Source: an uncultured Bacilli bacterium
Lineage (GTDB): Bacteria > Bacillota_I > Bacilli_A > RF39 > UBA660
Direction of reading: 5' to 3'
NCBI GenBank assembly: GCA_944332295.1
Contig: CALVJR010000001.1
Span: 1 to 64,000 of the forward strand
Length of the DNA stretch: 64,000 nucleotides
Part shown: positions 1 through 64,000 of the stretch, one piece after another
How the letters are laid out: each line of letters opens with the position of its first letter
Position numbering within the stretch: position 1 is the stretch's first letter
Position numbers and translations under genes: made by a program
Notes under the pieces: model-generated
The model's input: the letters and a program-made list of their open reading frames with translations, nothing else
Told to the model about the DNA's origin: nothing
Database searches by the model: none

Positions 1-19
1 TACAAATAATGTTAAAAGA

Positions 20-53
20 AAAGCTTAATTTCGGGAAAAATCAAGCTTTTTTT
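20..53 (+). terminator. probable terminator of the upstream gene
   Basis: A 7-bp stem (AAAGCTT / AAGCTTT) with a 16-nt loop is followed by a T run. It would end a gene lying off the left edge of the window. Confidence 0.45.
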
Positions 54-58
54 AATCG

Positions 59-108
59 ATCAAGTACAAAACTCGGGATGAACTCACTTCGTTCGCCCTT
101 GATTTTTT
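59..108 (+). terminator. second hairpin with T run
   Basis: ATCAAG pairs with CTTGAT across a loop that holds its own GGG/CCC and GAAC/GTTC stems, then TTTTTT follows. It probably acts in tandem with the hairpin just before it. The rest of 109-285 is AT-rich with no convincing gene; I looked for a T-box motif and did not see one. Confidence 0.5.
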
Positions 109-285
109 ATTAAAAGAATAGTCCTTTTTATGATGTCTCCTAGATGGGGTTCACATCACTGAAATGGTTCTTTTTTGTTTTCAAACATATTTGAACATTA
201 TAATTTTTTAATTATCAACTAATATACATAATATTTCTATAGCAAGTAACAAAAAGAGTGACAACAAGAGTAAAATATAATCAAT

Positions 286-318
286 AAGAGTTGTATAACT
301 CTTTTTTTTTGATATAAT
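286..318 (+). promoter_or_regulatory. hairpin plus -10 box ahead of tsaE
   Basis: A 7-bp stem AAGAGTT/AACTCTT with a T run (286-310) is followed directly by TATAAT at 313-318. The hairpin closes upstream transcription and the -10 box starts the t6A operon. A weak -35 (TTGTAT, 291-296) sits 16 nt upstream, inside the hairpin. Confidence 0.5.
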
Positions 319-336
319 AAAAAAGGGTGAAGAAAT

Positions 337-795
337 ATGGATTATAAAGTAACAACATACTCAGAAGAGGAAACAATTGAATTGGCACAAAATATTGAAT
401 CAGAAAAATTTCCAAATATGGTAATTTGTTTACAAGGTGATTTAGGTAGTGGAAAAACAATTTTTACCAAAGGATTTGCCAAAGCAATGCAAGTAGAAGA
501 AGAAATTACTTCTCCAACTTTTAATATTATTAAAGAATATACATCAGGTGAGTTACCATTGTATCATATGGATGTATATCGCCTAGATGGAAAAGTAGAG
601 GATTTAGGAATAGAAGAATACTATACAAAAGGTGGTATTACTATCATTGAATGGGCAGATATGATACCAGACTATCTTCCTGAGGAAAGATTAGATATAA
701 AAATTAAAAACTCTAGCGAAGATGAAGATAAAAGAACAATCACATTAATACCATATGGAAGTAAGTACGAAGAAGTATGTGAGGTTGTTGTATGA
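337..795 (+). CDS. tsaE: tRNA t6A37 synthesis ATPase TsaE
   Basis: TsaE is the ATPase that works with TsaB and TsaD to transfer the threonylcarbamoyl group onto A37 of ANN-decoding tRNAs in the cytoplasm. The 152-residue length is normal. The Walker A motif GDLGSGKT lies at residues 34-41, followed by the family SPTF segment and the YHMDVYRL and EWAD motifs. The stop codon is TGA and overlaps the tsaB start by four bases (ATGA), so translation is probably coupled. This is the first gene of the tsaE-tsaB-rimI group, and the neighbours confirm the assignment. Confidence 0.96.
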   Translation: MDYKVTTYSEEETIELAQNIESEKFPNMVICLQGDLGSGKTIFTKGFAKAMQVEEEITSPTFNIIKEYTSGELPLYHMDVYRLDGKVEDLGIEEYYTKGGITIIEWADMIPDYLPEERLDIKIKNSSEDEDKRTITLIPYGSKYEEVCEVVV

Positions 796-1427
796 TATTA
801 TATATAGATACTTCCTCTAGTTATTTATATACAGGAATAGTAGAAAATGGAAAAATAGTAGTTGAAATAAAAAAGGAATACAACCATGAACTATCAAAAA
901 CTGCACTACCTGAAATTGTTTCTATGTTTGAAGACAATGCAATAGAGCCAAAAGAAATAAATAAAATAATTGTAGTAAACGGACCAGGTTCATTTACAGG
1001 GATTAGAATTGGGATAACCATTGCGAAAGTATACGCATGGAGTCTAAAAGTTCCAATTACAACAATAACTTCTCTAGAAGCAATGGCCATGAGTAGTATA
1101 AATGATATGATAAGAGTAGCAATAATTGATGCAAGAAGAGAATACTGTTATGCATCAATTATAGACCAAAAAGACAATTTTATTTTAAAGCCAGTATATA
1201 TAAAGTATGAAGAACTAAAAGAAAAATTAAAAGATATTGGAGAATATAAAATTATTACAAATGATAAAGAAAAGGTACCAATAAGTGCAAGCAAATGGGA
1301 GTCATACAATCCAGATATTGCAGAAATCGTAGCAAAATTCAAAAATAAAAAAGAAGTGAATCCGCACGCAATAAATCCAAATTATTTAAAATTAACCGAA
1401 GCAGAAGAAAGTAAACAGTCATGCTAA
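792..1427 (+). CDS. tsaB: t6A37 synthesis protein TsaB
   Basis: TsaB is the non-catalytic ASKHA-fold partner of TsaD and the platform of the TsaBDE complex. At 211 residues it is of usual length. The N-terminal LYIDTSS segment and the VNGPGSFTGIRIG segment are family hallmarks. It overlaps tsaE by four bases, and its 3' end overlaps rimI by seven bases, so the three genes read as one transcript. Confidence 0.95.
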   Translation: MILYIDTSSSYLYTGIVENGKIVVEIKKEYNHELSKTALPEIVSMFEDNAIEPKEINKIIVVNGPGSFTGIRIGITIAKVYAWSLKVPITTITSLEAMAMSSINDMIRVAIIDARREYCYASIIDQKDNFILKPVYIKYEELKEKLKDIGEYKIITNDKEKVPISASKWESYNPDIAEIVAKFKNKKEVNPHAINPNYLKLTEAEESKQSC

Positions 1428-1834
1428 CAAAAATAAATCAAAAAGAAGATATAAAAAAAATTAACTCAACAACTGGTATAATAAAGACAGAGGAAATAGC
1501 AAAAGAACTAGATATTAATCCTTTTGCAAAATATTTATTAGAAATAGAAAATAGTAAAATAATTGCTTACTTATATTACAGTGATATATATGATAGAGCA
1601 GAAATAAATCAAATAGAAGTAGATGTTTTCCACAGAAATTGTGGAAAAGCATCAAAATTATTAGAAGAAATGATAAAAGCTGTGGAAAAAGATATTACAT
1701 TAGAAGTAAAAAAAGATAACGAAATAGCAATTCATCTATATAAAAAATTTGGATTTGAAGCAAAAGCAATCAGAAAAGGTTATTATCAAGGAATAGATGG
1801 AATATTAATGGAAAGAAAAAACAAAGACTCTTAG
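1421..1834 (+). CDS. rimI: RimI-like GNAT N-acetyltransferase
   Basis: A GNAT acetyltransferase of 137 residues. RimI classically acetylates the N-terminus of ribosomal protein S18, and a RimI-like gene is very often placed between tsaB and tsaD, as here. The central QIEVDVF-HRNCGKASKLLEEM segment is the acetyl-CoA binding region, although the usual R/QxxGxG/A loop is modified to RNCGKA. The end NEIAIHLYKKFGFE is typical. The substrate is inferred from position; some family members acetylate other proteins. Confidence 0.85.
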   Translation: MLTKINQKEDIKKINSTTGIIKTEEIAKELDINPFAKYLLEIENSKIIAYLYYSDIYDRAEINQIEVDVFHRNCGKASKLLEEMIKAVEKDITLEVKKDNEIAIHLYKKFGFEAKAIRKGYYQGIDGILMERKNKDS

Positions 1835-1853
1835 TAGAAAAAAAGAGTCTTTT
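1823..1853 (+). terminator. terminator after rimI
   Basis: AAAGACTC pairs with GAGTCTTT, then TT. It overlaps the rimI stop codon and separates the tsaE-tsaB-rimI unit from tsaD. Confidence 0.7.
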
Positions 1854-1889
1854 ATGTTAAAATAAGAAAGAAGTGAAAAGAGTGGTAAA

Positions 1890-2903
1890 ATGAAGGAAAA
1901 AAAAGACATGTATATTTTAGGAATTGAAAGTAGCTGTGATGAAACGAGTGCATCCATTGTAAAAAATGGAACAGAAGAAATCGCAACAGTAATTTCATCC
2001 CAAATTGATATTCATAAAGACTATGGAGGTGTAGTACCTGAAATTGCCAGCAGACATCATGTAAAAAATATTACAATTGTACTTGAAGAATGCTTAGAAA
2101 AAGCGAAAATGACTATGGATGATGTTGACGCAATCGCAATAACATATGGTCCAGGATTAATAGGTTCTCTACTAATAGGACTAGAAGCAGCAAAAACACT
2201 TGCTTTCCTATATAAAAAGCCCTTAATTCCTGTTCATCATATTGCAGGACATATCTATGCCAATAGCCTAATAAGACCGTTTAAGTTTCCATTGTTAGCT
2301 TTAGTGGTAAGCGGTGGCCATACAGAATTAATCGAAATGACAGACCATTATAAATTTCAAAAACTAGGTGGCACTTTAGATGATGCCATTGGTGAATGTT
2401 ATGACAAAGTAGCAAGAGTAATAGGACTAGAATATCCTGGAGGGCCAAAACTAGATAAGCTTGCTAAATTAGGAAAAAAAACCTACAAACTTCCTACACC
2501 ATTAAATGATGATAGTTACAATTTCTCCTTCAGTGGTCTAAAAAGTGCAGTTATTAACTTAGCACATAACGAAGAACAAAGAGGAAACAAACTAAATAAG
2601 GAAGATTTAGCCGCATCATTCCAAAGTGTAGCAGTAGGTTCCGTTATTAGTAAAACAAAAAAAGCCATACAAGATAAAAATATAAAATATCTAATTGTCG
2701 CTGGAGGAGTAGCAGCAAATCAAGTATTAAGGCACGAAATAGAAAAATTAGGTGAAGAAATGAACATAGAAGTAGCTATTCCACCTATGAAATATTGCAC
2801 TGATAATGCAACCATGATTGCCGCAGCAGGATATTATGCATATTTAGACGGAAGAACAGCAGATCTAACATTAAATAGTACATCTAGCGCTGTATTAAGA
2901 TAA
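1890..2903 (+). CDS. tsaD: t6A37 threonylcarbamoyltransferase TsaD
   Basis: TsaD is the catalytic subunit that moves the threonylcarbamoyl group from threonylcarbamoyl-AMP to tRNA A37. At 337 residues it has the normal length. The iron-binding HxxxH motif is at H117/H121 (HHIAGH), preceded by the GIESSCDETS and YGPGLIGSL nucleotide-binding segments; VVSGGHTEL and the late GGVAANQVLR are also typical. An ATG at 1908 (MYILGIESS) is an alternative start with an AAGGA site and matches the usual family N-terminus, so the true protein may be six residues shorter. Confidence 0.95.
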   Translation: MKEKKDMYILGIESSCDETSASIVKNGTEEIATVISSQIDIHKDYGGVVPEIASRHHVKNITIVLEECLEKAKMTMDDVDAIAITYGPGLIGSLLIGLEAAKTLAFLYKKPLIPVHHIAGHIYANSLIRPFKFPLLALVVSGGHTELIEMTDHYKFQKLGGTLDDAIGECYDKVARVIGLEYPGGPKLDKLAKLGKKTYKLPTPLNDDSYNFSFSGLKSAVINLAHNEEQRGNKLNKEDLAASFQSVAVGSVISKTKKAIQDKNIKYLIVAGGVAANQVLRHEIEKLGEEMNIEVAIPPMKYCTDNATMIAAAGYYAYLDGRTADLTLNSTSSAVLR

Positions 2904-2913
2904 AAGTTGACAT

Positions 2914-2940
2914 AAAAAACATCAAATTTGATGTTTTTTT
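2914..2940 (+). terminator. terminator after tsaD
   Basis: A nearly uninterrupted palindrome (AAAAAACATCAA / TTGATGTTTTTT) followed by further T residues. Confidence 0.85.
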
Positions 2941-2980
2941 CTTTTGAATAATAAAAATTTTTTTTCAAAAAAAGAAAATA

Positions 2981-3012
2981 TGGTATAATTTTATATGATA
3001 GGGAGGCTAGTA
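2981..3012 (+). promoter_or_regulatory. extended -10 promoter and RBS of the fucO operon
   Basis: TATAAT at 2984-2989 is preceded by TGG (extended -10). The AGGGAGG ribosome site follows ahead of the ATG at 3015. The -35 region is T-rich and poor. Confidence 0.6.
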
Positions 3013-3014
3013 AA

Positions 3015-4169
3015 ATGATAAATAGAATCATATTAAATGAAACATCATATTTTGGCAGAGGTGCCAGAGAAAAATTATCAGAAGAAATTGAAGCAAGACA
3101 TTTTCAAAAGATTCTAGTAGTCACAGATAAATCCTTACTAGAAACAGGAACTGTCGATTTAGTAACAGATGTACTAAAAAAGAAAAATATAAACTATGTT
3201 ATCTATGATGGAGTGAAACCAAATCCAACAGTACAAAATGTACAAGATGGATTAAAGGTTGCCAAAGATAACAATGTGGATTGTATTGTAGCAGTAGGCG
3301 GAGGTAGTCCAATCGACACTGCAAAAGCTATTGCAATTATTTGCACAAATGAAGAATTTAGTGATGTAGTAAGTCTAGATGGAACTGCTGCAACAAAAAA
3401 CAAAGCACTACCATTAATTGCTTTGCCAACAACAGCAGGAACTGCTGCAGAAGTAACTATCAACTATGTAATTACAGATGAAGTAAGAACAAAGAAAATG
3501 GTATGTGTAGATCCACATGACATTCCAGTAGTAGCAATTATTGATCCAGACCTAATGCAAGGTATGCCACAATCTCTTGCAGCATCTACAGGAATGGATG
3601 CATTAACACACGCTATGGAAGGATATATCACAAAAGCTGGATGGTTAATTCCAGATATGTTCCATATTAATGCCATGTCATTAATCTATAAAAATCTAGA
3701 GCGTGCAGCTAATGAAAAAGATGAAAAAGCAGTGGAAAAAATTGGTTATGCACAATATATTGCTGGTATGGGATTTTCAAATGTAGGACTAGGAATTGTA
3801 CATTCAATGGCTCATTCACTAGGTGCATACTTTGATACTCCACATGGAGTAGCAAATGCATTATTATTACCACATGTATTAAAATTCAACGGTCAAGTTT
3901 GTCCTGAATTATTTAGAAACATGGGTAATGCTTTTGGACTTGATATGACAAACACAACAGATGAAGAAGCTGTTCAAAAAGTAGTAGACGCTGTAAAGGA
4001 ATTATCAATCAAGTTGCATATTCCACAAACATTAAAAGAAATTGGAATTCCAAAAGAAATGTTACCTACATTAGCAGAACAAGCATTGCATGATGCATGT
4101 ACTCCAGGAAATCCAAGAGAAGTAACAAAAGAAGACATCTTAGCTTTATATAAAGAAGCTTATGAATAA
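3015..4169 (+). CDS. fucO: iron-dependent lactaldehyde reductase / 1,2-propanediol dehydrogenase FucO
   Basis: A group III iron-containing alcohol dehydrogenase, 384 residues, that co-aligns with E. coli FucO from memory almost without gaps. The metal ligands fall at D195, H199, H263 and H277 (DALTHA, HSMAH, PHGVA), the same spacing as in FucO. The NAD-binding GGGSPIDTAKA lies at 95-105. FucO reduces lactaldehyde to 1,2-propanediol with NADH during fucose or rhamnose fermentation. The enzyme is promiscuous with short diols and aldehydes, so the in vivo substrate could also be glycolaldehyde. First gene of an operon with a FIST protein and an aldehyde dehydrogenase. Confidence 0.9.
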   Translation: MINRIILNETSYFGRGAREKLSEEIEARHFQKILVVTDKSLLETGTVDLVTDVLKKKNINYVIYDGVKPNPTVQNVQDGLKVAKDNNVDCIVAVGGGSPIDTAKAIAIICTNEEFSDVVSLDGTAATKNKALPLIALPTTAGTAAEVTINYVITDEVRTKKMVCVDPHDIPVVAIIDPDLMQGMPQSLAASTGMDALTHAMEGYITKAGWLIPDMFHINAMSLIYKNLERAANEKDEKAVEKIGYAQYIAGMGFSNVGLGIVHSMAHSLGAYFDTPHGVANALLLPHVLKFNGQVCPELFRNMGNAFGLDMTNTTDEEAVQKVVDAVKELSIKLHIPQTLKEIGIPKEMLPTLAEQALHDACTPGNPREVTKEDILALYKEAYE

Positions 4170-4192
4170 AAAAATAGAAAAGAGGTAGAAAA

Positions 4193-5380
4193 ATGTTAAA
4201 ATCAAAAGTAGGATTCAGCACAGATATTGACAGTTTCAAATCAGGAGAAGAAACTGCAAGAAAAGCATCCATGGATATGAAAAATGCAAAATTAGGAATG
4301 TTATACACTTCTGTACTTTCTAATGTAAAAGAAGTAGTAAAAGGAGCAAGAAGTGTAACAAATGCACCAATTATTGGATGTACAAGTAGTGGAGCAATCA
4401 TAGTTCCAGAAGGAGTCATCTCATCAGACCATGGATTTTCAGGAATGATGATGTTAGATGACAAAGATATGACAGTAGGTGTTGCTTGTCACGAAGCAGG
4501 GCGTGATGCAAGAGCTATCGGTAGAAAAGTAGCAATTGAAGCAGTAGAAAATGCGAAAACTACACGTGCACCAGCATATTTCTATATGGTAGCAAGTCCA
4601 AAAGAAGAAGAAGACTATCTAATGGGAATTCAAGATGTTATCGGAAGAGTTCCAATGTTTGGAGGTAGTGCAGCTGACGATACAGTAGAAGGAAAATGGC
4701 AAATTATTTGTAATGATAAAGTATTTAATGATGGTGTTGCTGTTGCATTCTTCTATACAGATAATGAAATCGTAACTTCATATACAGGAGCATACAGAGA
4801 AACAAATAATATCGGTCTAATTACAGAAGTAAAAGATAACCGTACCTTAGTATCTATCGATGGAGTATCAGCATTAAAGAAATATGCAAGTTGGATTAAT
4901 ACAACACCAGCACAATTAAAAGGGCAAAATCTTTTAGTAGCATCAATTACAAGACCTTTAGGTGTAAAAGATCCATTAGGAAACTTAACTGTAATTCGTC
5001 ACCCTATGTTTGGTAATGATGAGGGAACTAAAACAACAGCAGACGATACCATTACATTAGGAAATAAAGCCGTTCCAGGAACAGCAATCATTCAATTAGA
5101 AGCAACTGTAGATGAATTAATTGACTCTACTGGAAACACAATGAAGGATGTTAAAAAACAACTTTATACAGACCCTGCTGCTTATTTCTTAGTACATTGC
5201 GGTGGAAGAAAATTAGGAATTGGAGATCGTATCGGAGAGGTACATAAACAATTATTAAAAGAAGCAAAAGATGTACCATTTATCACTATCTTTACCTTTG
5301 GTGAATATGGTTATGATGAACATTCAGCAAATATTTGCGGTGGATTAATGTTATCATTTACTGCATTTGGTAAAAATTAG
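4193..5380 (+). CDS. FIST-domain (FIST_N/FIST_C) protein
   Basis: A 395-residue cytoplasmic protein with the organisation of FIST proteins: an N-terminal half with GCTSSGAI (about residues 62-69) and a C-terminal half with VHCGGRKLGIGDR. FIST is a proposed small-ligand sensory module often linked to signalling proteins. Here it stands alone, between a fucO-type reductase and an aldehyde dehydrogenase, with a 23-nt gap upstream and an 8-nt gap downstream. It is therefore probably co-transcribed, and a role in sensing or handling the aldehyde or its product is inferred. No transmembrane segment or kinase domain is present. Confidence 0.75.
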   Translation: MLKSKVGFSTDIDSFKSGEETARKASMDMKNAKLGMLYTSVLSNVKEVVKGARSVTNAPIIGCTSSGAIIVPEGVISSDHGFSGMMMLDDKDMTVGVACHEAGRDARAIGRKVAIEAVENAKTTRAPAYFYMVASPKEEEDYLMGIQDVIGRVPMFGGSAADDTVEGKWQIICNDKVFNDGVAVAFFYTDNEIVTSYTGAYRETNNIGLITEVKDNRTLVSIDGVSALKKYASWINTTPAQLKGQNLLVASITRPLGVKDPLGNLTVIRHPMFGNDEGTKTTADDTITLGNKAVPGTAIIQLEATVDELIDSTGNTMKDVKKQLYTDPAAYFLVHCGGRKLGIGDRIGEVHKQLLKEAKDVPFITIFTFGEYGYDEHSANICGGLMLSFTAFGKN

Positions 5381-5388
5381 GAGGTAAT

Positions 5389-6825
5389 ATGAAGAATTTA
5401 GTAAAAGGAATGGAAATGGATGCTAGTAACCATCAAGTTATTGAAGTAACAAATCCAGCAACAGGAGAATTAATCGACACTGTACCAAACTCTACAGAAG
5501 AAGACGTAGATATGGCAGTACAAGCTGCAGTAGTTGCACAAAAAGCTTGGGCAGAAGTGCCATTACATGAACGTGGACGTATCCTAGAAAAATTTGTAGA
5601 CTTAGTTGAAAGAGATAAAGAAGAATTAGCAACACTTCTTTGTAAAGAAACAGGAAAACCAATTAAAGAAGCAAGAGGAGAAATTGCTAATACAAGAACA
5701 TTCGTATATGCTTATGTGGAAAGAGCAAAACATTTATACGGAATAAATATTCCTGCTGGAAATGAAGCAGGTCACGAAAATGATGTACAATTTACAATCA
5801 GACAACCACTTGGAGTTGTTGCTTGTATTATTCCATTTAACTTTCCATGTGACTTGTTTGGTCAAAAAGTACCAAGTGCTTTAATCATGGGAAATGCAGT
5901 GATTGTAAAACCATCAACTTATAACCCTTTAACACTTCATAGATATTGCTTATTATTAAAAGAAGCAGGAGTACCAGATGGAGTAATCAGTTGTTTATCA
6001 GGAGATGGTCCAACAACAGGACAAGCTTTAGCGAGACATAAAGGAGTGCATCTAGTAAGTGTAACTGGATCTACTGCAGTTGGTATGGAAACTATGGCTA
6101 CTGCTAGTAAAAACTTAACCCATGTAATGCTAGAACTAGGTGGAAACGATGCCTTTATTTTAGACAAAGACGGAGACTTAGATTTAGCAATTGAAGAAAT
6201 GGTTTGGGGAAGACTATATAATACTGGGCAAGTTTGTTGTGCTAGTAAACGTTTCTTAGTACATAACGACATTAAAGAAGAATTTACTCGTCGAGTAATT
6301 GAAAAAATAAGTACAATGCGCATTGGAAATCCAATGGATGAGTCAACAGAAATAGGTTGCCTAATCAATGAAAGAGCAGCACGTCGTGTAGAGGAACAAG
6401 TAAACACAACAGTAGCACAAGGTGCAAAACTAGTATTTGGTGGTCGTAGAAATGGAGCATACTACGAACCTGCAGTACTTACAAATGTAACAAGAGACAT
6501 GGATATTATGAAAGATATGGAAGTATTTGGTCCAGTAATTCCTATTTGCGGATTTGATACTATAGATGAAGCAATTGATATTGCCAACCAATCTAGCTTT
6601 GGATTATGTGGAAATATTATTACAAAAGATATGAAAAATGCTTTCAAAGTAGCAGAAAAACTAGAAGTAGGTGGAGCAATAATCAATGGAGCAAGCTTCT
6701 TCCGTTCAGCAGAAATGCCATTCGGAGGTTGGAAACATTCTGGAATTGGTAATGAAGGTATTGCAACAACGCTTCAAGAAATGTCTAGAATAAAAACAAT
6801 CGTACTAAAAAACGTATTGAAATAA
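5389..6825 (+). CDS. NAD(P)-dependent aldehyde dehydrogenase (lactaldehyde/glycolaldehyde type likely)
   Basis: A 478-residue ALDH superfamily enzyme that oxidises an aldehyde to a carboxylate. The general-base glutamate is in LELGGND (about residue 249) and the nucleophilic cysteine in GQVCCASK (about 283). The cofactor segment GSTAVG and the C-terminal MPFGGWKHSG are present. The ribosome site is a perfect AGGAGG, 8 nt after the FIST gene. Together with FucO it would allow dismutation of lactaldehyde into propanediol plus lactate; this pairing is inference from the operon. Confidence 0.88.
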   Translation: MKNLVKGMEMDASNHQVIEVTNPATGELIDTVPNSTEEDVDMAVQAAVVAQKAWAEVPLHERGRILEKFVDLVERDKEELATLLCKETGKPIKEARGEIANTRTFVYAYVERAKHLYGINIPAGNEAGHENDVQFTIRQPLGVVACIIPFNFPCDLFGQKVPSALIMGNAVIVKPSTYNPLTLHRYCLLLKEAGVPDGVISCLSGDGPTTGQALARHKGVHLVSVTGSTAVGMETMATASKNLTHVMLELGGNDAFILDKDGDLDLAIEEMVWGRLYNTGQVCCASKRFLVHNDIKEEFTRRVIEKISTMRIGNPMDESTEIGCLINERAARRVEEQVNTTVAQGAKLVFGGRRNGAYYEPAVLTNVTRDMDIMKDMEVFGPVIPICGFDTIDEAIDIANQSSFGLCGNIITKDMKNAFKVAEKLEVGGAIINGASFFRSAEMPFGGWKHSGIGNEGIATTLQEMSRIKTIVLKNVLK

Positions 6826-6846
6826 AAAAACATATATGTTAACATA

Positions 6847-6879
6847 AAACTAATTTCTAATCAGGAAATTAGTTTTTTT
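6847..6879 (+). terminator. terminator of the fucO operon
   Basis: An 11-bp stem (AAACTAATTTC / GAAATTAGTTT) with a short loop, then TTTTTT. Confidence 0.9.
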
Positions 6880-7034
6880 CTGGTTAAAAACAATTATTAC
6901 CATTATAAGTAGATGAAATTAGATAATATGCGTAATAGAAACAATACTAAAAAAGAATAATAGGGAAATACAGGATATATAAATAAGCAAAATAATAAGT
7001 TATCACAAAAAAATAAGTACAAAGAAGGTAAAAA

Positions 7035-7604
7035 ATGGAAAAAGTAATTAAAGAAGTATATGAAGAAGTAAAAAGAAGATGTTTACTACCATCTAATGAA
7101 TACGGAATTGGAGCCTGGGATCATCATATTGAATTAGTCTATAAAATCGCACTAAAAATTCATAAAGAGTATCAAGCAGACCATGATATAGTTGCTCTTG
7201 CTGCTTTATTACACGATGTAGCATCAATCACAAACAAAGAATTTTATGAAAACCATCATATTATAGGAGCAGAGATAGCAAAACAAATATTAGAGCCTTT
7301 AGATGTAAGCAAAGACCAAATAGAACATATTCAAAAATGCATATTAAATCATCGAGGAAGCATAGTAAAAGAAAAAAATACCCAAGAAGAAATTTGTATT
7401 GCCGATGCAGATGCTATGGCACATTTCTATAGTGTTCCCTCATTACTTAGAATGGTATATGTAGAAAGAAATATGTCAATTGATGAAGGTGCAGAGTTTG
7501 TAGCAAACAAACTAGAAAGAAGTTATAAGAAATTGACACCACAAGGAAAAGAGTTAATAGAGCCACACTACGAAGCATCAAAAATATTATTAAAGAAAAT
7601 TTAA
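7035..7604 (+). CDS. HD-domain metal-dependent phosphohydrolase
   Basis: An HD superfamily hydrolase of 189 residues. The metal-binding residues are seen as the early HH in AWDHHIELV (about residue 30), HDV in LLHDVASI (about 60), the following ENHHIIGA, and an ADADAMAHF segment around 122. Small stand-alone HD proteins of this type cleave phosphate esters of nucleotides or sugars, or are uncharacterised; I cannot choose a substrate. It is monocistronic, with an AGAAGG ribosome site and its own terminator. Confidence 0.8.
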   Translation: MEKVIKEVYEEVKRRCLLPSNEYGIGAWDHHIELVYKIALKIHKEYQADHDIVALAALLHDVASITNKEFYENHHIIGAEIAKQILEPLDVSKDQIEHIQKCILNHRGSIVKEKNTQEEICIADADAMAHFYSVPSLLRMVYVERNMSIDEGAEFVANKLERSYKKLTPQGKELIEPHYEASKILLKKI

Positions 7605-7618
7605 CATTAAAAAATAAT

Positions 7619-7647
7619 CATTATCCAAAATACGGATAATGGTTTTA
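7619..7647 (+). terminator. terminator after the HD protein
   Basis: CATTATCC pairs with GGATAATG, followed by a short T-rich tract. Confidence 0.65.
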
Positions 7648-7660
7648 TTATGGTAAAAAC

Positions 7661-7689
7661 TTTCATATCTAACGAATATAGTGTATAAT
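7661..7689 (+). promoter_or_regulatory. promoter of the membrane-protein operon
   Basis: TATAAT at 7684-7689 preceded by TG, with TTTCAT 17 nt upstream as a weak -35. The AAAGGAG ribosome site and ATG at 7721 follow. Confidence 0.5.
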
Positions 7690-7720
7690 AAAGAAGAATC
7701 AATATTCCAAAGGAGTAAGT

Positions 7721-9520
7721 ATGGAAACGAGAAGTGAACTGAAAAAAAGAGCAAGAAAAAACTTAAAAAAGCATTATTCTATCTTTATGGTAGCCTGTGT
7801 AATCGCTGCATTCATAGGAACAGAGTTTATTGGTTCACTAAGCATCACTAAAGTGCAAACGCTTCCAGAAACAGTAATTAATGATTCGAAAAATATAGAT
7901 AAAGCAGTAGACGATGCACTAAATGAAAATGGACAACATAGCAAAGAAAGAACCGATAAACTAAAACAAGAAATTATAGAAAAAGATAAAGAAGATACTT
8001 CAAAAGTATTAGGAAGAAGTCGCGGGGTTTTTGCGTCCATAGTAAACGCTTTTTCTACAGGATCTATCTATGTTACATTTATTGTTGGAATGAATTCCAT
8101 TATTGGACATCCGAACATTACATCAATTATATTAATTGTATGTAGTTTATTATTAAGTTTTATTCTATGGTTCTTCCTTGGAAATTTATATCAAGTAATT
8201 TCAAGAAGAATTTTTCTAGAGGGTAGAGTATACCAAAAAGTACCAATGCAACGTTTCTTATTTTTGCTAAGAATAAAAAAATGGACTAAAACTGCATGGA
8301 CCATGTTTGTGACGACAGCATTTTATAGCTTATGGAGTCTAACAATCATAGGTGCCATAGTAAAAAGATACTCTTATATGCTAGTACCTTATATAGTAGC
8401 AGAAAATCCTAATATCAAAACATTAGATGCTATCAATCTATCAAGACGAATGATGTATGGTCATAAATGGGAATGTTGTAAATTAGAATTATCATATTTT
8501 GGATGGATGGTTTTAGGAACAGTAACCTTAGGAATTACGGAAGTACTATACTCAAATCCATATAAAGTGGCTGCTATGACAGAATATTTTGTAAGCTTAA
8601 GAAAAATAGCCAAAGAAAAAAAGATACAAGGAATAGAAAAATTAAATGACAAATACTTATATGAAAAGGCATCAGCAGAAGAACTAGACGAAGGATATTC
8701 AGATGTCATAGAAGTAATAAAAAAATCACAAGAAAAAATTAAAAAACCAAAAGGGATAAAAAAGGTAGTAGCCGAGTTCTTAGGAATTTCACTATCAGAT
8801 ACAAAAGAAGCAGAACAAATAGAGCAAGAAGAAAGAAAAGTTCAGAAACTAGAAATATTTAAAAATGCCATTCGTGGAAAAGAATATCCAATGCGATTAT
8901 TCACAATTCCAGAAAAGCACCAACGTCAAAAAATGGATACCATTAACTATATGAGAAGATATTCTATTTGGTCATTGATAGCACTATTTTTTCTTTTCGC
9001 TATCATCGGCTGGATTTGGGAAGTAGTACTACATATTATACTGGATGGAGAATTTGTAAATAGAGGAGTACTACAAGGACCATGGTTGCCAATCTATGGC
9101 TATGGAGGAATATTAATATTGACAGTGTTAAATAAATTCAGAGCTAAACCATTAAGACAGTTTATAGCAACCATAGTTCTTTGTGGAACAATCGAATACT
9201 TTACCTCTGTTTATTTAGAAATAGTATATGATGGTCAAAGATGGTGGGACTATAGTGGCTATTTCTTAAACTTACACGGTAGAATATGTGCCGAAGGATT
9301 ACTGGTATTTGGCCTTGGAGGAATTGCAATAGTATATATTGTGGCACCTTTATTAGATAATATTATAAAAAAAATAGATCATAAAAAACTAGTAACAATT
9401 TGTTGTATTTTAGTGATACTATTTGTAACGGATAATATTTACTCTAGAAAAACACCAAATACAGGAAAAGGAATTACAGATTATCAAGTAGCAGAAAAAC
9501 GACCCTTGAACATACTATAA
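7721..9520 (+). CDS. membrane protein: DUF975-like N-terminus fused to CmpB/ABC-transporter type IV-like C-terminus
   Basis: A 599-residue multi-pass membrane protein. Residues 1 to about 300 look like a DUF975 membrane protein (basic METRSELKKRARKNL start, then several hydrophobic helices). A charged cytoplasmic linker covers about 300-415. Residues 420-560 resemble the family called putative ABC-transporter type IV (PF06541), with IGWIWEVV, GVLQGPWLPIYGYGG, YFTSVYLE and GRICAEGLLVFGLGG. Both families usually occur as separate proteins of unknown function. The gene lies 23 nt ahead of a membrane metallophosphoesterase. Confidence 0.75.
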   Translation: METRSELKKRARKNLKKHYSIFMVACVIAAFIGTEFIGSLSITKVQTLPETVINDSKNIDKAVDDALNENGQHSKERTDKLKQEIIEKDKEDTSKVLGRSRGVFASIVNAFSTGSIYVTFIVGMNSIIGHPNITSIILIVCSLLLSFILWFFLGNLYQVISRRIFLEGRVYQKVPMQRFLFLLRIKKWTKTAWTMFVTTAFYSLWSLTIIGAIVKRYSYMLVPYIVAENPNIKTLDAINLSRRMMYGHKWECCKLELSYFGWMVLGTVTLGITEVLYSNPYKVAAMTEYFVSLRKIAKEKKIQGIEKLNDKYLYEKASAEELDEGYSDVIEVIKKSQEKIKKPKGIKKVVAEFLGISLSDTKEAEQIEQEERKVQKLEIFKNAIRGKEYPMRLFTIPEKHQRQKMDTINYMRRYSIWSLIALFFLFAIIGWIWEVVLHIILDGEFVNRGVLQGPWLPIYGYGGILILTVLNKFRAKPLRQFIATIVLCGTIEYFTSVYLEIVYDGQRWWDYSGYFLNLHGRICAEGLLVFGLGGIAIVYIVAPLLDNIIKKIDHKKLVTICCILVILFVTDNIYSRKTPNTGKGITDYQVAEKRPLNIL

Positions 9521-9543
9521 AAGAAAACAGAAAGGAAAAAAAC

Positions 9544-10737
9544 ATGATAGCAATTTTCTTATCACCACTATACATATTAATCAATTTCTACATTGCTAGA
9601 TGGTTACTAAGTTGGATGCAAGCATGTAGTAAACATTTCAATAAACGAGCAATCAGAGTATTAATCATTACGATTTATACTTTTTTTGCCAGTGCACTAT
9701 TAATAGGCTTTTTATTACCACCTAGTCCCTTAGAAAGAATTATGAAATTAATAGGTAATTACTGGTTAGGAGTATTATTATATGTAATTTTAACAGTACT
9801 AATTGCTGATGCCATCCGACTAGTAGTAAAAAAGAGTAAGAAATTACCAGAAGAATATATTCACTCTAAAAAAGTCTTTGTAATAGCAGGAACAATCTGT
9901 ATCGTAATTATTTCTTCTCTTAGTATTTTTGGTGCAATCAATGCTAGAGTAATACACACGACAAAATACGAAGTAACAATCAATAAAAAAGTAAAAAAAA
10001 TAAAGCAATTAAGAATCGCCTTGGTCGCAGATTTACACATGGGATATAATATCGGAACACCACATATCCAACGAATGGTACAAAAAATAAATGAACAAAA
10101 TCCAGATTTAGTAGTCATGGCTGGAGATATTTTCGATAACGAGTATGAAGCACTTGATAATCCAGATGCCATTGTAAAAACACTAAAAAAGATTAAAAGC
10201 AAATATGGCGTATATGCGACCTATGGAAATCATGATATTAAAGAAAAAATTTTAGCCGGATTTACTTTCAGCAAAAAAGGTGAAAAAAAAGTAAGTGATA
10301 TTCGTATGGATCAATTATTAGATGATGCTAATATTACATTACTTCGAGACGAAAGTGTATTAATTGATGATAGCTTCTATTTATATGGAAGACCAGACTA
10401 TCGTAGACCAGGAAGAGGAATAACTGTACGAAAAACTCCAGAAGAAATCACAGCCGACCTAGATAAATCAAAACCAATCATAGTAGTCGACCATGAACCA
10501 AACGAATTACAAGAACTAGCGGATGCTGGCGTAGATATGGATCTTTCTGGTCACACCCATGATGGCCAAATGTTCCCTGGTAATATTACAACCGCATTAA
10601 TGTGGGAAAATTCCTATGGTTATTTAAAAAAAGGAAATATGCACAATATAGTAACCAGTGGAGTAGGTTTATTTGGACCAAACATGCGAGTAGGAACTAT
10701 TGCTGAAGTAGCAATTATCGATGTAAATTTTAAGTAA
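9544..10737 (+). CDS. membrane-anchored calcineurin-like metallophosphoesterase
   Basis: The N-terminal 150 residues hold about four transmembrane helices. The remainder is a calcineurin-like phosphoesterase domain with every metal motif: VADLHMG, GDIFDN, YGNHD and the late SGHTHDGQMFPG. The architecture is that of YkuE/YaeI-type enzymes, some of which act on lipid-linked phosphates. The catalytic domain is probably extracytoplasmic, but the topology is not certain from sequence alone. It is followed after 14 nt by the flavodoxin-like gene. Confidence 0.85.
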   Translation: MIAIFLSPLYILINFYIARWLLSWMQACSKHFNKRAIRVLIITIYTFFASALLIGFLLPPSPLERIMKLIGNYWLGVLLYVILTVLIADAIRLVVKKSKKLPEEYIHSKKVFVIAGTICIVIISSLSIFGAINARVIHTTKYEVTINKKVKKIKQLRIALVADLHMGYNIGTPHIQRMVQKINEQNPDLVVMAGDIFDNEYEALDNPDAIVKTLKKIKSKYGVYATYGNHDIKEKILAGFTFSKKGEKKVSDIRMDQLLDDANITLLRDESVLIDDSFYLYGRPDYRRPGRGITVRKTPEEITADLDKSKPIIVVDHEPNELQELADAGVDMDLSGHTHDGQMFPGNITTALMWENSYGYLKKGNMHNIVTSGVGLFGPNMRVGTIAEVAIIDVNFK

Positions 10738-10751
10738 AAGGGAGGAATATA

Positions 10752-11258
10752 ATGACAGAAGCAATTATTTACGACTCTTTATCAGGAAATACAGAGTACT
10801 TAGCCAAAGAAATTAAAAGTATAAAGAAAAATGCATATTATGAAAAAATATATGACAAACTAATAGAAGAACTACCAGAGTATGATATATATTATATAGG
10901 TAGTCCAATAATCAAGGGTATGTGCACTGATAAAATAAAACGTTTACTACAAAAAATAGAAAACAAAAAAATATTTCTATTTATCACAACAGGATATAAA
11001 GGAGAAGACTACTACGAATCACTAACCAGAAGAATACTAGAAATCATTCCAAAAAGTAACCAGATATTAGGTATTTTCTTATGCCAAGGAAAAATGCAAG
11101 ATGCTGTAAAAGAGCACTATATCAAGTTAATTCAAGAACATCCAGAAGATAAAAACTTAAAAGTAAGCCTAGAAAATTTTGAGCAAGCAAAACCTCATCC
11201 TGATGAGAACGATAAAAAGGATTTAATAGAAAAAATCCAAGAATTATCCTTGACTTAA
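10752..11258 (+). CDS. flavodoxin-like protein
   Basis: A 168-residue single-domain protein. The FMN phosphate-binding loop is visible at the start (IIYDSLSGNTEYLAKEI, with SGNTE replacing the common TGNT), and TTGYKGEDYYESL matches a later flavin loop. Flavodoxin-like proteins carry FMN and pass electrons in the cytoplasm. It sits between the phosphoesterase gene and a DUF362 gene. The DUF362 family is sometimes associated with ferredoxin domains, so a redox pair is possible but not shown. Confidence 0.75.
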   Translation: MTEAIIYDSLSGNTEYLAKEIKSIKKNAYYEKIYDKLIEELPEYDIYYIGSPIIKGMCTDKIKRLLQKIENKKIFLFITTGYKGEDYYESLTRRILEIIPKSNQILGIFLCQGKMQDAVKEHYIKLIQEHPEDKNLKVSLENFEQAKPHPDENDKKDLIEKIQELSLT

Positions 11259-11301
11259 AGCAAACTTTAAGTGATAAAATAAAATCGAAAGGAGATAAAT
11301 T

Positions 11302-12195
11302 ATGGAAAAAGCAAAAGTATATTTTATAAAAGATATTACACCAGAAAACATTATTAAAGCCTATGAAGCATTAGGCAAAGAACTACCTGGAAAAGTAGCT
11401 GTAAAAATGCATTCAGGAGAAAAAGGAAATCAAAATTATTTAAGGCCAGAATTTGTACGTGATATGGTAAACCATGTAAATGGTACAGTAGTAGAATGTA
11501 ATACTGCTTATGCAGGAGCTAGAAATTCTACAGAAAAACATAAAGAATTAATCAAAGAACATGAATGGGACAAATATTTTCCATTTGACCTATTAGATGA
11601 AGAAGGCCCTGATATGGAACTTGAGATACCAGAGGGAAAAGTATTAAAGAAAAACTATGTTGGAAAAGACTTAGCGAACTATGATTCCCTATTAGTACTA
11701 TCTCATTTTAAAGGACATGCCATGGGAGGATATGGTGGTGCTCTAAAACAATTATCTATTGGTTGCGCATCATCAGCTGGGAAAACTTTAATTCATACAG
11801 CTGGGAAAGTAGCTGACCAAAATGAATTGTTCAACAATCTACCAGAACAAGATAGATTCTTAGAAGCTATGGCTGATGCAGCAGATAGTGTTGTAAAATA
11901 TTTTAAAGGAAATGCTGCCTATATTAATATTATGAAAAATATTTCTATAGACTGTGACTGTGATGGAAATGCTTCTGCACCATGTATGAAAGATATCGGA
12001 ATACTAGCAAGTCTAGATCCTATCGCAATAGATCAAGCCTGCCTAGATTTAGTATATAATTCTACAGACCCTGGAAAAGATAAATTAATTAAGAGAATTG
12101 AATCTTTACACGGAGTACATACGATAGAAGCAGCAGCCGAATTAGGTTTCGGAACTAGAGAATATGAATTAATTAATTTACAAGAAGGAGAATAA
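11302..12195 (+). CDS. DUF362-family protein
   Basis: A 297-residue cytoplasmic protein with the DUF362 layout: VAVKMHSGEKGNQNYLRPEFV near residue 33, FKGHAMGGYGGALKQLSIGCAS around 137-157, and IDCDCDGNASAPCMKDIGILASLDPIAIDQA near 213-245. The second segment holds conserved Gly/His and the third a cysteine cluster. No ferredoxin CxxCxxC pair is fused to it, unlike some family members. The biochemical function of DUF362 is not established. Confidence 0.8.
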   Translation: MEKAKVYFIKDITPENIIKAYEALGKELPGKVAVKMHSGEKGNQNYLRPEFVRDMVNHVNGTVVECNTAYAGARNSTEKHKELIKEHEWDKYFPFDLLDEEGPDMELEIPEGKVLKKNYVGKDLANYDSLLVLSHFKGHAMGGYGGALKQLSIGCASSAGKTLIHTAGKVADQNELFNNLPEQDRFLEAMADAADSVVKYFKGNAAYINIMKNISIDCDCDGNASAPCMKDIGILASLDPIAIDQACLDLVYNSTDPGKDKLIKRIESLHGVHTIEAAAELGFGTREYELINLQEGE

Positions 12196-12210
12196 TCTCC
12201 TTTTTCTTTT
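12185..12210 (+). terminator. terminator after the DUF362 gene
   Basis: GGAGA/TCTCC stem with AATAA loop at the stop codon, then TTTTTCTTTT. Confidence 0.75.
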
Positions 12211-12261
12211 GCAAAATTCATCTGCTTACTATATAATAAAAATAGAAAGTAGGGTAATGTT

Positions 12262-13020
12262 ATGGAAGTTATTTTTTCTGCAATATTAATGGTAATCATG
12301 ATTGCTGTAGCAATATATAAAACGACAAAAAATATGGGGATTGATGAGATGTTAGGAGTGATGCATCAAGAATTAAATAATACTAATATAAATAGGATAA
12401 AAGAAAACTCTTATATGGATTATACTAAATTCTTTGGTACAGAATCACTATCAGATAAAGAATTTATCAAAAAAATGAAAATAATATATTCACAAATAAT
12501 GAAAGATAAAGAAAAAGAAATAAGACAAATTGCTGAACTAGCTGGATGTACTTATCCAGAATGCATCTTAAAAATTCGATATTTAAAACAAATAAAAAAA
12601 ATTCCAGAAGATTATTTCATTGATGAAGTAAATGGCCTAGTAAATCGTTGTAGTAAAGAAGAACAAGAACTGCTAAAAAAATATAGGCCGTATATTTATA
12701 GAAATCATTTACAAATTCCAGAAATTGCTGCAAGAATTCCTCATATGCCAGGAAAAACTTATCAAGAAATGCAAAATCAAGTATTAAAAGATTTAGTGTA
12801 TTTAGACGAAAAGAATTTGATTGATGGACTCATTCTAAATAAAGTAGATGGAACTATTACTTACTATAATAACAAACGAAAGTCAAACAAAAAGGACAAA
12901 ATTACAGTAAATTGTCAAAATTGCGGAGCACCAAATCAAGTAAATAGAGGAGGAAAGACTTGGTGTAGTTATTGCGGAACTATTGTAGAAGACAAAAGTT
13001 TAGACGAAAAGACAAATTAA
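12262..13020 (+). CDS. membrane-anchored protein with C-terminal zinc ribbon, function unknown
   Basis: A 252-residue protein that I do not recognise. A single hydrophobic helix covers residues 1-22. A long, mostly helical, charged region follows, containing KIRYLKQIKKIPEDYFID, which resembles a small helical DNA-binding or docking unit. The end is a CxxC...CxxC zinc ribbon (CQNCGAPNQVN and WCSYCGT). It is a single-gene unit with its own terminator downstream. Such proteins are common in this type of genome and remain uncharacterised. Confidence 0.65.
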   Translation: MEVIFSAILMVIMIAVAIYKTTKNMGIDEMLGVMHQELNNTNINRIKENSYMDYTKFFGTESLSDKEFIKKMKIIYSQIMKDKEKEIRQIAELAGCTYPECILKIRYLKQIKKIPEDYFIDEVNGLVNRCSKEEQELLKKYRPYIYRNHLQIPEIAARIPHMPGKTYQEMQNQVLKDLVYLDEKNLIDGLILNKVDGTITYYNNKRKSNKKDKITVNCQNCGAPNQVNRGGKTWCSYCGTIVEDKSLDEKTN

Positions 13021-13101
13021 AAAAATTTAACTTAGAAATATAAAATATGTTTATTAGAAAAATAACAGAAATAGAATAAGGATTGAAAAAGATTATACGA
13101 T

Positions 13102-13130
13102 AAGAAATTCTAAATTGAATTTCTTTTTTT
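13102..13130 (+). terminator. terminator before the ABC importer operon
   Basis: AAGAAATTC pairs with GAATTTCTT, followed by TTTTT. Confidence 0.85.
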
Positions 13131-13158
13131 GTGAACTAACATTTTTTCTTTTTAATCA

Positions 13159-13185
13159 TATAATACTTTAGTAGAAAGGAGAATT
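13159..13185 (+). promoter_or_regulatory. promoter and RBS of the ABC importer operon
   Basis: TATAAT at 13159-13164 followed by AGAAAGGAG before the ATG at 13186. The 55-nt gap after the terminator leaves no room for a TPP or similar riboswitch, and no such motif is seen. Confidence 0.6.
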
Positions 13186-13634
13186 ATGAAAAGAAAAATT
13201 GTGATTTTTATACTAGGTGGTATATTAATATTTATAATTGCTGCCTTAGTATTATTTGATTTAAATAAAGGGGATTCAAAAGAAGAAAAAAGGCAAAAAA
13301 TAACTTTAGCAGAAGTAACTCATTCTATTTTTTATGCACCACAATATGTTGCAATCGAGCAAGGTTATTTTGAAGAAGTAGGAATTGATGTAGAATTAAT
13401 TTTAACAAGTGGAGCAGACAAAGTAACAGCAGCAGTACTATCAAAAGATGCGGATATTGGTTTCTGTGGAAGTGAAGGAACAATCTATGTATATAATGGA
13501 GGAGAAAAAGATTATTTAAAAACTTTTGCTCAACTAACTCAAAAGGATGGTTCATTCCTAGTCTCACGTGAAAAAATAAAAGATTTTAAACTAGAAGACT
13601 TAGAAGGAAAAACGGTACTTGGAGGTCGTGCTGG
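13186..13634 (+). pseudogene. 5' part of NitT/TauT-type ABC substrate-binding protein, split by element 1
   Basis: The first 149 codons of an NMT1/SsuA-like periplasmic-type binding protein. It has a hydrophobic membrane anchor (residues 5-24) without a clear lipobox cysteine, then the ligand-lobe start THSIFYAPQYVAIEQGYFEEVGIDVEL. The reading breaks at GGRAG, exactly where family members continue GGMPEMTLEY. The open frame runs on 31 codons into element 1 (stop at 13728), so a truncated protein could be made. Joined to 22595-23141 it gives an intact 331-residue frame. Substrate not predictable; sulfonate, nitrate, thiamine-precursor or related compounds are possible. Confidence 0.9.
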
Positions 13635-13658
13635 GGTTCGTCACAAAAGAGATGATAC
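13611..13658 (+). other. attL of element 1
   Basis: Chromosomal GGAGGTCGTGCT meets the element at a GG dinucleotide (13633-13634). Inside the element the next 23 bases match, at 19 positions, the reverse complement of the bases just inside the right end (before 22593). This is the expected P-arm symmetry of a serine-integrase attachment site. Confidence 0.8.
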
Positions 13659-13763
13659 AAAACAAGAAAACATATATTATCCAAACAACGAAAGTTGTTT
13701 TTTTTATGGGAGTGTTTTACAAGTATAAAGTTATAATGTCCATGGTATCAATATTAGCACCTA

Positions 13764-13792
13764 ATAAAAAAAATAGCTCTTTGCTATTTTTC
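13764..13792 (-). terminator. terminator of the HEPN-like gene
   Basis: AAATAGC/GCTATTT stem at the 3' end of the minus-strand gene, with A residues on the plus strand that read as a T run on the minus strand. Confidence 0.75.
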
Positions 13793-15508
13793 TTTGCCTT
13801 GTTCCAAATAATAAATAACACAACTATTAATAATAGAACTAAAATAGGCAAGCAATTCCATAATGAGATTTTCATTAAGGTGTTTCATTGTTTTCCCTGA
13901 AAGATGTGCTAAATCATTTCTTATATTTGCTCCAATTTTATCATTAGTGTCAGATGTTTGCAAAAGAAAGTATTCTAAGCAACGCATTTGGTCAATACCA
14001 AGAATATCTTTAATAATAGTAGGCGGTTGATTACAGTTTTTTAATGATAATAAACGACCTAATGTAATAGATTGTTTTGATATATAACCAATATTATCCA
14101 TTGTTTTAACCTGAAAAAAATAAATTAGTTTTAAAATTTGTTCTATAAATCCACATAAGAACATTGCAAAGCTATAAGTTGTCGTTTCAAAAGAAGTTTC
14201 ATTTTTAGTATTGGTAACTGATAATAATTGGGTGTAGTCAGAAATATATTGAGTTAACATCTCAACATACTTATCAAAACCTTCAATTTGAACAGTAGTA
14301 TTATTGTTTTTACAAATATATTTTAACTCGCTATATATATAAGATAAATAATTACTAGTATCTTGAGAAGATTCAAAAATCATTCCAATTCTGGCTTTGA
14401 TTTCAAAAAGATAACTTGAAATAACATTTAAAGTGTAATTTGTAAAATAATCATTTTCTTGAAAACCAGGCCGTGCCAAAGAATCTGCAATTGGATGTTG
14501 ATTTTTAGAGCTACTAACTGCTAATTCTAAAAAGCTAATCAATTTATTATTATGGTTTCGAGTATGAGTTAGAGATAAAATACGGTTAATAAAAGGAATA
14601 TTTTCATTTTTGAAAAAATTCATAAATTTACTTATATCAATTTTAAAAGAAATACTTTCGCCATTATCTAATATATATTGATATAAAGTATCATCGCTCT
14701 GATTAAATAACTTTTCAATATCATAAACATATTTTGATTTTACTCGCATTAGAAATTTTAAAAAATCACCTAATATATAATAGTTCATATATATCAGTTT
14801 TGAGTCACCAGAACTATCTTGAGTACATCTATTGTGTACCAAAGAATATAAAATATCAATAATTTCATTAACCTTTTTTTTCAAATTTTTTTTCGTGTAT
14901 AACTGCTCTAAAATGCTGTATATTTCTTCACTTCTAATATTAAATATTTTTTCTATACTGCCCTTGTTGAATAAAGAAGAAATTTTAGATGGGTTTTTTA
15001 GAAAGTATGTAATCCAATATTCAAAATTATCAATAATATCATATGGATGTTCTTTCATAATATATTCCATAATATTTTCGTCAAAACAATTAGAATTATT
15101 ACCTATATAATTAGTAGTAAATTGTTTTAAGTCGGGTTCAATATAAATTCCCTCATTATCATGATATTGATAAATATCTAAATATTTATTTCGTATATAC
15201 TTAACAATTTGAGGTTTATGATAGCCTTGATAAAGAGTATTTACTTTAGAAATAAAAGATTCAAAATCTGTTCTTTTTTCTTTTATAACATAAGGAATAT
15301 ATTCCTTATATTTCGTTAGAGCATCTAGAAAAATATAATTAATATAATCATCCAAAGTGCTAATTGTATTAGTTGAATATGTATTCCAAATAATATCCTG
15401 ATTATCAAAATATGCTTGTGCAGATATAGCTGTACCAATATCATTACTACCATAGTAATATATAGTAGCAATGACTTTCCTTTCTTTGAATTGTTCAATA
15501 ATATTCAT
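13784..15508 (-). CDS. large protein of unknown function with C-terminal HEPN-like RxxxxH motif
   Basis: A 574-residue, soluble, mostly helical protein that I cannot place in a named family. Near the C-terminus (about residues 530-535) it has RNDLAH, an R-x4-H motif of the kind that forms the RNase site of HEPN domains. The helical surroundings (DNIGYISKQSITLGRLLSL ahead, then HLNENLIMELLAYF) fit a HEPN or DUF4209-like fold. HEPN nucleases are frequent in abortive-infection and toxin systems. It is the first gene inside the left end of element 1, has an AAGGTGATTAT ribosome site, and lies next to an XRE regulator. A defence role is inference only. Confidence 0.5.
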   Translation of the reverse strand: MNIIEQFKERKVIATIYYYGSNDIGTAISAQAYFDNQDIIWNTYSTNTISTLDDYINYIFLDALTKYKEYIPYVIKEKRTDFESFISKVNTLYQGYHKPQIVKYIRNKYLDIYQYHDNEGIYIEPDLKQFTTNYIGNNSNCFDENIMEYIMKEHPYDIIDNFEYWITYFLKNPSKISSLFNKGSIEKIFNIRSEEIYSILEQLYTKKNLKKKVNEIIDILYSLVHNRCTQDSSGDSKLIYMNYYILGDFLKFLMRVKSKYVYDIEKLFNQSDDTLYQYILDNGESISFKIDISKFMNFFKNENIPFINRILSLTHTRNHNNKLISFLELAVSSSKNQHPIADSLARPGFQENDYFTNYTLNVISSYLFEIKARIGMIFESSQDTSNYLSYIYSELKYICKNNNTTVQIEGFDKYVEMLTQYISDYTQLLSVTNTKNETSFETTTYSFAMFLCGFIEQILKLIYFFQVKTMDNIGYISKQSITLGRLLSLKNCNQPPTIIKDILGIDQMRCLEYFLLQTSDTNDKIGANIRNDLAHLSGKTMKHLNENLIMELLAYFSSIINSCVIYYLEQGKEK

Positions 15509-15557
15509 ATAATCACCTTATTCATTATACAATAATCTCAATACATAAGATAGAAAA

Positions 15558-15580
15558 ACCAGATATATTTAGTATCTGGT
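15558..15580 (-). terminator. terminator of the XRE gene
   Basis: ACCAGATA pairs with TATCTGGT; T residues follow on the minus strand. It lies between the XRE gene and the HEPN-like gene, which therefore probably has its own promoter. Confidence 0.7.
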
Positions 15581-15825
15581 TATTTTTTTTCAAACATTTT
15601 TTGTATATCTATATCCAATGCTTCGGCAACTCTACCTAAAACAGCAATAGTTAAATGTTTATTTCTTTTTTCATTTTCTATATCGCAAATATATTCTCGA
15701 GATAAATCTGTCATATCTACTAAGTCTTGCTGAGTATAATTTTTCTCTAATCTATATTTTTTAATATTTTTCCTAATAATAGAATAATAATATTCATCAT
15801 TATGTATATATTTCTTTTTTTGCAT
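15580..15825 (-). CDS. XRE-family helix-turn-helix regulator of element 1
   Basis: A small one-domain DNA-binding protein with a typical HTH_3 core: RKNIKKYRLEKNYTQQDLVDMTDLSREYICDIE. It ends shortly after the domain (IDIQKMFEKK), so it has no extra sensor domain. I chose the ATG at 15825, spaced correctly from GGTGAT; GTG 15834 and ATG 15831 are possible. It is divergent from the 15950 gene and shares a 120-bp control region with it. It resembles the XRE protein of element 2 (31642-31890) in length and sequence. Confidence 0.85.
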   Translation of the reverse strand: MQKKKYIHNDEYYYSIIRKNIKKYRLEKNYTQQDLVDMTDLSREYICDIENEKRNKHLTIAVLGRVAEALDIDIQKMFEKK

Positions 15826-15886
15826 ATACATCACCGACCTATAAATAGTATTCCAATAAAATCAAAAATTATATATAGGCCAATAG

Positions 15887-15904
15887 CCACATTTGTGGTA
15901 TAAT
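15887..15904 (+). promoter_or_regulatory. promoter with overlapping CCAC-ATTT-GTGG palindrome
   Basis: TATAAT at 15899-15904 preceded by TGG (extended -10). A perfect 4+4 palindrome (15887-15898) ends directly at the -10 box. Its place between the divergent XRE gene and the cargo operon suggests an operator for the XRE repressor; this is inferred. Confidence 0.5.
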
Positions 15905-15949
15905 GTGAATATAATTAAAAAGAAAAGTATTAGAGTGTGGAGTGTATGT

Positions 15950-16978
15950 ATGGCATTAATAAGATGTTTAAATTGTGGAAAAGAGATTAGTGATACTACT
16001 AAGAAATGTATTCACTGTGGTTCTAAAATAGCTAAAAAAAAGGTAATTAAAAAGAAACAACAAGAATTTAAACAGAAGAAAAATAGAATTTCTAAAAACA
16101 AAACGAAAAACAAAAATAATAAGCAATTTATTAAAATTGGGATAATAATTATAACAATTTGCTTAATCACATTAGGTTTATTAATTATAATACAACAATA
16201 TAATTTACATAAAACTTATCAAGTGACATTTGAAAATGGTAATAAGATAACAATAGTTAAAGTAAAAAATAACGAAAAAGTTGAGCAAATAAAAATAACT
16301 AGAGAAGGATATAAATTTGATGGATGGTATTTGGACAATAAAAAATATAATTTTAATAAAAAGGTTACGTCAAATTTAACATTAAAAGCTAAATGGATAA
16401 AAAAATATACTGTGACATTTGACAGTAGTGGTGGAACTGAAGTTAAAAACCAAGAAGTCCTAAAAGGAGAAAAAGTAATAAAACCGACTAATCCAAAAAG
16501 GGAAGGTTTTGAATTTATTAACTGGTATGTAGATGAAAACGTATATGATTTTAATAAAAAAGTAAAATCTAATATTAAATTAGTGGCAAAGTGGAAAGAA
16601 AAAGAAATTCAACAACAAAATAATTCATCAAATAATATAAGTAGTCAAGAGAAAGATAACCATAGCAATTCTAATCAAATACCTAGTACAAATAATGAGT
16701 CATCACTTCCATCAGCGTGTTATCATTTTCATTATTTTGTAAAAAATGATGTAGAGCAAGTTGAGGGAGGGGTAGTGAAAGTAAATGATTATATAAGTTT
16801 AAAAGGTACCTTTGGAACAGATATAAGCTTTAGCTTACAAACCGATAATCCAGATATAGTAATTATTGGTGGAAATAATTTTGTAAGATTTACTAAACCT
16901 GGAAAAGTAACTATCTTTGTAGTTTTTTCAGGATGTGAAAATGTAACTGTACAATATCCATTTACAGTTGAGGAATAA
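15950..16978 (+). CDS. zinc-ribbon membrane protein with two Listeria-Bacteroides (InlB B-type) repeats
   Basis: From the ATG at 15950 (GGAG seven bases upstream) this is a 342-residue protein. In order it has an N-terminal CLNCGKEI...CIHCGSKI zinc ribbon, a lysine-rich stretch, one transmembrane helix around residues 60-83, and two beta-grasp repeats of the InlB B type. Each repeat has the pattern VTF-x-GG/NG ... GYKFDGWYLD/GFEFINWYVD ... LKAKWIKK. An Asn/Ser-rich spacer and a beta-rich C-terminus follow. The repeats should be outside the cell, the zinc ribbon inside. First gene of the plus-strand cargo run. Confidence 0.7.
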   Translation: MALIRCLNCGKEISDTTKKCIHCGSKIAKKKVIKKKQQEFKQKKNRISKNKTKNKNNKQFIKIGIIIITICLITLGLLIIIQQYNLHKTYQVTFENGNKITIVKVKNNEKVEQIKITREGYKFDGWYLDNKKYNFNKKVTSNLTLKAKWIKKYTVTFDSSGGTEVKNQEVLKGEKVIKPTNPKREGFEFINWYVDENVYDFNKKVKSNIKLVAKWKEKEIQQQNNSSNNISSQEKDNHSNSNQIPSTNNESSLPSACYHFHYFVKNDVEQVEGGVVKVNDYISLKGTFGTDISFSLQTDNPDIVIIGGNNFVRFTKPGKVTIFVVFSGCENVTVQYPFTVEE

Positions 16979-16998
16979 AGGAAGAGGTGTGCTAACAA

Positions 16999-17268
16999 GT
17001 GAATGAAGATAAACTAATAGAAATAAATGAAAAAGATAATAGTATAAGTAAAATGATAAAAAGGTTAACTATAATTTCAGTAATAATCAGTATTGTAGTT
17101 TTAGTAATTGATTATGGTGATATAGGAATGTCATTAGCAACAATAGTTGATATATTTCTAATATATGCATGGTGGATTTTAGGAGGATATACAGTGGCTG
17201 AAATAGTACAAATATTACACGATATAAGGAAACTTACCCTTAATAAAAATAAAGGAAGAGGTGAATAA
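16999..17268 (+). CDS. small two-helix membrane protein, unknown
   Basis: An 89-residue protein with a charged N-terminus (NEDKLIEINEKDNSISK) and two hydrophobic segments (about residues 24-43 and 48-70), ending in a basic tail. It starts with GTG at 16999 behind a GAGGTG-like site. It lies 20 nt after the InlB-repeat gene, and its stop is two bases before the next start, so it belongs to the same transcript. I do not recognise a family. Confidence 0.6.
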   Translation: MNEDKLIEINEKDNSISKMIKRLTIISVIISIVVLVIDYGDIGMSLATIVDIFLIYAWWILGGYTVAEIVQILHDIRKLTLNKNKGRGE

Positions 17269-17269
17269 T

Positions 17270-17800
17270 ATGTCAATAATTAAATGTCCAGAATGTGGTA
17301 AAGAGATAAGTTCAGAAACCAAAATATGTTTAAATTGTGGATATAAAATAAAAAAGAAGAGAAAAAAAATAAAATCTATCAATAAAAAAATATTAATATT
17401 AGGAACTGTTTTTTTTGGAGTGATAATTGTAATTTCTGTAATATTATTCTTTTCAACAAGTATTTTAAATGAAAATGAAAAAATAATTTATAATGCAGTT
17501 TCCAAAATTCAACCAAAATTTAAGGTGCCATCTTCTATAGAAGTTTCTGAAGTAAAGCTTTGTGGAAATGAATATGCTATTCTAAATATAGGAGGAGAAA
17601 ATAGTTTTGGTGCTATTAATACGGAAACATATTATTTACATGATAATAATTTATATCAATTATCAGATTCAAAGCATGAAACAATAGAAATAGTAGAAGC
17701 TTGTTTCAAACTAGAAAAAAACAATTCAGATGAATTAGTGATTTTGTCAAATAAAAGTGTCAATAAAATAAATAAAAAATTACAAGGAAGATATAAGTAG
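17270..17800 (+). CDS. second zinc-ribbon membrane protein of element 1
   Basis: A 176-residue protein starting at ATG 17270 (GGAAGAGG eight bases upstream). It repeats the plan of the 15950 gene: N-terminal CPECGKEI...CLNCGYKI zinc ribbon, lysine-rich stretch, one transmembrane helix (about 44-66), then an extracytoplasmic domain. That domain (KVPSSIEVSEVKLCGNEYAILNIGG...) has no match I recognise. The N-terminal parts of the two genes probably share an origin. Confidence 0.6.
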   Translation: MSIIKCPECGKEISSETKICLNCGYKIKKKRKKIKSINKKILILGTVFFGVIIVISVILFFSTSILNENEKIIYNAVSKIQPKFKVPSSIEVSEVKLCGNEYAILNIGGENSFGAINTETYYLHDNNLYQLSDSKHETIEIVEACFKLEKNNSDELVILSNKSVNKINKKLQGRYK

Positions 17801-17807
17801 GTGCAAT

Positions 17808-18452
17808 ATGAAAAAATTTTCAATAGTATTAGTTATTATGTTATTAATGTTAACAACAGGATGCAACAAAACAGAATCTCAAAGATATAGTAAATCATTT
17901 TATAATACAATAAGTTATATAAAAGAAGAAAAATATGAGGAAGCTAATGAAGAAGTAGATAAAATTACTGATTCAAACGAAAGAAAAATAATTGACACAG
18001 TGTTTCTTTATGAATTTGAGAAGAAAATAGATGAAGCAGTAGACGTTGGGTCAGAATATATAGATGCGTGTACAGATTTAATAAGTAATAGTTACTATGT
18101 AATGATTTTTGGAAATTTATCAATAGATGAGGAAGACCAAAGGAAAATAGATGATATAGATAATAATGAACTAAAACCATATATAGATTTAAAAGATAAG
18201 ATTACAATTGATATGCTTCCATCCTCTGCAAAAGATTACTACAATTCTGCCTTTAATTATATAGAATCATTAAGTGGTTCTTGTAGCAACATAGAAAGCA
18301 AATTAAGAAATAATGAAACAAATCCTTTTTCATCTGCAAGTGAAAATTTAACAAATTTATTAGACTATCAAGAAAAAATAAATGATGAATATCCTTTAGT
18401 AAATATTCCGGAAGAATATAGAATATTATTAGACTTATATATTGATGAATAG
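17808..18452 (+). CDS. lipoprotein, unknown function
   Basis: A 214-residue protein with a lipoprotein signal: basic start, hydrophobic core, and lipobox LTTGC with the lipidated cysteine at residue 19. The mature part is acidic and helical (YKEEKYEEANEEVDKITDSNER and later repeats of similar character). Last of four closely spaced plus-strand genes, so the operon appears to build a set of envelope proteins. Confidence 0.65.
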   Translation: MKKFSIVLVIMLLMLTTGCNKTESQRYSKSFYNTISYIKEEKYEEANEEVDKITDSNERKIIDTVFLYEFEKKIDEAVDVGSEYIDACTDLISNSYYVMIFGNLSIDEEDQRKIDDIDNNELKPYIDLKDKITIDMLPSSAKDYYNSAFNYIESLSGSCSNIESKLRNNETNPFSSASENLTNLLDYQEKINDEYPLVNIPEEYRILLDLYIDE

Positions 18453-18604
18453 TAAAATCAAAATAGTAAGTTAGTAAGTTCCTCTTCATTTTTTGAAATA
18501 CTGTTATAGAATAGTTAAAAATACAAAAATTAAAACTATTTTAAATATTGTTTATATTAGAATACCGGATAATTAAACAATAATATGCAATTTATTTGAA
18601 AAAA

Positions 18605-18637
18605 GTGTGTAAAGTAAGTTACTTACACACCTTTTTT
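18605..18637 (+). terminator. terminator of the element 1 cargo operon
   Basis: GTGTGTAA-GTAA pairs with TTAC-TTACACAC with a single bulged A, then CTTTTTT. The surrounding 18453-18693 region holds nothing else I can support. Confidence 0.85.
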
Positions 18638-18693
18638 ATATTTAAATAGTCAAAAATCGCAAAAAAGTATTAACCTGTTATCAGGTGAAAAAA

Positions 18694-19569
18694 TTAAGTT
18701 TTGTCACAACTTTGTGAATTTACTATTCTATTTTTTCCTCTTTGTTTTCTTTTCCTATTTTTTGCTCGTTCTTTTTGACAAAAAGGACTTTGACAATACA
18801 TTTGATTTTTTCTTTTCTTCCAGAAAAAATTTCCACATCCCTTACATATAGAAAATTTATTATCTGATGGTGTATCTATATATAAATTATGAAGTTTATA
18901 ATATAAAACAAAGATAATAAAATCCCATCTTTCGTGAGTAAAATAATTAAATTCAAATGTATCAGACAATTTAATACTGATTTTAGGAGATATGAAAATA
19001 AAGTCTACAATCTCTTTTATAGATGATAACATTAATTTAGTAAAATTAGAATAATCTGATTCTTCATAGTAATAAAAATTATAAGAGCCTAGTTTAGGAA
19101 ATTTATGCATGCTAATTGCTGAAAAAATAGATTCTAGAACATATAAAATATGGCAATATTGATAAATGGTATAATTATCTTCTTGCAATGGCAATTGAGT
19201 TGGTATTTTAGTGAAAGGAATTGTTTGAAAAACATCATCTTGAAAATAATCTAGCTTTTTTGCTATTGCGTCAATTAACTTTTTTTCATGCCTTTCAAAG
19301 AACAATTGCTGATTAGTTTTATATATAGAATCTTCAAAATATGTTTTTTCTACAAACTCAGTTTTTCTTCTTTTTTTATTTATAGAATAATTATCTTCTT
19401 CACCTTTTTGATATTCCTCCATTTTTTCCTCATTCTCATTTTCCTTCTTCTTTTTTTTCTCACACTCAAAATAATCACTAATTACATTATCTAAAATTTC
19501 GCCAATATTTACCAAAAGATAATAAGAAGAAAAATCAAAAAGATAATCATTCAAGTACCAAGATTCCAT
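18694..19569 (-). CDS. protein with C-terminal zinc-finger-like motif, unknown
   Basis: A 291-residue protein with a clear GGAGG ribosome site. Most of it is helical and charged, with a Glu/Lys-rich stretch around residues 36-58. The end carries CKGCGNFF...YCQSPFCQKERAKNRKRKQR, a four-cysteine zinc site followed by a strongly basic helix. It resembles the CGNR-type zinc finger found at the end of some DNA-binding proteins and DUF6076-type proteins on mobile elements. Nucleic-acid binding is likely; a precise role is unknown. It is divergent from the ATPase gene at 19718. Confidence 0.55.
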   Translation of the reverse strand: MESWYLNDYLFDFSSYYLLVNIGEILDNVISDYFECEKKKKKENENEEKMEEYQKGEEDNYSINKKRRKTEFVEKTYFEDSIYKTNQQLFFERHEKKLIDAIAKKLDYFQDDVFQTIPFTKIPTQLPLQEDNYTIYQYCHILYVLESIFSAISMHKFPKLGSYNFYYYEESDYSNFTKLMLSSIKEIVDFIFISPKISIKLSDTFEFNYFTHERWDFIIFVLYYKLHNLYIDTPSDNKFSICKGCGNFFWKKRKNQMYCQSPFCQKERAKNRKRKQRGKNRIVNSQSCDKT

Positions 19570-19673
19570 ATTTTAACGCCTCCATAAAACAATTTTATTA
19601 TGTCACAAGATAATTTTTTTTACAAATAAAACATGTATTTTCTTTCTAAGATTATTCTGCTAAAATGCAAATT

Positions 19674-19681
19674 GTCCGGAC
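19674..19681. promoter_or_regulatory. GTCCGGAC palindrome in the divergent region
   Basis: A perfect 8-bp palindrome, GC-rich in a very AT-rich gap, 36 bases before the ATPase start. A regulator site is plausible but unproven. Confidence 0.3.
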
Positions 19682-19717
19682 GTGATTTTTTTAGGAAAAT
19701 AATAAGGAGAATTGTAT

Positions 19718-20695
19718 ATGAAAGAAAAAACAGAACATAAAATTATCTGCTATAAAGATATAACATCTAAAGAAATAGAGTGGGTTTGGTATCCATATTT
19801 GCCAAAAGGGAAACTTGTTTTATTAATGGGAGACCCAGGATGTGGTAAAACCTACTTAACAACTTATATAGCAAGTATCATTTCAAAGGGTGGTGACTTT
19901 GTTAATGGATTTCCTTCAGAAGAAGGAGTAGTATGGCTACAAAATGGAGAAGATGGAGCCGGGGATACAATAAAGATTAGGTTAGAGAAAATGGGTGCCA
20001 AATTAGAAAATATAACAATGGTTAGCGAAGAAGAAGATTATTTATCTTTACAACAATTTGAAAAGATAAAAGAAATTTTTGAAATCGTAAAACCACAAGT
20101 GGCAATTTTTGACCCATTGACTCTATATGTTGGAAGAAAAGTTGATGTAAATTCATCAAATGAAATTAGAACTATTTTGAGCCCAATTTCGAGGCTGTGT
20201 GAAGAGTTTGGAGTAACTTTAATACTAGTTATGCATTTAAATAAAAGTGATAAGAAGGCTCTATATAAGGGGTTAGGAAGCGTGGATTTTATGGCGATTG
20301 CTCGTTCTGCTATTATGATAACTGTTGATGAAAAGAGTAATGAAAGGAAAATTACTCATATAAAATCGAGTCTTGCTGAAACTGGAGATGAATTGGCTTT
20401 CTTGATAAATCAAAATGGAGAGCTTGAATGGATAGATAAAAGCAATTCTCAAGTATTAAATGACTCATTTATATCAAAAACTTCTAAAGCAAAAGAAAAA
20501 ATATTAGAAATATTGGAAGGTGGTGAAAAGACTGGCAAGGAGTTATTTGAGTTAACCACTGATGTAGGAGCTCAAAAAACAATAGAAAATGCCAGAGCAG
20601 AACTAAGAAAGGAAGGAAAGATAATAACATATAGAAAAGATAATGAATGGTATTGGAGTAAAAACACCTGCGAAGTTACGAAGTTAGAATATTAA
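19718..20695 (+). CDS. RecA-fold AAA ATPase (RepA-like helicase/mobile-element ATPase)
   Basis: From ATG 19718 (AAGGAG eight bases upstream) a 325-residue protein. Walker A is GDPGCGKT at about 33-40 and Walker B VAIFDPL at about 130. VILVMHLNKS and the GSVDFMAIARS segment match the AAA_25/RepA-like hexameric ATPases found on plasmids, phages and integrated elements. The C-terminal 80 residues form a winged-helix-like unit (AKEKILEILEGGEKTGKEL). It probably loads or drives replication or processing of element 1. It is the last cargo gene before the recombinase block. Confidence 0.8.
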   Translation: MKEKTEHKIICYKDITSKEIEWVWYPYLPKGKLVLLMGDPGCGKTYLTTYIASIISKGGDFVNGFPSEEGVVWLQNGEDGAGDTIKIRLEKMGAKLENITMVSEEEDYLSLQQFEKIKEIFEIVKPQVAIFDPLTLYVGRKVDVNSSNEIRTILSPISRLCEEFGVTLILVMHLNKSDKKALYKGLGSVDFMAIARSAIMITVDEKSNERKITHIKSSLAETGDELAFLINQNGELEWIDKSNSQVLNDSFISKTSKAKEKILEILEGGEKTGKELFELTTDVGAQKTIENARAELRKEGKIITYRKDNEWYWSKNTCEVTKLEY

Positions 20696-20698
20696 AAA

Positions 20699-20750
20699 TT
20701 GGCATAAAAAAACTATATAAGTGTAAGGGACTTATATAGTTTCAGCCAAT
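20699..20750. terminator. strong hairpin after the ATPase gene
   Basis: A 13-bp perfect stem (AAACTATATAAGT / ACTTATATAGTTT, loop of 7) is itself flanked by TTGGC and GCCAA. There is no T run on the plus strand, so it may be a structural or bidirectional element instead of a classical terminator. Confidence 0.55.
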
Positions 20751-20834
20751 ACAAATTAATAAATGGCAAGATTATTATAGCATAAAAATCATTTTATATT
20801 AATATTTACATAAGTTAAATTAGGAGGTTTTAGT

Positions 20835-20927
20835 ATGAATGTAATTAACATTTATAATGAAAAAGGGAAGACCTTACAAGAAGTATTAGAATCCTATTTA
20901 CTAGAAAATATTACATTATATTATTAG
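20835..20927 (+). CDS. microprotein upstream of recombinase 1
   Basis: A 30-codon frame starting MNVINIYNEKGKTL behind a near-perfect TTAGGAGG site. It ends 77 bases before the recombinase start. Short frames of this type (V-I-x-Y-N/D-x-x-G-K) stand upstream of recombinases in many Firmicutes elements; element 3 has a comparable one at 35916-36026. The function is unknown; translation coupling or a regulatory peptide is possible. Confidence 0.55.
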   Translation: MNVINIYNEKGKTLQEVLESYLLENITLYY

Positions 20928-21004
20928 TGAAATAGAAAAAGTATTTTTATGGTAAAATATATATAGGTAATATATGTTTTGCTTGTATAAAGAAAGGAGT
21001 ATAA

Positions 21005-22561
21005 ATGAATACAAGTAAAATTTATAATGCCGGTATTTATCTTAGACTTTCTAGAGATGATGAAGACAATGATAAAGTTGAAAGTAATAGCATTACTAAT
21101 CAAAGGAACTACTTATTACAGTTTTTAAAAGATAACGGATATAATTTCATCCATGAATATGTAGATGATGGGTATAGTGGAACTACTTTTAACAGACCAG
21201 GATTTCAAAAAATGCTTGAAGATGTAGAAAGTGGAGAAATCAGCATGATAGTAACAAAAGATTTATCTAGATTAGCAAGAAGTACAATGACGAGCTATTA
21301 TTTAGATGAATATTTTCCACTTCATGGTATACGATATATTGCAGTTTTAGATAATTATGACAGTGATGTAGACAATTCTAGTAAAGAACTTGCTTGGGTA
21401 AAAAATGGAATGAATGAAAATTACTGTAGAGAAACATCTAAAAAAGTAAGAAATGGATTATATCAAGCAAAAAAGAGTGGGTTGTTTACAGGGTGGAAAG
21501 CACCATATGGATATAAAAGAGACCCAGAAGATTATCATAAATTAATAGTAGATACTAACGTCTGTGATGTGGTAAAGAGAATCTTTAACCTAGCCTATGA
21601 AGGAAAAGGAACCAGCCAAATAGCAGACATATTGACTCTTGATAATATTGCAACACCTAGTTCCTATGCTTTATTAAGCAAGAAAAAAACTCCATCATCA
21701 AATGTTTGGTGTGCTAGAACAATATCAGAAATGTTAACGAACCAAACATATATTGGAAATTTAACTCAAGGACGTAGAAAGAAAGTAGCCTATAAAGTAA
21801 AGAAAGAAATAAGGACAAAAAAAGAAGATTGGATAATAGTAGAAAATACTCATGAAGCAATTATTGATAAAGAAATTTTCGAAACAGTACAAAATTTAAT
21901 TGGTAAAAATAAAAAACAAAATTCAACAATGCCTATCAAGTTATTAAAAGGTTTTATATATTGCAAAGAGTGTGGTCATGCACTAACTATTACCAGAAGT
22001 AAAGACAAAAAAAGATTTTATTGTGGCTGTTCATATTATAGAAAATATAGCAAACATAAGTTATGTTCACCCCATACTTTAAATTATCAAAAATTAGAGG
22101 ATGCAGTGCTAAATCAAATAAAAGAATTATGCAAAACTCAAATAGATAAAGAAAAAATAGAAAACAAATTAAGAAACAGTAACAAACTTAATGAAAAAAA
22201 AGTAACAATTATGCATGAAATTGAAAAAATAGAAAAGAATATGCAAATATTGTCAGATGCAATAGATAAATCTTATATTGATATGGCAAAAGGAATTATT
22301 GATTTAGATAGATATCAAAGTGTATCTAATAAATTAACTATAGAATTAAAAAATAATGAAAAAGAAAAAGAAAGTTTAAAGATAAAACTATCGGAATTAA
22401 ATAACAACGAACGGATAAACAATATTGATTATATGAAAATGATTAACAAATGTTTAAAATTAAAAAAAGTAGATAGAAGATTATTAGGAAGCATAATAGA
22501 TAAAATATTTGTATCAGAAAATAATGATATAGAAATAAAATATAAAATAAAACTAATATAA
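21005..22561 (+). CDS. large serine recombinase (integrase) of element 1
   Basis: A 518-residue serine recombinase. The resolvase-type catalytic domain has the nucleophile S16 in YLRLSRDDED, followed by the QR-rich and DDGYSGTTFNRPGF segments. The central recombinase domain has the AKKSGLFTGWKAPYGYKR motif. A zinc ribbon (CKECGHAL, later CGCSYY, with C at CSPHT) follows around 320-360, then a long coiled coil. It catalyses site-specific integration and, with a directionality factor, excision. The ATG has an AAAGGAG site. It sits against attR, the normal position for the integrase of its own element. Confidence 0.95.
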   Translation: MNTSKIYNAGIYLRLSRDDEDNDKVESNSITNQRNYLLQFLKDNGYNFIHEYVDDGYSGTTFNRPGFQKMLEDVESGEISMIVTKDLSRLARSTMTSYYLDEYFPLHGIRYIAVLDNYDSDVDNSSKELAWVKNGMNENYCRETSKKVRNGLYQAKKSGLFTGWKAPYGYKRDPEDYHKLIVDTNVCDVVKRIFNLAYEGKGTSQIADILTLDNIATPSSYALLSKKKTPSSNVWCARTISEMLTNQTYIGNLTQGRRKKVAYKVKKEIRTKKEDWIIVENTHEAIIDKEIFETVQNLIGKNKKQNSTMPIKLLKGFIYCKECGHALTITRSKDKKRFYCGCSYYRKYSKHKLCSPHTLNYQKLEDAVLNQIKELCKTQIDKEKIENKLRNSNKLNEKKVTIMHEIEKIEKNMQILSDAIDKSYIDMAKGIIDLDRYQSVSNKLTIELKNNEKEKESLKIKLSELNNNERINNIDYMKMINKCLKLKKVDRRLLGSIIDKIFVSENNDIEIKYKIKLI

Positions 22562-22569
22562 AACTAAAA

Positions 22570-22616
22570 TATTATCTCTTTAGAGACGACCCGGTGGAAT
22601 GCCTGAAATGACGCTA
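22570..22616 (+). other. attR of element 1
   Basis: Element bases AGAGACGACCC meet host TGGAATGCCTG at the GG core (22593-22594). The rebuilt empty site is GTCGTGCTGGTGGAATGCC, which reads R-A-G-G-M-P in the binding-protein frame. Confidence 0.8.
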
Positions 22617-23141
22617 GAATATGCCTTAAAGCAAAATGGAATAGATCCTAAAAAAGATGTAGAAATCGATACTTCAGTAGATTTTGCAGCCATGGGAGGA
22701 GCATTTATTGGAGGACAAGGAGATTTTGTTACATTATTTGAACCCAATGCTTTAGAAATAGAAAAAGAAGGATATGGATATGTAGTAGCAAGTATTGGAG
22801 AATTAGGTGGAATAGTACCATATACTTCTTATTCAGCAAGAATTAGTTTCATAGAAGAAAATGAAGAATTGATTGCCAATTTTACAAAAGCAATCCAAAA
22901 AGGAATCGACTATGTACATAATCATACAGATGAAGAAGTAGCAAAAGCTATTATTGATCAATTTCCAGATACATCTCTAGAAGATATCGCCAAAGTAGTA
23001 AAAAGATATCGTGATATAGATGCATGGCCAAAAACAACAGATTTTTCGGAAGATTCTTTCAATCATTTACAAGATATCATGATTGATAATGGAGCAATTG
23101 ATAAAAAAGTTCCATATGATAAATTAATGTATCGTGGATAA
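22593..23141 (+). pseudogene. 3' part of the ABC substrate-binding protein
   Basis: Codons 150-331 of the binding protein begin at the GG core and continue GMPEMTLEYALKQNGIDPKKD, a family-conserved stretch. VDFAAMGGAFIGGQGDFVTLFEPNALEIEKEGYGYVV forms part of the second ligand lobe. The frame ends YDKLMYRG, normal for the family. An internal ATG at 22599 makes it look like a separate 180-residue gene, but it has no ribosome site and starts in mid-domain. Its stop overlaps the GTG start of the ATPase. Confidence 0.9.
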
Positions 23142-23714
23142 AATACTAACAATTACTAACTTAGAGAAATCATTTCATACAAGGGATGGAGAAATTAAGG
23201 CCTTAGAATCTGTCTCATTTGACGTAAAAGAAAAAGAGTTTATATCAATCGTAGGACCAAGCGGATGTGGAAAGTCAACAATACTTTCCATTCTTGCTGG
23301 TCTAGAAGAAAAGTCGAATGGAGAAATTAATTTTCCCAAAGATTATACGATTGGATATATGTTACAAAATGACTCTTTATTCGAATGGAGAACCGTACTA
23401 GAAAATTGTCTATTAGGACTAGAAATAACTAATAAGTTAACGAAAGAAAACAAAGATTATGTAATCTATTTATTAAAAACATATGGTCTAGGAGAGTTTA
23501 TGGATTCTTATCCTTCAAGACTATCAGGTGGAATGCGTCAAAGAGTAGCATTAATTAGAACTCTAGCAACGAAACCAGATATTTTATTATTAGACGAAGC
23601 AATGTCTGCCTTAGATTATCAATCAAGACTAGCAATTAGTGATGACATATATAAAATTATAAAAAAAGAAGGAAAAACAGCTATTATGGTTACGCATGAT
23701 ATTGCCGAAGCAAT
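23134..23714 (+). pseudogene. 5' part of NitT/TauT-type ABC ATPase, split by element 2
   Basis: The first 193 codons of an SsuB/TauB-like ATPase starting with GTG inside the end of the binding-protein gene (8-base overlap). It contains Walker A GPSGCGKST, Q-loop MLQNDSLFEW, signature LSGGMRQR, Walker B ILLLDEAMSALD and the H-loop VTHD. It is cut just after THDIAEAIS, so all ATP-binding motifs stay in the left fragment. The frame continues into the element to a stop at 23790. Joined to 33681-33846 the product is 248 residues, the normal family length. Confidence 0.92.
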
Positions 23715-23736
23715 AAGTCTAATTAGTATGACTATT
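23701..23736 (+). other. attL of element 2
   Basis: The 14-bp core ATTGCCGAAGCAAT (23701-23714) is repeated at 33667-33680. The bases 23710-23736 are an exact inverted copy of 33645-33671 (27 bp), the inverted arms of the attachment site. Confidence 0.88.
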
Positions 23737-23806
23737 AACACCTCTTACTTTATAAGATGTTTTCATTATATCAAATACTATAAAAAATAGGAAGTTATTA
23801 AGCTTC

Positions 23807-25342
23807 CTATTCATCGTACCATTTAACTTCTATTATTTCAGCTTTTCCATTGACTTTATCTTTATCTCTATTAATGATATCAATCTCTTTCACAAATTGA
23901 TTAAGAAATTCTAGGCGTTCTCTATTAGTTAAGAATTGCCAATGCTCTTTTATTGTTTTAGCAATTTTACTCTTATCTAATTGCTTAACTGGCTGATATT
24001 TCTTTTCCAGTTGAGTTAATTCATCTTTTAGTATTGCTAATTTTTTGTCTAATTCACTGGTCATATATTTCATATCATTATAGGCAATCTCATCTTCCAT
24101 AAAAAGATTCATTATTTCTTTCTTTTTACTTTCAATTTGTGATATTCTTTTCTTTAAATCATTAATATCTTCCAATGTTTCATCTTTCTCTAATTCAGGA
24201 TTAACATTATCTATTTCAGATAAGTCTTCTATGCTGTCTATATATGTCAAAAAAGCTTCTTCTACCTTTTTGTGACTCATTCCTAATGCTATGCATTGAC
24301 CTCTTTCACGATACAGGCAACGATAACCAAAATGGGTTATAGTTGAGCCATCTTTATGGGTTTTAACTGTTCTTTGAGTAGTTAATTTTCGACCACAATA
24401 ACCACATACTAGAATACCACAATAATACACATCATCTTTGGGATGATTAGTTCTATGTATCTTCTTAATTTTACCTAGTTTTTCTTGTGTTTTATCCCAT
24501 AAGTCTTGTGATATGATTGGCTCGTGTAAGCCATTTAATACTTCAAAGCCATTTTCTTTATTAATGCCGTATCGTACACCACCTATATAGGTTATATTAG
24601 ATAACATTAGTCTAATTGTCTTAGGTTGCCATACAGAGTTAATTGTATAGACTTCATCACTATTTGGTTTCTTTCTAACTCTACCTTTTAACTTAGTGGG
24701 TATTCCTTCAGCATTAAGAATATTTGCTATTTCAGTAAATGTCTTATTTTCAAGTGTGTACATTTTAAATACTCTTTTAACAACTTTTGCTTCTTTTTTA
24801 TTAATAGATTGTATTTCTTGATGTTTAGGTCTATCGTAACCATAAGAAGCAGTATTGCCACACAACGATTTTCCTTGACGTACTTTTTCTATAAAACCCA
24901 TTTTTACACGTTCAATAGTTTGTTCTCTTTCTAATTGAGCGATAGCACCATTCATTCTTACCATAAATCGTCCTGATGCTGTCGTCACATCTACTGTTCC
25001 GCCTGATATAGTATATACGCCTATTTCATATTGTTGAATAAGCTTTATAATATCTTCTGTATCGGACATATCACGAGTTAATCTATCGAACTTGTATAAA
25101 ACAACTACATCTATTTTCTTGTCTTTAATATCTTTAATTAGTCTTTTTACATTTGGTCTATCTTCGATATTCTTTCCAGAAATACCTTTATCGGCATATA
25201 CTCCACAGATTGACCATCCTTGATCATTTGCAAATTTAGTTAAGTTTGTTTTTTGAGCAGAGATGGAGTATCCTTCCTGTACTTGTCGTTCAGTGGATAC
25301 TCTTATATATAATGCTGCTCTTGTTGGATTATTATCTTTCAA
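23807..25342 (-). CDS. large serine recombinase (integrase) of element 2
   Basis: A 511-residue serine recombinase of a different subgroup from that of element 1. Catalytic S16 lies in LYIRVSTERQVQEGYSI. The YKFDRLTRD, GRFMVRMNGAIAQLEREQ and GKSLCGNTASYGYDR segments follow, and a zinc ribbon (CGYCGRK...CLYRERGQC) sits around 307-345. A coiled coil covers about 375-450. Only 70 bases separate its stop from the left arm of the attachment site. It should catalyse integration into the conserved THDIAEAIS codons of ABC ATPase genes. Confidence 0.95.
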   Translation of the reverse strand: MKDNNPTRAALYIRVSTERQVQEGYSISAQKTNLTKFANDQGWSICGVYADKGISGKNIEDRPNVKRLIKDIKDKKIDVVVLYKFDRLTRDMSDTEDIIKLIQQYEIGVYTISGGTVDVTTASGRFMVRMNGAIAQLEREQTIERVKMGFIEKVRQGKSLCGNTASYGYDRPKHQEIQSINKKEAKVVKRVFKMYTLENKTFTEIANILNAEGIPTKLKGRVRKKPNSDEVYTINSVWQPKTIRLMLSNITYIGGVRYGINKENGFEVLNGLHEPIISQDLWDKTQEKLGKIKKIHRTNHPKDDVYYCGILVCGYCGRKLTTQRTVKTHKDGSTITHFGYRCLYRERGQCIALGMSHKKVEEAFLTYIDSIEDLSEIDNVNPELEKDETLEDINDLKKRISQIESKKKEIMNLFMEDEIAYNDMKYMTSELDKKLAILKDELTQLEKKYQPVKQLDKSKIAKTIKEHWQFLTNRERLEFLNQFVKEIDIINRDKDKVNGKAEIIEVKWYDE

Positions 25343-25359
25343 AATATCACCAACTTATA

Positions 25360-25455
25360 TTATTTACTTGTCATTCTGGGAATAGATGTTCTCATAAAGA
25401 ATTCTATCATCTTTACTTGAATATCTTTTGATAGAGCAATTTTTTTCTCGTTCAT
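25360..25455 (-). CDS. microprotein upstream of recombinase 2
   Basis: A 31-residue frame (MNEKKIALSKDIQVKMIEFF...) behind AAAGGAGG. It stops 18 bases before the recombinase start, so it is almost certainly on the same transcript. It shows no clear similarity to the microproteins of elements 1 and 3 beyond position and length. Function unknown. Confidence 0.5.
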   Translation of the reverse strand: MNEKKIALSKDIQVKMIEFFMRTSIPRMTSK

Positions 25456-25564
25456 ATAATATTCCTCCTTTTTAATATATGCTATTTAGTTTATTGATAA
25501 CACTTAATGCTAACTACTGATTACCACAGGTCAAGTATTAATACAACCCACATAATCATCCGCT

Positions 25565-26611
25565 TTAGTTGTTATCAGGTATTTCGAAATAAGAATATTC
25601 TGGTAAAAATACTAAAGATGTTCTTTCGCCAGCGTACTGACTATATCTTGTTTTTAACACATTGATGTTAATAATTTTAGGTTCTTCACCTGTAAAGCTT
25701 ACTTTGGATTTACCTTGAGTAAGTAGGGCAAGAAAATCACCTGTATATTCAATATGTCCAGATTCTTTAAAGATTGATAAATCATATACAAAGTCATCAT
25801 CCTCATCTTCTGTTTTTGTATAAGAATTTCTTGATAGAGAACTGATTAAGATAATAGTAGCTTGATAGACATTGCTATATTTTTTTAATTTATCTATGAT
25901 AAGATTTGTTTCTAATCTCTTATCATAGACTTTACCATTATCTTCTTCTGGTATTTCAGTTTCTAATAGTTGTAGAAAATCAACTATTATAACCGGCTTA
26001 ATTTTATAATAGTTATAATAATTAATTAATGCACTTTCAATTCTCTCTACATAGCTAGAAGAATTATTGCCATATACACCTTCCATATGTAAATCTTCGC
26101 TTTTGCTAATTATATTGATGTATTTATCAATTTCATCAGCATAAGCATGAACAAGTTCGTTATAGTCATCTTTAAAGTTTAGAATATCTTTTAAAGATGA
26201 TAATTCATTAATACTAAACTTATGTTTACTATTATCTATTAAACTTTTTCTATATGAAAAGTTAGATAATAACCTAGTTTGAACTTGTTGTACAGACATT
26301 TCTAGGTTGAAAAGCAAGGTATATTGTTCTTGTAATGCTAGTTCTATCATAAGATGTAGCATTAAACTGGTTTTTCCCAAACCTGGATTAGCCCCGAAAA
26401 CAAATATTCCTGGTCGTAAACCACCACCAAGTATTTTATCCAGTTCAGAAATATTAGTGGGAATTACTTCTGCTTTAGACTTCTCATTTTGTAATGAACT
26501 GCAATATTCTAGCAACACTTGCTGTTTTTGAACATTCTTCCTAACAGTAGGATTATAATCTCGGTCACATATTTCTAGTTCAGGTTCAGAAGTCTTTTTA
26601 TTTAGATACAT
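25565..26611 (-). CDS. DnaB-like helicase C-domain ATPase
   Basis: A 348-residue protein resembling only the C-terminal RecA-type domain of replicative helicase DnaB. GGGLRPGIFVFGANPGLGKTSLML contains the Walker A motif at about residues 66-81. VIIVDFLQLLETE is the Walker B region (about 208-220), and VILKTRYS-type and IILISSLSRN segments follow. It lacks the DnaB N-terminal primase-interaction domain. It probably helps replicate or process element 2. The ribosome site is GGAGGTGCG just before the ATG. Confidence 0.82.
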   Translation of the reverse strand: MYLNKKTSEPELEICDRDYNPTVRKNVQKQQVLLEYCSSLQNEKSKAEVIPTNISELDKILGGGLRPGIFVFGANPGLGKTSLMLHLMIELALQEQYTLLFNLEMSVQQVQTRLLSNFSYRKSLIDNSKHKFSINELSSLKDILNFKDDYNELVHAYADEIDKYINIISKSEDLHMEGVYGNNSSSYVERIESALINYYNYYKIKPVIIVDFLQLLETEIPEEDNGKVYDKRLETNLIIDKLKKYSNVYQATIILISSLSRNSYTKTEDEDDDFVYDLSIFKESGHIEYTGDFLALLTQGKSKVSFTGEEPKIININVLKTRYSQYAGERTSLVFLPEYSYFEIPDNN

Positions 26612-26668
26612 CTTCGCACCTCCTCTCCAAAAAAATTCGGCGCCAGATGTCCTTCTACAAGGTCAGTA

Positions 26669-26749
26669 ACAACTTCCAAATAGAACTTCATCTGACACTA
26701 ATAATGAGAGAGAAAACTGATAGTTTTCGAACTTCTATTTGGAAGTTGT
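26669..26749. repeat. 17-bp perfect inverted repeat with 47-nt loop
   Basis: ACAACTTCCAAATAGAA (26669-26685) is repeated inverted at 26733-26749. It lies between the DnaB-like gene and the candidate initiator. It could be a replication origin structure, a regulator site or the leader of the ATPase transcript. Element 3 has a comparable arrangement at 37032-37100 with an unrelated sequence. Confidence 0.7.
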
Positions 26750-26770
26750 ATATATAAATATATAAGTAAA

Positions 26771-26795
26771 AAAATCCAAGTTGTACTTGGACTTT
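26771..26795 (-). terminator. second terminator downstream of the initiator gene
   Basis: TCCAAGT/ACTTGGA stem with a 3-nt loop and, on the minus strand, a run of seven T. Confidence 0.7.
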
Positions 26796-26816
26796 AAAAT
26801 ATTCTAAAAACATATT

Positions 26817-26861
26817 TTTACATAAAAAAAACATAATATTCTATAATTAGAACATTATGTT
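26817..26861 (-). terminator. terminator of the candidate initiator gene
   Basis: A 14-bp stem (AACATAATaTTCTA / TAGAAcATTATGTT, one mismatch) with a 4-nt loop, followed on the minus strand by a run of eight T. Confidence 0.85.
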
Positions 26862-26871
26862 ACATTTCGTT

Positions 26872-28164
26872 TTAAACTACTATATTAACTCTTAATTTTA
26901 ATTCTCCATCTCGTAATATGCTTTTAAATCTTCCTCTAGTTTCAAACTTATCTACTATTTTAAGTACCTCTTGGTAAATATCTTCTATCGTTTTAACATT
27001 AGCATTATCATCATCAAACATAATTATTTTATTTCTAATAATAAATGATGTTCCATAAGGAGAATTAGGACTATTACTAATTGTTTCTAATACATTCCTT
27101 ACCGCTGTTAAAAATTCTAGTATTTGTCTTTTAGAATTAGATTTATTTAGTATTTCATAAAGATAGTTGCTAGACTGTTGTTCATTGTTCTTATAAACAT
27201 ATATTTCATTTGCTAGATCACCCAAACTTTTTTCATAAGAACTTTTTATTCTTTGCTCAACAGTTTTTCTTGCATTAACGCTTAATCGTTTGTGATTTGT
27301 TATTATCTTTTCATTTCTAATATTGTTTGTATTTAAAATGTTTAATTGATAGATAATTTTTTCAGCTATAACAAACTCTAAATAATTACGTTTTAAACAA
27401 GAAACAGGAAAGAAATTAGCTATTTGTTTGATTTCATATCTCATTTTCATAAAGTTAGTAACCTTGCATAATATTCCTTTTATTGCATAACTGGTTCCAT
27501 TAATACCTTTTTGATGTTCCCTTGGTAGATATATAATAGTTAAATCGAGTAGTGGAATATTCTTACCAATATCTAATTTTTCTCTTTTTAACTTCTTGTA
27601 CTTAGTATCGTTCAAAGCCCAATAAACTTGTTTAGCACTTATTCGTTTGCATAAATCTACAACACTATCTTTTAAGATTTTATTATTATCAGTAGTAAAA
27701 ATAGTTTTTAAGTGTTCAAATGGAATATAAAAGTATTTATTATCATATCTTGGATTTTCTTTTAACTTAATATAATAGTGGTTAGCAAGTTTTAGTAATT
27801 TTCTTTCATCTAATTGAAACTTGATACTTTCATCGCTACTTAAACCTAATCTACCTATTCCAGCACTACCAAATGTTATTTGTTTTTGATAAACAGTACC
27901 TTTTTCTATTTCTTCTCTAGTAAATGCTATATCAAACAATTCATAATGAAACTTATCATAAAAATCACTTAAATAGTTAGCAATAGGGACATTATACTTC
28001 AATGTTAATTCCATATCTAATCTCTTAATATAGTCTTGTATTTCTTGAAGATGTATCTTTACATCTTGCTCTGTATAAGCTCTGTCTAAATCAATGTCAG
28101 AGGGGATTAATTTAAATATTTCATTTTTTTGCATTTCTTTTAATAACTTTAACATAATCATCAC
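26872..28164 (-). CDS. candidate replication initiator of element 2 (uncertain)
   Basis: A 430-residue protein without a match I can name. The middle (LKLANHYYIKLKENP..., FEHLKTIFTTD..., YWALNDTKYKKLKREKLDIGKNIPLLDLTIIYL, then TSYAIKGILCKVTNFMKMRYEI) has the alternating strand/helix look of winged-helix Rep proteins. Its position fits too, beside a DnaB-like ATPase, an SSB-like protein and a resolvase. I therefore propose an initiator, but the assignment rests mainly on context. The start is uncertain (GTG 28164 or the ATGs at 28161 and 28155); no strong ribosome site is seen. Confidence 0.45.
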   Translation of the reverse strand: MMIMLKLLKEMQKNEIFKLIPSDIDLDRAYTEQDVKIHLQEIQDYIKRLDMELTLKYNVPIANYLSDFYDKFHYELFDIAFTREEIEKGTVYQKQITFGSAGIGRLGLSSDESIKFQLDERKLLKLANHYYIKLKENPRYDNKYFYIPFEHLKTIFTTDNNKILKDSVVDLCKRISAKQVYWALNDTKYKKLKREKLDIGKNIPLLDLTIIYLPREHQKGINGTSYAIKGILCKVTNFMKMRYEIKQIANFFPVSCLKRNYLEFVIAEKIIYQLNILNTNNIRNEKIITNHKRLSVNARKTVEQRIKSSYEKSLGDLANEIYVYKNNEQQSSNYLYEILNKSNSKRQILEFLTAVRNVLETISNSPNSPYGTSFIIRNKIIMFDDDNANVKTIEDIYQEVLKIVDKFETRGRFKSILRDGELKLRVNIVV

Positions 28165-28194
28165 GGCTTTATTATAGCATATACTTATTGTTTA

Positions 28195-28800
28195 TTAAAC
28201 TCTTTTGTTTTTTACAATTTCACAATATTTATAAATAGTTGGTATAGATAGGTGAGTAACATCTGAAAATTGAGTTAAGTTTATTGTTTTATTATTATAC
28301 ATTGGTAAAAAATGAAAGAATATAGTAGGTATATCATCATATGTAGTTTTTGGTCGTCCTAACTTAACCCCCTTTGCTCTAGCATTGTTAACGCCACGTT
28401 GTACCCTAGAGCATATCATATTTCTTTCAAGTTCATTAAAAATTGAAATAACTTTGAGTAAAGTTTCTGTCATTATATCCATTTTCTTATTAGTACAGTC
28501 AACTACAAATGATTTTCCAACAATAAGTTTTAAATGTCTTTGTTCTATAATATTAATCAGTTTGCAGAAATGCAAAAGTGACCTACTAAGTCTATCAAGA
28601 CTAACTACTACAATAGTGTCATAATCTTGTATTACATTAAACAACTTATCTAACTCTTTTCTATCTTCTTTGATCCCACTTTCCCATTCAATATAGATAG
28701 TTTCATCCTTACATCCTAATTCTTTTAATTCTCTAATCTGTGAGTCAATATTTTGTTTTAACTCATTAGTGCTACAACGAGCATAACCCCATATAGTCAT
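28195..28800 (-). CDS. small serine resolvase/invertase
   Basis: A 201-residue resolvase of the Tn3/Hin type. The catalytic serine is in GYARCSTNELKQNIDSQ (about residue 10). VVSLDRLSRSL and FNELERNMICSRVQRGVNNARAKGVKLGRPK are the family core and start of helix E. The C-terminal DNA-binding helix-turn-helix is VTHLSIPTIYKY. It is much shorter than the integrase and probably resolves dimers of the excised or plasmid form. The ribosome site is AAAGGAG. Candidate binding dyads lie directly upstream. Confidence 0.92.
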   Translation of the reverse strand: MTIWGYARCSTNELKQNIDSQIRELKELGCKDETIYIEWESGIKEDRKELDKLFNVIQDYDTIVVVSLDRLSRSLLHFCKLINIIEQRHLKLIVGKSFVVDCTNKKMDIMTETLLKVISIFNELERNMICSRVQRGVNNARAKGVKLGRPKTTYDDIPTIFFHFLPMYNNKTINLTQFSDVTHLSIPTIYKYCEIVKNKRV

Positions 28801-28819
28801 AGCTAACTCCTTTCTCTTT

Positions 28820-28945
28820 ATGAAACGAAATCCTCTTTTACATTTCGCTGCAACTAATACAGAGAAAATACAATATAATCTTAAAGTCTTCTCCTATAAT
28901 TCAATGGTTAATTAATTAAACGAAAACAAATGATTTCGTTGCAAC
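28820..28945. promoter_or_regulatory. candidate res (resolution) site: two CGAAA-TTTCG dyads with shared flanks
   Basis: Upstream of the resolvase lie CGAAAT-N10-ATTTCG (about 28825-28848) and AACGAAA-N8-TTTCGTT (about 28919-28941). Each is followed by a near-identical TGCAACTAATA tract. Two inverted sites about 90 bp apart, just before a resolvase gene, is the usual layout of res subsites. Nearby ATGTG-AC-CACAT (28950-28961) is a further palindrome. Confidence 0.5.
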
Positions 28946-28994
28946 TAATATGTGACCACATAATCAATAATAGTGCAAGTTTTTTACAAAAAGA

Positions 28995-29015
28995 AAACAC
29001 AGTTTTTCTGTGTTT
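28995..29015 (-). terminator. terminator of the SSB-like gene
   Basis: AAACACAG/CTGTGTTT stem with a T5 loop, T-rich tail on the minus strand. Confidence 0.7.
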
Positions 29016-29040
29016 CTTATGTAATATTATATATTTAGAA

Positions 29041-29328
29041 TTATTTACTTATTTCTTTAGAACTAAGAAATGTGATTTTATTAGCAAATGCAATCATTTC
29101 ATCGTTTATAGAACTTAATTGTCCTTTTATTCCAAGTATAGAACCAAGTTCACAATGCTCAGATATTAGTTTTGCTTTTTCTTCTGATACAATAAACTTT
29201 AGTCTGTCTATTTCATATATACCGTCTTTATTTTTTTCATTTTTTGGTATTTCTATTTTTAATATTACTTGATTATCTTCTTCAATTAATCCTTTGTATC
29301 TTCCTACTATTATAAGCATATTAAGCAT
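29041..29328 (-). CDS. small SSB-like OB-fold protein
   Basis: A 95-residue protein. LIIVGRYKG at the start, RLKFIVSEEKAKLISEHCELGSILGIKGQLSS in the middle and the late IAFANKITFLS follow the strand order of single-stranded-DNA-binding proteins. It lacks the acidic C-terminal tail of housekeeping SSB. It probably protects single strands during replication of element 2. AAAGGAGGT ribosome site, ATG at 29328. The 190-bp upstream gap holds one copy of an 11-bp repeat (ACAACGTGTAA). Confidence 0.6.
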   Translation of the reverse strand: MLNMLIIVGRYKGLIEEDNQVILKIEIPKNEKNKDGIYEIDRLKFIVSEEKAKLISEHCELGSILGIKGQLSSINDEMIAFANKITFLSSKEISK

Positions 29329-29422
29329 TTATATACCTCCTTTCAAATTACCTTTTACGGTAGAGTAGATGTTACCAAAAATTAAATTAATTACAAGATA
29401 TGTTAGAAAAAAATACAAAATT

Positions 29423-29433
29423 ACAACGTGTAA
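29423..29433. repeat. ACAACGTGTAA repeat, copy 1
   Basis: An 11-bp direct repeat whose other copy is at 31983-31993. Both copies sit in non-coding gaps upstream of minus-strand genes of element 2, so a shared regulatory site is possible. Confidence 0.3.
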
Positions 29434-29471
29434 CCGTTCGTTAATTAGTTAAACAATGAACTACCAACAAA

Positions 29472-29496
29472 AAAACGAGTTGATTAAACTCGTTTT
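29472..29496 (-). terminator. terminator of the element 2 cargo operon
   Basis: AAAACGAGT / ACTCGTTTT stem, with A residues upstream reading as a T run on the minus strand. Confidence 0.85.
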
Positions 29497-29519
29497 GCAA
29501 TGCTAATAATTAATTAAAG

Positions 29520-30245
29520 CTATTCATTAGTTTTTGTCTTATCTACAATTCTATAATCTGATACATCTATAGCCAAATCTTCGCTAACTCCATCTGTATG
29601 ACATATATCATTTCCATTTAATTGGTAGACATTTTTACTTTTAGGATCAAACAAAATTTTTTCTAAACCTCTTTGTAGTGCACACCTATAGGCAGCATTT
29701 CTATAAGTCTGTGTATCTATTATTATGCCTTTCCAATTTTCTTCTATTTCAGCTGTAGTGATTTTACCATATTCATATGATGTATTAGAAGTATAACCCA
29801 TACTTGAATAATATTGTGATGGATTATAAATATTTTGAAAATCTGCTGTTATAGTTAATGTGTTATCACTAATATTATAAGAACAATTTGTTGAATTAGA
29901 TACACTAGCACCTCTGTCATCATTTATGGATATTTGATAGTAACAACTGTTATCTTTAGAATACAAATTTATTAAAGCTTGACCTTTACCACCATTTGTA
30001 GTAGTTACAGTTATTGAAAATATTTTTGTATCCAAATTACTATAGTCAAAATCATTAATATTATATTTGTATAAAATATCTTTAGTTTCCTCTTGATTTG
30101 TATCATTTTCGTCTGTTGTATCATTAACATCATTATTGCTATTTGTAGGATTAGGTGCAGGTATAAGAATGTTAATAGCAAGTATACCTACAATGATTAC
30201 AATAGCAAGTATTACATATATTATTTTTTTACTTCTTTTACTCAT
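29520..30245 (-). CDS. membrane-anchored protein, unknown
   Basis: A 241-residue protein with one N-terminal membrane helix (residues 8-28: IIYVILAIVIIVGILAINILI). An Asn/Asp/Thr-rich spacer follows, then a beta-rich extracytoplasmic domain with several cysteines, which could form disulfides. No family recognised. Ribosome site TGGAG. Last gene of the cargo operon of element 2. Confidence 0.6.
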   Translation of the reverse strand: MSKRSKKIIYVILAIVIIVGILAINILIPAPNPTNSNNDVNDTTDENDTNQEETKDILYKYNINDFDYSNLDTKIFSITVTTTNGGKGQALINLYSKDNSCYYQISINDDRGASVSNSTNCSYNISDNTLTITADFQNIYNPSQYYSSMGYTSNTSYEYGKITTAEIEENWKGIIIDTQTYRNAAYRCALQRGLEKILFDPKSKNVYQLNGNDICHTDGVSEDLAIDVSDYRIVDKTKTNE

Positions 30246-30266
30246 TTTTTACTCCATTCTATAAAA

Positions 30267-30704
30267 TTATTTTTTATAATAAACTGCAGAACTATTAGAA
30301 ATAGATCTTACATCACCAGAAGGGTTATCATAATTAATATTGTATGATTTACCATTAGATAAAGTTATAACGTCATCTGAATAACTATAATCCCCACAAG
30401 ACCCCGATTTATCTCCACTTTCAATTCTATCTATGCAAGAATTTAATGCTTGTAATGAATAATCATTATATAAAGACATAGCTGAACATTGATAAAAACA
30501 ATAGCTAAAGTCATCTTCAAACTTAAAACAATTTTCAGTTGAAAGATGATCAGATGTGCAATATACTCCGTAAAAATCCGATGGTATAGTTGTATTGCTA
30601 GAACATCCTGTAATAATGAATAGTAATAGAGGTACAAAGATACCAAATATTTTAATGGTTGTTATTTTTTTACAATTATTATTTAAGTTTGATTTACTTT
30701 TCAT
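30267..30704 (-). CDS. lipoprotein, unknown
   Basis: A 145-residue protein with a long basic N-region, a hydrophobic core and lipobox IITGC (lipidated cysteine near residue 34). The mature part is cysteine-rich (CTSDHLSTENCFKFEDDFSYCFYQC) and has a short repeated NGKSYNINYD type strand. It lies 21 nt upstream of the 241-residue protein gene and is likely exported with it. Function unknown. Confidence 0.6.
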   Translation of the reverse strand: MKSKSNLNNNCKKITTIKIFGIFVPLLLFIITGCSSNTTIPSDFYGVYCTSDHLSTENCFKFEDDFSYCFYQCSAMSLYNDYSLQALNSCIDRIESGDKSGSCGDYSYSDDVITLSNGKSYNINYDNPSGDVRSISNSSAVYYKK

Positions 30705-30717
30705 ATTATTTCACTCC

Positions 30718-30984
30718 TCATATTTGTTGGAAATATCCTTCCTTTAAAGTCTTACTCCAATCGGTAGTAAAACTTAAGGTCACAATATCGTCTTTGTTTT
30801 TAACTTTAGATATTTTTATTATTTCTGATTTTCCATTCATACTCTTTAATTGAACCTCATGGTCATCATCAGATACTTTTAATGTCGTTATCTTGTTTCC
30901 TCTTACTTTAGTAATCTTTTCCTCATCAATAAAAATATTATAAGCCTCTAATGGTTGTACATCAGCTTTTATTTTTAAAATCAT
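30718..30984 (-). CDS. 88-residue beta-rich protein, unknown
   Basis: A small soluble protein of alternating short strands (AYNIFIDEEKITKVRGNKITTLKVSDDDHEVQLKSMNG). The pattern recalls PEGA-like beta domains, but the match is weak. It has a strong GGGAGGT site and is separated from its neighbours by 13 and 16 nt, so it is co-transcribed with the lipoprotein and membrane genes. No signal peptide. Confidence 0.5.
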   Translation of the reverse strand: MILKIKADVQPLEAYNIFIDEEKITKVRGNKITTLKVSDDDHEVQLKSMNGKSEIIKISKVKNKDDIVTLSFTTDWSKTLKEGYFQQI

Positions 30985-31000
30985 ATTAATTATACCTCCC

Positions 31001-31534
31001 TTATTTCTCTTGATTATTTTTTTGCTCTATTATACTGTTCTTTAAAACTTCTAAACACACGTTATCTTTATCACATAATAATTCTAAATAATCTTCCCAA
31101 CGATAAAGTCTTTGCCCATTACTTGTAATGTCTATTGATGTATGTTCACCGATTAAACTTTCTATTTCGTTTATTTTTTTTCCAACAAGTTCTATATCTT
31201 TCATTATTTCGCTAAGATTATGAGCTTTATTTAAATTAATTCCCAATCCCAGCAAAGTAGATCCTAAAATTGGACATATCGTTGCAATAATAGGGTAGAA
31301 ATTAGATAAAAATGGAAAGTTATCATATATAGATACAACATTAAAAATAACGCCAAAACCTACTACCAAAAGAAATACTCCAATAAAAATCATTATTGTA
31401 CCAGAACTTGAACTTTCTCTCTCACTGCTAATAACTGTTACTTCCTTTTGATTATCATTTTCGCTAACCTTTTTCTTTGCTTCATCAGCTTCTGTTACTT
31501 CACCGTTAAAATCCTCTTGAACGTTTTTTTTCAT
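31001..31534 (-). CDS. two-helix membrane protein, unknown
   Basis: A 177-residue protein. The N-terminal 45 residues are charged (DFNGEVTEADEAKKKVSEND). Two transmembrane helices follow (about 47-66 and 78-99), then a helical cytoplasmic tail. First gene of the cargo operon that runs leftward to 29520, with a 107-nt upstream gap that contains a promoter-like TATATAA and a 9-bp motif shared with the XRE promoter. Confidence 0.6.
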   Translation of the reverse strand: MKKNVQEDFNGEVTEADEAKKKVSENDNQKEVTVISSERESSSSGTIMIFIGVFLLVVGFGVIFNVVSIYDNFPFLSNFYPIIATICPILGSTLLGLGINLNKAHNLSEIMKDIELVGKKINEIESLIGEHTSIDITSNGQRLYRWEDYLELLCDKDNVCLEVLKNSIIEQKNNQEK

Positions 31535-31597
31535 ACACTTATAAAATCACCTCTCTATAATAATAGATTAACACATAGAAGATATTTTTACAACTGC

Positions 31598-31606
31598 CAG
31601 GCGACA
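31598..31606. promoter_or_regulatory. AGGCGACAT motif near the cargo-operon promoter
   Basis: The same 9-bp word occurs inverted at 31944-31952, upstream of the XRE gene of element 2. The two sites bracket the regulator gene, suggesting a common operator. Confidence 0.35.
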
Positions 31607-31641
31607 TTTATATAATCTTTTACAAAAAATAAAAAAGACAA

Positions 31642-31890
31642 CTACTTGCTGTCTTCATTAATATCATCAAATAATTGTCTTATATCAATTTCTAAAGCTG
31701 TTGCAAATCTACCTAAAGCTTCTAATGTTGGTGTTTTATCTACCGAAGGACACTCGAGATCCCGTACGTATTGATGGGTAAAATCTGTTTTATCTGCTAA
31801 TTCTTGTAATGTGTAATTTCTCATCTTACGATACTTTCTTATATTTTTACGAACTAAAATAGATAAAGTATGCTTGTCATAACTTCTCAT
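31642..31890 (-). CDS. XRE-family helix-turn-helix regulator of element 2
   Basis: An 82-residue HTH_3 protein (VRKNIRKYRKMRNYTLQELADKTDFTHQYVRDLE) with a short acidic end. It resembles the XRE protein of element 1 over its whole length (RKNI-KYR, NYT-Q-L, LGR-A-AL-IDI). The ribosome site is GGTGAT. It probably represses itself and the operon starting at 31534, given the paired AGGCGACAT words in both control regions. Confidence 0.85.
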   Translation of the reverse strand: MRSYDKHTLSILVRKNIRKYRKMRNYTLQELADKTDFTHQYVRDLECPSVDKTPTLEALGRFATALEIDIRQLFDDINEDSK

Positions 31891-31943
31891 AGATTTATCA
31901 CCACTTTTCTAATCTTTATTATTGCAAATAATTATTGAAAAGT

Positions 31944-31952
31944 ATGTCGCCT
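31944..31952. promoter_or_regulatory. ATGTCGCCT motif upstream of the XRE gene
   Basis: The inverted copy of the 31598-31606 word, 54 bases upstream of the XRE start. Confidence 0.35.
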
Positions 31953-31982
31953 ATGGGTTTAGATGAGATATTACACTTTTAA

Positions 31983-31993
31983 ACAACGTGTAA
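31983..31993. repeat. ACAACGTGTAA repeat, copy 2
   Basis: Second copy of the 11-bp repeat also present at 29423-29433, in the gap upstream of the XRE gene. Confidence 0.3.
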
Positions 31994-32054
31994 ACGATTT
32001 TCTTTTAAGTAAACATATAACAACCAATATAGAACAATTTGGTGCAATTTAATA

Positions 32055-32372
32055 TTACTTTAGTAATTTAGATAGTTCTTTATATACTTTAATGATAAGC
32101 TTTCTAGTTACTTTACTATCTTGTAACCAAATTATATTATCATCTTCTTTTAAAGAGGGGATTTTAAAAGTAACTATCATATACATAAGTAATTCATTAA
32201 TAGTAGCATTTATATCATTTATTCTTTCTACAGTATCTCGGAGATTAATAATTTTAAAAGTTAATATAATTAATTGGAAATCGTGTTCTTTAAGAGGAGG
32301 GCTGCTTTGCCATACTTCATCTTTAAAATAGTTCTCTATCATTTTTATAATATTATCTAATGAACTTCTCAT
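32055..32372 (-). CDS. small helical protein, unknown
   Basis: About 105 residues from the ATG at 32372 (AAAGTGAG site); a GTG at 32384 would add four. It is helical and shows no membrane segment or motif that I recognise. It follows the ClpP-type gene by 8-20 nt and is probably co-transcribed with it, so an accessory or adaptor role is conceivable but untested. Confidence 0.5.
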   Translation of the reverse strand: MRSSLDNIIKMIENYFKDEVWQSSPPLKEHDFQLIILTFKIINLRDTVERINDINATINELLMYMIVTFKIPSLKEDDNIIWLQDSKVTRKLIIKVYKELSKLLK

Positions 32373-32391
32373 ATTACAACTCACTTTCTAC

Positions 32392-32979
32392 TTATTTTAA
32401 AATACTATCAACAAAGCCATATTTTATAGCTTCATAAGCATTCATCCAATTATCTTTTTTATGAGTCATTTTCTTTACTTCCTGAAATGACTGTTTAGTA
32501 TTTTTGGAAATAATTCTATAAAGTTTATTATTGAGTCTTTCTGTGTGCTTAACTTTATCTTGCATTTCTCCAAGTTTTCCAAAACACATAGATGATACTT
32601 CGTGTATCATTATTTCTGCATTTGGTAGTATATATCTTTTTCCCTTAGTTCCATTAATTAAAAGGATGCTTGCCATACTTGCACATCTACCTATACAAAT
32701 AGTTTTTATATCACTTTTAATCATATTCATAACATCATAAATAGCAAGTCCTTCTCGTACTTCACCACCAGGAGAGTTTATATATAATGTTATATCCCTA
32801 TGATTACACATATCAAGCTTCATAAGTTTATCAATTACTTCTTTAGATAATCTTTCATCAATTTCTCCAGTTAAGTAGATAACTCGTTTCTCCAATAAAT
32901 CAACTGATGACACTTTCTTCTTTTCTTTAGACTTTTTATCTTTTCTTTTATTCTTTTTACTATTATGTTTATTTTCCAT
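32392..32979 (-). CDS. ClpP-type serine protease carried by element 2
   Basis: A 195-residue ClpP homologue. The catalytic triad is complete: S101 (GRCASMAS), H126 (IMIHEVS) and D176 (HKKDNWM), with spacing close to that of E. coli ClpP (25 and 49 residues there, 25 and 50 here). The INSPGG oxyanion segment lies at 68-73. The N-terminus carries a lysine-rich extension of about 24 residues in place of the usual propeptide, and the handle region is shortened. A second ClpP on a mobile element may serve a specific substrate or make mixed barrels with the host enzyme. Ribosome site GAGGT. Confidence 0.88.
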   Translation of the reverse strand: MENKHNSKKNKRKDKKSKEKKKVSSVDLLEKRVIYLTGEIDERLSKEVIDKLMKLDMCNHRDITLYINSPGGEVREGLAIYDVMNMIKSDIKTICIGRCASMASILLINGTKGKRYILPNAEIMIHEVSSMCFGKLGEMQDKVKHTERLNNKLYRIISKNTKQSFQEVKKMTHKKDNWMNAYEAIKYGFVDSILK

Positions 32980-32997
32980 ATTTACCTCATCTTTCTA

Positions 32998-33387
32998 TTA
33001 TCTTCTACTAAATATAGCATTTACTAGTTTTCTAGCATTGATTTTACTTTGAGTTCTTGTAATACTATCTTTATCAAAGAGTTTTTGATATTTTAGTATT
33101 TGTTCTTTCGTTAGTGATTTAAAGTCACCCTTAACATAATCATCTCCTACAATTAAAAAGTTATCATAAATAATATCATGTTCAATACTTCTATTAGGTT
33201 TAGATAAATTAAACTTTCCCTCATCATTACAAATTAAGCATACATCATCATCTTTAAGTAAATAGGATACTGCTATTTTACCATTTACTTGTGCTTGAAA
33301 TGATTTTAAAGTATTAGGTATTTCTACTACTTTTGGTAACTCATTAGGGCATATAAGTAATGCCTTTATCTTTTTTATACAAGCCAT
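32998..33387 (-). CDS. DUF3846-like protein
   Basis: A 129-residue protein matching the DUF3846 pattern: ALLICPNELPKVVEIPNTLKSFQAQVNGKIAVSYLL..., VCLICNDEGKFNLSKPNRSI and FLIVGDDYVKGDFKSLT. The family is common on conjugative and other mobile elements and has no known activity. Ribosome site GGGAGGTG. It is the rightmost gene of element 2 and begins the ClpP transcript. Confidence 0.72.
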   Translation of the reverse strand: MACIKKIKALLICPNELPKVVEIPNTLKSFQAQVNGKIAVSYLLKDDDVCLICNDEGKFNLSKPNRSIEHDIIYDNFLIVGDDYVKGDFKSLTKEQILKYQKLFDKDSITRTQSKINARKLVNAIFSRR

Positions 33388-33644
33388 TTTTCACCTCCCA
33401 ACCTAAGTGGGTACTATGTAAACACTTTATTTTTGATAATGGAAGATATAATTACCAAATAATAACAAATTAATTTTATTAGACGTTTTATATTTATATA
33501 AGCACAAAAAATAAGCCAATTAATCGCCCATTAAACGATATAATTAGCTTTAGACATATAACACTACTATAAGATATTTTTTGACAAATCTAACCACAAT
33601 TAACAACTATTATTTTAATGAAACCCTTATATAATAAGACTTTC
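33388..33644. other. gene-free right end of element 2
   Basis: An AT-rich gap between the DUF3846 gene and the right attachment arm. It should hold the promoter of the ClpP transcript. A weak hairpin (GCCAATTAATCG / CGATATAATTAGC, 33515-33552) is the only structure I see. Confidence 0.4.
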
Positions 33645-33680
33645 AATAGTCATACTAATTAGACTTATTGCCGAAGCAAT
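33645..33680 (+). other. attR of element 2
   Basis: Inverted arm (33645-33671) and the core ATTGCCGAAGCAAT (33667-33680). Host sequence resumes with CAGTATGTCAG, giving the uninterrupted codons for IAEAISMSDR. Confidence 0.88.
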
Positions 33681-33846
33681 CAGTATGTCAGATAGAATTA
33701 TTGTATTATCAAAACGCCCAGCAACAGTAAAAAAAGTATATGAAATTAATATGCAAAACAAATCAACTCCAATTCATAATAGAAAATGTAAAGAGTTTGC
33801 TAGTTACTATGATGAAATATGGAGGGATTTAGATGTCCACATATAG
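33667..33846 (+). pseudogene. 3' part of the ABC ATPase
   Basis: The last 55 codons of the ATPase: AEAISMSDRIIVLSKRP, then the C-terminal tail KEFASYYDEIWRDLDVHI. It has no ribosome site or start and cannot be expressed alone. Its TAG overlaps the ATG of the permease gene (33833) by 14 bases, as expected for a tightly coupled operon. Confidence 0.9.
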
Positions 33847-34452
33847 TGAAGAACATATTAAATATTTAAAAAAGCAAAAAAAAGAAAAAAGAATTATTTG
33901 CTTTTTTCGATTACTAATTATCATTTGCTTTTTAATAGCCTGGGAACTACTTTCTAGGTTTGAACTAATTAACACATTTTTATCATCATCACCAACAGAA
34001 GTCATAGAAACAACTTATCAATTATTGCAAGATAAAACATTATTCACACATATTGGAGTTACGCTATATGAAGTATTAATAAGCTTCTCTGTTGCCACAC
34101 TAATAGCTTCCATAGTAGCAATTGTTCTTTGGAGTAATAAAATTATTGCTAAAGTAATCGACCCTTATTTAACAGTTCTAAATTCATTACCAAAAGTAGC
34201 CTTAGGACCATTAATTATTATCTGGGTAGGAGCAAGCACCAATTCAATTATTTTTATGGCTCTACTGATTAGTACTTTTGTGACAATAATTACAATCTAT
34301 CAAGGATTTGCTGAAACAAATCAAAGTTATATTACATTATTAAAATCTTTTGGTGCTAATAAAAGACAGATTTTTATGAAAGCAATATTTCCAAGTAATA
34401 TTCCAACATTAATTAGTGCTCTAAAAATAAATATTTCTATGAGTTTAATCGG
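33833..34452 (+). pseudogene. 5' part of NitT/TauT-type ABC permease, split by element 3
   Basis: The first 206 codons of an SsuC/TauC-like permease. A basic cytoplasmic start is followed by a helix, LSSSPTEVIETTYQLL, three more helices, and the coupling EAA loop LLKSFGANKRQIFMKAIFPSNIPTLISALKINISMSLIG. The host frame ends at the GG core; the reading continues 11 codons into element 3 (GLLPPVGENFII, stop at 34489). Joined to 45418-45601 the product is 267 residues, the usual length. Confidence 0.92.
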
Positions 34453-34478
34453 ACTATTACCCCCAGTGGGAGAAAATT
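34440..34478 (+). other. attL of element 3
   Basis: Host GAGTTTAATC meets the element at GG (34451-34452). The next 25 element bases match the inverted right end at 22 positions (CTATTACCCCCA then GGGAGAAAAT in both). Confidence 0.85.
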
Positions 34479-34485
34479 TTATTAT

Positions 34486-35832
34486 CTAATAAATATTGTA
34501 GTAAATATTGATTTCGTTATCGTTAACTACAACTTTATCAATTAAATGTTCAATAATTCTTCTTTGTTCATCAAAATCCATATCAAACCAAGTTGCTTTT
34601 AAATTAGTTATCATATTTAAAGATACTTTGTTATCTTTTTCTTTTTTGTCTGATGATAATAGTTTTTCTTCTATTTGTTCTTTTTCTTTTTCTAATTCAG
34701 TTATTTTTTTATTAGTTTCATCTACTGCAATACCACTTGCTATAAAATTTAATAGATTATTAATTTGTTTTTTTATTTCTTCTAGCCTTGCTTTTAACTC
34801 GTTTTTAACATTAACACTTGCTATATTAAAAGTCTTTTTAAATAAATCTATATCTAAACTCATTTTAAATAATTCTTCTAATACAGCATCTTCAACTTCA
34901 AAAGTGTCCCATCTTTTGTTTTTGCAATTAGGGTCTTTTATATATTTGGGTTTACTTTTTTGTTGTGAATAACAATACATAATTAATCTTTTACCCCATT
35001 TTTGATACCTATACTTTGCTCCACAATGTCCACAATAAACTTTACCAGATAATAAATAATGTCTTTCATATTTTTCACGACTTCTTACTTTATTTACTCT
35101 TAAAATTTCTTCATATAGTTCATCAGATACTACTGCTTCATGTTGTCCATCAAACACTTCATCTCTATATGGTACTTTACCAGTATTTGTAATAGATAAA
35201 ATTCTTGTTTCAACAAGTGATTCATCCATTCCAACAATATCTCCAATAGCATTAAAACTTTTTCCACTAATATATAATGAAATCATTTTATGAAGCAATT
35301 CTACTTGTTCTGGTATTGGTACTAATGTACCTGTATTTCGGTCATATCTATAAGGAAAAGGTATTTTACCTCCACCTCGCCAAAGTCCTGCTTCTGCACG
35401 TTTTTTAAGCCCTATACGAGTTCTTTCTAATATAGTTTCCCTTTCTAATTGGGCAAATACTGATAATACACCAATCATTGCTTTCCCAAATGGAGATGAT
35501 GTATCAAAGTTTTCTCTCATTGAAATAAAACTTACATCATATTTATTAAATACTTCTTCAATTAAATATAAAGTGTCTCTTTGACTTCTTGAAATTCTAT
35601 CTAATTTAAATACAAACACTGCATCAATTTTATGATTTTTGCAATCTTCTATAAGTCTTTGGATTGCAGGTCTATTTAAATCTTTTCCAGAATATCCACC
35701 ATCTATATAGTATTCAAATTCAGTATAGTCTTTGCTTTTTGCATAACTTATCAAAAATTCTTTTTGGGCATCTATTGAATATCCCTCAAGTTGACTGTCA
35801 GTAGAAACTCTTGCGTATAATCCTGCTTTTAT
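34486..35832 (-). CDS. large serine recombinase (integrase) of element 3, apparent ATA start
   Basis: A serine recombinase of 448 residues if read from 35832. The catalytic serine is S10 in AGLYARVSTDSQLEGYSI, followed by GGYSGKDLNRPA, FKLDRISRSQRD and MIGVLSVFAQLERETI. A zinc ribbon (CGHCGAK, later C at CYSQQ and CKNK) precedes a coiled coil. The first in-frame ATG/GTG/TTG is TTG at 35754, which would remove the catalytic serine. A perfect AAAGGAGG stands seven bases before an ATA codon at 35830-35832, exactly where family members have ATG. Either ATA is used or the start has been mutated. Confidence 0.88.
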   Translation of the reverse strand: MKAGLYARVSTDSQLEGYSIDAQKEFLISYAKSKDYTEFEYYIDGGYSGKDLNRPAIQRLIEDCKNHKIDAVFVFKLDRISRSQRDTLYLIEEVFNKYDVSFISMRENFDTSSPFGKAMIGVLSVFAQLERETILERTRIGLKKRAEAGLWRGGGKIPFPYRYDRNTGTLVPIPEQVELLHKMISLYISGKSFNAIGDIVGMDESLVETRILSITNTGKVPYRDEVFDGQHEAVVSDELYEEILRVNKVRSREKYERHYLLSGKVYCGHCGAKYRYQKWGKRLIMYCYSQQKSKPKYIKDPNCKNKRWDTFEVEDAVLEELFKMSLDIDLFKKTFNIASVNVKNELKARLEEIKKQINNLLNFIASGIAVDETNKKITELEKEKEQIEEKLLSSDKKEKDNKVSLNMITNLKATWFDMDFDEQRRIIEHLIDKVVVNDNEINIYYNIY

Positions 35833-35915
35833 ATTGTTACCTCCTTTTTTAAGACAGGATTATAAGATTCCAATTACATTTTACCACATAACTAGAATCT
35901 ATTACATCTCTTTTA

Positions 35916-36026
35916 TTATATATGAGCATATTTTTTAACAATTTCATATATAACCAAGTCTGTTATTTTAATTTCACTTGGATCTATTTTTTTCCCATCT
36001 TTATCATAGTTATTAACAATTATCAC
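35916..36026 (-). CDS. microprotein upstream of recombinase 3
   Basis: A 36-residue frame from GTG 36026 behind GAGGTG: IIVNNYDKDGKKIDPSEIK... The start compares with the element 1 microprotein (V-I-N-I-Y-N-x-x-G-K). It lies about 80 bases upstream of the recombinase, on the same strand. Function unknown. Confidence 0.5.
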   Translation of the reverse strand: MIIVNNYDKDGKKIDPSEIKITDLVIYEIVKKYAHI

Positions 36027-36065
36027 TTTCACACCTCTAATAATTTTTATGATAACTAAAAATTA

Positions 36066-36491
36066 TTATTCAAACTCCTTTAACATTTCTACCATTTTTA
36101 AATACTCAGGGTCATCTTCTTCAAGAATATTGGATTCACATCTTTTTCCATCCCAAACTTCTACACCATCTGGATCATATCTTATATGAGGTCCTTTTTT
36201 GCCACTTATTATTTCATTTTGAATATCTGAAATATCTGTTACTGTAACAAAACTTTGTATTTTATTATCAGTAATATAAGAATTTAGATAACCTTTTATA
36301 AACACTTTTGTTCCTTTAACAAAAAAATCTTTATATATTTCATAAAGATTTCGGTTAATATTAAAACTAGCATATACTTTTCTTTTATCATATTTAAGGG
36401 TAGTTAACCCAAATTTAATATAATCATTATTATTATCTGTTACATTATTAATAGTTCCAGATATTATTATTTCATTTAAATCAATTTCCAA
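36066..36491 (-). CDS. SSB-like OB-fold protein of element 3
   Basis: A 141-residue protein: IIISGTINNVTDNNNDYIKFGLTTL, then NINRNLYEIYKDFFVKGTKVFIKGYLNSYITDNKIQSFVTVTDIS, matches the strand plan of single-stranded-DNA-binding proteins. An acidic C-terminal end (EEDDPEYLKMVEMLKEFE) recalls the SSB tail. The start is TTG at 36491 behind GAAAGGAAG with 8-nt spacing. It probably protects single strands formed during transfer or replication. Confidence 0.6.
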   Translation of the reverse strand: MEIDLNEIIISGTINNVTDNNNDYIKFGLTTLKYDKRKVYASFNINRNLYEIYKDFFVKGTKVFIKGYLNSYITDNKIQSFVTVTDISDIQNEIISGKKGPHIRYDPDGVEVWDGKRCESNILEEDDPEYLKMVEMLKEFE

Positions 36492-36640
36492 TTTTATTAC
36501 TTCCTTTCTTTTTAATTATTTTAAGATTTAAATTATTTAAATAAATTTAAACTTATATTATCTATTAATATTATTTATTATATTATTTATTTTGTTAGAA
36601 GATACTTGCTATACTTAATAGAAATATCTTGCTATAAACT

Positions 36641-36919
36641 CTAGAAAATATTTGCTAAATATATTCTTCTAATATTAGGTTCACATTCAACTTTAATATA
36701 TTTCTTTTTTCTTAACGAAGAAATACAACTAGTGATTGTTCTTTTGGATACTTTCATAAGATTACTTAAATACTTATTACTTGCATAACAAAATCCCTCT
36801 TGCATAGATAGAGTAGTTATTAAACCCATTAATAATTTTGTAGTAGTAGATAAATCTTCATCTAATAAAACTATTACTGGTACTTCTACATATTTTAAAT
36901 TAGTAATATCATTACTCAT
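36641..36919 (-). CDS. winged-helix protein (replication-organiser type)
   Basis: A 92-residue protein. PVIVLLDEDLSTTTKLLMGLITTLSMQEGFCYASNKYLSNLMKVSKRTITSCISSLRKKKYIKVE is a helix-turn-helix of the HTH_36/replication-organiser kind, where the recognition helix is VSKRTITSCISSL. It ends right after the wing. Such modules are found at the start of plasmid and phage replication proteins; here only this domain is present. AAAGGAG site. Confidence 0.65.
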   Translation of the reverse strand: MSNDITNLKYVEVPVIVLLDEDLSTTTKLLMGLITTLSMQEGFCYASNKYLSNLMKVSKRTITSCISSLRKKKYIKVECEPNIRRIYLANIF

Positions 36920-36958
36920 AATATCAATCTCCTTTCTTTAAATTTAGACAATAAAAAA

Positions 36959-36979
36959 ACTTGTAATCTATTTACAAGC
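36959..36979. terminator. hairpin between the two winged-helix genes
   Basis: CTTGTAA/TTTACAAG with a short loop and A residues upstream that read as T on the minus strand; probable terminator of the 37457 gene. Confidence 0.55.
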
Positions 36980-37031
36980 CATACTAATAATGACAATAAA
37001 ACTCCCACGTGAGATAATACTCACTAAATGC

Positions 37032-37100
37032 TTGAAGTAAAACATATATAAAATATTTCAATCTATTTTTGTTTGTTCTTTGAAATATGTTTTACTTCAA
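37032..37100. repeat. 16-bp perfect inverted repeat with 37-nt loop
   Basis: TTGAAGTAAAACATAT (37032-37047) is repeated inverted at 37085-37100. It lies between two winged-helix genes, in a position like the inverted repeat of element 2 (26669-26749). It may be an origin or a structured RNA. Confidence 0.65.
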
Positions 37101-37190
37101 ACTCGTTTATCTTATATTTCTATAAGATAGGTTCTAATATAAATCTACGAACATTTACTGAACCTTTATTTGTTAGCGATTCAATCCTTT

Positions 37191-37457
37191 CTAACAAAAT
37201 TCGTATGTGTATAATCCGTTGCTGTATTCATTAAATCTTATATAATTATTATCTTCTAATATTTTAAGATTCTTTTTAAATCCAACATTTGTTATACTTA
37301 ATGTTTTTTGAACTTTCCCAATGCTTATACTTGTATAATCACATCTTCCTGATTGTTCAGCACAGAGTAGTTTGTATATCAGTTTTGTTTCAAACTTGAT
37401 ATTTTTATCTTTCCATACTCTTGGGTCAATTAACTCTAGTTGTTTTTCTTTACTCAT
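37191..37457 (-). CDS. second winged-helix protein of element 3
   Basis: An 88-residue protein with the same plan as the 36641 gene: LIDPRVWKDKNIKFETKLIYKLLCAEQSGRCDYTSISIGKVQKTLSITNVGFKKNLKILEDNNYIRF. It is one winged helix-turn-helix and nothing else. It has an AAAGGAGG site. Together the two may form the replication or copy-control unit of element 3. Confidence 0.6.
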   Translation of the reverse strand: MSKEKQLELIDPRVWKDKNIKFETKLIYKLLCAEQSGRCDYTSISIGKVQKTLSITNVGFKKNLKILEDNNYIRFNEYSNGLYTYEFC

Positions 37458-37488
37458 ACATTTGATTTCCTCCTTTCTTTTTCTAACT

Positions 37489-37605
37489 TACCCATTTAAT
37501 TTAAAAGTGGGTTCATTTGGAAACATCTATAATATATCATGCTAATTACTAGCTTGTAAATATCTTTTTACCCATTTTTTGAAATATTGTTGACATTTTT
37601 ACCCA
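37489..37605. promoter_or_regulatory. cluster of TACCCA words in the divergent control region
   Basis: TACCCA occurs at 37489-37494, 37569-37574 and 37600-37605, and inverted as TGGGT at 37508-37512 (with the first copy forming an imperfect dyad). One copy lies inside the promoter spacer of the XRE gene at 37640, a normal place for an autorepressor site. Confidence 0.45.
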
Positions 37606-37618
37606 ATAGGTGTATTAT
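37590..37618 (+). promoter_or_regulatory. strong promoter of the XRE gene
   Basis: TTGACA (37590-37595), a 17-nt spacer and TATTAT (37613-37618), then GAGGTGA and ATG at 37640. Confidence 0.8.
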
Positions 37619-37639
37619 TATGATGTGAGGTGAATTTCT

Positions 37640-38140
37640 ATGCTAGAAAAAAATATCGGTGAAGTAATTACCGAGGCAAGAGAAAAAGCTAATCTTTCGC
37701 AAAGACAACTTGCAAAATTAGCAAATATTAATAACTCAGAACTTTCTAAAATAGAATCAGGAGTTAGAAAAGAACCTAGTCCTAAAATACTTCGCAAAAT
37801 AAGTAATGTATTAGATGTTAATTATAGTGATCTAATGTATATGATTGGATTAGGTATTGAAGTAAGTCCATTAAATCCTTTTATAAAAGATTATTATTCA
37901 AAACTAAAAGGAGAAGAACTTAATGAGGCAGAAGTTAATGTTTTAGGAAATAAACAAAATCTTGAAAAATTAGTTTTATCTTGTGAAGAAAAATTAAATG
38001 ATAAAAGCATAATAGAAAGTGAAAGAGAGTTATTACAAAATACTATTGAAGATACAAAATATCAAATAAATACACAAAATGAAATTATTAATTTAATTCA
38101 AAGTTTAAAAGTAAAGGAGAGAAATAAAAATGCGAAATAG
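37640..38140 (+). CDS. XRE-family regulator with C-terminal coiled coil
   Basis: A 166-residue protein. Residues 6-66 are a classical HTH_3 domain (GEVITEAREKANLSQRQLAKLANINNSELSKIESG). The remainder is a long amphipathic, probably coiled-coil region, useful for dimerisation or partner binding. It overlaps the following membrane-protein gene by 11 bases, so the pair may be a cytoplasmic regulator and a membrane partner. The TACCCA cluster upstream is its likely operator. Confidence 0.82.
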   Translation: MLEKNIGEVITEAREKANLSQRQLAKLANINNSELSKIESGVRKEPSPKILRKISNVLDVNYSDLMYMIGLGIEVSPLNPFIKDYYSKLKGEELNEAEVNVLGNKQNLEKLVLSCEEKLNDKSIIESERELLQNTIEDTKYQINTQNEIINLIQSLKVKERNKNAK

Positions 38141-38558
38141 TAAAATATTAAAAATAGCAGTAATATTATTATCAATATTCTTTGTAGTAAGTTTTGGATT
38201 ATCACAAATAATTGCAAATGATTATTTTAAAAATATGTTTTGGGTTTCAACTGCACTTCTAACAGTTGGTCTTATATTAGAGTTAAATGATTGGAGCAAA
38301 TTAGGACTAGATTTAGATAAGAATAAATCTAAAACTATTAAAAGAAGTTTTGATGATAGCACAACATTATTGGTTGTATTTTTTGGAACATTATTATGTT
38401 TAGTTGTATTCTTTGATACATTTAATCATGATGTTATGAAAAATAATTTTGTCATAATAGGTACATTTATTATGACAATAGAATTTGAATTATTTATGTA
38501 TCTATCTGTATGGAATGCTAAAAAAGATACTGCAAATTTATTAAAAAATAATAAATAA
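38130..38558 (+). CDS. four-helix membrane protein, unknown
   Basis: A 142-residue protein with about four hydrophobic helices (7-28, 37-52, 75-95, 107-126) and short loops. It overlaps the end of the XRE gene and has an AGGAGAG site inside it. No family recognised. Translational coupling to a regulator suggests a shared function, such as immunity or signal input; this is inference. Confidence 0.6.
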   Translation: MRNSKILKIAVILLSIFFVVSFGLSQIIANDYFKNMFWVSTALLTVGLILELNDWSKLGLDLDKNKSKTIKRSFDDSTTLLVVFFGTLLCLVVFFDTFNHDVMKNNFVIIGTFIMTIEFELFMYLSVWNAKKDTANLLKNNK

Positions 38559-38561
38559 TTC

Positions 38562-38618
38562 AAATAAAAAATAACCTTTTACCTTTTCATTAGATTAGGT
38601 ATTAGGTTATTTTTATTT
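38562..38618 (+). terminator. terminator after the XRE/membrane pair
   Basis: AAATAAAaAATAACC pairs with GGTTATTTTTATTT at the ends of the segment. Confidence 0.65.
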
Positions 38619-38746
38619 AAAGAATACGGGGCACGTTTTGCGAGTTTACTCGTGAAAGTGGCGATAGTATTCTTTCTTTTTTATGAAGTCGTAAGACAAA
38701 ATAAAAAAGGCAACATTCACTTACGAAAGTTTGTGATATGTTGCTT
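38618..38746. other. structured segment next to oriT
   Basis: Two hairpins in a row: TAAAGAATAC/GTATTCTTT enclosing an inner CGAG-TTTA-CTCG (38618-38682), and GCAACAT/ATGTTGC (38711-38745). The stretch is more GC-rich than its surroundings and holds no frame. It may be part of the transfer origin or a small RNA. Confidence 0.45.
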
Positions 38747-38773
38747 ATTGGGTTTCAAAAGGGTATCCCTTTG

Positions 38774-38839
38774 CACACTATTCCTAGTTGGCTAAAAGCC
38801 GACTTGGTAGTGTGTTACTTATTTGGATTTCAAATAAGT
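38774..38839 (+). other. candidate oriT of the MOBV type
   Basis: TAGTGTG|TTA at 38808-38817 equals the nick sequence of the pMV158 (MobM) family. It is preceded by a matched arm CACACTA (38774-38780) and an inner stem AGTTGGC/GCCGACT, giving the hairpin just 5' of the nick that MOBV relaxases recognise. A further hairpin ACTTATTTG/CAAATAAGT follows (38817-38839). The element's own relaxase (42418-43713) is a MOBV protein, which supports the call. Confidence 0.75.
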
Positions 38840-38950
38840 TTTCTATAAAAATACATCAGTCATAAAATTTCTTTTGAATCTTTTTTATTATTATTAATTC
38901 TATATTCAAAATTTCTTCAAAAAAGCAGACCAAAGTATGATTTTAATAGT

Positions 38951-39826
38951 TTATTTTTTAGATAAATCTATACTTAATATTTCTTCTTCATAATCACAAT
39001 CTAGGGTTAGTTCATAACCATCGCTTGTTTCAATGCTGTCATAATAAGAACTATAAGATTCTTCTATATCTTTAACTTCATAACCTGCATCTTGAAGTGT
39101 TTTGACATACACTTTAAATTTTTCTTTAGTTACTCCATAGCAGTCAAAATCTATTTCTTCCTCATCATCTATATCTGAATCTAATAATGTATATTTACAT
39201 TCTGGTTTTATTACCTTTTTTGCAATTTCTGTTTTTGGCCATTCGTTAAGTTGATTTGATTCTTCATCTATCAACCACTTTTTTTCATTGTAGTCATAAT
39301 ATGCAATATATAATACATCGTTTTCTCCTATTACACCAATTTGTAATTCTTTTGGTTCCATTAATTCAAATTGTTCTTTGCTTGGTGTATTGTACCACGA
39401 ATATTTTTCATACCCAATATTTATTACTGCTTTTTCAATTGAGTTTTCTTTTTCTACTAATTTTTCTCCACTTGCTCTTAAAATTACACCAGTTACATCG
39501 TCACTTTCTATCCAATCATAATGTTCCTTCATAAAATTATCAAAAACACTAAGTTCAGATTCTGTAACACTATCTTTAGGTTCATAATCAATTTGAAATG
39601 CTACAACAGGATATTTAGAATTATTAGTAAATGTTGCATAATAATAATCTTCACCATATTTTTTTGATATTCCTGTTTCAATACTAAAGTCTTCAATAGA
39701 CAAATCACTTGCCTTTAATGCTTTGCTAAATAATGAGTTTTTCTCTCCATTACTATCTTTACCACATGCTGTCAAACATAGAACAGCTAAAAATAAAATA
39801 AATACATTTAAGATTTTCTTTTTCAT
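38951..39826 (-). CDS. lipoprotein, unknown (possible DUF6591-like C-terminus)
   Basis: A 291-residue protein with a lipoprotein signal and lipobox LTACG (cysteine near residue 21). The middle part (ISKKYGEDYYYATFTNNSKYPVVAFQIDYEPKD) looks like an Ig-like or FxLYD-type extracytoplasmic domain. The acidic C-terminus (YGVTKEKFKVYVKTLQDAGYEVKDIEES) recalls a domain seen in other Firmicutes lipoproteins. AAGGAG site. Cargo of unknown use. Confidence 0.65.
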   Translation of the reverse strand: MKKKILNVFILFLAVLCLTACGKDSNGEKNSLFSKALKASDLSIEDFSIETGISKKYGEDYYYATFTNNSKYPVVAFQIDYEPKDSVTESELSVFDNFMKEHYDWIESDDVTGVILRASGEKLVEKENSIEKAVINIGYEKYSWYNTPSKEQFELMEPKELQIGVIGENDVLYIAYYDYNEKKWLIDEESNQLNEWPKTEIAKKVIKPECKYTLLDSDIDDEEEIDFDCYGVTKEKFKVYVKTLQDAGYEVKDIEESYSSYYDSIETSDGYELTLDCDYEEEILSIDLSKK

Positions 39827-39880
39827 AATTTTTCTCCTTACTTCGATTATATCACTTAAAAGTAAACTTGTTTACTTTTG

Positions 39881-40081
39881 CTATTTTTTAGGTTTCTTTT
39901 TTTTACCTTTATCTTCTCCAAGATATTTAATTAAAGTAGATTCTTTAATTTTTCCATCTTGCACATCGCAAAGTGTTTCATTAGCTGCTTTTTCACCAAA
40001 TTTAGTTAATAGTGTGTCATAAGTATCTATTGACATTTTAGGTCGAGTATTCTTGCCGTATTTATCTGCAAACCATCCCAT
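39881..40081 (-). CDS. 66-residue basic protein, unknown
   Basis: A small protein behind a strong GGAGGTGA site: MGWFADKYGKN... with a helical middle (YDTLLTKFGEKAANETLCDVQDGKIKESTL) and a lysine-rich end. Good ribosome site and spacing argue it is real. No family recognised. Confidence 0.5.
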   Translation of the reverse strand: MGWFADKYGKNTRPKMSIDTYDTLLTKFGEKAANETLCDVQDGKIKESTLIKYLGEDKGKKKKPKK

Positions 40082-40163
40082 TAGTTCACCTCCGTTTTTA
40101 CAGAATTAATACTTTCCTTTGTAAGTATTTTATATATTTTTTTTATTTGCGTTATTAATAAAT

Positions 40164-40313
40164 TTATTCATTAATATAATCGCCATTGTTATCGACATAC
40201 CATGTTTCGCCACACTCTGGACATGATATTTCCCATTTATTTTTTCCAACTTTCTTTGCTGTCATTACACTATAACATTTGTCACATACCCATTCAATTA
40301 ATTCAACAGACAT
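40164..40313 (-). CDS. 49-residue zinc-ribbon protein
   Basis: A frame of 49 residues that begins ATG at 40313 after GGAGG. WVCDKCYSVM and SCPECGETW give two CxxC pairs, a rubredoxin-like or ribbon zinc site, followed by an acidic end. Its function is unknown; size and position suggest a small accessory protein of the element. Confidence 0.55.
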   Translation of the reverse strand: MSVELIEWVCDKCYSVMTAKKVGKNKWEISCPECGETWYVDNNGDYINE

Positions 40314-40327
40314 ACAATTTCCTCCTT

Positions 40328-40912
40328 TCAAAAAACATTTGTTAAAAATATCAGTACAATTATTTGAGTTATTATTATTAATGGTACGCCTATAGTAAAA
40401 TAATCTTGTTGTGTTTTATGTCTAAATACATACATTGCAAGTAAACCACCTAAAGATCCACCTATAAAACACAATCCTAATAGAGTTACTATTTTATATC
40501 GCCATTTTTTTGATATTGCATTCATTTTGTCTAATGCAAATACTATAAGAGTAACAATATTTATTATTAATAGATATATGAGTAATATTTTGTATTTTCC
40601 AAAGAATTCCCAAATTGCTAATGTAAAATTTTTCCCAAAATTACCTTTAATCATTATAAATAAAACTAATTGAATAACAAACATACAAATAACAAAAACT
40701 CTAGACATCATATTATCTTTAACATTTTCCCTATCAAATAATAATATTGCTATTATTATTCCTAGTGAACCTCCCATAAATGATGTTATTGTAAGCAATG
40801 TGTCAACTTGTCCATTACGAGTAAATCTATATAACAACATATTTATGCAATAAAGAATAAAACCCATAATATTTATTATAATAACATATATATCAAATGC
40901 ACCTATTCTCAT
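40328..40912 (-). CDS. membrane protein with C-terminal DUF1294 domain
   Basis: A 194-residue protein with five to six membrane helices. Its last 80 residues carry the DUF1294 signature: ALDKMNAISKKWRYKIVTLLGLCFIGGSLGGLLAMYVFRHKT. DUF1294 proteins normally have only this half; the extra N-terminal helices are unusual but seen in Clostridia. The function of the family is unknown. GAGGAG site. Confidence 0.75.
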   Translation of the reverse strand: MRIGAFDIYVIIINIMGFILYCINMLLYRFTRNGQVDTLLTITSFMGGSLGIIIAILLFDRENVKDNMMSRVFVICMFVIQLVLFIMIKGNFGKNFTLAIWEFFGKYKILLIYLLIINIVTLIVFALDKMNAISKKWRYKIVTLLGLCFIGGSLGGLLAMYVFRHKTQQDYFTIGVPLIIITQIIVLIFLTNVF

Positions 40913-40996
40913 ATTTTAACTCCTCAACAAAAGACTATTTGATGTCAAACATATTATATCACAGATTATCGTTTTTTTATTAATCATACATGTATT

Positions 40997-41287
40997 TTAA
41001 ATATATTCATTTAATTTTTCTAACAACATTATTTCTTCATTAAATTCAATATATAAATCATTAATCTTTTTATTATATTCTTCTAGTTTATTATTATAGT
41101 CAATAAGCTTTTTCTTTTGAAAAAATAATGGTTTATCATCTTTTAAATCATTTATTAAAGTTTGATAGAATTGTATTCTTTTCTCTATTAATTTTAAATT
41201 TAAATTAGAATTTTCGATAAAATAATATGTAGTAAATTTTAATAAAGATACTGCTAGTTCTGTATTATCATCCTTTTTAGTGCTCAT
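40997..41287 (-). CDS. small helical protein, probable coiled coil
   Basis: A 96-residue, Lys/Asn/Glu-rich protein with a continuous helical pattern (LKLIEKRIQFYQTLINDLKDD and KLIDYNNKLEEYNKKINDLYIEF). It has a good AGGAGGT site. No family recognised. It is divergent from the XRE gene at 41384. Confidence 0.5.
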   Translation of the reverse strand: MSTKKDDNTELAVSLLKFTTYYFIENSNLNLKLIEKRIQFYQTLINDLKDDKPLFFQKKKLIDYNNKLEEYNKKINDLYIEFNEEIMLLEKLNEYI

Positions 41288-41383
41288 TTAACTGTACCTC
41301 CTATATATCATTATACCATATAGCCCCTAGTTTTAGTGATAAAAGTTTTTTTAATGGGAAAATTATTATTAGGTGATAGTTAT

Positions 41384-41809
41384 ATGTTTAATAATAATTT
41401 GAAAGAAGCTAGAGAAAATTTAGAAATGACACAAAAAGAACTTGGATATGTTTTTGGTGTTCATGAAACAACTGTTTCAGGTTGGGAAACTGGTAAGGAT
41501 AATATTCCTTTAACAAAATTAGTTAGATTTTGTAATTTATATAATTATTCATTAGATTTTATTGTGGGATTTGATAGAAAAAATAAACAATACAATACAC
41601 AGATTAAATTAGATAAAAAGAAAATAGGTAGTAAATTAAAAATTATTAGAAAAAAACTTAATTTAACACAACAACAAATTGCAGATGAATGTGGTATATC
41701 TCAAACTACATATAGTAATTATGAACTAGGCATTAATCTAATAAATACTCTAACTTTATATACAATATGTAAAAATCATAAAATATCAATGGATTCATTT
41801 TTAAGATAG
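41384..41809 (+). CDS. XRE-family regulator with two helix-turn-helix domains
   Basis: A 141-residue protein from ATG 41384 (AGGTGA site). It carries two HTH_3 domains in tandem: LKEARENLEMTQKELGYVFGVHETTVSGWETG (about 4-35) and LKIIRKKLNLTQQQIADECGISQTTYSNYELG (about 80-111). Both keep the Q-x3-A/G-x3-G core. Tandem XRE proteins can bind two half-sites as a monomer. It may control the relaxase operon on the opposite strand. Confidence 0.8.
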   Translation: MFNNNLKEARENLEMTQKELGYVFGVHETTVSGWETGKDNIPLTKLVRFCNLYNYSLDFIVGFDRKNKQYNTQIKLDKKKIGSKLKIIRKKLNLTQQQIADECGISQTTYSNYELGINLINTLTLYTICKNHKISMDSFLR

Positions 41810-41813
41810 CAAA

Positions 41814-41852
41814 AAAGTGAGAGTATGCTAATATAACATGTTCTCACTTTTA
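41814..41852 (+). terminator. terminator after the tandem-HTH gene
   Basis: AAAGTGAGA / TCTCACTTT stem; it can also end the minus-strand 41877 gene. Confidence 0.75.
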
Positions 41853-41876
41853 TAATGAATTTAAAGAGTAATAATA

Positions 41877-42245
41877 TTAATATACATTTAATTCTTGATT
41901 AATTATAGTATTGATTTCTTCATTTTTAAAATCATATTGAAAAATATTAAATAACAATTCAACCGAAAATTTTTGCTTTTCTTCAATTGATAATTCCATA
42001 TATTTTGCTGATATAGATAATAGATTTTTATATTTAGAAAAATTGATTATTTTATTTTTTGAATTAGGTTCAATTATTTCTAATAGTTCTTTTAATAATT
42101 TTAAGATTCTTTGAATATCATAATTAGTAGTAAAACCTAAACTTTCAAATATGTGGATTGCTAATCTTATTTTATCAATACCATTTAAATCATCTACCAT
42201 TTGGGCTAAATGTATAACTTTTTCTGTATTATTATCTAATAACAT
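41877..42245 (-). CDS. 122-residue helical protein, unknown
   Basis: A soluble helical protein (VIHLAQMVDDLNGIDKIRLAIHIFESLGF at the start) behind AAAGGAG. It is the last gene of the minus-strand run that begins at the antitoxin. No family recognised. Its place downstream of the relaxase suggests a mobilization accessory, without further support. Confidence 0.5.
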   Translation of the reverse strand: MLLDNNTEKVIHLAQMVDDLNGIDKIRLAIHIFESLGFTTNYDIQRILKLLKELLEIIEPNSKNKIINFSKYKNLLSISAKYMELSIEEKQKFSVELLFNIFQYDFKNEEINTIINQELNVY

Positions 42246-42417
42246 AAATATTCTCCTTTCAAATACGCCATTTAAGGCTCGTTATTTTATAGACCAGATA
42301 AGAGATTAAAACCTTACTTAAAATTTAAATATAAGCGTTTAAATAGGCTATAATCTCAAATTCTGTCTTACTATTTATCACTCTAAAATAAAAAAAATCA
42401 AGAGTATTTTTAAATTT

Positions 42418-43713
42418 TTATCTACTCATATCAAAATCATCTTTATCGTAATCATAGTCATCATAATCTCTAACTCGTTCTTTTAAATAATAAGGTGCAT
42501 CAACATAATCAAATAATTCATCTTGTTTAGTAGTTCCTTTAGATATTCCTACAACATCTTTCATATCAAATTCTTCATTATCATAACAATCTTTAATAGT
42601 ATCAGTTGCTTCATCCTTTGTATAATCATTACCTCGTTGTAATAGTTTTCTTAAAAATTTCTTTAATAATTGAAATAGTTCATTTAATCTATAAATCAAA
42701 CTTCTATTTTCTTGTTCTAAGTTTTTATTCTCATATTCTAATTTATTTACTTCTTTCTTATATTTTTGGTTTTCTTTTTCAAGAGATTTATAACTATTAG
42801 CATAACTATCAACCTCATTAAATATTGCTTGTAGTTTAGGTTGTAATTCCATTACTTTTTTAGATTCATTGATTACATTATTCATACTATCAAAAGTATC
42901 TTTTTTAACCTTAACATAATCTTTATCCACAATGAATGTTTGTTTGGTAGTTTTCATTTTTTCTTCAAAATCATTCAAAGATTCAACAAATCTATCGTTT
43001 TTAACATTTAGTTCATGATTCAGTTTTTTAGTAAGTCGTTTATATTCCTTTATTTTAATATTTTTATTATCACTACCTTTAATACCACGTTCTAAGTCAT
43101 AACCTGCATCAGTTAGTCTTTTATGATACATATCTTGCAGTTGTGATAATTGAACTTTATCTTTAATATATTGTTTTTTAGATATTGTGTATCTTTCCGT
43201 TTTAGTTCTATTATCTAGTTTTTTAACAAGTGGAACAACAACACAATGAACATGAGGTGTTAATTCATCTAAATGAACTGTTGCATGTAAAACTTGTTCT
43301 TTTTTATAACCTAAATCTTTATAAACAAATTCCATACAAGTATCTGCCCATTCTTTTATTTGTTCCCTTGTCACATCTTTAAAAAATGTATGAGTTGCAG
43401 TAAATATTAGTTCATCTGCCACACAATTTTTTGAACTATTCAGCATTTCATGAAATTTCTTTTGTCTAGATTTTCTTTCCGTTTTCATTCTCTCATCATG
43501 TTCTTTTTTATATTCTTTTGTTAATTCATCAAAACCTTTAACATATTTAACATCAAGTGGAACAAGTTCTATATTATTTTTAGTTAATTCTAACTTTATA
43601 TCTGGGTTAGATTGATATGCCTTTTTTTCTCTTTTATTATGGGATCCAATTTGTGCTAAATCATATATAGTCATAATTGGTTCGCTTCTAAATATTGCAT
43701 AATTTAAATTCAT
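42418..43713 (-). CDS. mobV: MOBV-family relaxase (Pre/Mob)
   Basis: A 431-residue relaxase of the Pre/MobM family. The metal-binding HUH motif HLDELTPHVH lies at 147-156. The N-terminus (NYAIFRSEPIMTIYDLAQIGSHNKREK) has the family start, in which a histidine near residue 25 is the candidate nucleophile of this group. The second half is a long coiled coil, as in MobM. It nicks oriT and leads the single strand into the recipient through a helper channel. GGAGGT site. Its candidate oriT lies 4.9 kb away at 38774-38839. Confidence 0.93.
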   Translation of the reverse strand: MNLNYAIFRSEPIMTIYDLAQIGSHNKREKKAYQSNPDIKLELTKNNIELVPLDVKYVKGFDELTKEYKKEHDERMKTERKSRQKKFHEMLNSSKNCVADELIFTATHTFFKDVTREQIKEWADTCMEFVYKDLGYKKEQVLHATVHLDELTPHVHCVVVPLVKKLDNRTKTERYTISKKQYIKDKVQLSQLQDMYHKRLTDAGYDLERGIKGSDNKNIKIKEYKRLTKKLNHELNVKNDRFVESLNDFEEKMKTTKQTFIVDKDYVKVKKDTFDSMNNVINESKKVMELQPKLQAIFNEVDSYANSYKSLEKENQKYKKEVNKLEYENKNLEQENRSLIYRLNELFQLLKKFLRKLLQRGNDYTKDEATDTIKDCYDNEEFDMKDVVGISKGTTKQDELFDYVDAPYYLKERVRDYDDYDYDKDDFDMSR

Positions 43714-43791
43714 ATTATCATACCTCCATTCTTAAATTTAATGCAAAAAAAAAGATACCTATTTCTAAGTATCTTTGCTTATTTATTATTT

Positions 43792-44448
43792 TTAACTTAT
43801 TTTATTTAAACAATAAAGTTCTATATATTTTAATCTTTCTTCTTCAGTTATTTTATAACTGTTTTCTTTAAACATTTTATTTAATTTATCATAATGTCCA
43901 TTTATGCTTTCATGACTAGCAACAATCATATCCATATTTGATACATTAGTTAAATCTAAATTAATACCATTTATTTTAGCAAGTGATTCTATAAACATTC
44001 TTTGACTTCTACCATTACCTTCACGAAAAGGGTGTAATGCATTTATATCTGCAAATAATTCTACTAATTTCAAAATTGTAGTTTCATAATCATAATCCAT
44101 ATAATAATTTTCTTTTTTCAATTTATTAAATATATCATTTGCAAATGATTCAATATGTTCAGTTAAACAAAATAAATCTTGTTTTGCTATATTACAATTT
44201 CTAATATCTCCAGCCCATCTATAAATATCTTGAAATAAATATTTATGTATGGCTTTTAAATAATTGAAATCAAAATTACCTTTTAAAGGATTATCATTAA
44301 ATGCTGATACTCTTAAAGATACTAATTCTCTTTCCGCATTATATAAATCTTCATCATTAGTAATATTTAATTTATTTATTAAAACATCAGTATCTTTATA
44401 ACAGTAATCAGCTGTTTTCTCATAAGTATATTTATACTTACTATCCAT
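43792..44448 (-). CDS. Fic-domain AMPylase toxin
   Basis: A 218-residue protein from ATG 44448 (AGGAG site; the longer frame from 44469 lacks one). The complete Fic catalytic motif HPFREGNGR lies at about 139-147, preceded by the helix typical of the fold; RWAGDIRNCNI is the flap region. Fic enzymes transfer AMP (sometimes other nucleotides) from ATP to a target protein, and class I members are held inactive by a separate antitoxin. The start overlaps the antitoxin gene by eight bases, so the two are coupled. Confidence 0.9.
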   Translation of the reverse strand: MDSKYKYTYEKTADYCYKDTDVLINKLNITNDEDLYNAERELVSLRVSAFNDNPLKGNFDFNYLKAIHKYLFQDIYRWAGDIRNCNIAKQDLFCLTEHIESFANDIFNKLKKENYYMDYDYETTILKLVELFADINALHPFREGNGRSQRMFIESLAKINGINLDLTNVSNMDMIVASHESINGHYDKLNKMFKENSYKITEEERLKYIELYCLNKIS

Positions 44449-44635
44449 ATATTCTCCTATATTTTTCAATTATTTTTTGTCTTTCCTTTTCATAAGTAGA
44501 TTTACCAGTTATACAATCATATAATTTCTTTTTAATTTCCTTTGTTAAAGGCATACCTTCTTGTGCCATAGCACCATCAACTTTTCTTATTTTTTCTTGT
44601 ATTTCTTTTTCAGTTAAATTGATGTTTTTATTCAT
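44441..44635 (-). CDS. VbhA-like Fic antitoxin
   Basis: A 64-residue protein, read from ATG 44635 (a GTG at 44644 is possible). Its helix with KVDGAMAQEGMPLTKEI aligns with the VbhA inhibitory helix, where the motif S/T-x3-E-G/N carries the glutamate that blocks the ATP site of Fic. The glutamate and glycine are present (AMAQEG), but the S/T position is alanine. Gene order antitoxin-toxin and size support the assignment. Confidence 0.75.
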   Translation of the reverse strand: MNKNINLTEKEIQEKIRKVDGAMAQEGMPLTKEIKKKLYDCITGKSTYEKERQKIIEKYRRIYG

Positions 44636-44729
44636 TGAAATCACTTTCTTTCTTTTCTAATTTGATATAAATATTATACCACAAAACCCTACATTTATCA
44701 TTACTTTATATGCAAGTTTTAGAGTATTT

Positions 44730-45338
44730 TTACTTAATAATTTTTAATATATTATCTTGGTCATATTTATTTATTAAGTTTTTAAATCCACTTATAAATA
44801 CATCCCAATTATTTGGAATCATATCATGTCCATTAAAACATTCTGATAACCCGTTATAATATTCTAACTTTAATATCCATTTATAATTATCATAATCTTT
44901 ATTAATATATTCTTTATTCCAAAAATTTATTTTAGATTTAGTAATACTATCTAATATTTTAATTTTTTCTTGATTAGATAATATTTCTTGATTTATTAAT
45001 TCATAATTTCTTTTAATTATAAAAGTTGCTCTTTCATCAAATATAAACTCAAATTTATATCTTAATTTACTTAATATAAATACTAAAGTTATTTTACTTA
45101 TATCTACTGCATATAAGTTTCTACCAGAATTAAATGATTTATGACATATTTTACAATACTTATTATAATTATGGTCGGTTATAAGTGTTCCATCATAATT
45201 TTTTCTTTTAGGTTTTCTAATATTCTCTGAATATTTAACTTCTTCATTACTTTTTTTATTAAATGTATTATTATCATTATATCTATATAGATAAATAATA
45301 CTTATAGTTTCCTTACTATTACAATAAGGACAAGTCAT
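44730..45338 (-). CDS. zinc-finger protein at the right end of element 3, unknown
   Basis: A 202-residue protein from ATG 45338 (GGGAG five bases upstream; ATG 45350 possible). CPYCNSK near the start and CKICHKSF near residue 75 give two CxxC pairs that could bind one zinc. The rest is helical and charged. No family recognised. It begins 66 bases from the right attachment core and may be the first gene transcribed from this end. Confidence 0.55.
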   Translation of the reverse strand: MTCPYCNSKETISIIYLYRYNDNNTFNKKSNEEVKYSENIRKPKRKNYDGTLITDHNYNKYCKICHKSFNSGRNLYAVDISKITLVFILSKLRYKFEFIFDERATFIIKRNYELINQEILSNQEKIKILDSITKSKINFWNKEYINKDYDNYKWILKLEYYNGLSECFNGHDMIPNNWDVFISGFKNLINKYDQDNILKIIK

Positions 45339-45389
45339 TTTTGCTCCCATATTTATTACTACCTTTCTTGGAATCTTATAACCCTTATC

Positions 45390-45430
45390 TATTTTCTCCC
45401 TGTGGGGGTAATAGCGGTGTCATCATGGGA
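45390..45430 (+). other. attR of element 3
   Basis: Element bases ATTTTCTCCC-TG-TGGGGGTAATAG lead to the GG core (45416-45417), then host TGTCATCATGGGAG. The rebuilt site TTTAATCGGTGTCATCATG reads L-I-G-V-I-M in the permease frame. Confidence 0.85.
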
Positions 45431-45601
45431 GAATTACTAGTATCAAAAAGTGGTTTAGGTTATTTAATTATGTATGGTTCCCAAGTATTTAACATTAATC
45501 TAGTAATTACAGGAGTAGTAATACTTGGTATTATTTCTTATATCATGTATTTTATAATAGATCTTTTAGAAATATATAGTAAGAAAAAACAAGGAATTTA
45601 A
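45416..45601 (+). pseudogene. 3' part of the ABC permease
   Basis: The last 61 codons of the permease: GVIMGELLVSKSGLGYLIMYGSQVFNINLVITGVVILGIISYIMYFIIDLLEIYSKK in outline. This is the usual final helix pair of SsuC/TauC proteins. It has no start of its own and cannot be expressed while the element is present. A terminator follows at 45644-45685. Confidence 0.92.
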
Positions 45602-45643
45602 AAATAAAATTATCAAGATTTCTCGAAAAGAATCTTTCGAAAT

Positions 45644-45685
45644 AAGATGACAAAATATAGATGGCTAAATGTCATCTTTTATTTT
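45644..45685 (+). terminator. terminator of the ABC importer operon
   Basis: AAGATGACA / TGTCATCTT stem with a T-rich tail. It marks the original 3' end of the broken operon. Confidence 0.85.
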
Positions 45686-45763
45686 AAAACTAATTTGATA
45701 TAAAGAATGTTATATTATATAATAGAAAAGTAAAAGTATATATTATTTTTATAGAAAGGAGAA

Positions 45764-45874
45764 ATGATAAAACTAAAATATATTCAAATTCCCAAAGATA
45801 ATATAGACTTCGCTACAAAATCAACAAGAGATATTCTCAGGGGAAATCTATTTATAAGTATTATCATTATATGA
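45764..45874 (+). CDS. possible 36-residue peptide gene
   Basis: A frame from ATG 45764 to TGA with a good AAAGGAG site (MIKLKYIQIPKD...). It could be a real small gene or the start of a decayed longer gene, since the codons look ordinary and then stop abruptly. The remainder of 45875-46034 holds nothing else that I can support. Confidence 0.3.
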   Translation: MIKLKYIQIPKDNIDFATKSTRDILRGNLFISIIII

Positions 45875-46034
45875 TAAATATAGAAATATAAAAGAAATGT
45901 AGAATAATCAAACCAATGTAAATTACAATGGGAATTGCACTATTTTTAGTAAATCACTTACGTAAGAAAAAGTACAAAATGAGATAATAAATTTCTAAAC
46001 GTAAAGCAAATTATAGAAGAATAGGGAGAATAAT

Positions 46035-46610
46035 ATGCCAGGAATTCACATTCATCTAGCCATTGCGAAAGAATACGTAAAACATCATCCAGAGATTAAG
46101 AACCAAGAAGCATTTTTTGAAGGAAATATAGCTCCAGATTTTTGTGAAGATAAGAAAAAATCACATTATACAAAAGAAACTTCCAATAAAGATTTAATCA
46201 ACTATTTAAATAATAAAGTACATTTATATCCGTTTTTACAAACAAAAAATATTAAAACGGAGTATAATAAAGGTATTTTTTTACATCTAATAACAGATAA
46301 ATTATTTTTTACTAAATTTTTAGATAAAAAATACCTTAAATCAGTAACTTATTCAGAATACATCAACGATTTATATTATAGCTATGAATGTATAAATCCA
46401 ATAATAATAGAGAACTATAAATTACCCATGGAAAAGTACGAAAAAAGAATAGAAGAGAATATAAATAAAATGAAAAAGGTAAGAGGCATTATTACAAAAG
46501 AAAAAAATAATATTTTAGAGATAGATAAATTAATAGAATTTATTAACGAAGTGTCTCTAATAAACCTAGAAGAATATCAACAAAAATATAAAGAGAAGGA
46601 AGGAGATTAA
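46035..46610 (+). CDS. putative zinc-dependent phospholipase C-like hydrolase
   Basis: A 191-residue cytoplasmic protein. MPGIHIHLAIAKEY, then FFEGNIAPDFCEDKKKSHY and FLHLITDKLFF contain the spaced His and Asp residues (H5, H7, GNIAPD, SHY, HLITD) seen in the zinc-dependent phospholipase C/S1-P1-like hydrolases annotated in Firmicutes. It is shorter than secreted enzymes of this fold and has no signal peptide. Four bases separate it from the yfcE-type gene, so it is in an operon with the phosphodiesterase and the NUDIX protein. Confidence 0.6.
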   Translation: MPGIHIHLAIAKEYVKHHPEIKNQEAFFEGNIAPDFCEDKKKSHYTKETSNKDLINYLNNKVHLYPFLQTKNIKTEYNKGIFLHLITDKLFFTKFLDKKYLKSVTYSEYINDLYYSYECINPIIIENYKLPMEKYEKRIEENINKMKKVRGIITKEKNNILEIDKLIEFINEVSLINLEEYQQKYKEKEGD

Positions 46611-46613
46611 CAA

Positions 46614-47153
46614 ATGAAATTAATGTTTATATCGGATATTCATGGTATTAAAACAAATCTAGTAAAGGTAAAAGAAAAATTTGAAGAACTACATTGTGAT
46701 AAATTAGTAGTACTAGGTGACTTATATTATATTGGACCAAGAAATAAAATGATAGAAGGGTATGATATCAAAGAAGTACAAACATTTTTAGAATCAATGA
46801 AAGATAAATTGATCTGTGTAAGAGGAAACTGTGATTCAGAGGTGGATATTATGGTTTCAAATTTTCCAATCGTAAATGAACTAAGTGTGATTATGACTGA
46901 AAATAATGATTTATATATAACACATGGACATATATATAATGAAAGTAACTGGAGGAAAGACCATTCTATTTTAATTTATGGACATCTTCATATTCCATTT
47001 ATAAAGAAAATAGAAACAAACTACTATGTAAATCCAGGTTCTATTTCTCTACCTAAAGAAGGCTATTTACCAAGTTATATGATTTATGATGAAAATAAAG
47101 TAACAATATATAATATAGAAGATAATATAATAATGGAAGAAGAATTAAAATGA
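46614..47153 (+). CDS. YfcE/MJ0936-type metallophosphodiesterase
   Basis: A 179-residue calcineurin-like enzyme with all metal motifs: FISDIHG (about 5-11), LGDLYYIG, RGNCDSE, THGH and YGHLHIP. Enzymes of this family hydrolyse phosphodiesters in the cytoplasm; the natural substrate is often unknown. It overlaps the NUDIX gene by four bases (ATGA), so the two are translated together. Confidence 0.88.
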   Translation: MKLMFISDIHGIKTNLVKVKEKFEELHCDKLVVLGDLYYIGPRNKMIEGYDIKEVQTFLESMKDKLICVRGNCDSEVDIMVSNFPIVNELSVIMTENNDLYITHGHIYNESNWRKDHSILIYGHLHIPFIKKIETNYYVNPGSISLPKEGYLPSYMIYDENKVTIYNIEDNIIMEEELK

Positions 47154-47584
47154 AAAGAGATACCGCAAGAGCAATCATTCTAACAGAAGATGAAAAATCT
47201 ATCTATCTTCTGTATCGTAAGAAAAAAGAAAATAATAAACTTATTTCATATTATGCAATACCAGGTGGAATGATAGAAAAAAATGAAACTGTAGAAGAAG
47301 CAGTAAAAAGAGAAATCAAGGAAGAGTTTTCCGTAGAGGTTAAATTACAAGGTTATTTAGGAAAAAATAAAACAAAGCAAGGGATAGATTATCATTATCA
47401 TGCCAAAATTATTTCGGGAGTTCCCAAATTAGGTGGAGAAGAAAAAGAAAATAATAACGAAGACAATTATTATGAAATAAGGAAGGTTACTTTAAAAGAT
47501 TTAAATAAAGAAAATATGAATATTTTGCCAATAAATATAGAATATATTGAAAAAGCACTAAAAAAAGATTATAAAAAAATTTAA
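47150..47584 (+). CDS. NUDIX hydrolase
   Basis: A 144-residue NUDIX protein. The box G-x5-E-x7-REIKEE is complete (GGMIEKNETVEEAVKREIKEEF, about 41-62). Such enzymes cleave nucleoside diphosphates linked to another group, for house-cleaning or signalling; the substrate cannot be told. Third gene of the 46035-47584 operon, followed by a terminator. Confidence 0.9.
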   Translation: MKRDTARAIILTEDEKSIYLLYRKKKENNKLISYYAIPGGMIEKNETVEEAVKREIKEEFSVEVKLQGYLGKNKTKQGIDYHYHAKIISGVPKLGGEEKENNNEDNYYEIRKVTLKDLNKENMNILPINIEYIEKALKKDYKKI

Positions 47585-47623
47585 AATACACGTTCTTTTC
47601 ACAAAAGACGTGTATTTTATTTT
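47583..47623 (+). terminator. terminator after the NUDIX gene
   Basis: An 11-bp perfect stem (AAAATACACGT / ACGTGTATTTT) at the stop codon. Confidence 0.85.
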
Positions 47624-47639
47624 AGAAGGAGATGATAAA

Positions 47640-48083
47640 ATGAAATTAAAAATAAATGAATATATGAGAGTTTGCATATTAGTTATAGCAATAGCAGTGA
47701 TAGGAATTGGTTATACAATTTATTATGCATTTGAACATAATGGAGAAGTAGTATACCAAAGTTATGGAATAAACCAAGTAATTAGTGTTAATCCTAGTCT
47801 AAGTTTCCTACAGATATTAGTAATTATTTTACTAGGAATAGGTTTAGTAGGATCAATTGTATTTATGGCATATAGTCATGGTGGAAAAATAAAACCAGAA
47901 AAATTACTAGAAAATGAGGAGAAAAGTATTTTTTTTGCCTTAGAGACCATTTTATTCACAGTACTATTAACATTAATAATTGTAATTCCAACTAATATAT
48001 TATTAGAAAAACATAATACTTCTGATAATTATCAAAACACAGTAAGAACTAGCGGAAATTCAGTAAGTAGTAATTTTAGCTAA
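47640..48083 (+). CDS. small membrane protein, unknown
   Basis: A 147-residue protein from ATG 47640 (AGAAGGAG site). It has three hydrophobic helices (about 9-28, 55-76, 97-118) and a Ser/Asn-rich end. No family recognised. It stands alone, upstream of the surface-protein promoter. Confidence 0.55.
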   Translation: MKLKINEYMRVCILVIAIAVIGIGYTIYYAFEHNGEVVYQSYGINQVISVNPSLSFLQILVIILLGIGLVGSIVFMAYSHGGKIKPEKLLENEEKSIFFALETILFTVLLTLIIVIPTNILLEKHNTSDNYQNTVRTSGNSVSSNFS

Positions 48084-48202
48084 AAAGAAGAAAAGAATAA
48101 TAATTATTCTAAAATCCCTTTCCAAACACACAAAAAAAGAATATAATAGCAAGTAGAAGGAGAAAAAGGAATATTCTTTAATAAAGAGTAAGTTTTTTTC
48201 TC

Positions 48203-48250
48203 TTGAAAAATCAAATATCATGTGGTATAATATAGCCACATTGGAGGGGG
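48203..48250 (+). promoter_or_regulatory. promoter and RBS of the surface-protein operon
   Basis: TTGAAA (48203-48208), 17-nt spacer, TATAAT (48226-48231) with TGG extension, then GGAGGGGG. Confidence 0.8.
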
Positions 48251-48257
48251 AATTTAA

Positions 48258-49784
48258 ATGATGAAGAAATTCAAAAAAGTATTGGTAGCATTATTCGTTG
48301 CTGTTATTAGTTATTGCAGTCTAACAACAACAGTAAACGCAGTACCAGAAACAATCCAATTGGGAGACACTACAGCTGTTCCAGGATACGTTGCTGGAGT
48401 ACATTTTACAACAAAGACAACAACTAGTGGAGAATTAATGTATTGTTTAAATATCCATAAGTCTACAGCAAGAAATTCAACTGCAAAACTAGTAGGTGAA
48501 TTGGATGCTGGAGTAGCGTACATCATGATGAATGGATATCCACATAAAAGCTTTACCGGTGACAATCAAAAAGATTATTATATTACCCAAACAGCATTAT
48601 GGTGGTATTTAGATGATACAGCAGGTGGAAACAACTTAGGAAATACATTTAAAACAAATGGATCAGATCCTCATAATCTAAGACCATATATTAAAGATTT
48701 AGTAGCTAAAGCAAAAAATGCCAAAAATCAAGGATATCAAAAAACGACTATCAGTGCTAGCATTGCTGATAAAACATTAGCAATCTCTAGTGATGGAAAA
48801 TATTATGTATCTAATGAAATATCAGTAAGTTCTACAAACATGAGCACTTATAATGTTTCTGTATCAGGAGCAGATGGTGCCGTTGCAGTAGATAGCTCAG
48901 GAAAGTCAAAAACAACATTTAATTCAAACGAAAAATTCAGAATTAAAGTTCCTGTTTCAAAAGTAAATACGAGTAAAGCAGATATCAAAGTAACAATTAG
49001 TGGTACAGGAAAGGTATATAAAGCCTATGAGTATCAACCAACTGTTCAATCACAACAAAATGTTACACCTTCAATTATTACTCCAATAGAAGAAAAGGCA
49101 AACACATCAATTACATTAAATATCTCTACTTCAAAGGTTACAATTGTAAAAGTTGATAAAGCAACAGGTAATGCAATTGCCGGTGCAAAATTAGTATTAA
49201 AAGATTCAAAGGGTAAAGAAATCACCTCATGGACATCAACTACTTCAGGACATGTAATTAAAAACTTACCAAATGGAACATATACAGTAGAAGAAAAAAG
49301 TGCACCAGATGGATATGATTTAAGCAAGGAAGTAGTAAAATTTACAATTGATGATAATAGTAGAGAACAAAAAGTTAAGTTTTATAACGAAGCAAAAGAA
49401 CGTGTAGTAAATATTATAAAAATTGATAAATCTACAGGAAATCCATTAGCAGGAGCTGTAATTGTTATACGCGATGCTTCTGGAAAAGAAGTAGCAAGAT
49501 TTACATCAACAACAGATCCTTATGTATTAACTGGATTAGAAGATGGAACATATACAGTAGAAGAAGTACAAGCACCAGCTGGATATATGAGAAATGAAGA
49601 AGTAATTTCATTTACTCTTGATGCGGATCACGTATCTCATCAAATAACAATTGAAAACTATCCAGAAGTAATAGTTCCAGATACAAATGCAGCAAGTTCT
49701 ATATTATTAGTGGTTTTAGGCCTTGGAATTATCATTGGCGGCATGAAATTTGTACAAAAGAATGCAAAGAAAGAAAGAATATAA
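48258..49784 (+). CDS. wall-anchored protein with thioester (TQXA) and two SpaA/Cna-B domains
   Basis: A 508-residue secreted protein. Signal peptide 1-28. A thioester domain follows: the cysteine is C63 (MYCLN) and its glutamine partner Q111 in TQTALWWYL. A linker domain lies at about 155-275. Two Cna-B/SpaA repeats begin TIVKVDKATGN and VNIIKIDKSTGN and end in TYTVEE...APxGY. The C-terminal sorting signal is VPDTN (replacing LPxTG), a membrane helix and a basic tail. Such thioester adhesins can bind host proteins covalently. The sortase gene follows and overlaps its end. Confidence 0.88.
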   Translation: MMKKFKKVLVALFVAVISYCSLTTTVNAVPETIQLGDTTAVPGYVAGVHFTTKTTTSGELMYCLNIHKSTARNSTAKLVGELDAGVAYIMMNGYPHKSFTGDNQKDYYITQTALWWYLDDTAGGNNLGNTFKTNGSDPHNLRPYIKDLVAKAKNAKNQGYQKTTISASIADKTLAISSDGKYYVSNEISVSSTNMSTYNVSVSGADGAVAVDSSGKSKTTFNSNEKFRIKVPVSKVNTSKADIKVTISGTGKVYKAYEYQPTVQSQQNVTPSIITPIEEKANTSITLNISTSKVTIVKVDKATGNAIAGAKLVLKDSKGKEITSWTSTTSGHVIKNLPNGTYTVEEKSAPDGYDLSKEVVKFTIDDNSREQKVKFYNEAKERVVNIIKIDKSTGNPLAGAVIVIRDASGKEVARFTSTTDPYVLTGLEDGTYTVEEVQAPAGYMRNEEVISFTLDADHVSHQITIENYPEVIVPDTNAASSILLVVLGLGIIIGGMKFVQKNAKKERI

Positions 49785-50430
49785 TAAAAAAAGAATCTCT
49801 CCAAGTGTTGTAGCCATAATAGGGGCCATCCTGACACTAACAGGGGGATTCTTTATTTCATATAATTACATACAATCAAAAAAAGTCGTCGCTTATGATT
49901 ATATGGCCAATATATTCTATGAATCTAATAAAGAAAACAAAGATATTGCAGAACAGATATCAGAGACAACAGAAACTAGGGAAGAAACTCCAGTAGAAGA
50001 AGAAAGTGATACTTATACAGATGAATATATTGGATATTTAATTATTCCTAAAATAAACTTGCAAAAAGGTTTTGTAGATAAAAGATCTACAGAAAATGAT
50101 GTAGAGAAAAATATTATGATAGTAGAAGGATCAAACTATCCTGATGTAGAAAAAGGTAACTTTATTATTGCAGGACACTCTGGAACTGGTTGGAAAGCAT
50201 TTTTTAATGACTTATATCAATTAACAATCGGAGATGCTGCTTATGTAACATACAAAGGTAAAAAGTATACTTATACGATTACCAATATATATAAACAACA
50301 AAAAACTGGTAAAATTGCAATTTATCGTAATTATGATAAGACAACATTAACACTAGTAACTTGTACCAACAATGATGATACAACACAGACAGTATATATT
50401 GCTGAACTACAAAGTGTAGAAGCAGAATAA
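49762..50430 (+). CDS. sortase
   Basis: About 222 residues from ATG 49762 (TTG 49750 possible; neither has a clear ribosome site, so translation may be coupled to the surface-protein gene, which it overlaps). One N-terminal membrane helix (about 13-35). The sortase beta-barrel has the catalytic histidine in IAGHSG and cysteine in LTLVTCTN. The arginine expected after the cysteine is not seen: the segment reads TTQTVYIAEL. Probably anchors the VPDTN protein upstream. Confidence 0.88.
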   Translation: MQRKKEYNKKRISPSVVAIIGAILTLTGGFFISYNYIQSKKVVAYDYMANIFYESNKENKDIAEQISETTETREETPVEEESDTYTDEYIGYLIIPKINLQKGFVDKRSTENDVEKNIMIVEGSNYPDVEKGNFIIAGHSGTGWKAFFNDLYQLTIGDAAYVTYKGKKYTYTITNIYKQQKTGKIAIYRNYDKTTLTLVTCTNNDDTTQTVYIAELQSVEAE

Positions 50431-50454
50431 AAAGAGTGAAGTAGGGGGGTGAAG

Positions 50455-51567
50455 ATGATGTCGAAGTTATCGCTATTAGATAAATTAAAAGTCTTGAGTG
50501 ATGTAACATCATCTTCAGGATTATTTGCAGTAGCTATTTTATTCTTTATTGTATTTTTCTATCTCATGATTACAACAAATACAAAAACAAAAAAAGTGAG
50601 TAAAATTAGTTGTATTGCAATATATGGATCAATTATAATTGTAACATTAGTATTTTATAGAGAACAATTATTGTCATTATTTGACTATATGATGAACAAT
50701 TTCTTTATTGCCATTTATTTTCCTAACTTAGCTATCTATTTTGCGGCCGTAATAGCAACCAATGTGATTCTTTGGGTTAGTATTTTTAATAGAAAAGTAA
50801 CAAAATGGATTAGGACAATAAACACATTAGTCTTTTGTATGATTCATTATCTATTAGTATTAATAATCAACGTCATAACAACAAATAAACTGAATATCTT
50901 TGAACAAACATCTATTTATGAAAATCAAGAAGCACAAGCATTGATAGAATTATCTAGTAATATATTTATAATTTGGATTTTGTTCTTAATTGTTTATAAA
51001 ATAATTAGAAATTATCAAAAACGACAAGAAGAATTAGTCATGGGACAACCAGAAAAAATTATCATTAAAGAACCTGCTCCACCAATCGGAAAAACTGAAA
51101 CAGTATTTAAAAGACAAATACCAGACAGTATAAAAATGATAGATAGTCCTAATATAATTCTAGGAAATATCAAAAAGAAACAAGAAAATTATGGGATGAT
51201 AGATAACTTCATCAAACAAGAAAATATACAAAAAACAGTACCAGCAAATGATAACAGTTATCTATTCGATATACCTGATCCAATACTAACTCCCGAACCA
51301 CAATTTTTAGATGTCATGTTAAAAGAGCAACAAAAAGAAGAAATAAAACAAGTTCCACTAAGGGAAGAAAAGAAAAAATCTCCTGCCAAAAAACAAAGCA
51401 AGGAATTAGATATATTAGATGGCCTACTTACTTTGGATGATTATAAAAGAGTGTTATCTATCTTGAAAACTTATCAAACCAAACAACATCAAGGCCAAAA
51501 TCAAAGTCTAGCAGAAGAACAACAAAAGAAAGTAGAAAGTCTATCGGAACTATATCATAGAAGATAA
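50455..51567 (+). CDS. membrane protein with long cytoplasmic tail, unknown
   Basis: About 370 residues from ATG 50455 behind AGGGGGG. Five hydrophobic helices fill residues 15-185. The last 185 residues are charged and disordered-looking, with EKIIIKEPAPP and a Gln/Lys-rich end. It starts 24 nt after the sortase and may belong to the same transcript. No family recognised; a role in surface-protein assembly or cell division is conceivable but not shown. Confidence 0.6.
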   Translation: MMSKLSLLDKLKVLSDVTSSSGLFAVAILFFIVFFYLMITTNTKTKKVSKISCIAIYGSIIIVTLVFYREQLLSLFDYMMNNFFIAIYFPNLAIYFAAVIATNVILWVSIFNRKVTKWIRTINTLVFCMIHYLLVLIINVITTNKLNIFEQTSIYENQEAQALIELSSNIFIIWILFLIVYKIIRNYQKRQEELVMGQPEKIIIKEPAPPIGKTETVFKRQIPDSIKMIDSPNIILGNIKKKQENYGMIDNFIKQENIQKTVPANDNSYLFDIPDPILTPEPQFLDVMLKEQQKEEIKQVPLREEKKKSPAKKQSKELDILDGLLTLDDYKRVLSILKTYQTKQHQGQNQSLAEEQQKKVESLSELYHRR

Positions 51568-51600
51568 AGCACCACATTAACAACCGGTGTTTTTTTCTTT
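51567..51600 (+). terminator. weak terminator before pcrA
   Basis: AAAgCACC pairs roughly with GGTGtTTT, followed by a T7 run. Confidence 0.5.
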
Positions 51601-51620
51601 TCTAACGATAGAAAATAAGG

Positions 51621-51626
51621 TATAAT
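51621..51626 (+). promoter_or_regulatory. -10 box of the pcrA operon
   Basis: TATAAT, 28 bases ahead of the pcrA start; the -35 region (TTTTCT, 51598-51603) is weak. Confidence 0.5.
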
Positions 51627-51648
51627 ATTTCTAGAAAGAGGGTATAAA

Positions 51649-53742
51649 ATGATAGAGAGTTTAAATGAACAACAAAAAGAAGCAGTCCTATACAATGACG
51701 GACCATTATTGATCATTGCTGGAGCAGGAGCAGGAAAAACAAAAACTCTAACAACAAAGATTGCCTACTTAATAGAAGAAGGTCTAGCCCATCCCTATAA
51801 TGTTTTAGCAATCACATTTACGAATAAAGCAGCAAAGGAAATGAAAGATAGATTATATGCATTAATCGGAGACTTAGCTAAAAAAGTACAAGTATCAACA
51901 TTTCATAGTTTCGGATTAAAACTATTAAGAGAAAACTATGAAAAATTAGGATATGAATCTAACTTTGTAATTATGGATAGTGACGATTCTCTAACCGTAG
52001 TAAAAAAAATAGTAAAAGATTTAGGATATGATCCTAAAATTTATAATCCTAGAGCAATCAGAAATAAAATAAGTAGTTGCAAAAATGAAATGATGACACC
52101 AGAAATCTATGAACGCTATGCAGTAAGTGATTATGAAAAAGTAATGCATCAGGTATATGAAAAATATGAGGATAAATTAAAAAAGAATAATTCTGTAGAT
52201 TTTGATGATCTACTATTATTACCAATCAAATTATTTAAAGAAAATCCCTCTACACTACAAAAATACCAAGATCTATATCAATATATTTTAATAGATGAGT
52301 ATCAAGATACAAATGAAGCACAATATATTTTATCAAAATTAATTAGTGCCAAAAACAGAAAAATAACCTGTGTAGGAGATGATTCACAAAGTATCTATAG
52401 TTTCCGTGGAGCAAACTATAAAAATATCTTAAACTTTGAAAAAGACTATAAAGATGCAAAAACGATACTACTAGAAGAAAATTATCGCTCTACAAGTACC
52501 ATTCTAGATGCAGCAAACCAAGTAATTAAAAATAACAAACAAAGAAAAGATAAAAATCTTTGGACTTCTCGTGGAAAAGGTGAAAAAATAAAGTACTATA
52601 GAGCATATAATGAAAAAGATGAAGCCCAGTATGTAATAAGAAAAATAAAAGAATTAAGAAACAAAGAAGTAGAATATAAAGACATTGCAGTACTTTATAG
52701 AACAAATGCCCAGTCACGTGTGTTAGAAGAAGAAATGTTAAAAGAAAATATGCCATATCGTGTTATAGGTAGTTTTTATTTCTATTCCAGAAAAGAAATT
52801 AAAGATCTTATTGCTTACTTACGTTTAATTCATAATTCCAAAGATAATGTTAGCCTATTACGTGTAATAAATACACCAAAAAGAGGAATTGGTCTAAAAA
52901 CAATAGAAAATCTAACTGCCAAAGCAGACGAAGAAGGAACTAGTATCTATGAAGCTATTTCATCAGGAAAAGAATTAGAGTTTAAAAAGACTATAGAACA
53001 GTTAAAGTCATTATCAGAAGAGTTGACATTAACAGAATTAATTGATAAGGTATTAGACGCATCAGGGCTAAGGCAAGAACTAGAAAGCGAAAAAACACTA
53101 GAAGCAGAAGTTCGTCTAGAAAACCTAGAAGAATTTAAATCAATTACCAAGTCTTTTGAAGAAAGAGAAGGGTTAATATCTCTAGAAGATTTCTTACTAG
53201 AAATTAGTTTAATTAGTGATGTCGAAGAATATAAAGATGATCCTAATAGAGTTAGCTTAATGACCGTACATTCAGTAAAAGGACTAGAATTTGATCATGT
53301 CTTTGTAGTAGGAATGGAAGAAGGAATATTTCCTCACATGAACTCTTTAATGGAAACAAGCGAAGTAGAAGAAGAAAGAAGACTTTGCTATGTTGCAATC
53401 ACAAGAGCAAAAGATGATCTACACTTAGTAAACGCAAGAAGAAGAACTTTATTCGGAAAAGAACAAGTAAATCCAGTAAGTCGTTTTATAGGAGAAATTA
53501 GTAAAGACTTAATCGAGACGAATGTTCAAGATGAACTTCCTAAACAAGAAGAAAAAATAGAAGTAGAAGATATGTTTAGAGAAGAGGAGATAGATTATCA
53601 AGTAGGGGATTATGTCTATCACGAAACCTTTGGTACAGGTCGTGTAGTAGAAGTGACCAATACACTAGTAAGTGTAGCTTTTAAGCATCCACATGGAATT
53701 AAAAAGTTAATGAAAAATCATAAAAAATTATCAAAAGTTTAG
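51649..53742 (+). CDS. pcrA: ATP-dependent DNA helicase PcrA/UvrD
   Basis: A 697-residue SF1A helicase, slightly short for the family. Motif I is AGAGAGKT (about 26-33); Ia LAITFTNKAAKEM; II LIDEYQDTN; III VGDDSQSIYSFRGA; IV LEENYRSTSTIL; V MTVHSVKGLEFDHVFV; VI YVAITRAK. The C-terminal 40 residues (GDYVYHETFGTGRVVEV) are the Tudor-like domain that contacts RNA polymerase. It unwinds DNA 3'-5' in repair and removes RecA. First gene of an operon with the next three genes. Confidence 0.97.
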   Translation: MIESLNEQQKEAVLYNDGPLLIIAGAGAGKTKTLTTKIAYLIEEGLAHPYNVLAITFTNKAAKEMKDRLYALIGDLAKKVQVSTFHSFGLKLLRENYEKLGYESNFVIMDSDDSLTVVKKIVKDLGYDPKIYNPRAIRNKISSCKNEMMTPEIYERYAVSDYEKVMHQVYEKYEDKLKKNNSVDFDDLLLLPIKLFKENPSTLQKYQDLYQYILIDEYQDTNEAQYILSKLISAKNRKITCVGDDSQSIYSFRGANYKNILNFEKDYKDAKTILLEENYRSTSTILDAANQVIKNNKQRKDKNLWTSRGKGEKIKYYRAYNEKDEAQYVIRKIKELRNKEVEYKDIAVLYRTNAQSRVLEEEMLKENMPYRVIGSFYFYSRKEIKDLIAYLRLIHNSKDNVSLLRVINTPKRGIGLKTIENLTAKADEEGTSIYEAISSGKELEFKKTIEQLKSLSEELTLTELIDKVLDASGLRQELESEKTLEAEVRLENLEEFKSITKSFEEREGLISLEDFLLEISLISDVEEYKDDPNRVSLMTVHSVKGLEFDHVFVVGMEEGIFPHMNSLMETSEVEEERRLCYVAITRAKDDLHLVNARRRTLFGKEQVNPVSRFIGEISKDLIETNVQDELPKQEEKIEVEDMFREEEIDYQVGDYVYHETFGTGRVVEVTNTLVSVAFKHPHGIKKLMKNHKKLSKV

Positions 53743-53750
53743 GAGGCAGT

Positions 53751-54092
53751 ATGGAAGATAAAATAAATATCGGGTATCGTTTATTTGTAGAAAATAATAC
53801 AGAAAAACAAGAATTAGTAGGAGTCTACATTAAAGAAACAAATGGAGCAACAACCAAAGTAAGAACGGGAAAACAAGAACTAGACTTTTTCAAAATATTA
53901 CCATCAATAAAAGATGAAATAGAAAAAGGTTATATATTAGAAATAGGTAAGAAAGGAAAACAATATCAAGCAACACTAACAAAAGAAATTAATAATCCTA
54001 AATGGCTAGTATCAAGTGATTACTTTTTTAATACATTGGTAGACTTAGAAGAAAAATTAGGAACAGAGAATAAAAAGGTTAACATAAGATAG
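53751..54092 (+). CDS. 113-residue protein, unknown
   Basis: A soluble beta-rich protein (IGYRLFVENNTEKQELVGVYIKET...) behind AGGAGG, eight bases after pcrA and 14 before the first nucleotidyltransferase. No family recognised. The spacing shows it is transcribed with them. Confidence 0.6.
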   Translation: MEDKINIGYRLFVENNTEKQELVGVYIKETNGATTKVRTGKQELDFFKILPSIKDEIEKGYILEIGKKGKQYQATLTKEINNPKWLVSSDYFFNTLVDLEEKLGTENKKVNIR

Positions 54093-54106
54093 AAAGAAGG
54101 AAAAAC

Positions 54107-55012
54107 ATGAAAAAAACATTGCTAATTTTAGCAGCTGGTATGGGAAGTCGTTTTGGAGGATTAAAACAGATAGAACCAGTAGGACCCAATGGAGAGTTCA
54201 TTATTGATTATTCAATCTATGATGCTAAACAAGCCGGATTTACAAAAGTAGTATTCTTAATTAAAGAAGAAAATTATGAAATATTTAAAGAGACAATTGG
54301 AAAAAGAGTCGAAAAGCATATAGAAACAGAATATGCATTCCAAAAAAATGATAATCTTCCAAAAGAATATCAAGAACTACTAAAAGAAAGGATTAGACCT
54401 TTAGGAACAGCACATGCAATTCTTTGTGCCAAAGATAAAATAAAGGAACCATTCGCAATCATTAATGCTGATGATTTTTATGGAAGAGATGCTTATCAAA
54501 AAGCAAGTAAATATTTAGATATTATAAAAGATAAAGAATATGGACTAGTAGCATATCGCCTTGGAAATACATTAACACCAAATGGTTCAGCTAAAAGAGG
54601 CGTGTGTGAAGTAACAGAAAATAATGAACTAATTATGTTAACAGAAAGCAATGTAACATTAAAAGGAGAAATAGTAGAAGGGCAATCTCTAGAGACAAAA
54701 GAAAAATTCAAGGTAAGTAAAGACACGATTGCATCTATGAACTTTTTGCTATTTTCAACCAGCCTTTTTAAAATATTAGAAGAAAAAATATTAATCTTTT
54801 TAGAAAAGAACAAAGATAACTTAAATGATTGTGAATTCTTAATTCCAATTGTACTAAACGAGCTTCTAGAAGATAAACAAGTAAAAGTACATGTATTAGA
54901 AACAAATGCTACATGGTATGGAGTAACTTATAAAGAAGATAAAGAAATGGTAGTAAATGCAATTTCAAGATTAATAGAAGAAGGACAATATAATAAAAAA
55001 TTATGGGAGTAA
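54107..55012 (+). CDS. nucleotidyltransferase (NTP-sugar transferase type), copy 1
   Basis: A 301-residue GT-A-fold nucleotidyltransferase. LILAAGMGSRFGGLKQIEPVG (about 6-26) is the nucleotide-binding loop of sugar-phosphate nucleotidyltransferases. FAIINADDFYGRDA holds the metal-binding aspartates. The family joins a nucleotide to a sugar phosphate or choline phosphate; this subgroup has no assigned substrate. It forms a tandem pair with the next gene (three bases apart), with which it shares most N-terminal residues. Confidence 0.82.
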   Translation: MKKTLLILAAGMGSRFGGLKQIEPVGPNGEFIIDYSIYDAKQAGFTKVVFLIKEENYEIFKETIGKRVEKHIETEYAFQKNDNLPKEYQELLKERIRPLGTAHAILCAKDKIKEPFAIINADDFYGRDAYQKASKYLDIIKDKEYGLVAYRLGNTLTPNGSAKRGVCEVTENNELIMLTESNVTLKGEIVEGQSLETKEKFKVSKDTIASMNFLLFSTSLFKILEEKILIFLEKNKDNLNDCEFLIPIVLNELLEDKQVKVHVLETNATWYGVTYKEDKEMVVNAISRLIEEGQYNKKLWE

Positions 55013-55015
55013 AAA

Positions 55016-55927
55016 ATGAAAGATAAAACTTTATTAATAATGGCCGCCGGTATGGGTAGTCGTTTTGGAGGATTAAAACAAATAGAACCGATAGGACCAA
55101 ATAAAGAATTTATTATTGATTATTCAATCTATGATGCCAAAATGGTAGGCTTTACAAAAGTAGTATTTATCATTAAAGAAGAAAACTATGAAATATTTAA
55201 AGAAACTATCGGAAAAAGAATAGAAAAACATATAAAAACAGAATATGTATTTCAAGATAGTAGTAATATACCAGAAAAATATCGAAAAGAAATAGAAAAA
55301 AGAAAAAAACCATTAGGAACAGCACATGCGATTCTTTGTGCCAAAGATAAAGTAAAAGAACCATTCGCAGTAATAAATGCGGATGATTTCTATGGAAGAG
55401 ATGCCTTAAAAAAAGCAAGTAATTATTTAGATAATATAGAAAAAAATCACTATGCTATGGTAGGGTATCATGTAGTAAATACATTAAGTCCAAACGGCTC
55501 TGCAAAACGAGGAATATGTAAATTGAAAGATGGAAGACTAGATAATATTAAAGAATCTAGTGTGGAATGCATTGATGGTAAAATTATCGCAACCATAGAA
55601 GCGACAAAAGAACAAATAGAAGTAGCAGAAAACACACTAGTATCTATGAATTTATTGTTATTTACTCCAGATGTATTCCAAGTTTTAGCAACAAGATTTA
55701 TTGACTTTTTAGAAAGAAATAAGAACAACTTAGAAACGGCAGAATACCAAATTCCAACGGTTTTAGACTACTGTATTAAGTCTAAAGAAAAACAGATAGA
55801 TATGATAGAAACAAATGCTACATGGTATGGAGTAACCTATAAGGAAGATAAAGAAAGTGTAGTACAAGCAATTTCTAAATTAATAGAGGAAAATAAATAT
55901 CCATACAATCTTTGGCAAGAAAAGTAA
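55016..55927 (+). CDS. nucleotidyltransferase, copy 2
   Basis: A 303-residue paralogue of the preceding gene, with the same motifs (MAAGMGSRFGGLKQIEPIG and FAVINADDFYGRDA). Most differences lie in the C-terminal half (for example LVAYRLGNTL against MVGYHVVNTL), the region likely to bind the acceptor. This suggests duplication followed by a change of substrate. The ATG follows the stop of copy 1 by three bases. Confidence 0.82.
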   Translation: MKDKTLLIMAAGMGSRFGGLKQIEPIGPNKEFIIDYSIYDAKMVGFTKVVFIIKEENYEIFKETIGKRIEKHIKTEYVFQDSSNIPEKYRKEIEKRKKPLGTAHAILCAKDKVKEPFAVINADDFYGRDALKKASNYLDNIEKNHYAMVGYHVVNTLSPNGSAKRGICKLKDGRLDNIKESSVECIDGKIIATIEATKEQIEVAENTLVSMNLLLFTPDVFQVLATRFIDFLERNKNNLETAEYQIPTVLDYCIKSKEKQIDMIETNATWYGVTYKEDKESVVQAISKLIEENKYPYNLWQEK

Positions 55928-56018
55928 TATATAAAAATCTGTTTATTTATTAAAAAAAATATGATATAGTACTAACAAGTAACATATGTTACTATATCAA
56001 AGAATAAAAGGAGATAAA

Positions 56019-56684
56019 ATGAACGAAAATAATGTCAATATTGTAAATACGGATTTATATCCAAAAATGTTTACATGGTTGTTTATAGGATTATTAGTAA
56101 CTTTCACAACAGGATATGCACTAACTACTAATATAGACATGATGATAAACGTATTATCTATTGGAGTATTACCAATCGCAATTGCAGAGATGGTAATTGC
56201 TATCATATTAGGAGTAAGGCTGCAAAAGATGAATCCTATCACAACTAAAATACTCTATATAGGTTATGCAATATTAACAGGGTTAACATTTTCATCTATA
56301 TTCATTTATTTTGAAATGGAATCATTAATAAGTGTCTTTATTATTACAGCCGTAATCTTTGGGTTATTAGCATTTTATGGATATGTAACTAAAAAAGATT
56401 TAACAAAGTTAGGAACCATTATCTTTATAGGATTAATAGGTATTGTAATAGGAGAGCTTTTAAATTTGTTAATATTTAAAAACGCAACTTTAGACTTAGG
56501 AATAACAATTATTGGAGTATTAATATTTGTAGGATATATTGTTTATGATGTAAATAGAATAAAATACATGGTAGGCTATATTGGAGAAGAAAAAGCTGCA
56601 GTATATGGAGCCTTTCAATTATATTTAGATTTTATTAACTTATTCATAAGACTATTACAATTATTTGGAAAAAGAGATGATTAG
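56019..56684 (+). CDS. BI-1/YccA-family (Bax inhibitor-1-like) membrane protein
   Basis: A 221-residue protein from ATG 56019 (AAAAGGAG site). Seven hydrophobic helices, with KMFTWLFIGLLVTFTTGYAL at the start, YAILTGLTFSSIF in the middle and VYDVNRIKYMV ... AVYGAFQLYLDFINLFIRLLQLFG at the end, match the BI-1 family. Bacterial members act as pH-sensitive calcium leak channels in the membrane. It has its own terminator. Confidence 0.88.
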   Translation: MNENNVNIVNTDLYPKMFTWLFIGLLVTFTTGYALTTNIDMMINVLSIGVLPIAIAEMVIAIILGVRLQKMNPITTKILYIGYAILTGLTFSSIFIYFEMESLISVFIITAVIFGLLAFYGYVTKKDLTKLGTIIFIGLIGIVIGELLNLLIFKNATLDLGITIIGVLIFVGYIVYDVNRIKYMVGYIGEEKAAVYGAFQLYLDFINLFIRLLQLFGKRDD

Positions 56685-56705
56685 AACCGAAGGGTTCTTT
56701 TTTAT
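56683..56705 (+). terminator. terminator after the BI-1 gene
   Basis: AGAACC/GGTTCT stem with a GAAG tetraloop and a T run. Confidence 0.9.
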
Positions 56706-57251
56706 TTATAAGAATTTGCTTCTCTAAAATGATAATTTAAAACTTAAAAAAACAGTTGACACACGAACAATCATATCATATAGCGTACTCATCAGAAAGA
56801 AAACATTTAGTTGTACTAGGTTTGTGTATAATTATCATAAAACGAAAAAGAAACTAGCAGTACTATATCAAACCTAAAAAGTGTAAGAAGATATTTAATC
56901 CATCAATAACTAAAAAACTGATAATAGGAAATGATATCATAGTAATGGAGAGTCTAAAATTAAAGGACAAGATAGAAGAAAGAAATTCTAAACAACTAAC
57001 AAATATAAGTCTAGGAAAGTTATATAGAAACTTAGAGTATAAAGCAAAAATATGGAAAGAAATATATGATAGAATGAAAGTAGAAGAAAGAAGCAACAGA
57101 AAAACTACGGTAGAGACTACCCTCTGTTAAGCAATCACGAAGTAAGGTTACTTAGTTCTTTTGTTCTGTAAAAAACTGTAAATTATAAAATAAAAGAACA
57201 CACACATAATAAAAAAAGTGATATTCTAAAATAAAAGATAGTGGTGAGTAT
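56706..57251. other. long gap with no convincing gene
   Basis: About 545 bases. A TTGACA occurs at 56755-56760 but I cannot pair it with a good -10. A 61-codon frame at 56945-57130 (MESLKLKDKIEERN...) has no ribosome site, though its codons are not odd, so it may be a decayed gene. A palindrome TGATATCA (56933-56940) precedes it. Otherwise I see nothing. Confidence 0.4.
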
Positions 57252-57932
57252 ATGTTTTGTAAAAATTGTGGAACAAAAAATGAAACAACAGATAACTTTT
57301 GTAAAAATTGTGGCACTCCATTAGAAAATATACAAAATAAGAAAGAATCCGAATTTGAAAAAGTGGCAAAAAAGAAAAATAATCCAATATTCGTAGTACT
57401 GGGCATTATTATATTAATTACAATACTTTATATTGGTAGACAAATACCAGAACAATTAATAATTCAAGAAACAGAAAATGTTACATTTTCAGGCTATACC
57501 TTTAAAATACCATCACCATATCAAGCTATAATAAATGATGATACTTTGACGATAATTTCAGAGAATTTTCAAGATCAAGAAGCAATAGGAATTAAAATTT
57601 ATTCAGATGGCTACGACGAATTAGTATCTGAAATGAAAGCATTGGCAGATGCCGGTAACGCCATTTCTGATTTAGAAACAGAAAAGTATGAAAATACAGA
57701 ATATGTAATAGCAGATTATGATATTGGAGACTATAAAGGAGCTGTTGCATTAAAAAAGGCTGAAGATAGTGATGTTTTGTGGTTGCAAACAGTATCAAGT
57801 AGCACAACAAGAGGAAGAAAAATATTAACAGAGTTTATCCCTATTATCATATCTGCTAAAAAAACAGGTACGACAATTGCCGATACGTATGAAGAAAATT
57901 CTATAAGTATAATAAATAAATTAAAAGAATAG
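57252..57932 (+). CDS. zinc-ribbon membrane protein, unknown
   Basis: A 226-residue protein: an N-terminal zinc ribbon with two near-identical units (CKNCGTKNETTDNFCKNCGTPL), one transmembrane helix around 46-66, then an extracytoplasmic domain (VTFSGYTFKIPSPYQAIINDDTLTIIS). The layout is common in Firmicutes and also used by two cargo proteins of element 1. Function unknown. Confidence 0.7.
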   Translation: MFCKNCGTKNETTDNFCKNCGTPLENIQNKKESEFEKVAKKKNNPIFVVLGIIILITILYIGRQIPEQLIIQETENVTFSGYTFKIPSPYQAIINDDTLTIISENFQDQEAIGIKIYSDGYDELVSEMKALADAGNAISDLETEKYENTEYVIADYDIGDYKGAVALKKAEDSDVLWLQTVSSSTTRGRKILTEFIPIIISAKKTGTTIADTYEENSISIINKLKE

Positions 57933-57956
57933 TTTCATAAAGAAAACTATTTTTTA
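57928..57956 (+). terminator. terminator after the zinc-ribbon gene
   Basis: AATAGTTT/AAACTATT stem, then a T6 run. Confidence 0.8.
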
Positions 57957-57998
57957 TTGAAAGGAAGATAATTCTTTGTTCTAATAGAGTAAAAATGA

Positions 57999-60017
<2,019 letters not shown>

Positions 60018-60046
60018 TTTACAAGAAATAGAGTTTATGGTATAAT
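60018..60046 (+). promoter_or_regulatory. promoter of the 60072 operon
   Basis: TTTACA (60018-60023), 17-nt spacer, TATAAT (60041-60046) with TGG extension. Confidence 0.75.
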
Positions 60047-60071
60047 ATGCCTTAATAAAAGGGGGATAAAA

Positions 60072-60914
60072 ATGAAAAGAGGGCAAGCCTATTTTGATTT
60101 TTATAAAGAACACTTAACAAGTTACAAAATTTATAAAAGTTATCCACTAAAAGAAATATTTGATGAAGTGGTTCAAGAAGAAGCTGCGTTAATCAAACGA
60201 TTACAACCAAATTCTGATAATAAAGTATATATGTCAATTTATTACTATTTAGTTTGGAACGGTTATTTTTCTGCAAATCATCAATTCGTTTTTGATAACA
60301 ATACTACAGATCTTTTAGTAGAGCCATCAATTGCAATTGCTTGTGGTAATGGTGTCTGTAGGAATTTGTGTGCACATTTAAAAAAAATATTAGAGATGAT
60401 AAATAAAAAAGAATCTCTAGTATTAGCAGGAACAAAATACGACTATGAGAGAAAGAATTTAAAAAAAGCACCAGAAATAGAAAGAAATATAAGATTAAAG
60501 AAAAAAGATAAGAAATCAATAGACAATAACTTCCCTAATCACGTAGAAATATTGGATACGAAACAAGGAATATTATATGATCCTAGTAATTTCTCCATTC
60601 AAAAAATAACAAATCAACCAGAAAATACAGATAGAAAAAAGATGATTGATTTAGGAATAGAACTAATATTAAATTATGACATAGAAGAATCATATGCCAA
60701 AGACTTAGTAACACATAGTGATTATTTGGAGAAAAAACTATCAGATAGAAGGTTAGAGGAAATGAGCTTAGAAGCTAGGTATTTACTAAGGCAAGAAGGT
60801 ATAAATATATGCAAAGAAAATGAAGACTTAATAGAAAACTATCAAAGAAAAATGCAGCCTGCCTATCAATACATAAAAAAAGAAACCATTCCTTTTAAAA
60901 GGTACGGGTATTAG
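60072..60914 (+). CDS. putative transglutaminase-like cysteine protein
   Basis: A 280-residue soluble protein that I assign only by pattern. IACGNGVCRNLCAHLKKILEMI (about 94-115) places a cysteine at the start of a helix. NHVEILDTKQGILYDPSNF (about 156-175) supplies a His followed by an Asp. This C-H-D order with these contexts is that of transglutaminase-like/papain-fold proteins. No signal peptide. It is followed after 16 nt by the OB-fold membrane protein. Confidence 0.5.
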   Translation: MKRGQAYFDFYKEHLTSYKIYKSYPLKEIFDEVVQEEAALIKRLQPNSDNKVYMSIYYYLVWNGYFSANHQFVFDNNTTDLLVEPSIAIACGNGVCRNLCAHLKKILEMINKKESLVLAGTKYDYERKNLKKAPEIERNIRLKKKDKKSIDNNFPNHVEILDTKQGILYDPSNFSIQKITNQPENTDRKKMIDLGIELILNYDIEESYAKDLVTHSDYLEKKLSDRRLEEMSLEARYLLRQEGINICKENEDLIENYQRKMQPAYQYIKKETIPFKRYGY

Positions 60915-60930
60915 TAAAGGAGAGAGAAAT

Positions 60931-61617
60931 ATGTTTTCAAATAAAAAAAAGAAAAATAAAATTATCACAGAAGAATATGATGATGTAGATTATGGTAATT
61001 ATGGAATAAATGACTTAGATTTTGAAGATGCAATTGAAGAAGAACCAAAATCAAAAAAAATTATTAATACAATTAGTGTCATCATATTAGCGCTAGCTAT
61101 TATGGTCGCAACAGATATGATAGCAGTAACAAAATACGATAAGGGACCATACTTTGCTATTCGTACTCAAATTTATGATGATGGAGGTACTCAGGTATTT
61201 TATGGACTAGGATATAAAGTAATAAAATATCATCAAGGACAAGGTAGAAGAGATACAGAATTAGGGCTTTGGTCTATGCCATATTCAGTAGAAAAAACAG
61301 AAATATCTGCACTAGATCTAGCAATTGAATTTAGAAACAAACCAGAAAAAACAGCCGAAAAGTTTACAGGACAATTTGTAGAAATCACAGGAAATATAAA
61401 ACAAATAGAAGATAATGAATTAATATTACAATATGATGACCCTGATAATATGTACACATTAAGAATAAATTGTCCTATGGCAGAAAAAACAAATCTTGAT
61501 GAATTAAAAGAAGAAACAGAAGTAACAATAATTGGCACTATAGAAAACTTTACCCTAGCAACTGACAATAATCCTAATATGGTAAATATGAGTAACTGTT
61601 TTATAAAAGAAAAGTAA
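60931..61617 (+). CDS. membrane protein with OB-fold (tRNA_anti-like) domain
   Basis: A 228-residue protein. An acidic cytoplasmic N-terminus (about 1-42) precedes one membrane helix (46-64). An extracytoplasmic region includes GPYFAIRTQIYDDGGTQVFYGLGYKVIKYH. The end is an OB-fold of the tRNA_anti-like kind (FVEITGNIKQIEDNELILQYDD...EVTIIGTIENF). Function unknown; such proteins are widespread in Firmicutes. Confidence 0.6.
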   Translation: MFSNKKKKNKIITEEYDDVDYGNYGINDLDFEDAIEEEPKSKKIINTISVIILALAIMVATDMIAVTKYDKGPYFAIRTQIYDDGGTQVFYGLGYKVIKYHQGQGRRDTELGLWSMPYSVEKTEISALDLAIEFRNKPEKTAEKFTGQFVEITGNIKQIEDNELILQYDDPDNMYTLRINCPMAEKTNLDELKEETEVTIIGTIENFTLATDNNPNMVNMSNCFIKEK

Positions 61618-61635
61618 AAAGAAAGAAGGCGTAGC

Positions 61636-62397
61636 ATGCATAATATAAATAATATAAGAAGAAACGCTGATAGAAAAAACAAAAAGATGACAGAAGATAT
61701 CAAAACAGAAACTGAAATTGATGATAAAACAAAAGAAGATATGATAAATATAGACTTAAGTAGAGATATAAAAGAACTAGGATTATCAGGTATAGTAAGT
61801 GGTAATTTAAAAAGAGCTGGAGTCAAGAATTTAAGAGATTTATTAAAATTAGATTATTGTAATTTAAAATATATTCATGGTATAGAATCTAAGGGAAAAA
61901 ATGAAATTTTAAATTTTGTTCACACTTTAGGATATACAATACAAAATGAACCTGATACTCTTAGTTACCAAGAAAAAAAAGAACAAGGACAAGCACTATT
62001 AGAAGATTATGGAATTCCAAGAAGCGTATGTTTACCATTATATCGAGCTGGTATATATACCATGAAGGCGTTAAAAGAAGATCCAGATGCAATAGAAAGA
62101 GTAAAATACTTTGGCCCTAAAAAGAAAGAAATATTACAATTATATTTAGATCAACCAGAGTCAATATCACAAAAAGAAAACCTAAGTCAACCAACAAAAA
62201 ATACCATGCTAAAACTAGAAAATGAAGAAATAAAAAAAAGAATAGAAACAAAGCAACAATTATTAGATGAATATGATAGACTAGTTACGGAAAGAGAAAA
62301 CTTGATGAAAAAAGAACGCGAATTAGATGAAAAAATAGATAAAATAAGAGGTGAAATATTTGCACAACCTAAACAATACACAAAACAACCAAAATAA
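61636..62397 (+). CDS. RpoA-CTD-like helix-hairpin-helix protein with coiled coil
   Basis: A 253-residue protein. Two regions, LGLSGIVSGNLKRAGVKNLRDLLKLDYCNLKYIHGIESKGKNEI (about 47-90) and YGIPRSVCLPLYRAGIYTMKALKEDPDAIERVKYFGPKKKEIL (about 124-166), each resemble the C-terminal domain of the RNA polymerase alpha subunit. That is a helix-hairpin-helix fold which binds DNA. A coiled coil fills the end. The role is unknown; transcription or DNA-repair contacts are possible. Confidence 0.55.
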   Translation: MHNINNIRRNADRKNKKMTEDIKTETEIDDKTKEDMINIDLSRDIKELGLSGIVSGNLKRAGVKNLRDLLKLDYCNLKYIHGIESKGKNEILNFVHTLGYTIQNEPDTLSYQEKKEQGQALLEDYGIPRSVCLPLYRAGIYTMKALKEDPDAIERVKYFGPKKKEILQLYLDQPESISQKENLSQPTKNTMLKLENEEIKKRIETKQQLLDEYDRLVTERENLMKKERELDEKIDKIRGEIFAQPKQYTKQPK

Positions 62398-62539
62398 TTT
62401 TGAGCAACTAAATCAAGAGATTGCCTATCTAGAACAAGAAATAAAAAAATTAAAGCAAGAAAACAAAGTACAAAAGATTAGAATAGAAAGAAAAAATCTA
62501 GAACTTCAAAAATACTGGTTAAAAATATTAGGTTTTTAA
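62360..62539 (+). CDS. small coiled-coil protein, unknown
   Basis: A frame overlapping the end of the previous gene. With TTG at 62360 (GAGGTG six bases upstream) it gives 59 residues; GTG 62351 is also possible. It is Asn/Gln-rich, then a heptad-like coiled coil (EQLNQEIAYLEQEIKKLKQEN). It may pair with the coiled coil of the upstream protein. Real, but of unknown function. Confidence 0.45.
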   Translation: MHNLNNTQNNQNNFEQLNQEIAYLEQEIKKLKQENKVQKIRIERKNLELQKYWLKILGF

Positions 62540-62675
62540 TGGAGAAAAGTATAAAAAGGTGCAATAAAAGAAAAGGGTTGCAGCTTCTTTAATGTCAAGC
62601 GTACTATTATGTAGATGAAAGAGAACAAAGCAATAGATAATGGAGCTTATGTATAGAAACTAACAAAATAAAGAT

Positions 62676-62699
62676 GAACTCATAGTAGTTCTTTTTTTG
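62676..62699 (+). terminator. terminator before the HD gene
   Basis: GAACT/AGTTC stem with a CATAGT loop, then T7. The rest of 62540-62742 shows only a TATAAT at about 62716 as a promoter element for the next gene. Confidence 0.65.
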
Positions 62700-62742
62700 A
62701 GAAGAAATTTATGATATAATAACTAAAGTTAAAGGAGTTACT

Positions 62743-63591
62743 ATGGGAAAAATAGAAAATGTCTGGACTTTTTATGAAAATGTAGTAAAAATAATATGGA
62801 GTAGGGAAGATGTTGCTAATGACTTTTTAAAACAGGCAATAACTAACATGCTATTAGAAAAAGAGTTAGAACAAGAACCTCTACTAAATGAGCAAATATA
62901 TGAAATGATACTATATCATAATTTAGGTTATTCTAACCAGAATTCGAGACAAAAGAGCATGGAAATACAGGAAATAGAAAAAATGATTACCATGTTACAA
63001 AAAAAGGATAGCAGTTTATTGTTATCACAAAAAGAGAATGATGAATTACTAAAAGTGATTGATTCATTTTCACAATTAAAAAATATTTTAAGGGCTGGAT
63101 GGATAAAGAGAAATGTTCCATTAGAATACCAAGAAACTGATACAGAACATACGATGCAAATGACATCTCTAGCAACTTCCATATTTAAAGGATACCCTGA
63201 CTTACAGTTAGATAGAAAGAAAGTCTATGAAATGATTTTGATTCATGAAATAGGGGAGCAAGTGGTAGGAGATATTAGAGAAGGAACGAAAGAACATCAA
63301 ACAAAACATTTACGGGAAGAACAAGCAGTAGTAAATGTTTTTGAAAATATAAAAAGCGGAGACTATTTTGTGAATTTATGGGAAGAGTTTGAAGAAAGAA
63401 AAACTGAAGAAGCAACTTTTACTTATCAATTAGATAAAATAGACCCGGTATTAAAAGCAAAGATATTAGATAAAGAATTAGGAAGAGATGATTTGTTTTT
63501 AGATTTCTTTAACTATGAAGAAGAAAGAAAAACATTTAAAGAGGGAAAAGTAAAAGAATTATTCTATTATATAAAAGAGAGGAGATTATAA
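62743..63591 (+). CDS. HD-domain (YfbR-like) phosphohydrolase with helical N-terminal extension
   Basis: A 282-residue protein. The last two thirds match HD hydrolases of the YfbR 5'-nucleotidase kind: ETDTEHTMQMTSLA, then LIHEIGEQVVGDI, and a late QLDKIDP. In the central motif the usual HD is HE (LIHEIGE), so metal binding may be altered. About 90 N-terminal residues form an extra helical region. AAAGGAG site; the gatC start follows the stop directly. Confidence 0.68.
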   Translation: MGKIENVWTFYENVVKIIWSREDVANDFLKQAITNMLLEKELEQEPLLNEQIYEMILYHNLGYSNQNSRQKSMEIQEIEKMITMLQKKDSSLLLSQKENDELLKVIDSFSQLKNILRAGWIKRNVPLEYQETDTEHTMQMTSLATSIFKGYPDLQLDRKKVYEMILIHEIGEQVVGDIREGTKEHQTKHLREEQAVVNVFENIKSGDYFVNLWEEFEERKTEEATFTYQLDKIDPVLKAKILDKELGRDDLFLDFFNYEEERKTFKEGKVKELFYYIKERRL

Positions 63592-63900
63592 ATGAACGAC
63601 AAATTAACAAAAGAAGAAGTATTACATGTTGCTCATCTAGCAAGAATTAAAGTAGATGATGACGAAATTGAAAAATATCAAGTAGAGTTAAAACAACTTT
63701 TAAATGATGTAGATAAAATTAAAGATGTAGAAGGATACGATGAAGAAAGAATGATTGCTCCATGGCCAAAAGATACGATATTAAGAGAAGATGAACCAGG
63801 AGAAATGCTAAATCCTAAGGAAGTATTAAAAAATGCTCCAAAACATAGTGGAAATTATATTGAAGTACCAATCGTAATTAGTGAGAGTGAGGGTGCCTAA
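63592..63900 (+). CDS. gatC: Asp/Glu-tRNA(Asn/Gln) amidotransferase subunit C
   Basis: A 102-residue GatC. KLTKEEVLHVAHLARIKVDDDEIEKYQVELKQLLNDVDKIKDVE has the family helix pattern, and the following PWPKDTILREDEPGE matches the conserved middle. GatC stabilises the GatCAB complex that amidates Glu-tRNA(Gln) and Asp-tRNA(Asn). It starts directly after the HD gene and is followed by gatA, one base after its stop. Confidence 0.95.
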   Translation: MNDKLTKEEVLHVAHLARIKVDDDEIEKYQVELKQLLNDVDKIKDVEGYDEERMIAPWPKDTILREDEPGEMLNPKEVLKNAPKHSGNYIEVPIVISESEGA

Positions 63901-63901
63901 G

Positions 63902-64000
63902 ATGAAATATTTAGATAAAACAATCGAGGAGATTCACGAGGCCTTAAAGAAAAAAGAAATCAAACCAATAGACCTAGTAGAAGAATCATTTGAAAGAATC
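63902..64000 (+). CDS. gatA: Asp/Glu-tRNA amidotransferase subunit A, 5' end only
   Basis: The first 33 codons of GatA (MKYLDKTIEEIHEALKKKEI, then KPIDLVEESFERI), cut by the right edge of the window. GatA is the amidase subunit that frees ammonia from glutamine. Its N-terminal helical segment and its place after gatC make the call secure; the catalytic Ser-cis-Ser-Lys part lies beyond the window. Confidence 0.92.
   Translation, partial: MKYLDKTIEEIHEALKKKEIKPIDLVEESFERI

Follow-up and report, generated by a model that had tools for sequence, protein, structure and literature searches.

Among the described systems closest to the locus reported here, pMV158 with its relaxase MobM, the MOBV1 prototype, combines a Mob_Pre relaxase carrying the motifs HxxR and HxDExxPHxH with the nick sequence GTGTG/TT, in which the slash marks the nick (PMC5863519, PMC5090054). 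Its origin of transfer (oriT) lies upstream of mobM, overlaps the mobM promoters and contains three overlapping repeats (PMC5863519). IMESag-rpsI of S. agalactiae, with the relaxase MobSag, is a MOBV integrative mobilizable element that has its own oriT and no secretion genes and is arranged in the order oriT - mobSag - ssoA, the oriT being upstream and the putative ssoA 3' of the relaxase gene; the mobilization modules of both IMESag-rpsI and pMV158 include a single-strand origin (sso) (PMC5090054). A conserved noncoding region beside an oriT is also known from the mobilizable island SGI1, which has a relaxase of another type and in which the need for an RNA (sgm-sRNA) has been shown (PMC9299015), and anti-defence genes are a feature of the leading regions of conjugative plasmids (PMC11541004). 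The closest named relaxases in the plasmid collection, at 33-39% identity, belong to MOBV plasmids of Priestia (pBEH8, NZ_CP015330; NZ_CP018881; NZ_CP127880; NZ_CP040364), in which inspection by eye showed a nick GTGTG/ flanked by inverted arms, preceded immediately by hairpins and closely followed by another one.

The window analysed here, a stretch of 64,000 nucleotides from an uncultured Bacilli bacterium, shares the Mob_Pre relaxase and the nick sequence with pMV158, the lack of secretion genes among the scanned ORFs with IMESag-rpsI and the hairpins around the nick with the Priestia plasmids. The latter are plasmids that lack the hairpin termed A below and have their oriT on the coding strand, immediately before the relaxase gene, whereas the oriT in the window belongs to an integrated element organised as follows.

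34453..45417, integrative mobilizable element of about 10.97 kb, inserted in an ABC-transporter permease gene
34453..34476, + strand, left terminal inverted repeat or att arm, ACTATTACCCCCAGTGGGAGAAAA, 21 of its 24 bases pairing with the right end
34486..35832, - strand, large serine recombinase (integrase), Pfam Resolvase and Zn_ribbon_recom, catalytic YARVST present
38840..42417, cargo slot, 0 to 7.2 kb long in homologues and varying in gene content
38951..39826, - strand, slot gene for a lipoprotein of no Pfam family
40328..40912, - strand, slot gene for a DUF1294 (Pfam) membrane protein
40997..41287, - strand, slot ORF for a 96-aa protein
41336..41809, + strand, Xre-type regulator, the sole slot gene opposing the relaxase direction
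41877..42245, - strand, slot gene adjoining the relaxase gene, with a similar protein at the same place in the homologous locus L046
42418..43713, - strand, Mob_Pre (PF01076) relaxase, motifs HNKR and HLDELTPHVH, motif II NIEL without tyrosine
45392..45415, - strand, right terminal inverted repeat or att arm, TTTTCTCCCTGTGGGGGTAATAGC on the + strand

The insertion splits the permease gene into a first part, the gene 33833-34489, which ends ...SMSLIG, and a remainder from about 45418, which starts VIMGELLVSKSG; an intact homologue from the same genus runs across the junction (...SMSLIGVIMGELLVSKSG). No VirD4- or VirB4-type Pfam match was found in the ten element ORFs scanned, all of them larger ORFs outside 44730-45350. 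The integrase, the defined ends, the restored target, the element's own relaxase and oriT (one Mob_Pre gene and one oriT in all) and the lack of secretion genes among the scanned ORFs thus identify an integrative mobilizable element. Two VirD4-type coupling proteins encoded elsewhere in the same genome, which holds at least seven Mob_Pre loci, are its possible helpers.

The relaxase scores 98.2 bits against PF01076 (cut-off 25.5) and carries both motif I, HxxR, and motif III, HxDExxPHUH, the main residues of which are invariant in 12 homologues; by its domain and these two motifs the predicted protein is a member of MOBV (Mob_Pre). Motif II, seen as NY(D/E)L in MOBV1 members, reads NIEL or NVEL in all 12 homologues and has no tyrosine. 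This tyrosine, absent from the window relaxase, is dispensable if cleavage is performed by a histidine, as in MobM (PMC5863519).

Several other features of the element and its surroundings were recorded. No ATG, GTG or TTG start precedes the catalytic motif of the recombinase, and its N-terminus as read from the DNA has ATA in the start position (window 35830-35832) behind GGAGG, a good ribosome-binding site. ATA starts occur likewise in other Mob_Pre relaxase genes (L137; L132), and a copy in the same genome (L022) has ATG where the window recombinase has ATA; such starts are possibly a way of holding mobility genes low. A Fic/Doc-domain gene (43792-44640) adjoins the relaxase gene and has a small ORF directly upstream, the two looking like a Fic toxin-antitoxin-type pair. 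Left of the element lies a second mobile-type block (26872-33387) with a small serine recombinase (28195-28800), a ClpP-like protein (32392-32979) and small lipoproteins.

The expected nick, at 38814/38815 on the + strand, closes a hairpin formed by the arms CACACTA (38774-38780) and TAGTGTG (38808-38814) around ttCCTAGTTGGCTAAAAGCCGACTTGG and followed by TTA, so that the context TAGTGTG/TTA with a 5' inverted repeat, as in a pMV158-type (MOBV1) oriT, is present. An earlier sequence-only reading of this DNA had proposed the same MOBV nick site, with the correct sequence and coordinates, and had placed it between a membrane-protein gene and a lipoprotein gene; the flanking genes are as it described, and neither matches Pfam. 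It had also named another MOBV site nearer the relaxase gene as one finding that would overturn it, and no other matching site was found, TAGTGTGTTA occurring as a single exact copy in the window. Its one-mismatch versions there number three, which is at chance level, and the one at 40010, in the cargo slot, is without an inverted arm. A looser oriT core pattern has one match in the whole genome. The 10-mer TAGTGTGTTA by itself would carry little weight; the site exceeds chance because of the fold of 38610-38850 and because 29 of the 98 genomes of the same family that were searched at the DNA level contain matches to the array.

Folded as single-stranded DNA, these 241 bases reach -51.3 kcal/mol, against -19.8 +/- 3.2 for shuffled sequences (z -9.9), and form six consecutive hairpins, of which the strongly folded array spans 38619-38839.

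38619-38675, + strand, hairpin A, invariant CACGTTTTG...TGAAAGTGGCGATAG, in the window CACGTTTTG...GTGAAAGTGGCGATAG, with variable, covarying apical and basal stems
38676-38709, + strand, hairpin B, A/T stem
38710-38744, + strand, hairpin C, conserved loop TTAC[GA]NNAGTTT on a variable stem
38758-38772, + strand, hairpin D, AAAGGG-TAT-CCCTTT, abutting hairpin E
38774-38814, + strand, hairpin E, the nick hairpin CACACTA...TAGTGTG, with the nick expected at its end
38817-38839, + strand, hairpin F, beginning 2 nt past the nick, its stem in the same register in most homologues
38567-38614, + strand, separate inverted repeat outside the oriT

The separate inverted repeat is probably the terminator of the membrane-protein gene 38130-38558. 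The two further hairpins that had been counted in the 130 bases before the nick hairpin are in fact four (A, B, C and D), with F added past the nick. Of 43 distinct flanks, 34 have a hairpin F that starts exactly 2 bases past the nick and has a stem of 7-10 bp, and stems of at least 6 bp arise in 15% of shuffled flanks; only a few bases, the nick among them, therefore separate hairpin E from hairpin F. The nick, the arms and hairpin D are intact, and F covaries among the homologues. The pairing counts for the outer stem of hairpin E are built in by the search rule, which required matching arms, and weight is therefore put on hairpin F, on the hairpin A inserts described below and on the sites found by BLAST. 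A scan of the array against Rfam returned no family, BLASTN against plasmids and phages gave only short chance matches, and a pattern scan of viral contigs gave one chance match, apparently within a coding region. The loop of hairpin C also occurs in three loci of another clade.

The distance between this oriT and its relaxase gene had been given as 4.9 kb. The two are indeed far apart, and the figure is the distance to the start of the relaxase gene; the nick lies 3.6 kb from the stop codon, on the strand opposite to the coding strand. This reversed placement characterises the clade. Loci from the 98-genome search that retain an intact relaxase of this clade carry the oriT beyond the 3' end of the relaxase gene and the nick site on the non-coding strand, and about 36 of 38 clade loci with both parts visible have it there, the count being approximate as some loci from the contig scan are the same elements as those from the 98-genome search. 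In compact elements the nick is 24-48 bp past the relaxase stop codon, the range being 24-37 bp in those from the 98-genome search, and in split elements the oriT is 0.7-7.2 kb from the stop, with cargo between. The scan of genome contigs added 79 further loci from Bacilli MAGs such as Candidatus Onthousia, which share the geometry wherever a site was recognised, except L097 (oriT 284 bp beyond the stop but on the same strand as the relaxase gene) and L051 (oriT at the 5' side of the relaxase gene); the contigs are fragments of MAGs, and where no oriT was recognised, an assembly break or a site overlooked by the pattern may be the cause.

Outside the clade the layout is the familiar one. At the distant Mob_Pre loci of Clostridia (L116, L119, L120; 28-29% identity) the site is found on the coding strand, some 100 bp ahead of the gene, and in all six named MOBV plasmids used as controls (four of Priestia, 33-39% identity, and two of Staphylococcus, a staphylococcal plasmid with a similar oriT, L221, standing in for pMV158) it is just upstream on the coding strand. 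This arrangement agrees with the published layouts of pMV158 (PMC5863519) and IMESag-rpsI (PMC5090054). Across the clade, by contrast, the oriT is not directly upstream with its nick on the coding strand, and instead of three overlapping repeats with the nick inside IR2 there are two separate hairpins, E and F, that flank the nick on either side. The nick sequence is that of known MOBV systems, and the 3'-side position, the strand and the non-overlapping repeats differ from the pMV158-type oriT. On the sequence comparison, the window is a split example of a reversed-oriT clade, and its oriT-relaxase distance results from cargo inserted between the two. A literature search that covered few subscription papers found no description of hairpin A or of a MOBV oriT that follows the 3' end of the relaxase gene.

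Relaxase and oriT distances correlate across the loci (Mantel r 0.28, 2/5000 permutations), also among the split loci only (r 0.25, 21/5000), indicating that the pair has been inherited jointly and kept together despite the distance; such a correlation is evidence of shared history and no proof of recognition. The compact or split state changes four times on the relaxase tree. A variant nick, TAGTGGG, is found among the treed loci only in the nine-row subclade of the window and always with the compensating arm CCCAC, the match of these arms being a condition of the search.

The sequence-only reading had regarded the site as a detached pMV158-type oriT, possibly a relic of module shuffling, a view that finds no support in the comparison with compact relatives, in which the reversed 3'-side position is the norm. 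In its stricter form, with the relaxase dead or using another site, the relic explanation draws on the 3.6 kb that separate the site from the relaxase gene and on the frequent decay of integrative mobilizable elements. It appears very improbable, as the window has no other matching site and the genome a single match to the core pattern, the relaxase is open with an intact HUH motif, and the geometry is the same across the clade. The detached state is unlikely to be decay, since it is kept over large divergence with nick, arms and hairpin F intact, hairpin D likewise preserved, F covarying in homologues and the distances correlated among split loci too.

Service in trans by the relaxase of another resident integrative element, the resident Mob_Pre protein acting elsewhere, would be in keeping with the at least seven Mob_Pre loci of the genome, one of which (C55) has the same kind of oriT, and with the known parasites that consist of an oriT only (PMC5704250). 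Every compact homologue, however, joins the same oriT directly to the same relaxase clade and the distances of linked pairs correlate, which makes this arrangement improbable. We regard the array with its nick hairpin at 38774-38814 as most likely a functional MOBV-type oriT of the approximately 11-kb element, a judgement that includes the element itself and the geometry.

Far less confidence attaches to what hairpins A and C do. The pattern CACGTTTTG-N4-30-GAAAGTGGCGATAGT has four copies in the own genome and occurs in 23 of 96 family genomes, and a reversed control pattern gave no match. The N stretch, which lies outside the selection, folds in all 27 distinct versions, and all 27 apical inserts have their third pair, where shuffled partners would lead one to expect 10.7. 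At neighbouring positions a T-G pair is found in 35 of 35 and a G-T pair in 34 of 35, part of this stretch being fixed by the search pattern; these wobble pairs can form on the nicked strand only, since its complement would have A-C mismatches in their place, and it is thus the nicked strand that folds. With a covariance model, hairpin A was detected in 19 of 38 genomes of the family. About 258 other genomes of the class gave no match, nor did any genome from outside the family in a phylum sample of 392. Hairpin A accompanies at least three Mob_Pre clades and was detected in no other bacterial family: copies away from window-type oriTs lie 5' of other oriT-like hairpins on the same strand, directly upstream of Mob_Pre relaxases from at least two further clades. 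Of the 30 sites in the window's clade that have sufficient flank, 20 carry hairpin A and 10 do not, so that it is not strictly needed.

In some arrays (L016/L038, L023, L136) a second, degenerate hairpin A between A and B stretches the distance from A to the nick from about 139 to about 205 bases. In the 1.7-Mb genome (G000 C1, C2, C8, C20, C55, C69) hairpin A occurs seven times and Mob_Pre loci number at least seven, which is unusually many for elements of this kind. A literature search for the motif GTGGCGATAGT returned nothing relevant by title. Hairpin A as a simple terminator was rejected, because some of the bases that do not pair are invariant and because no T run accompanies it in other clades.

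The part of the array 5' of the nick might work as RNA, namely a mobilization sRNA like the sgm-sRNA of SGI1, a leader or a terminator, and covariation and strand-specific wobble fit RNA as well as single-stranded DNA. SGI1 offers the precedent of such an sRNA beside an oriT (PMC9299015). A consensus scan of 38450-38980 found no sigma-70-like promoter or terminator-like site, no Rfam family matched, and in other clades hairpin A precedes quite different sequence, still 5' of a nick-like hairpin on the same strand; an RNA function is accordingly considered unlikely.

Hairpins A to D form a folded sequence on the nicked strand 5' of the nick, as expected of an sso on the displaced strand, and hairpin A is close to the nick, whereas the putative ssoA of IMESag-rpsI is 3' of the relaxase gene. 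Hairpin A could instead be a docking site for a host or helper factor that ties several Mob_Pre relaxosomes to a common coupling protein. Its sharing by at least three relaxase clades within a single family (19/38 genomes) speaks for such a site, and the invariant unpaired sequence within GTGGCGATAG suggests that sequence is read; restriction to one family fits docking at least as well as an sso. The position just 5' of the nick, last to enter, also fits an sso, however, and hairpin A is absent from 10 of 30 sites. The docking function is thus a serious possibility that falls short of being probable.

The cargo slot differs greatly among the elements. Slots of other split elements contain transporters, VanZ-like proteins, radical SAM proteins and regulators, and in L064 a reverse transcriptase. 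The slot ORFs of at least 70 aa run in the relaxase direction in 82 of 97 cases, so that the transferred strand is the template of these 82; as the genes that would enter first, those of the slot recall the leading regions of conjugative plasmids. Several of the 15 opposing ORFs are Xre-type regulators. Beyond the oriT the ORF directions are 50 to 31. Operon structure alone could explain the bias in the slot. An anti-defence role of the slot, as in conjugative-plasmid leading regions, was considered and found no support, since the cargo is varied, with no anti-defence enrichment shown, and the PADLOC matches are mostly generic HTH regulators. The slot reverse transcriptase (L064:3764-4807) is akin to defence reverse transcriptases (PADLOC RT, E 1e-36; RT_UG17 E 2e-27) and lies beside a 613-aa protein with no PADLOC match. 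In another slot (L028:6987-9849) three tandem genes with very similar starts are likely repeated copies.

The following course of transfer is proposed. The relaxase would bind hairpin E, nick at 38814/38815 in the 2-nt gap between E and F and lead the + strand through the mating channel of a resident conjugative element, the distance created by the inserted cargo being bridged because the relaxase is diffusible. Hairpin F would enter first, followed by the cargo slot, the relaxase gene (antisense), the Fic gene, the right end, the left end, the recombinase gene and last the A-B-C-D-E array, the end of which would be rejoined. Hairpins A and C would act on the transferred strand as single-stranded DNA, during or after transfer, the likeliest function being either that of an sso, from which the complementary strand is made, or that of a docking site whose factor is common to several relaxase clades in this host family. 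The wider proposal, that these two hairpins are a transferred-strand signal common to several Mob_Pre clades of one family, be it a new type of sso or a docking site, and that the oriT-relaxase interval is a dedicated slot for the first genes to enter, is offered tentatively and is, on balance, doubtful. As the nick no longer overlaps the relaxase promoter, unlike in pMV158 (PMC5863519), the relaxase is plausibly free of self-regulation in the whole clade.

Searches for oriT limited to the region just upstream of the relaxase gene would miss the whole clade and label its elements as lacking an oriT. The reversed layout would free the relaxase promoter from its own nick site and let the cargo slot lead the transferred strand. 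Hairpin A, shared as it is among clades, may provide a handle on what an oriT needs on the transferred strand besides the relaxase in Gram-positive mobilization, and it also bears on whether that additional part of the oriT is host-specific.
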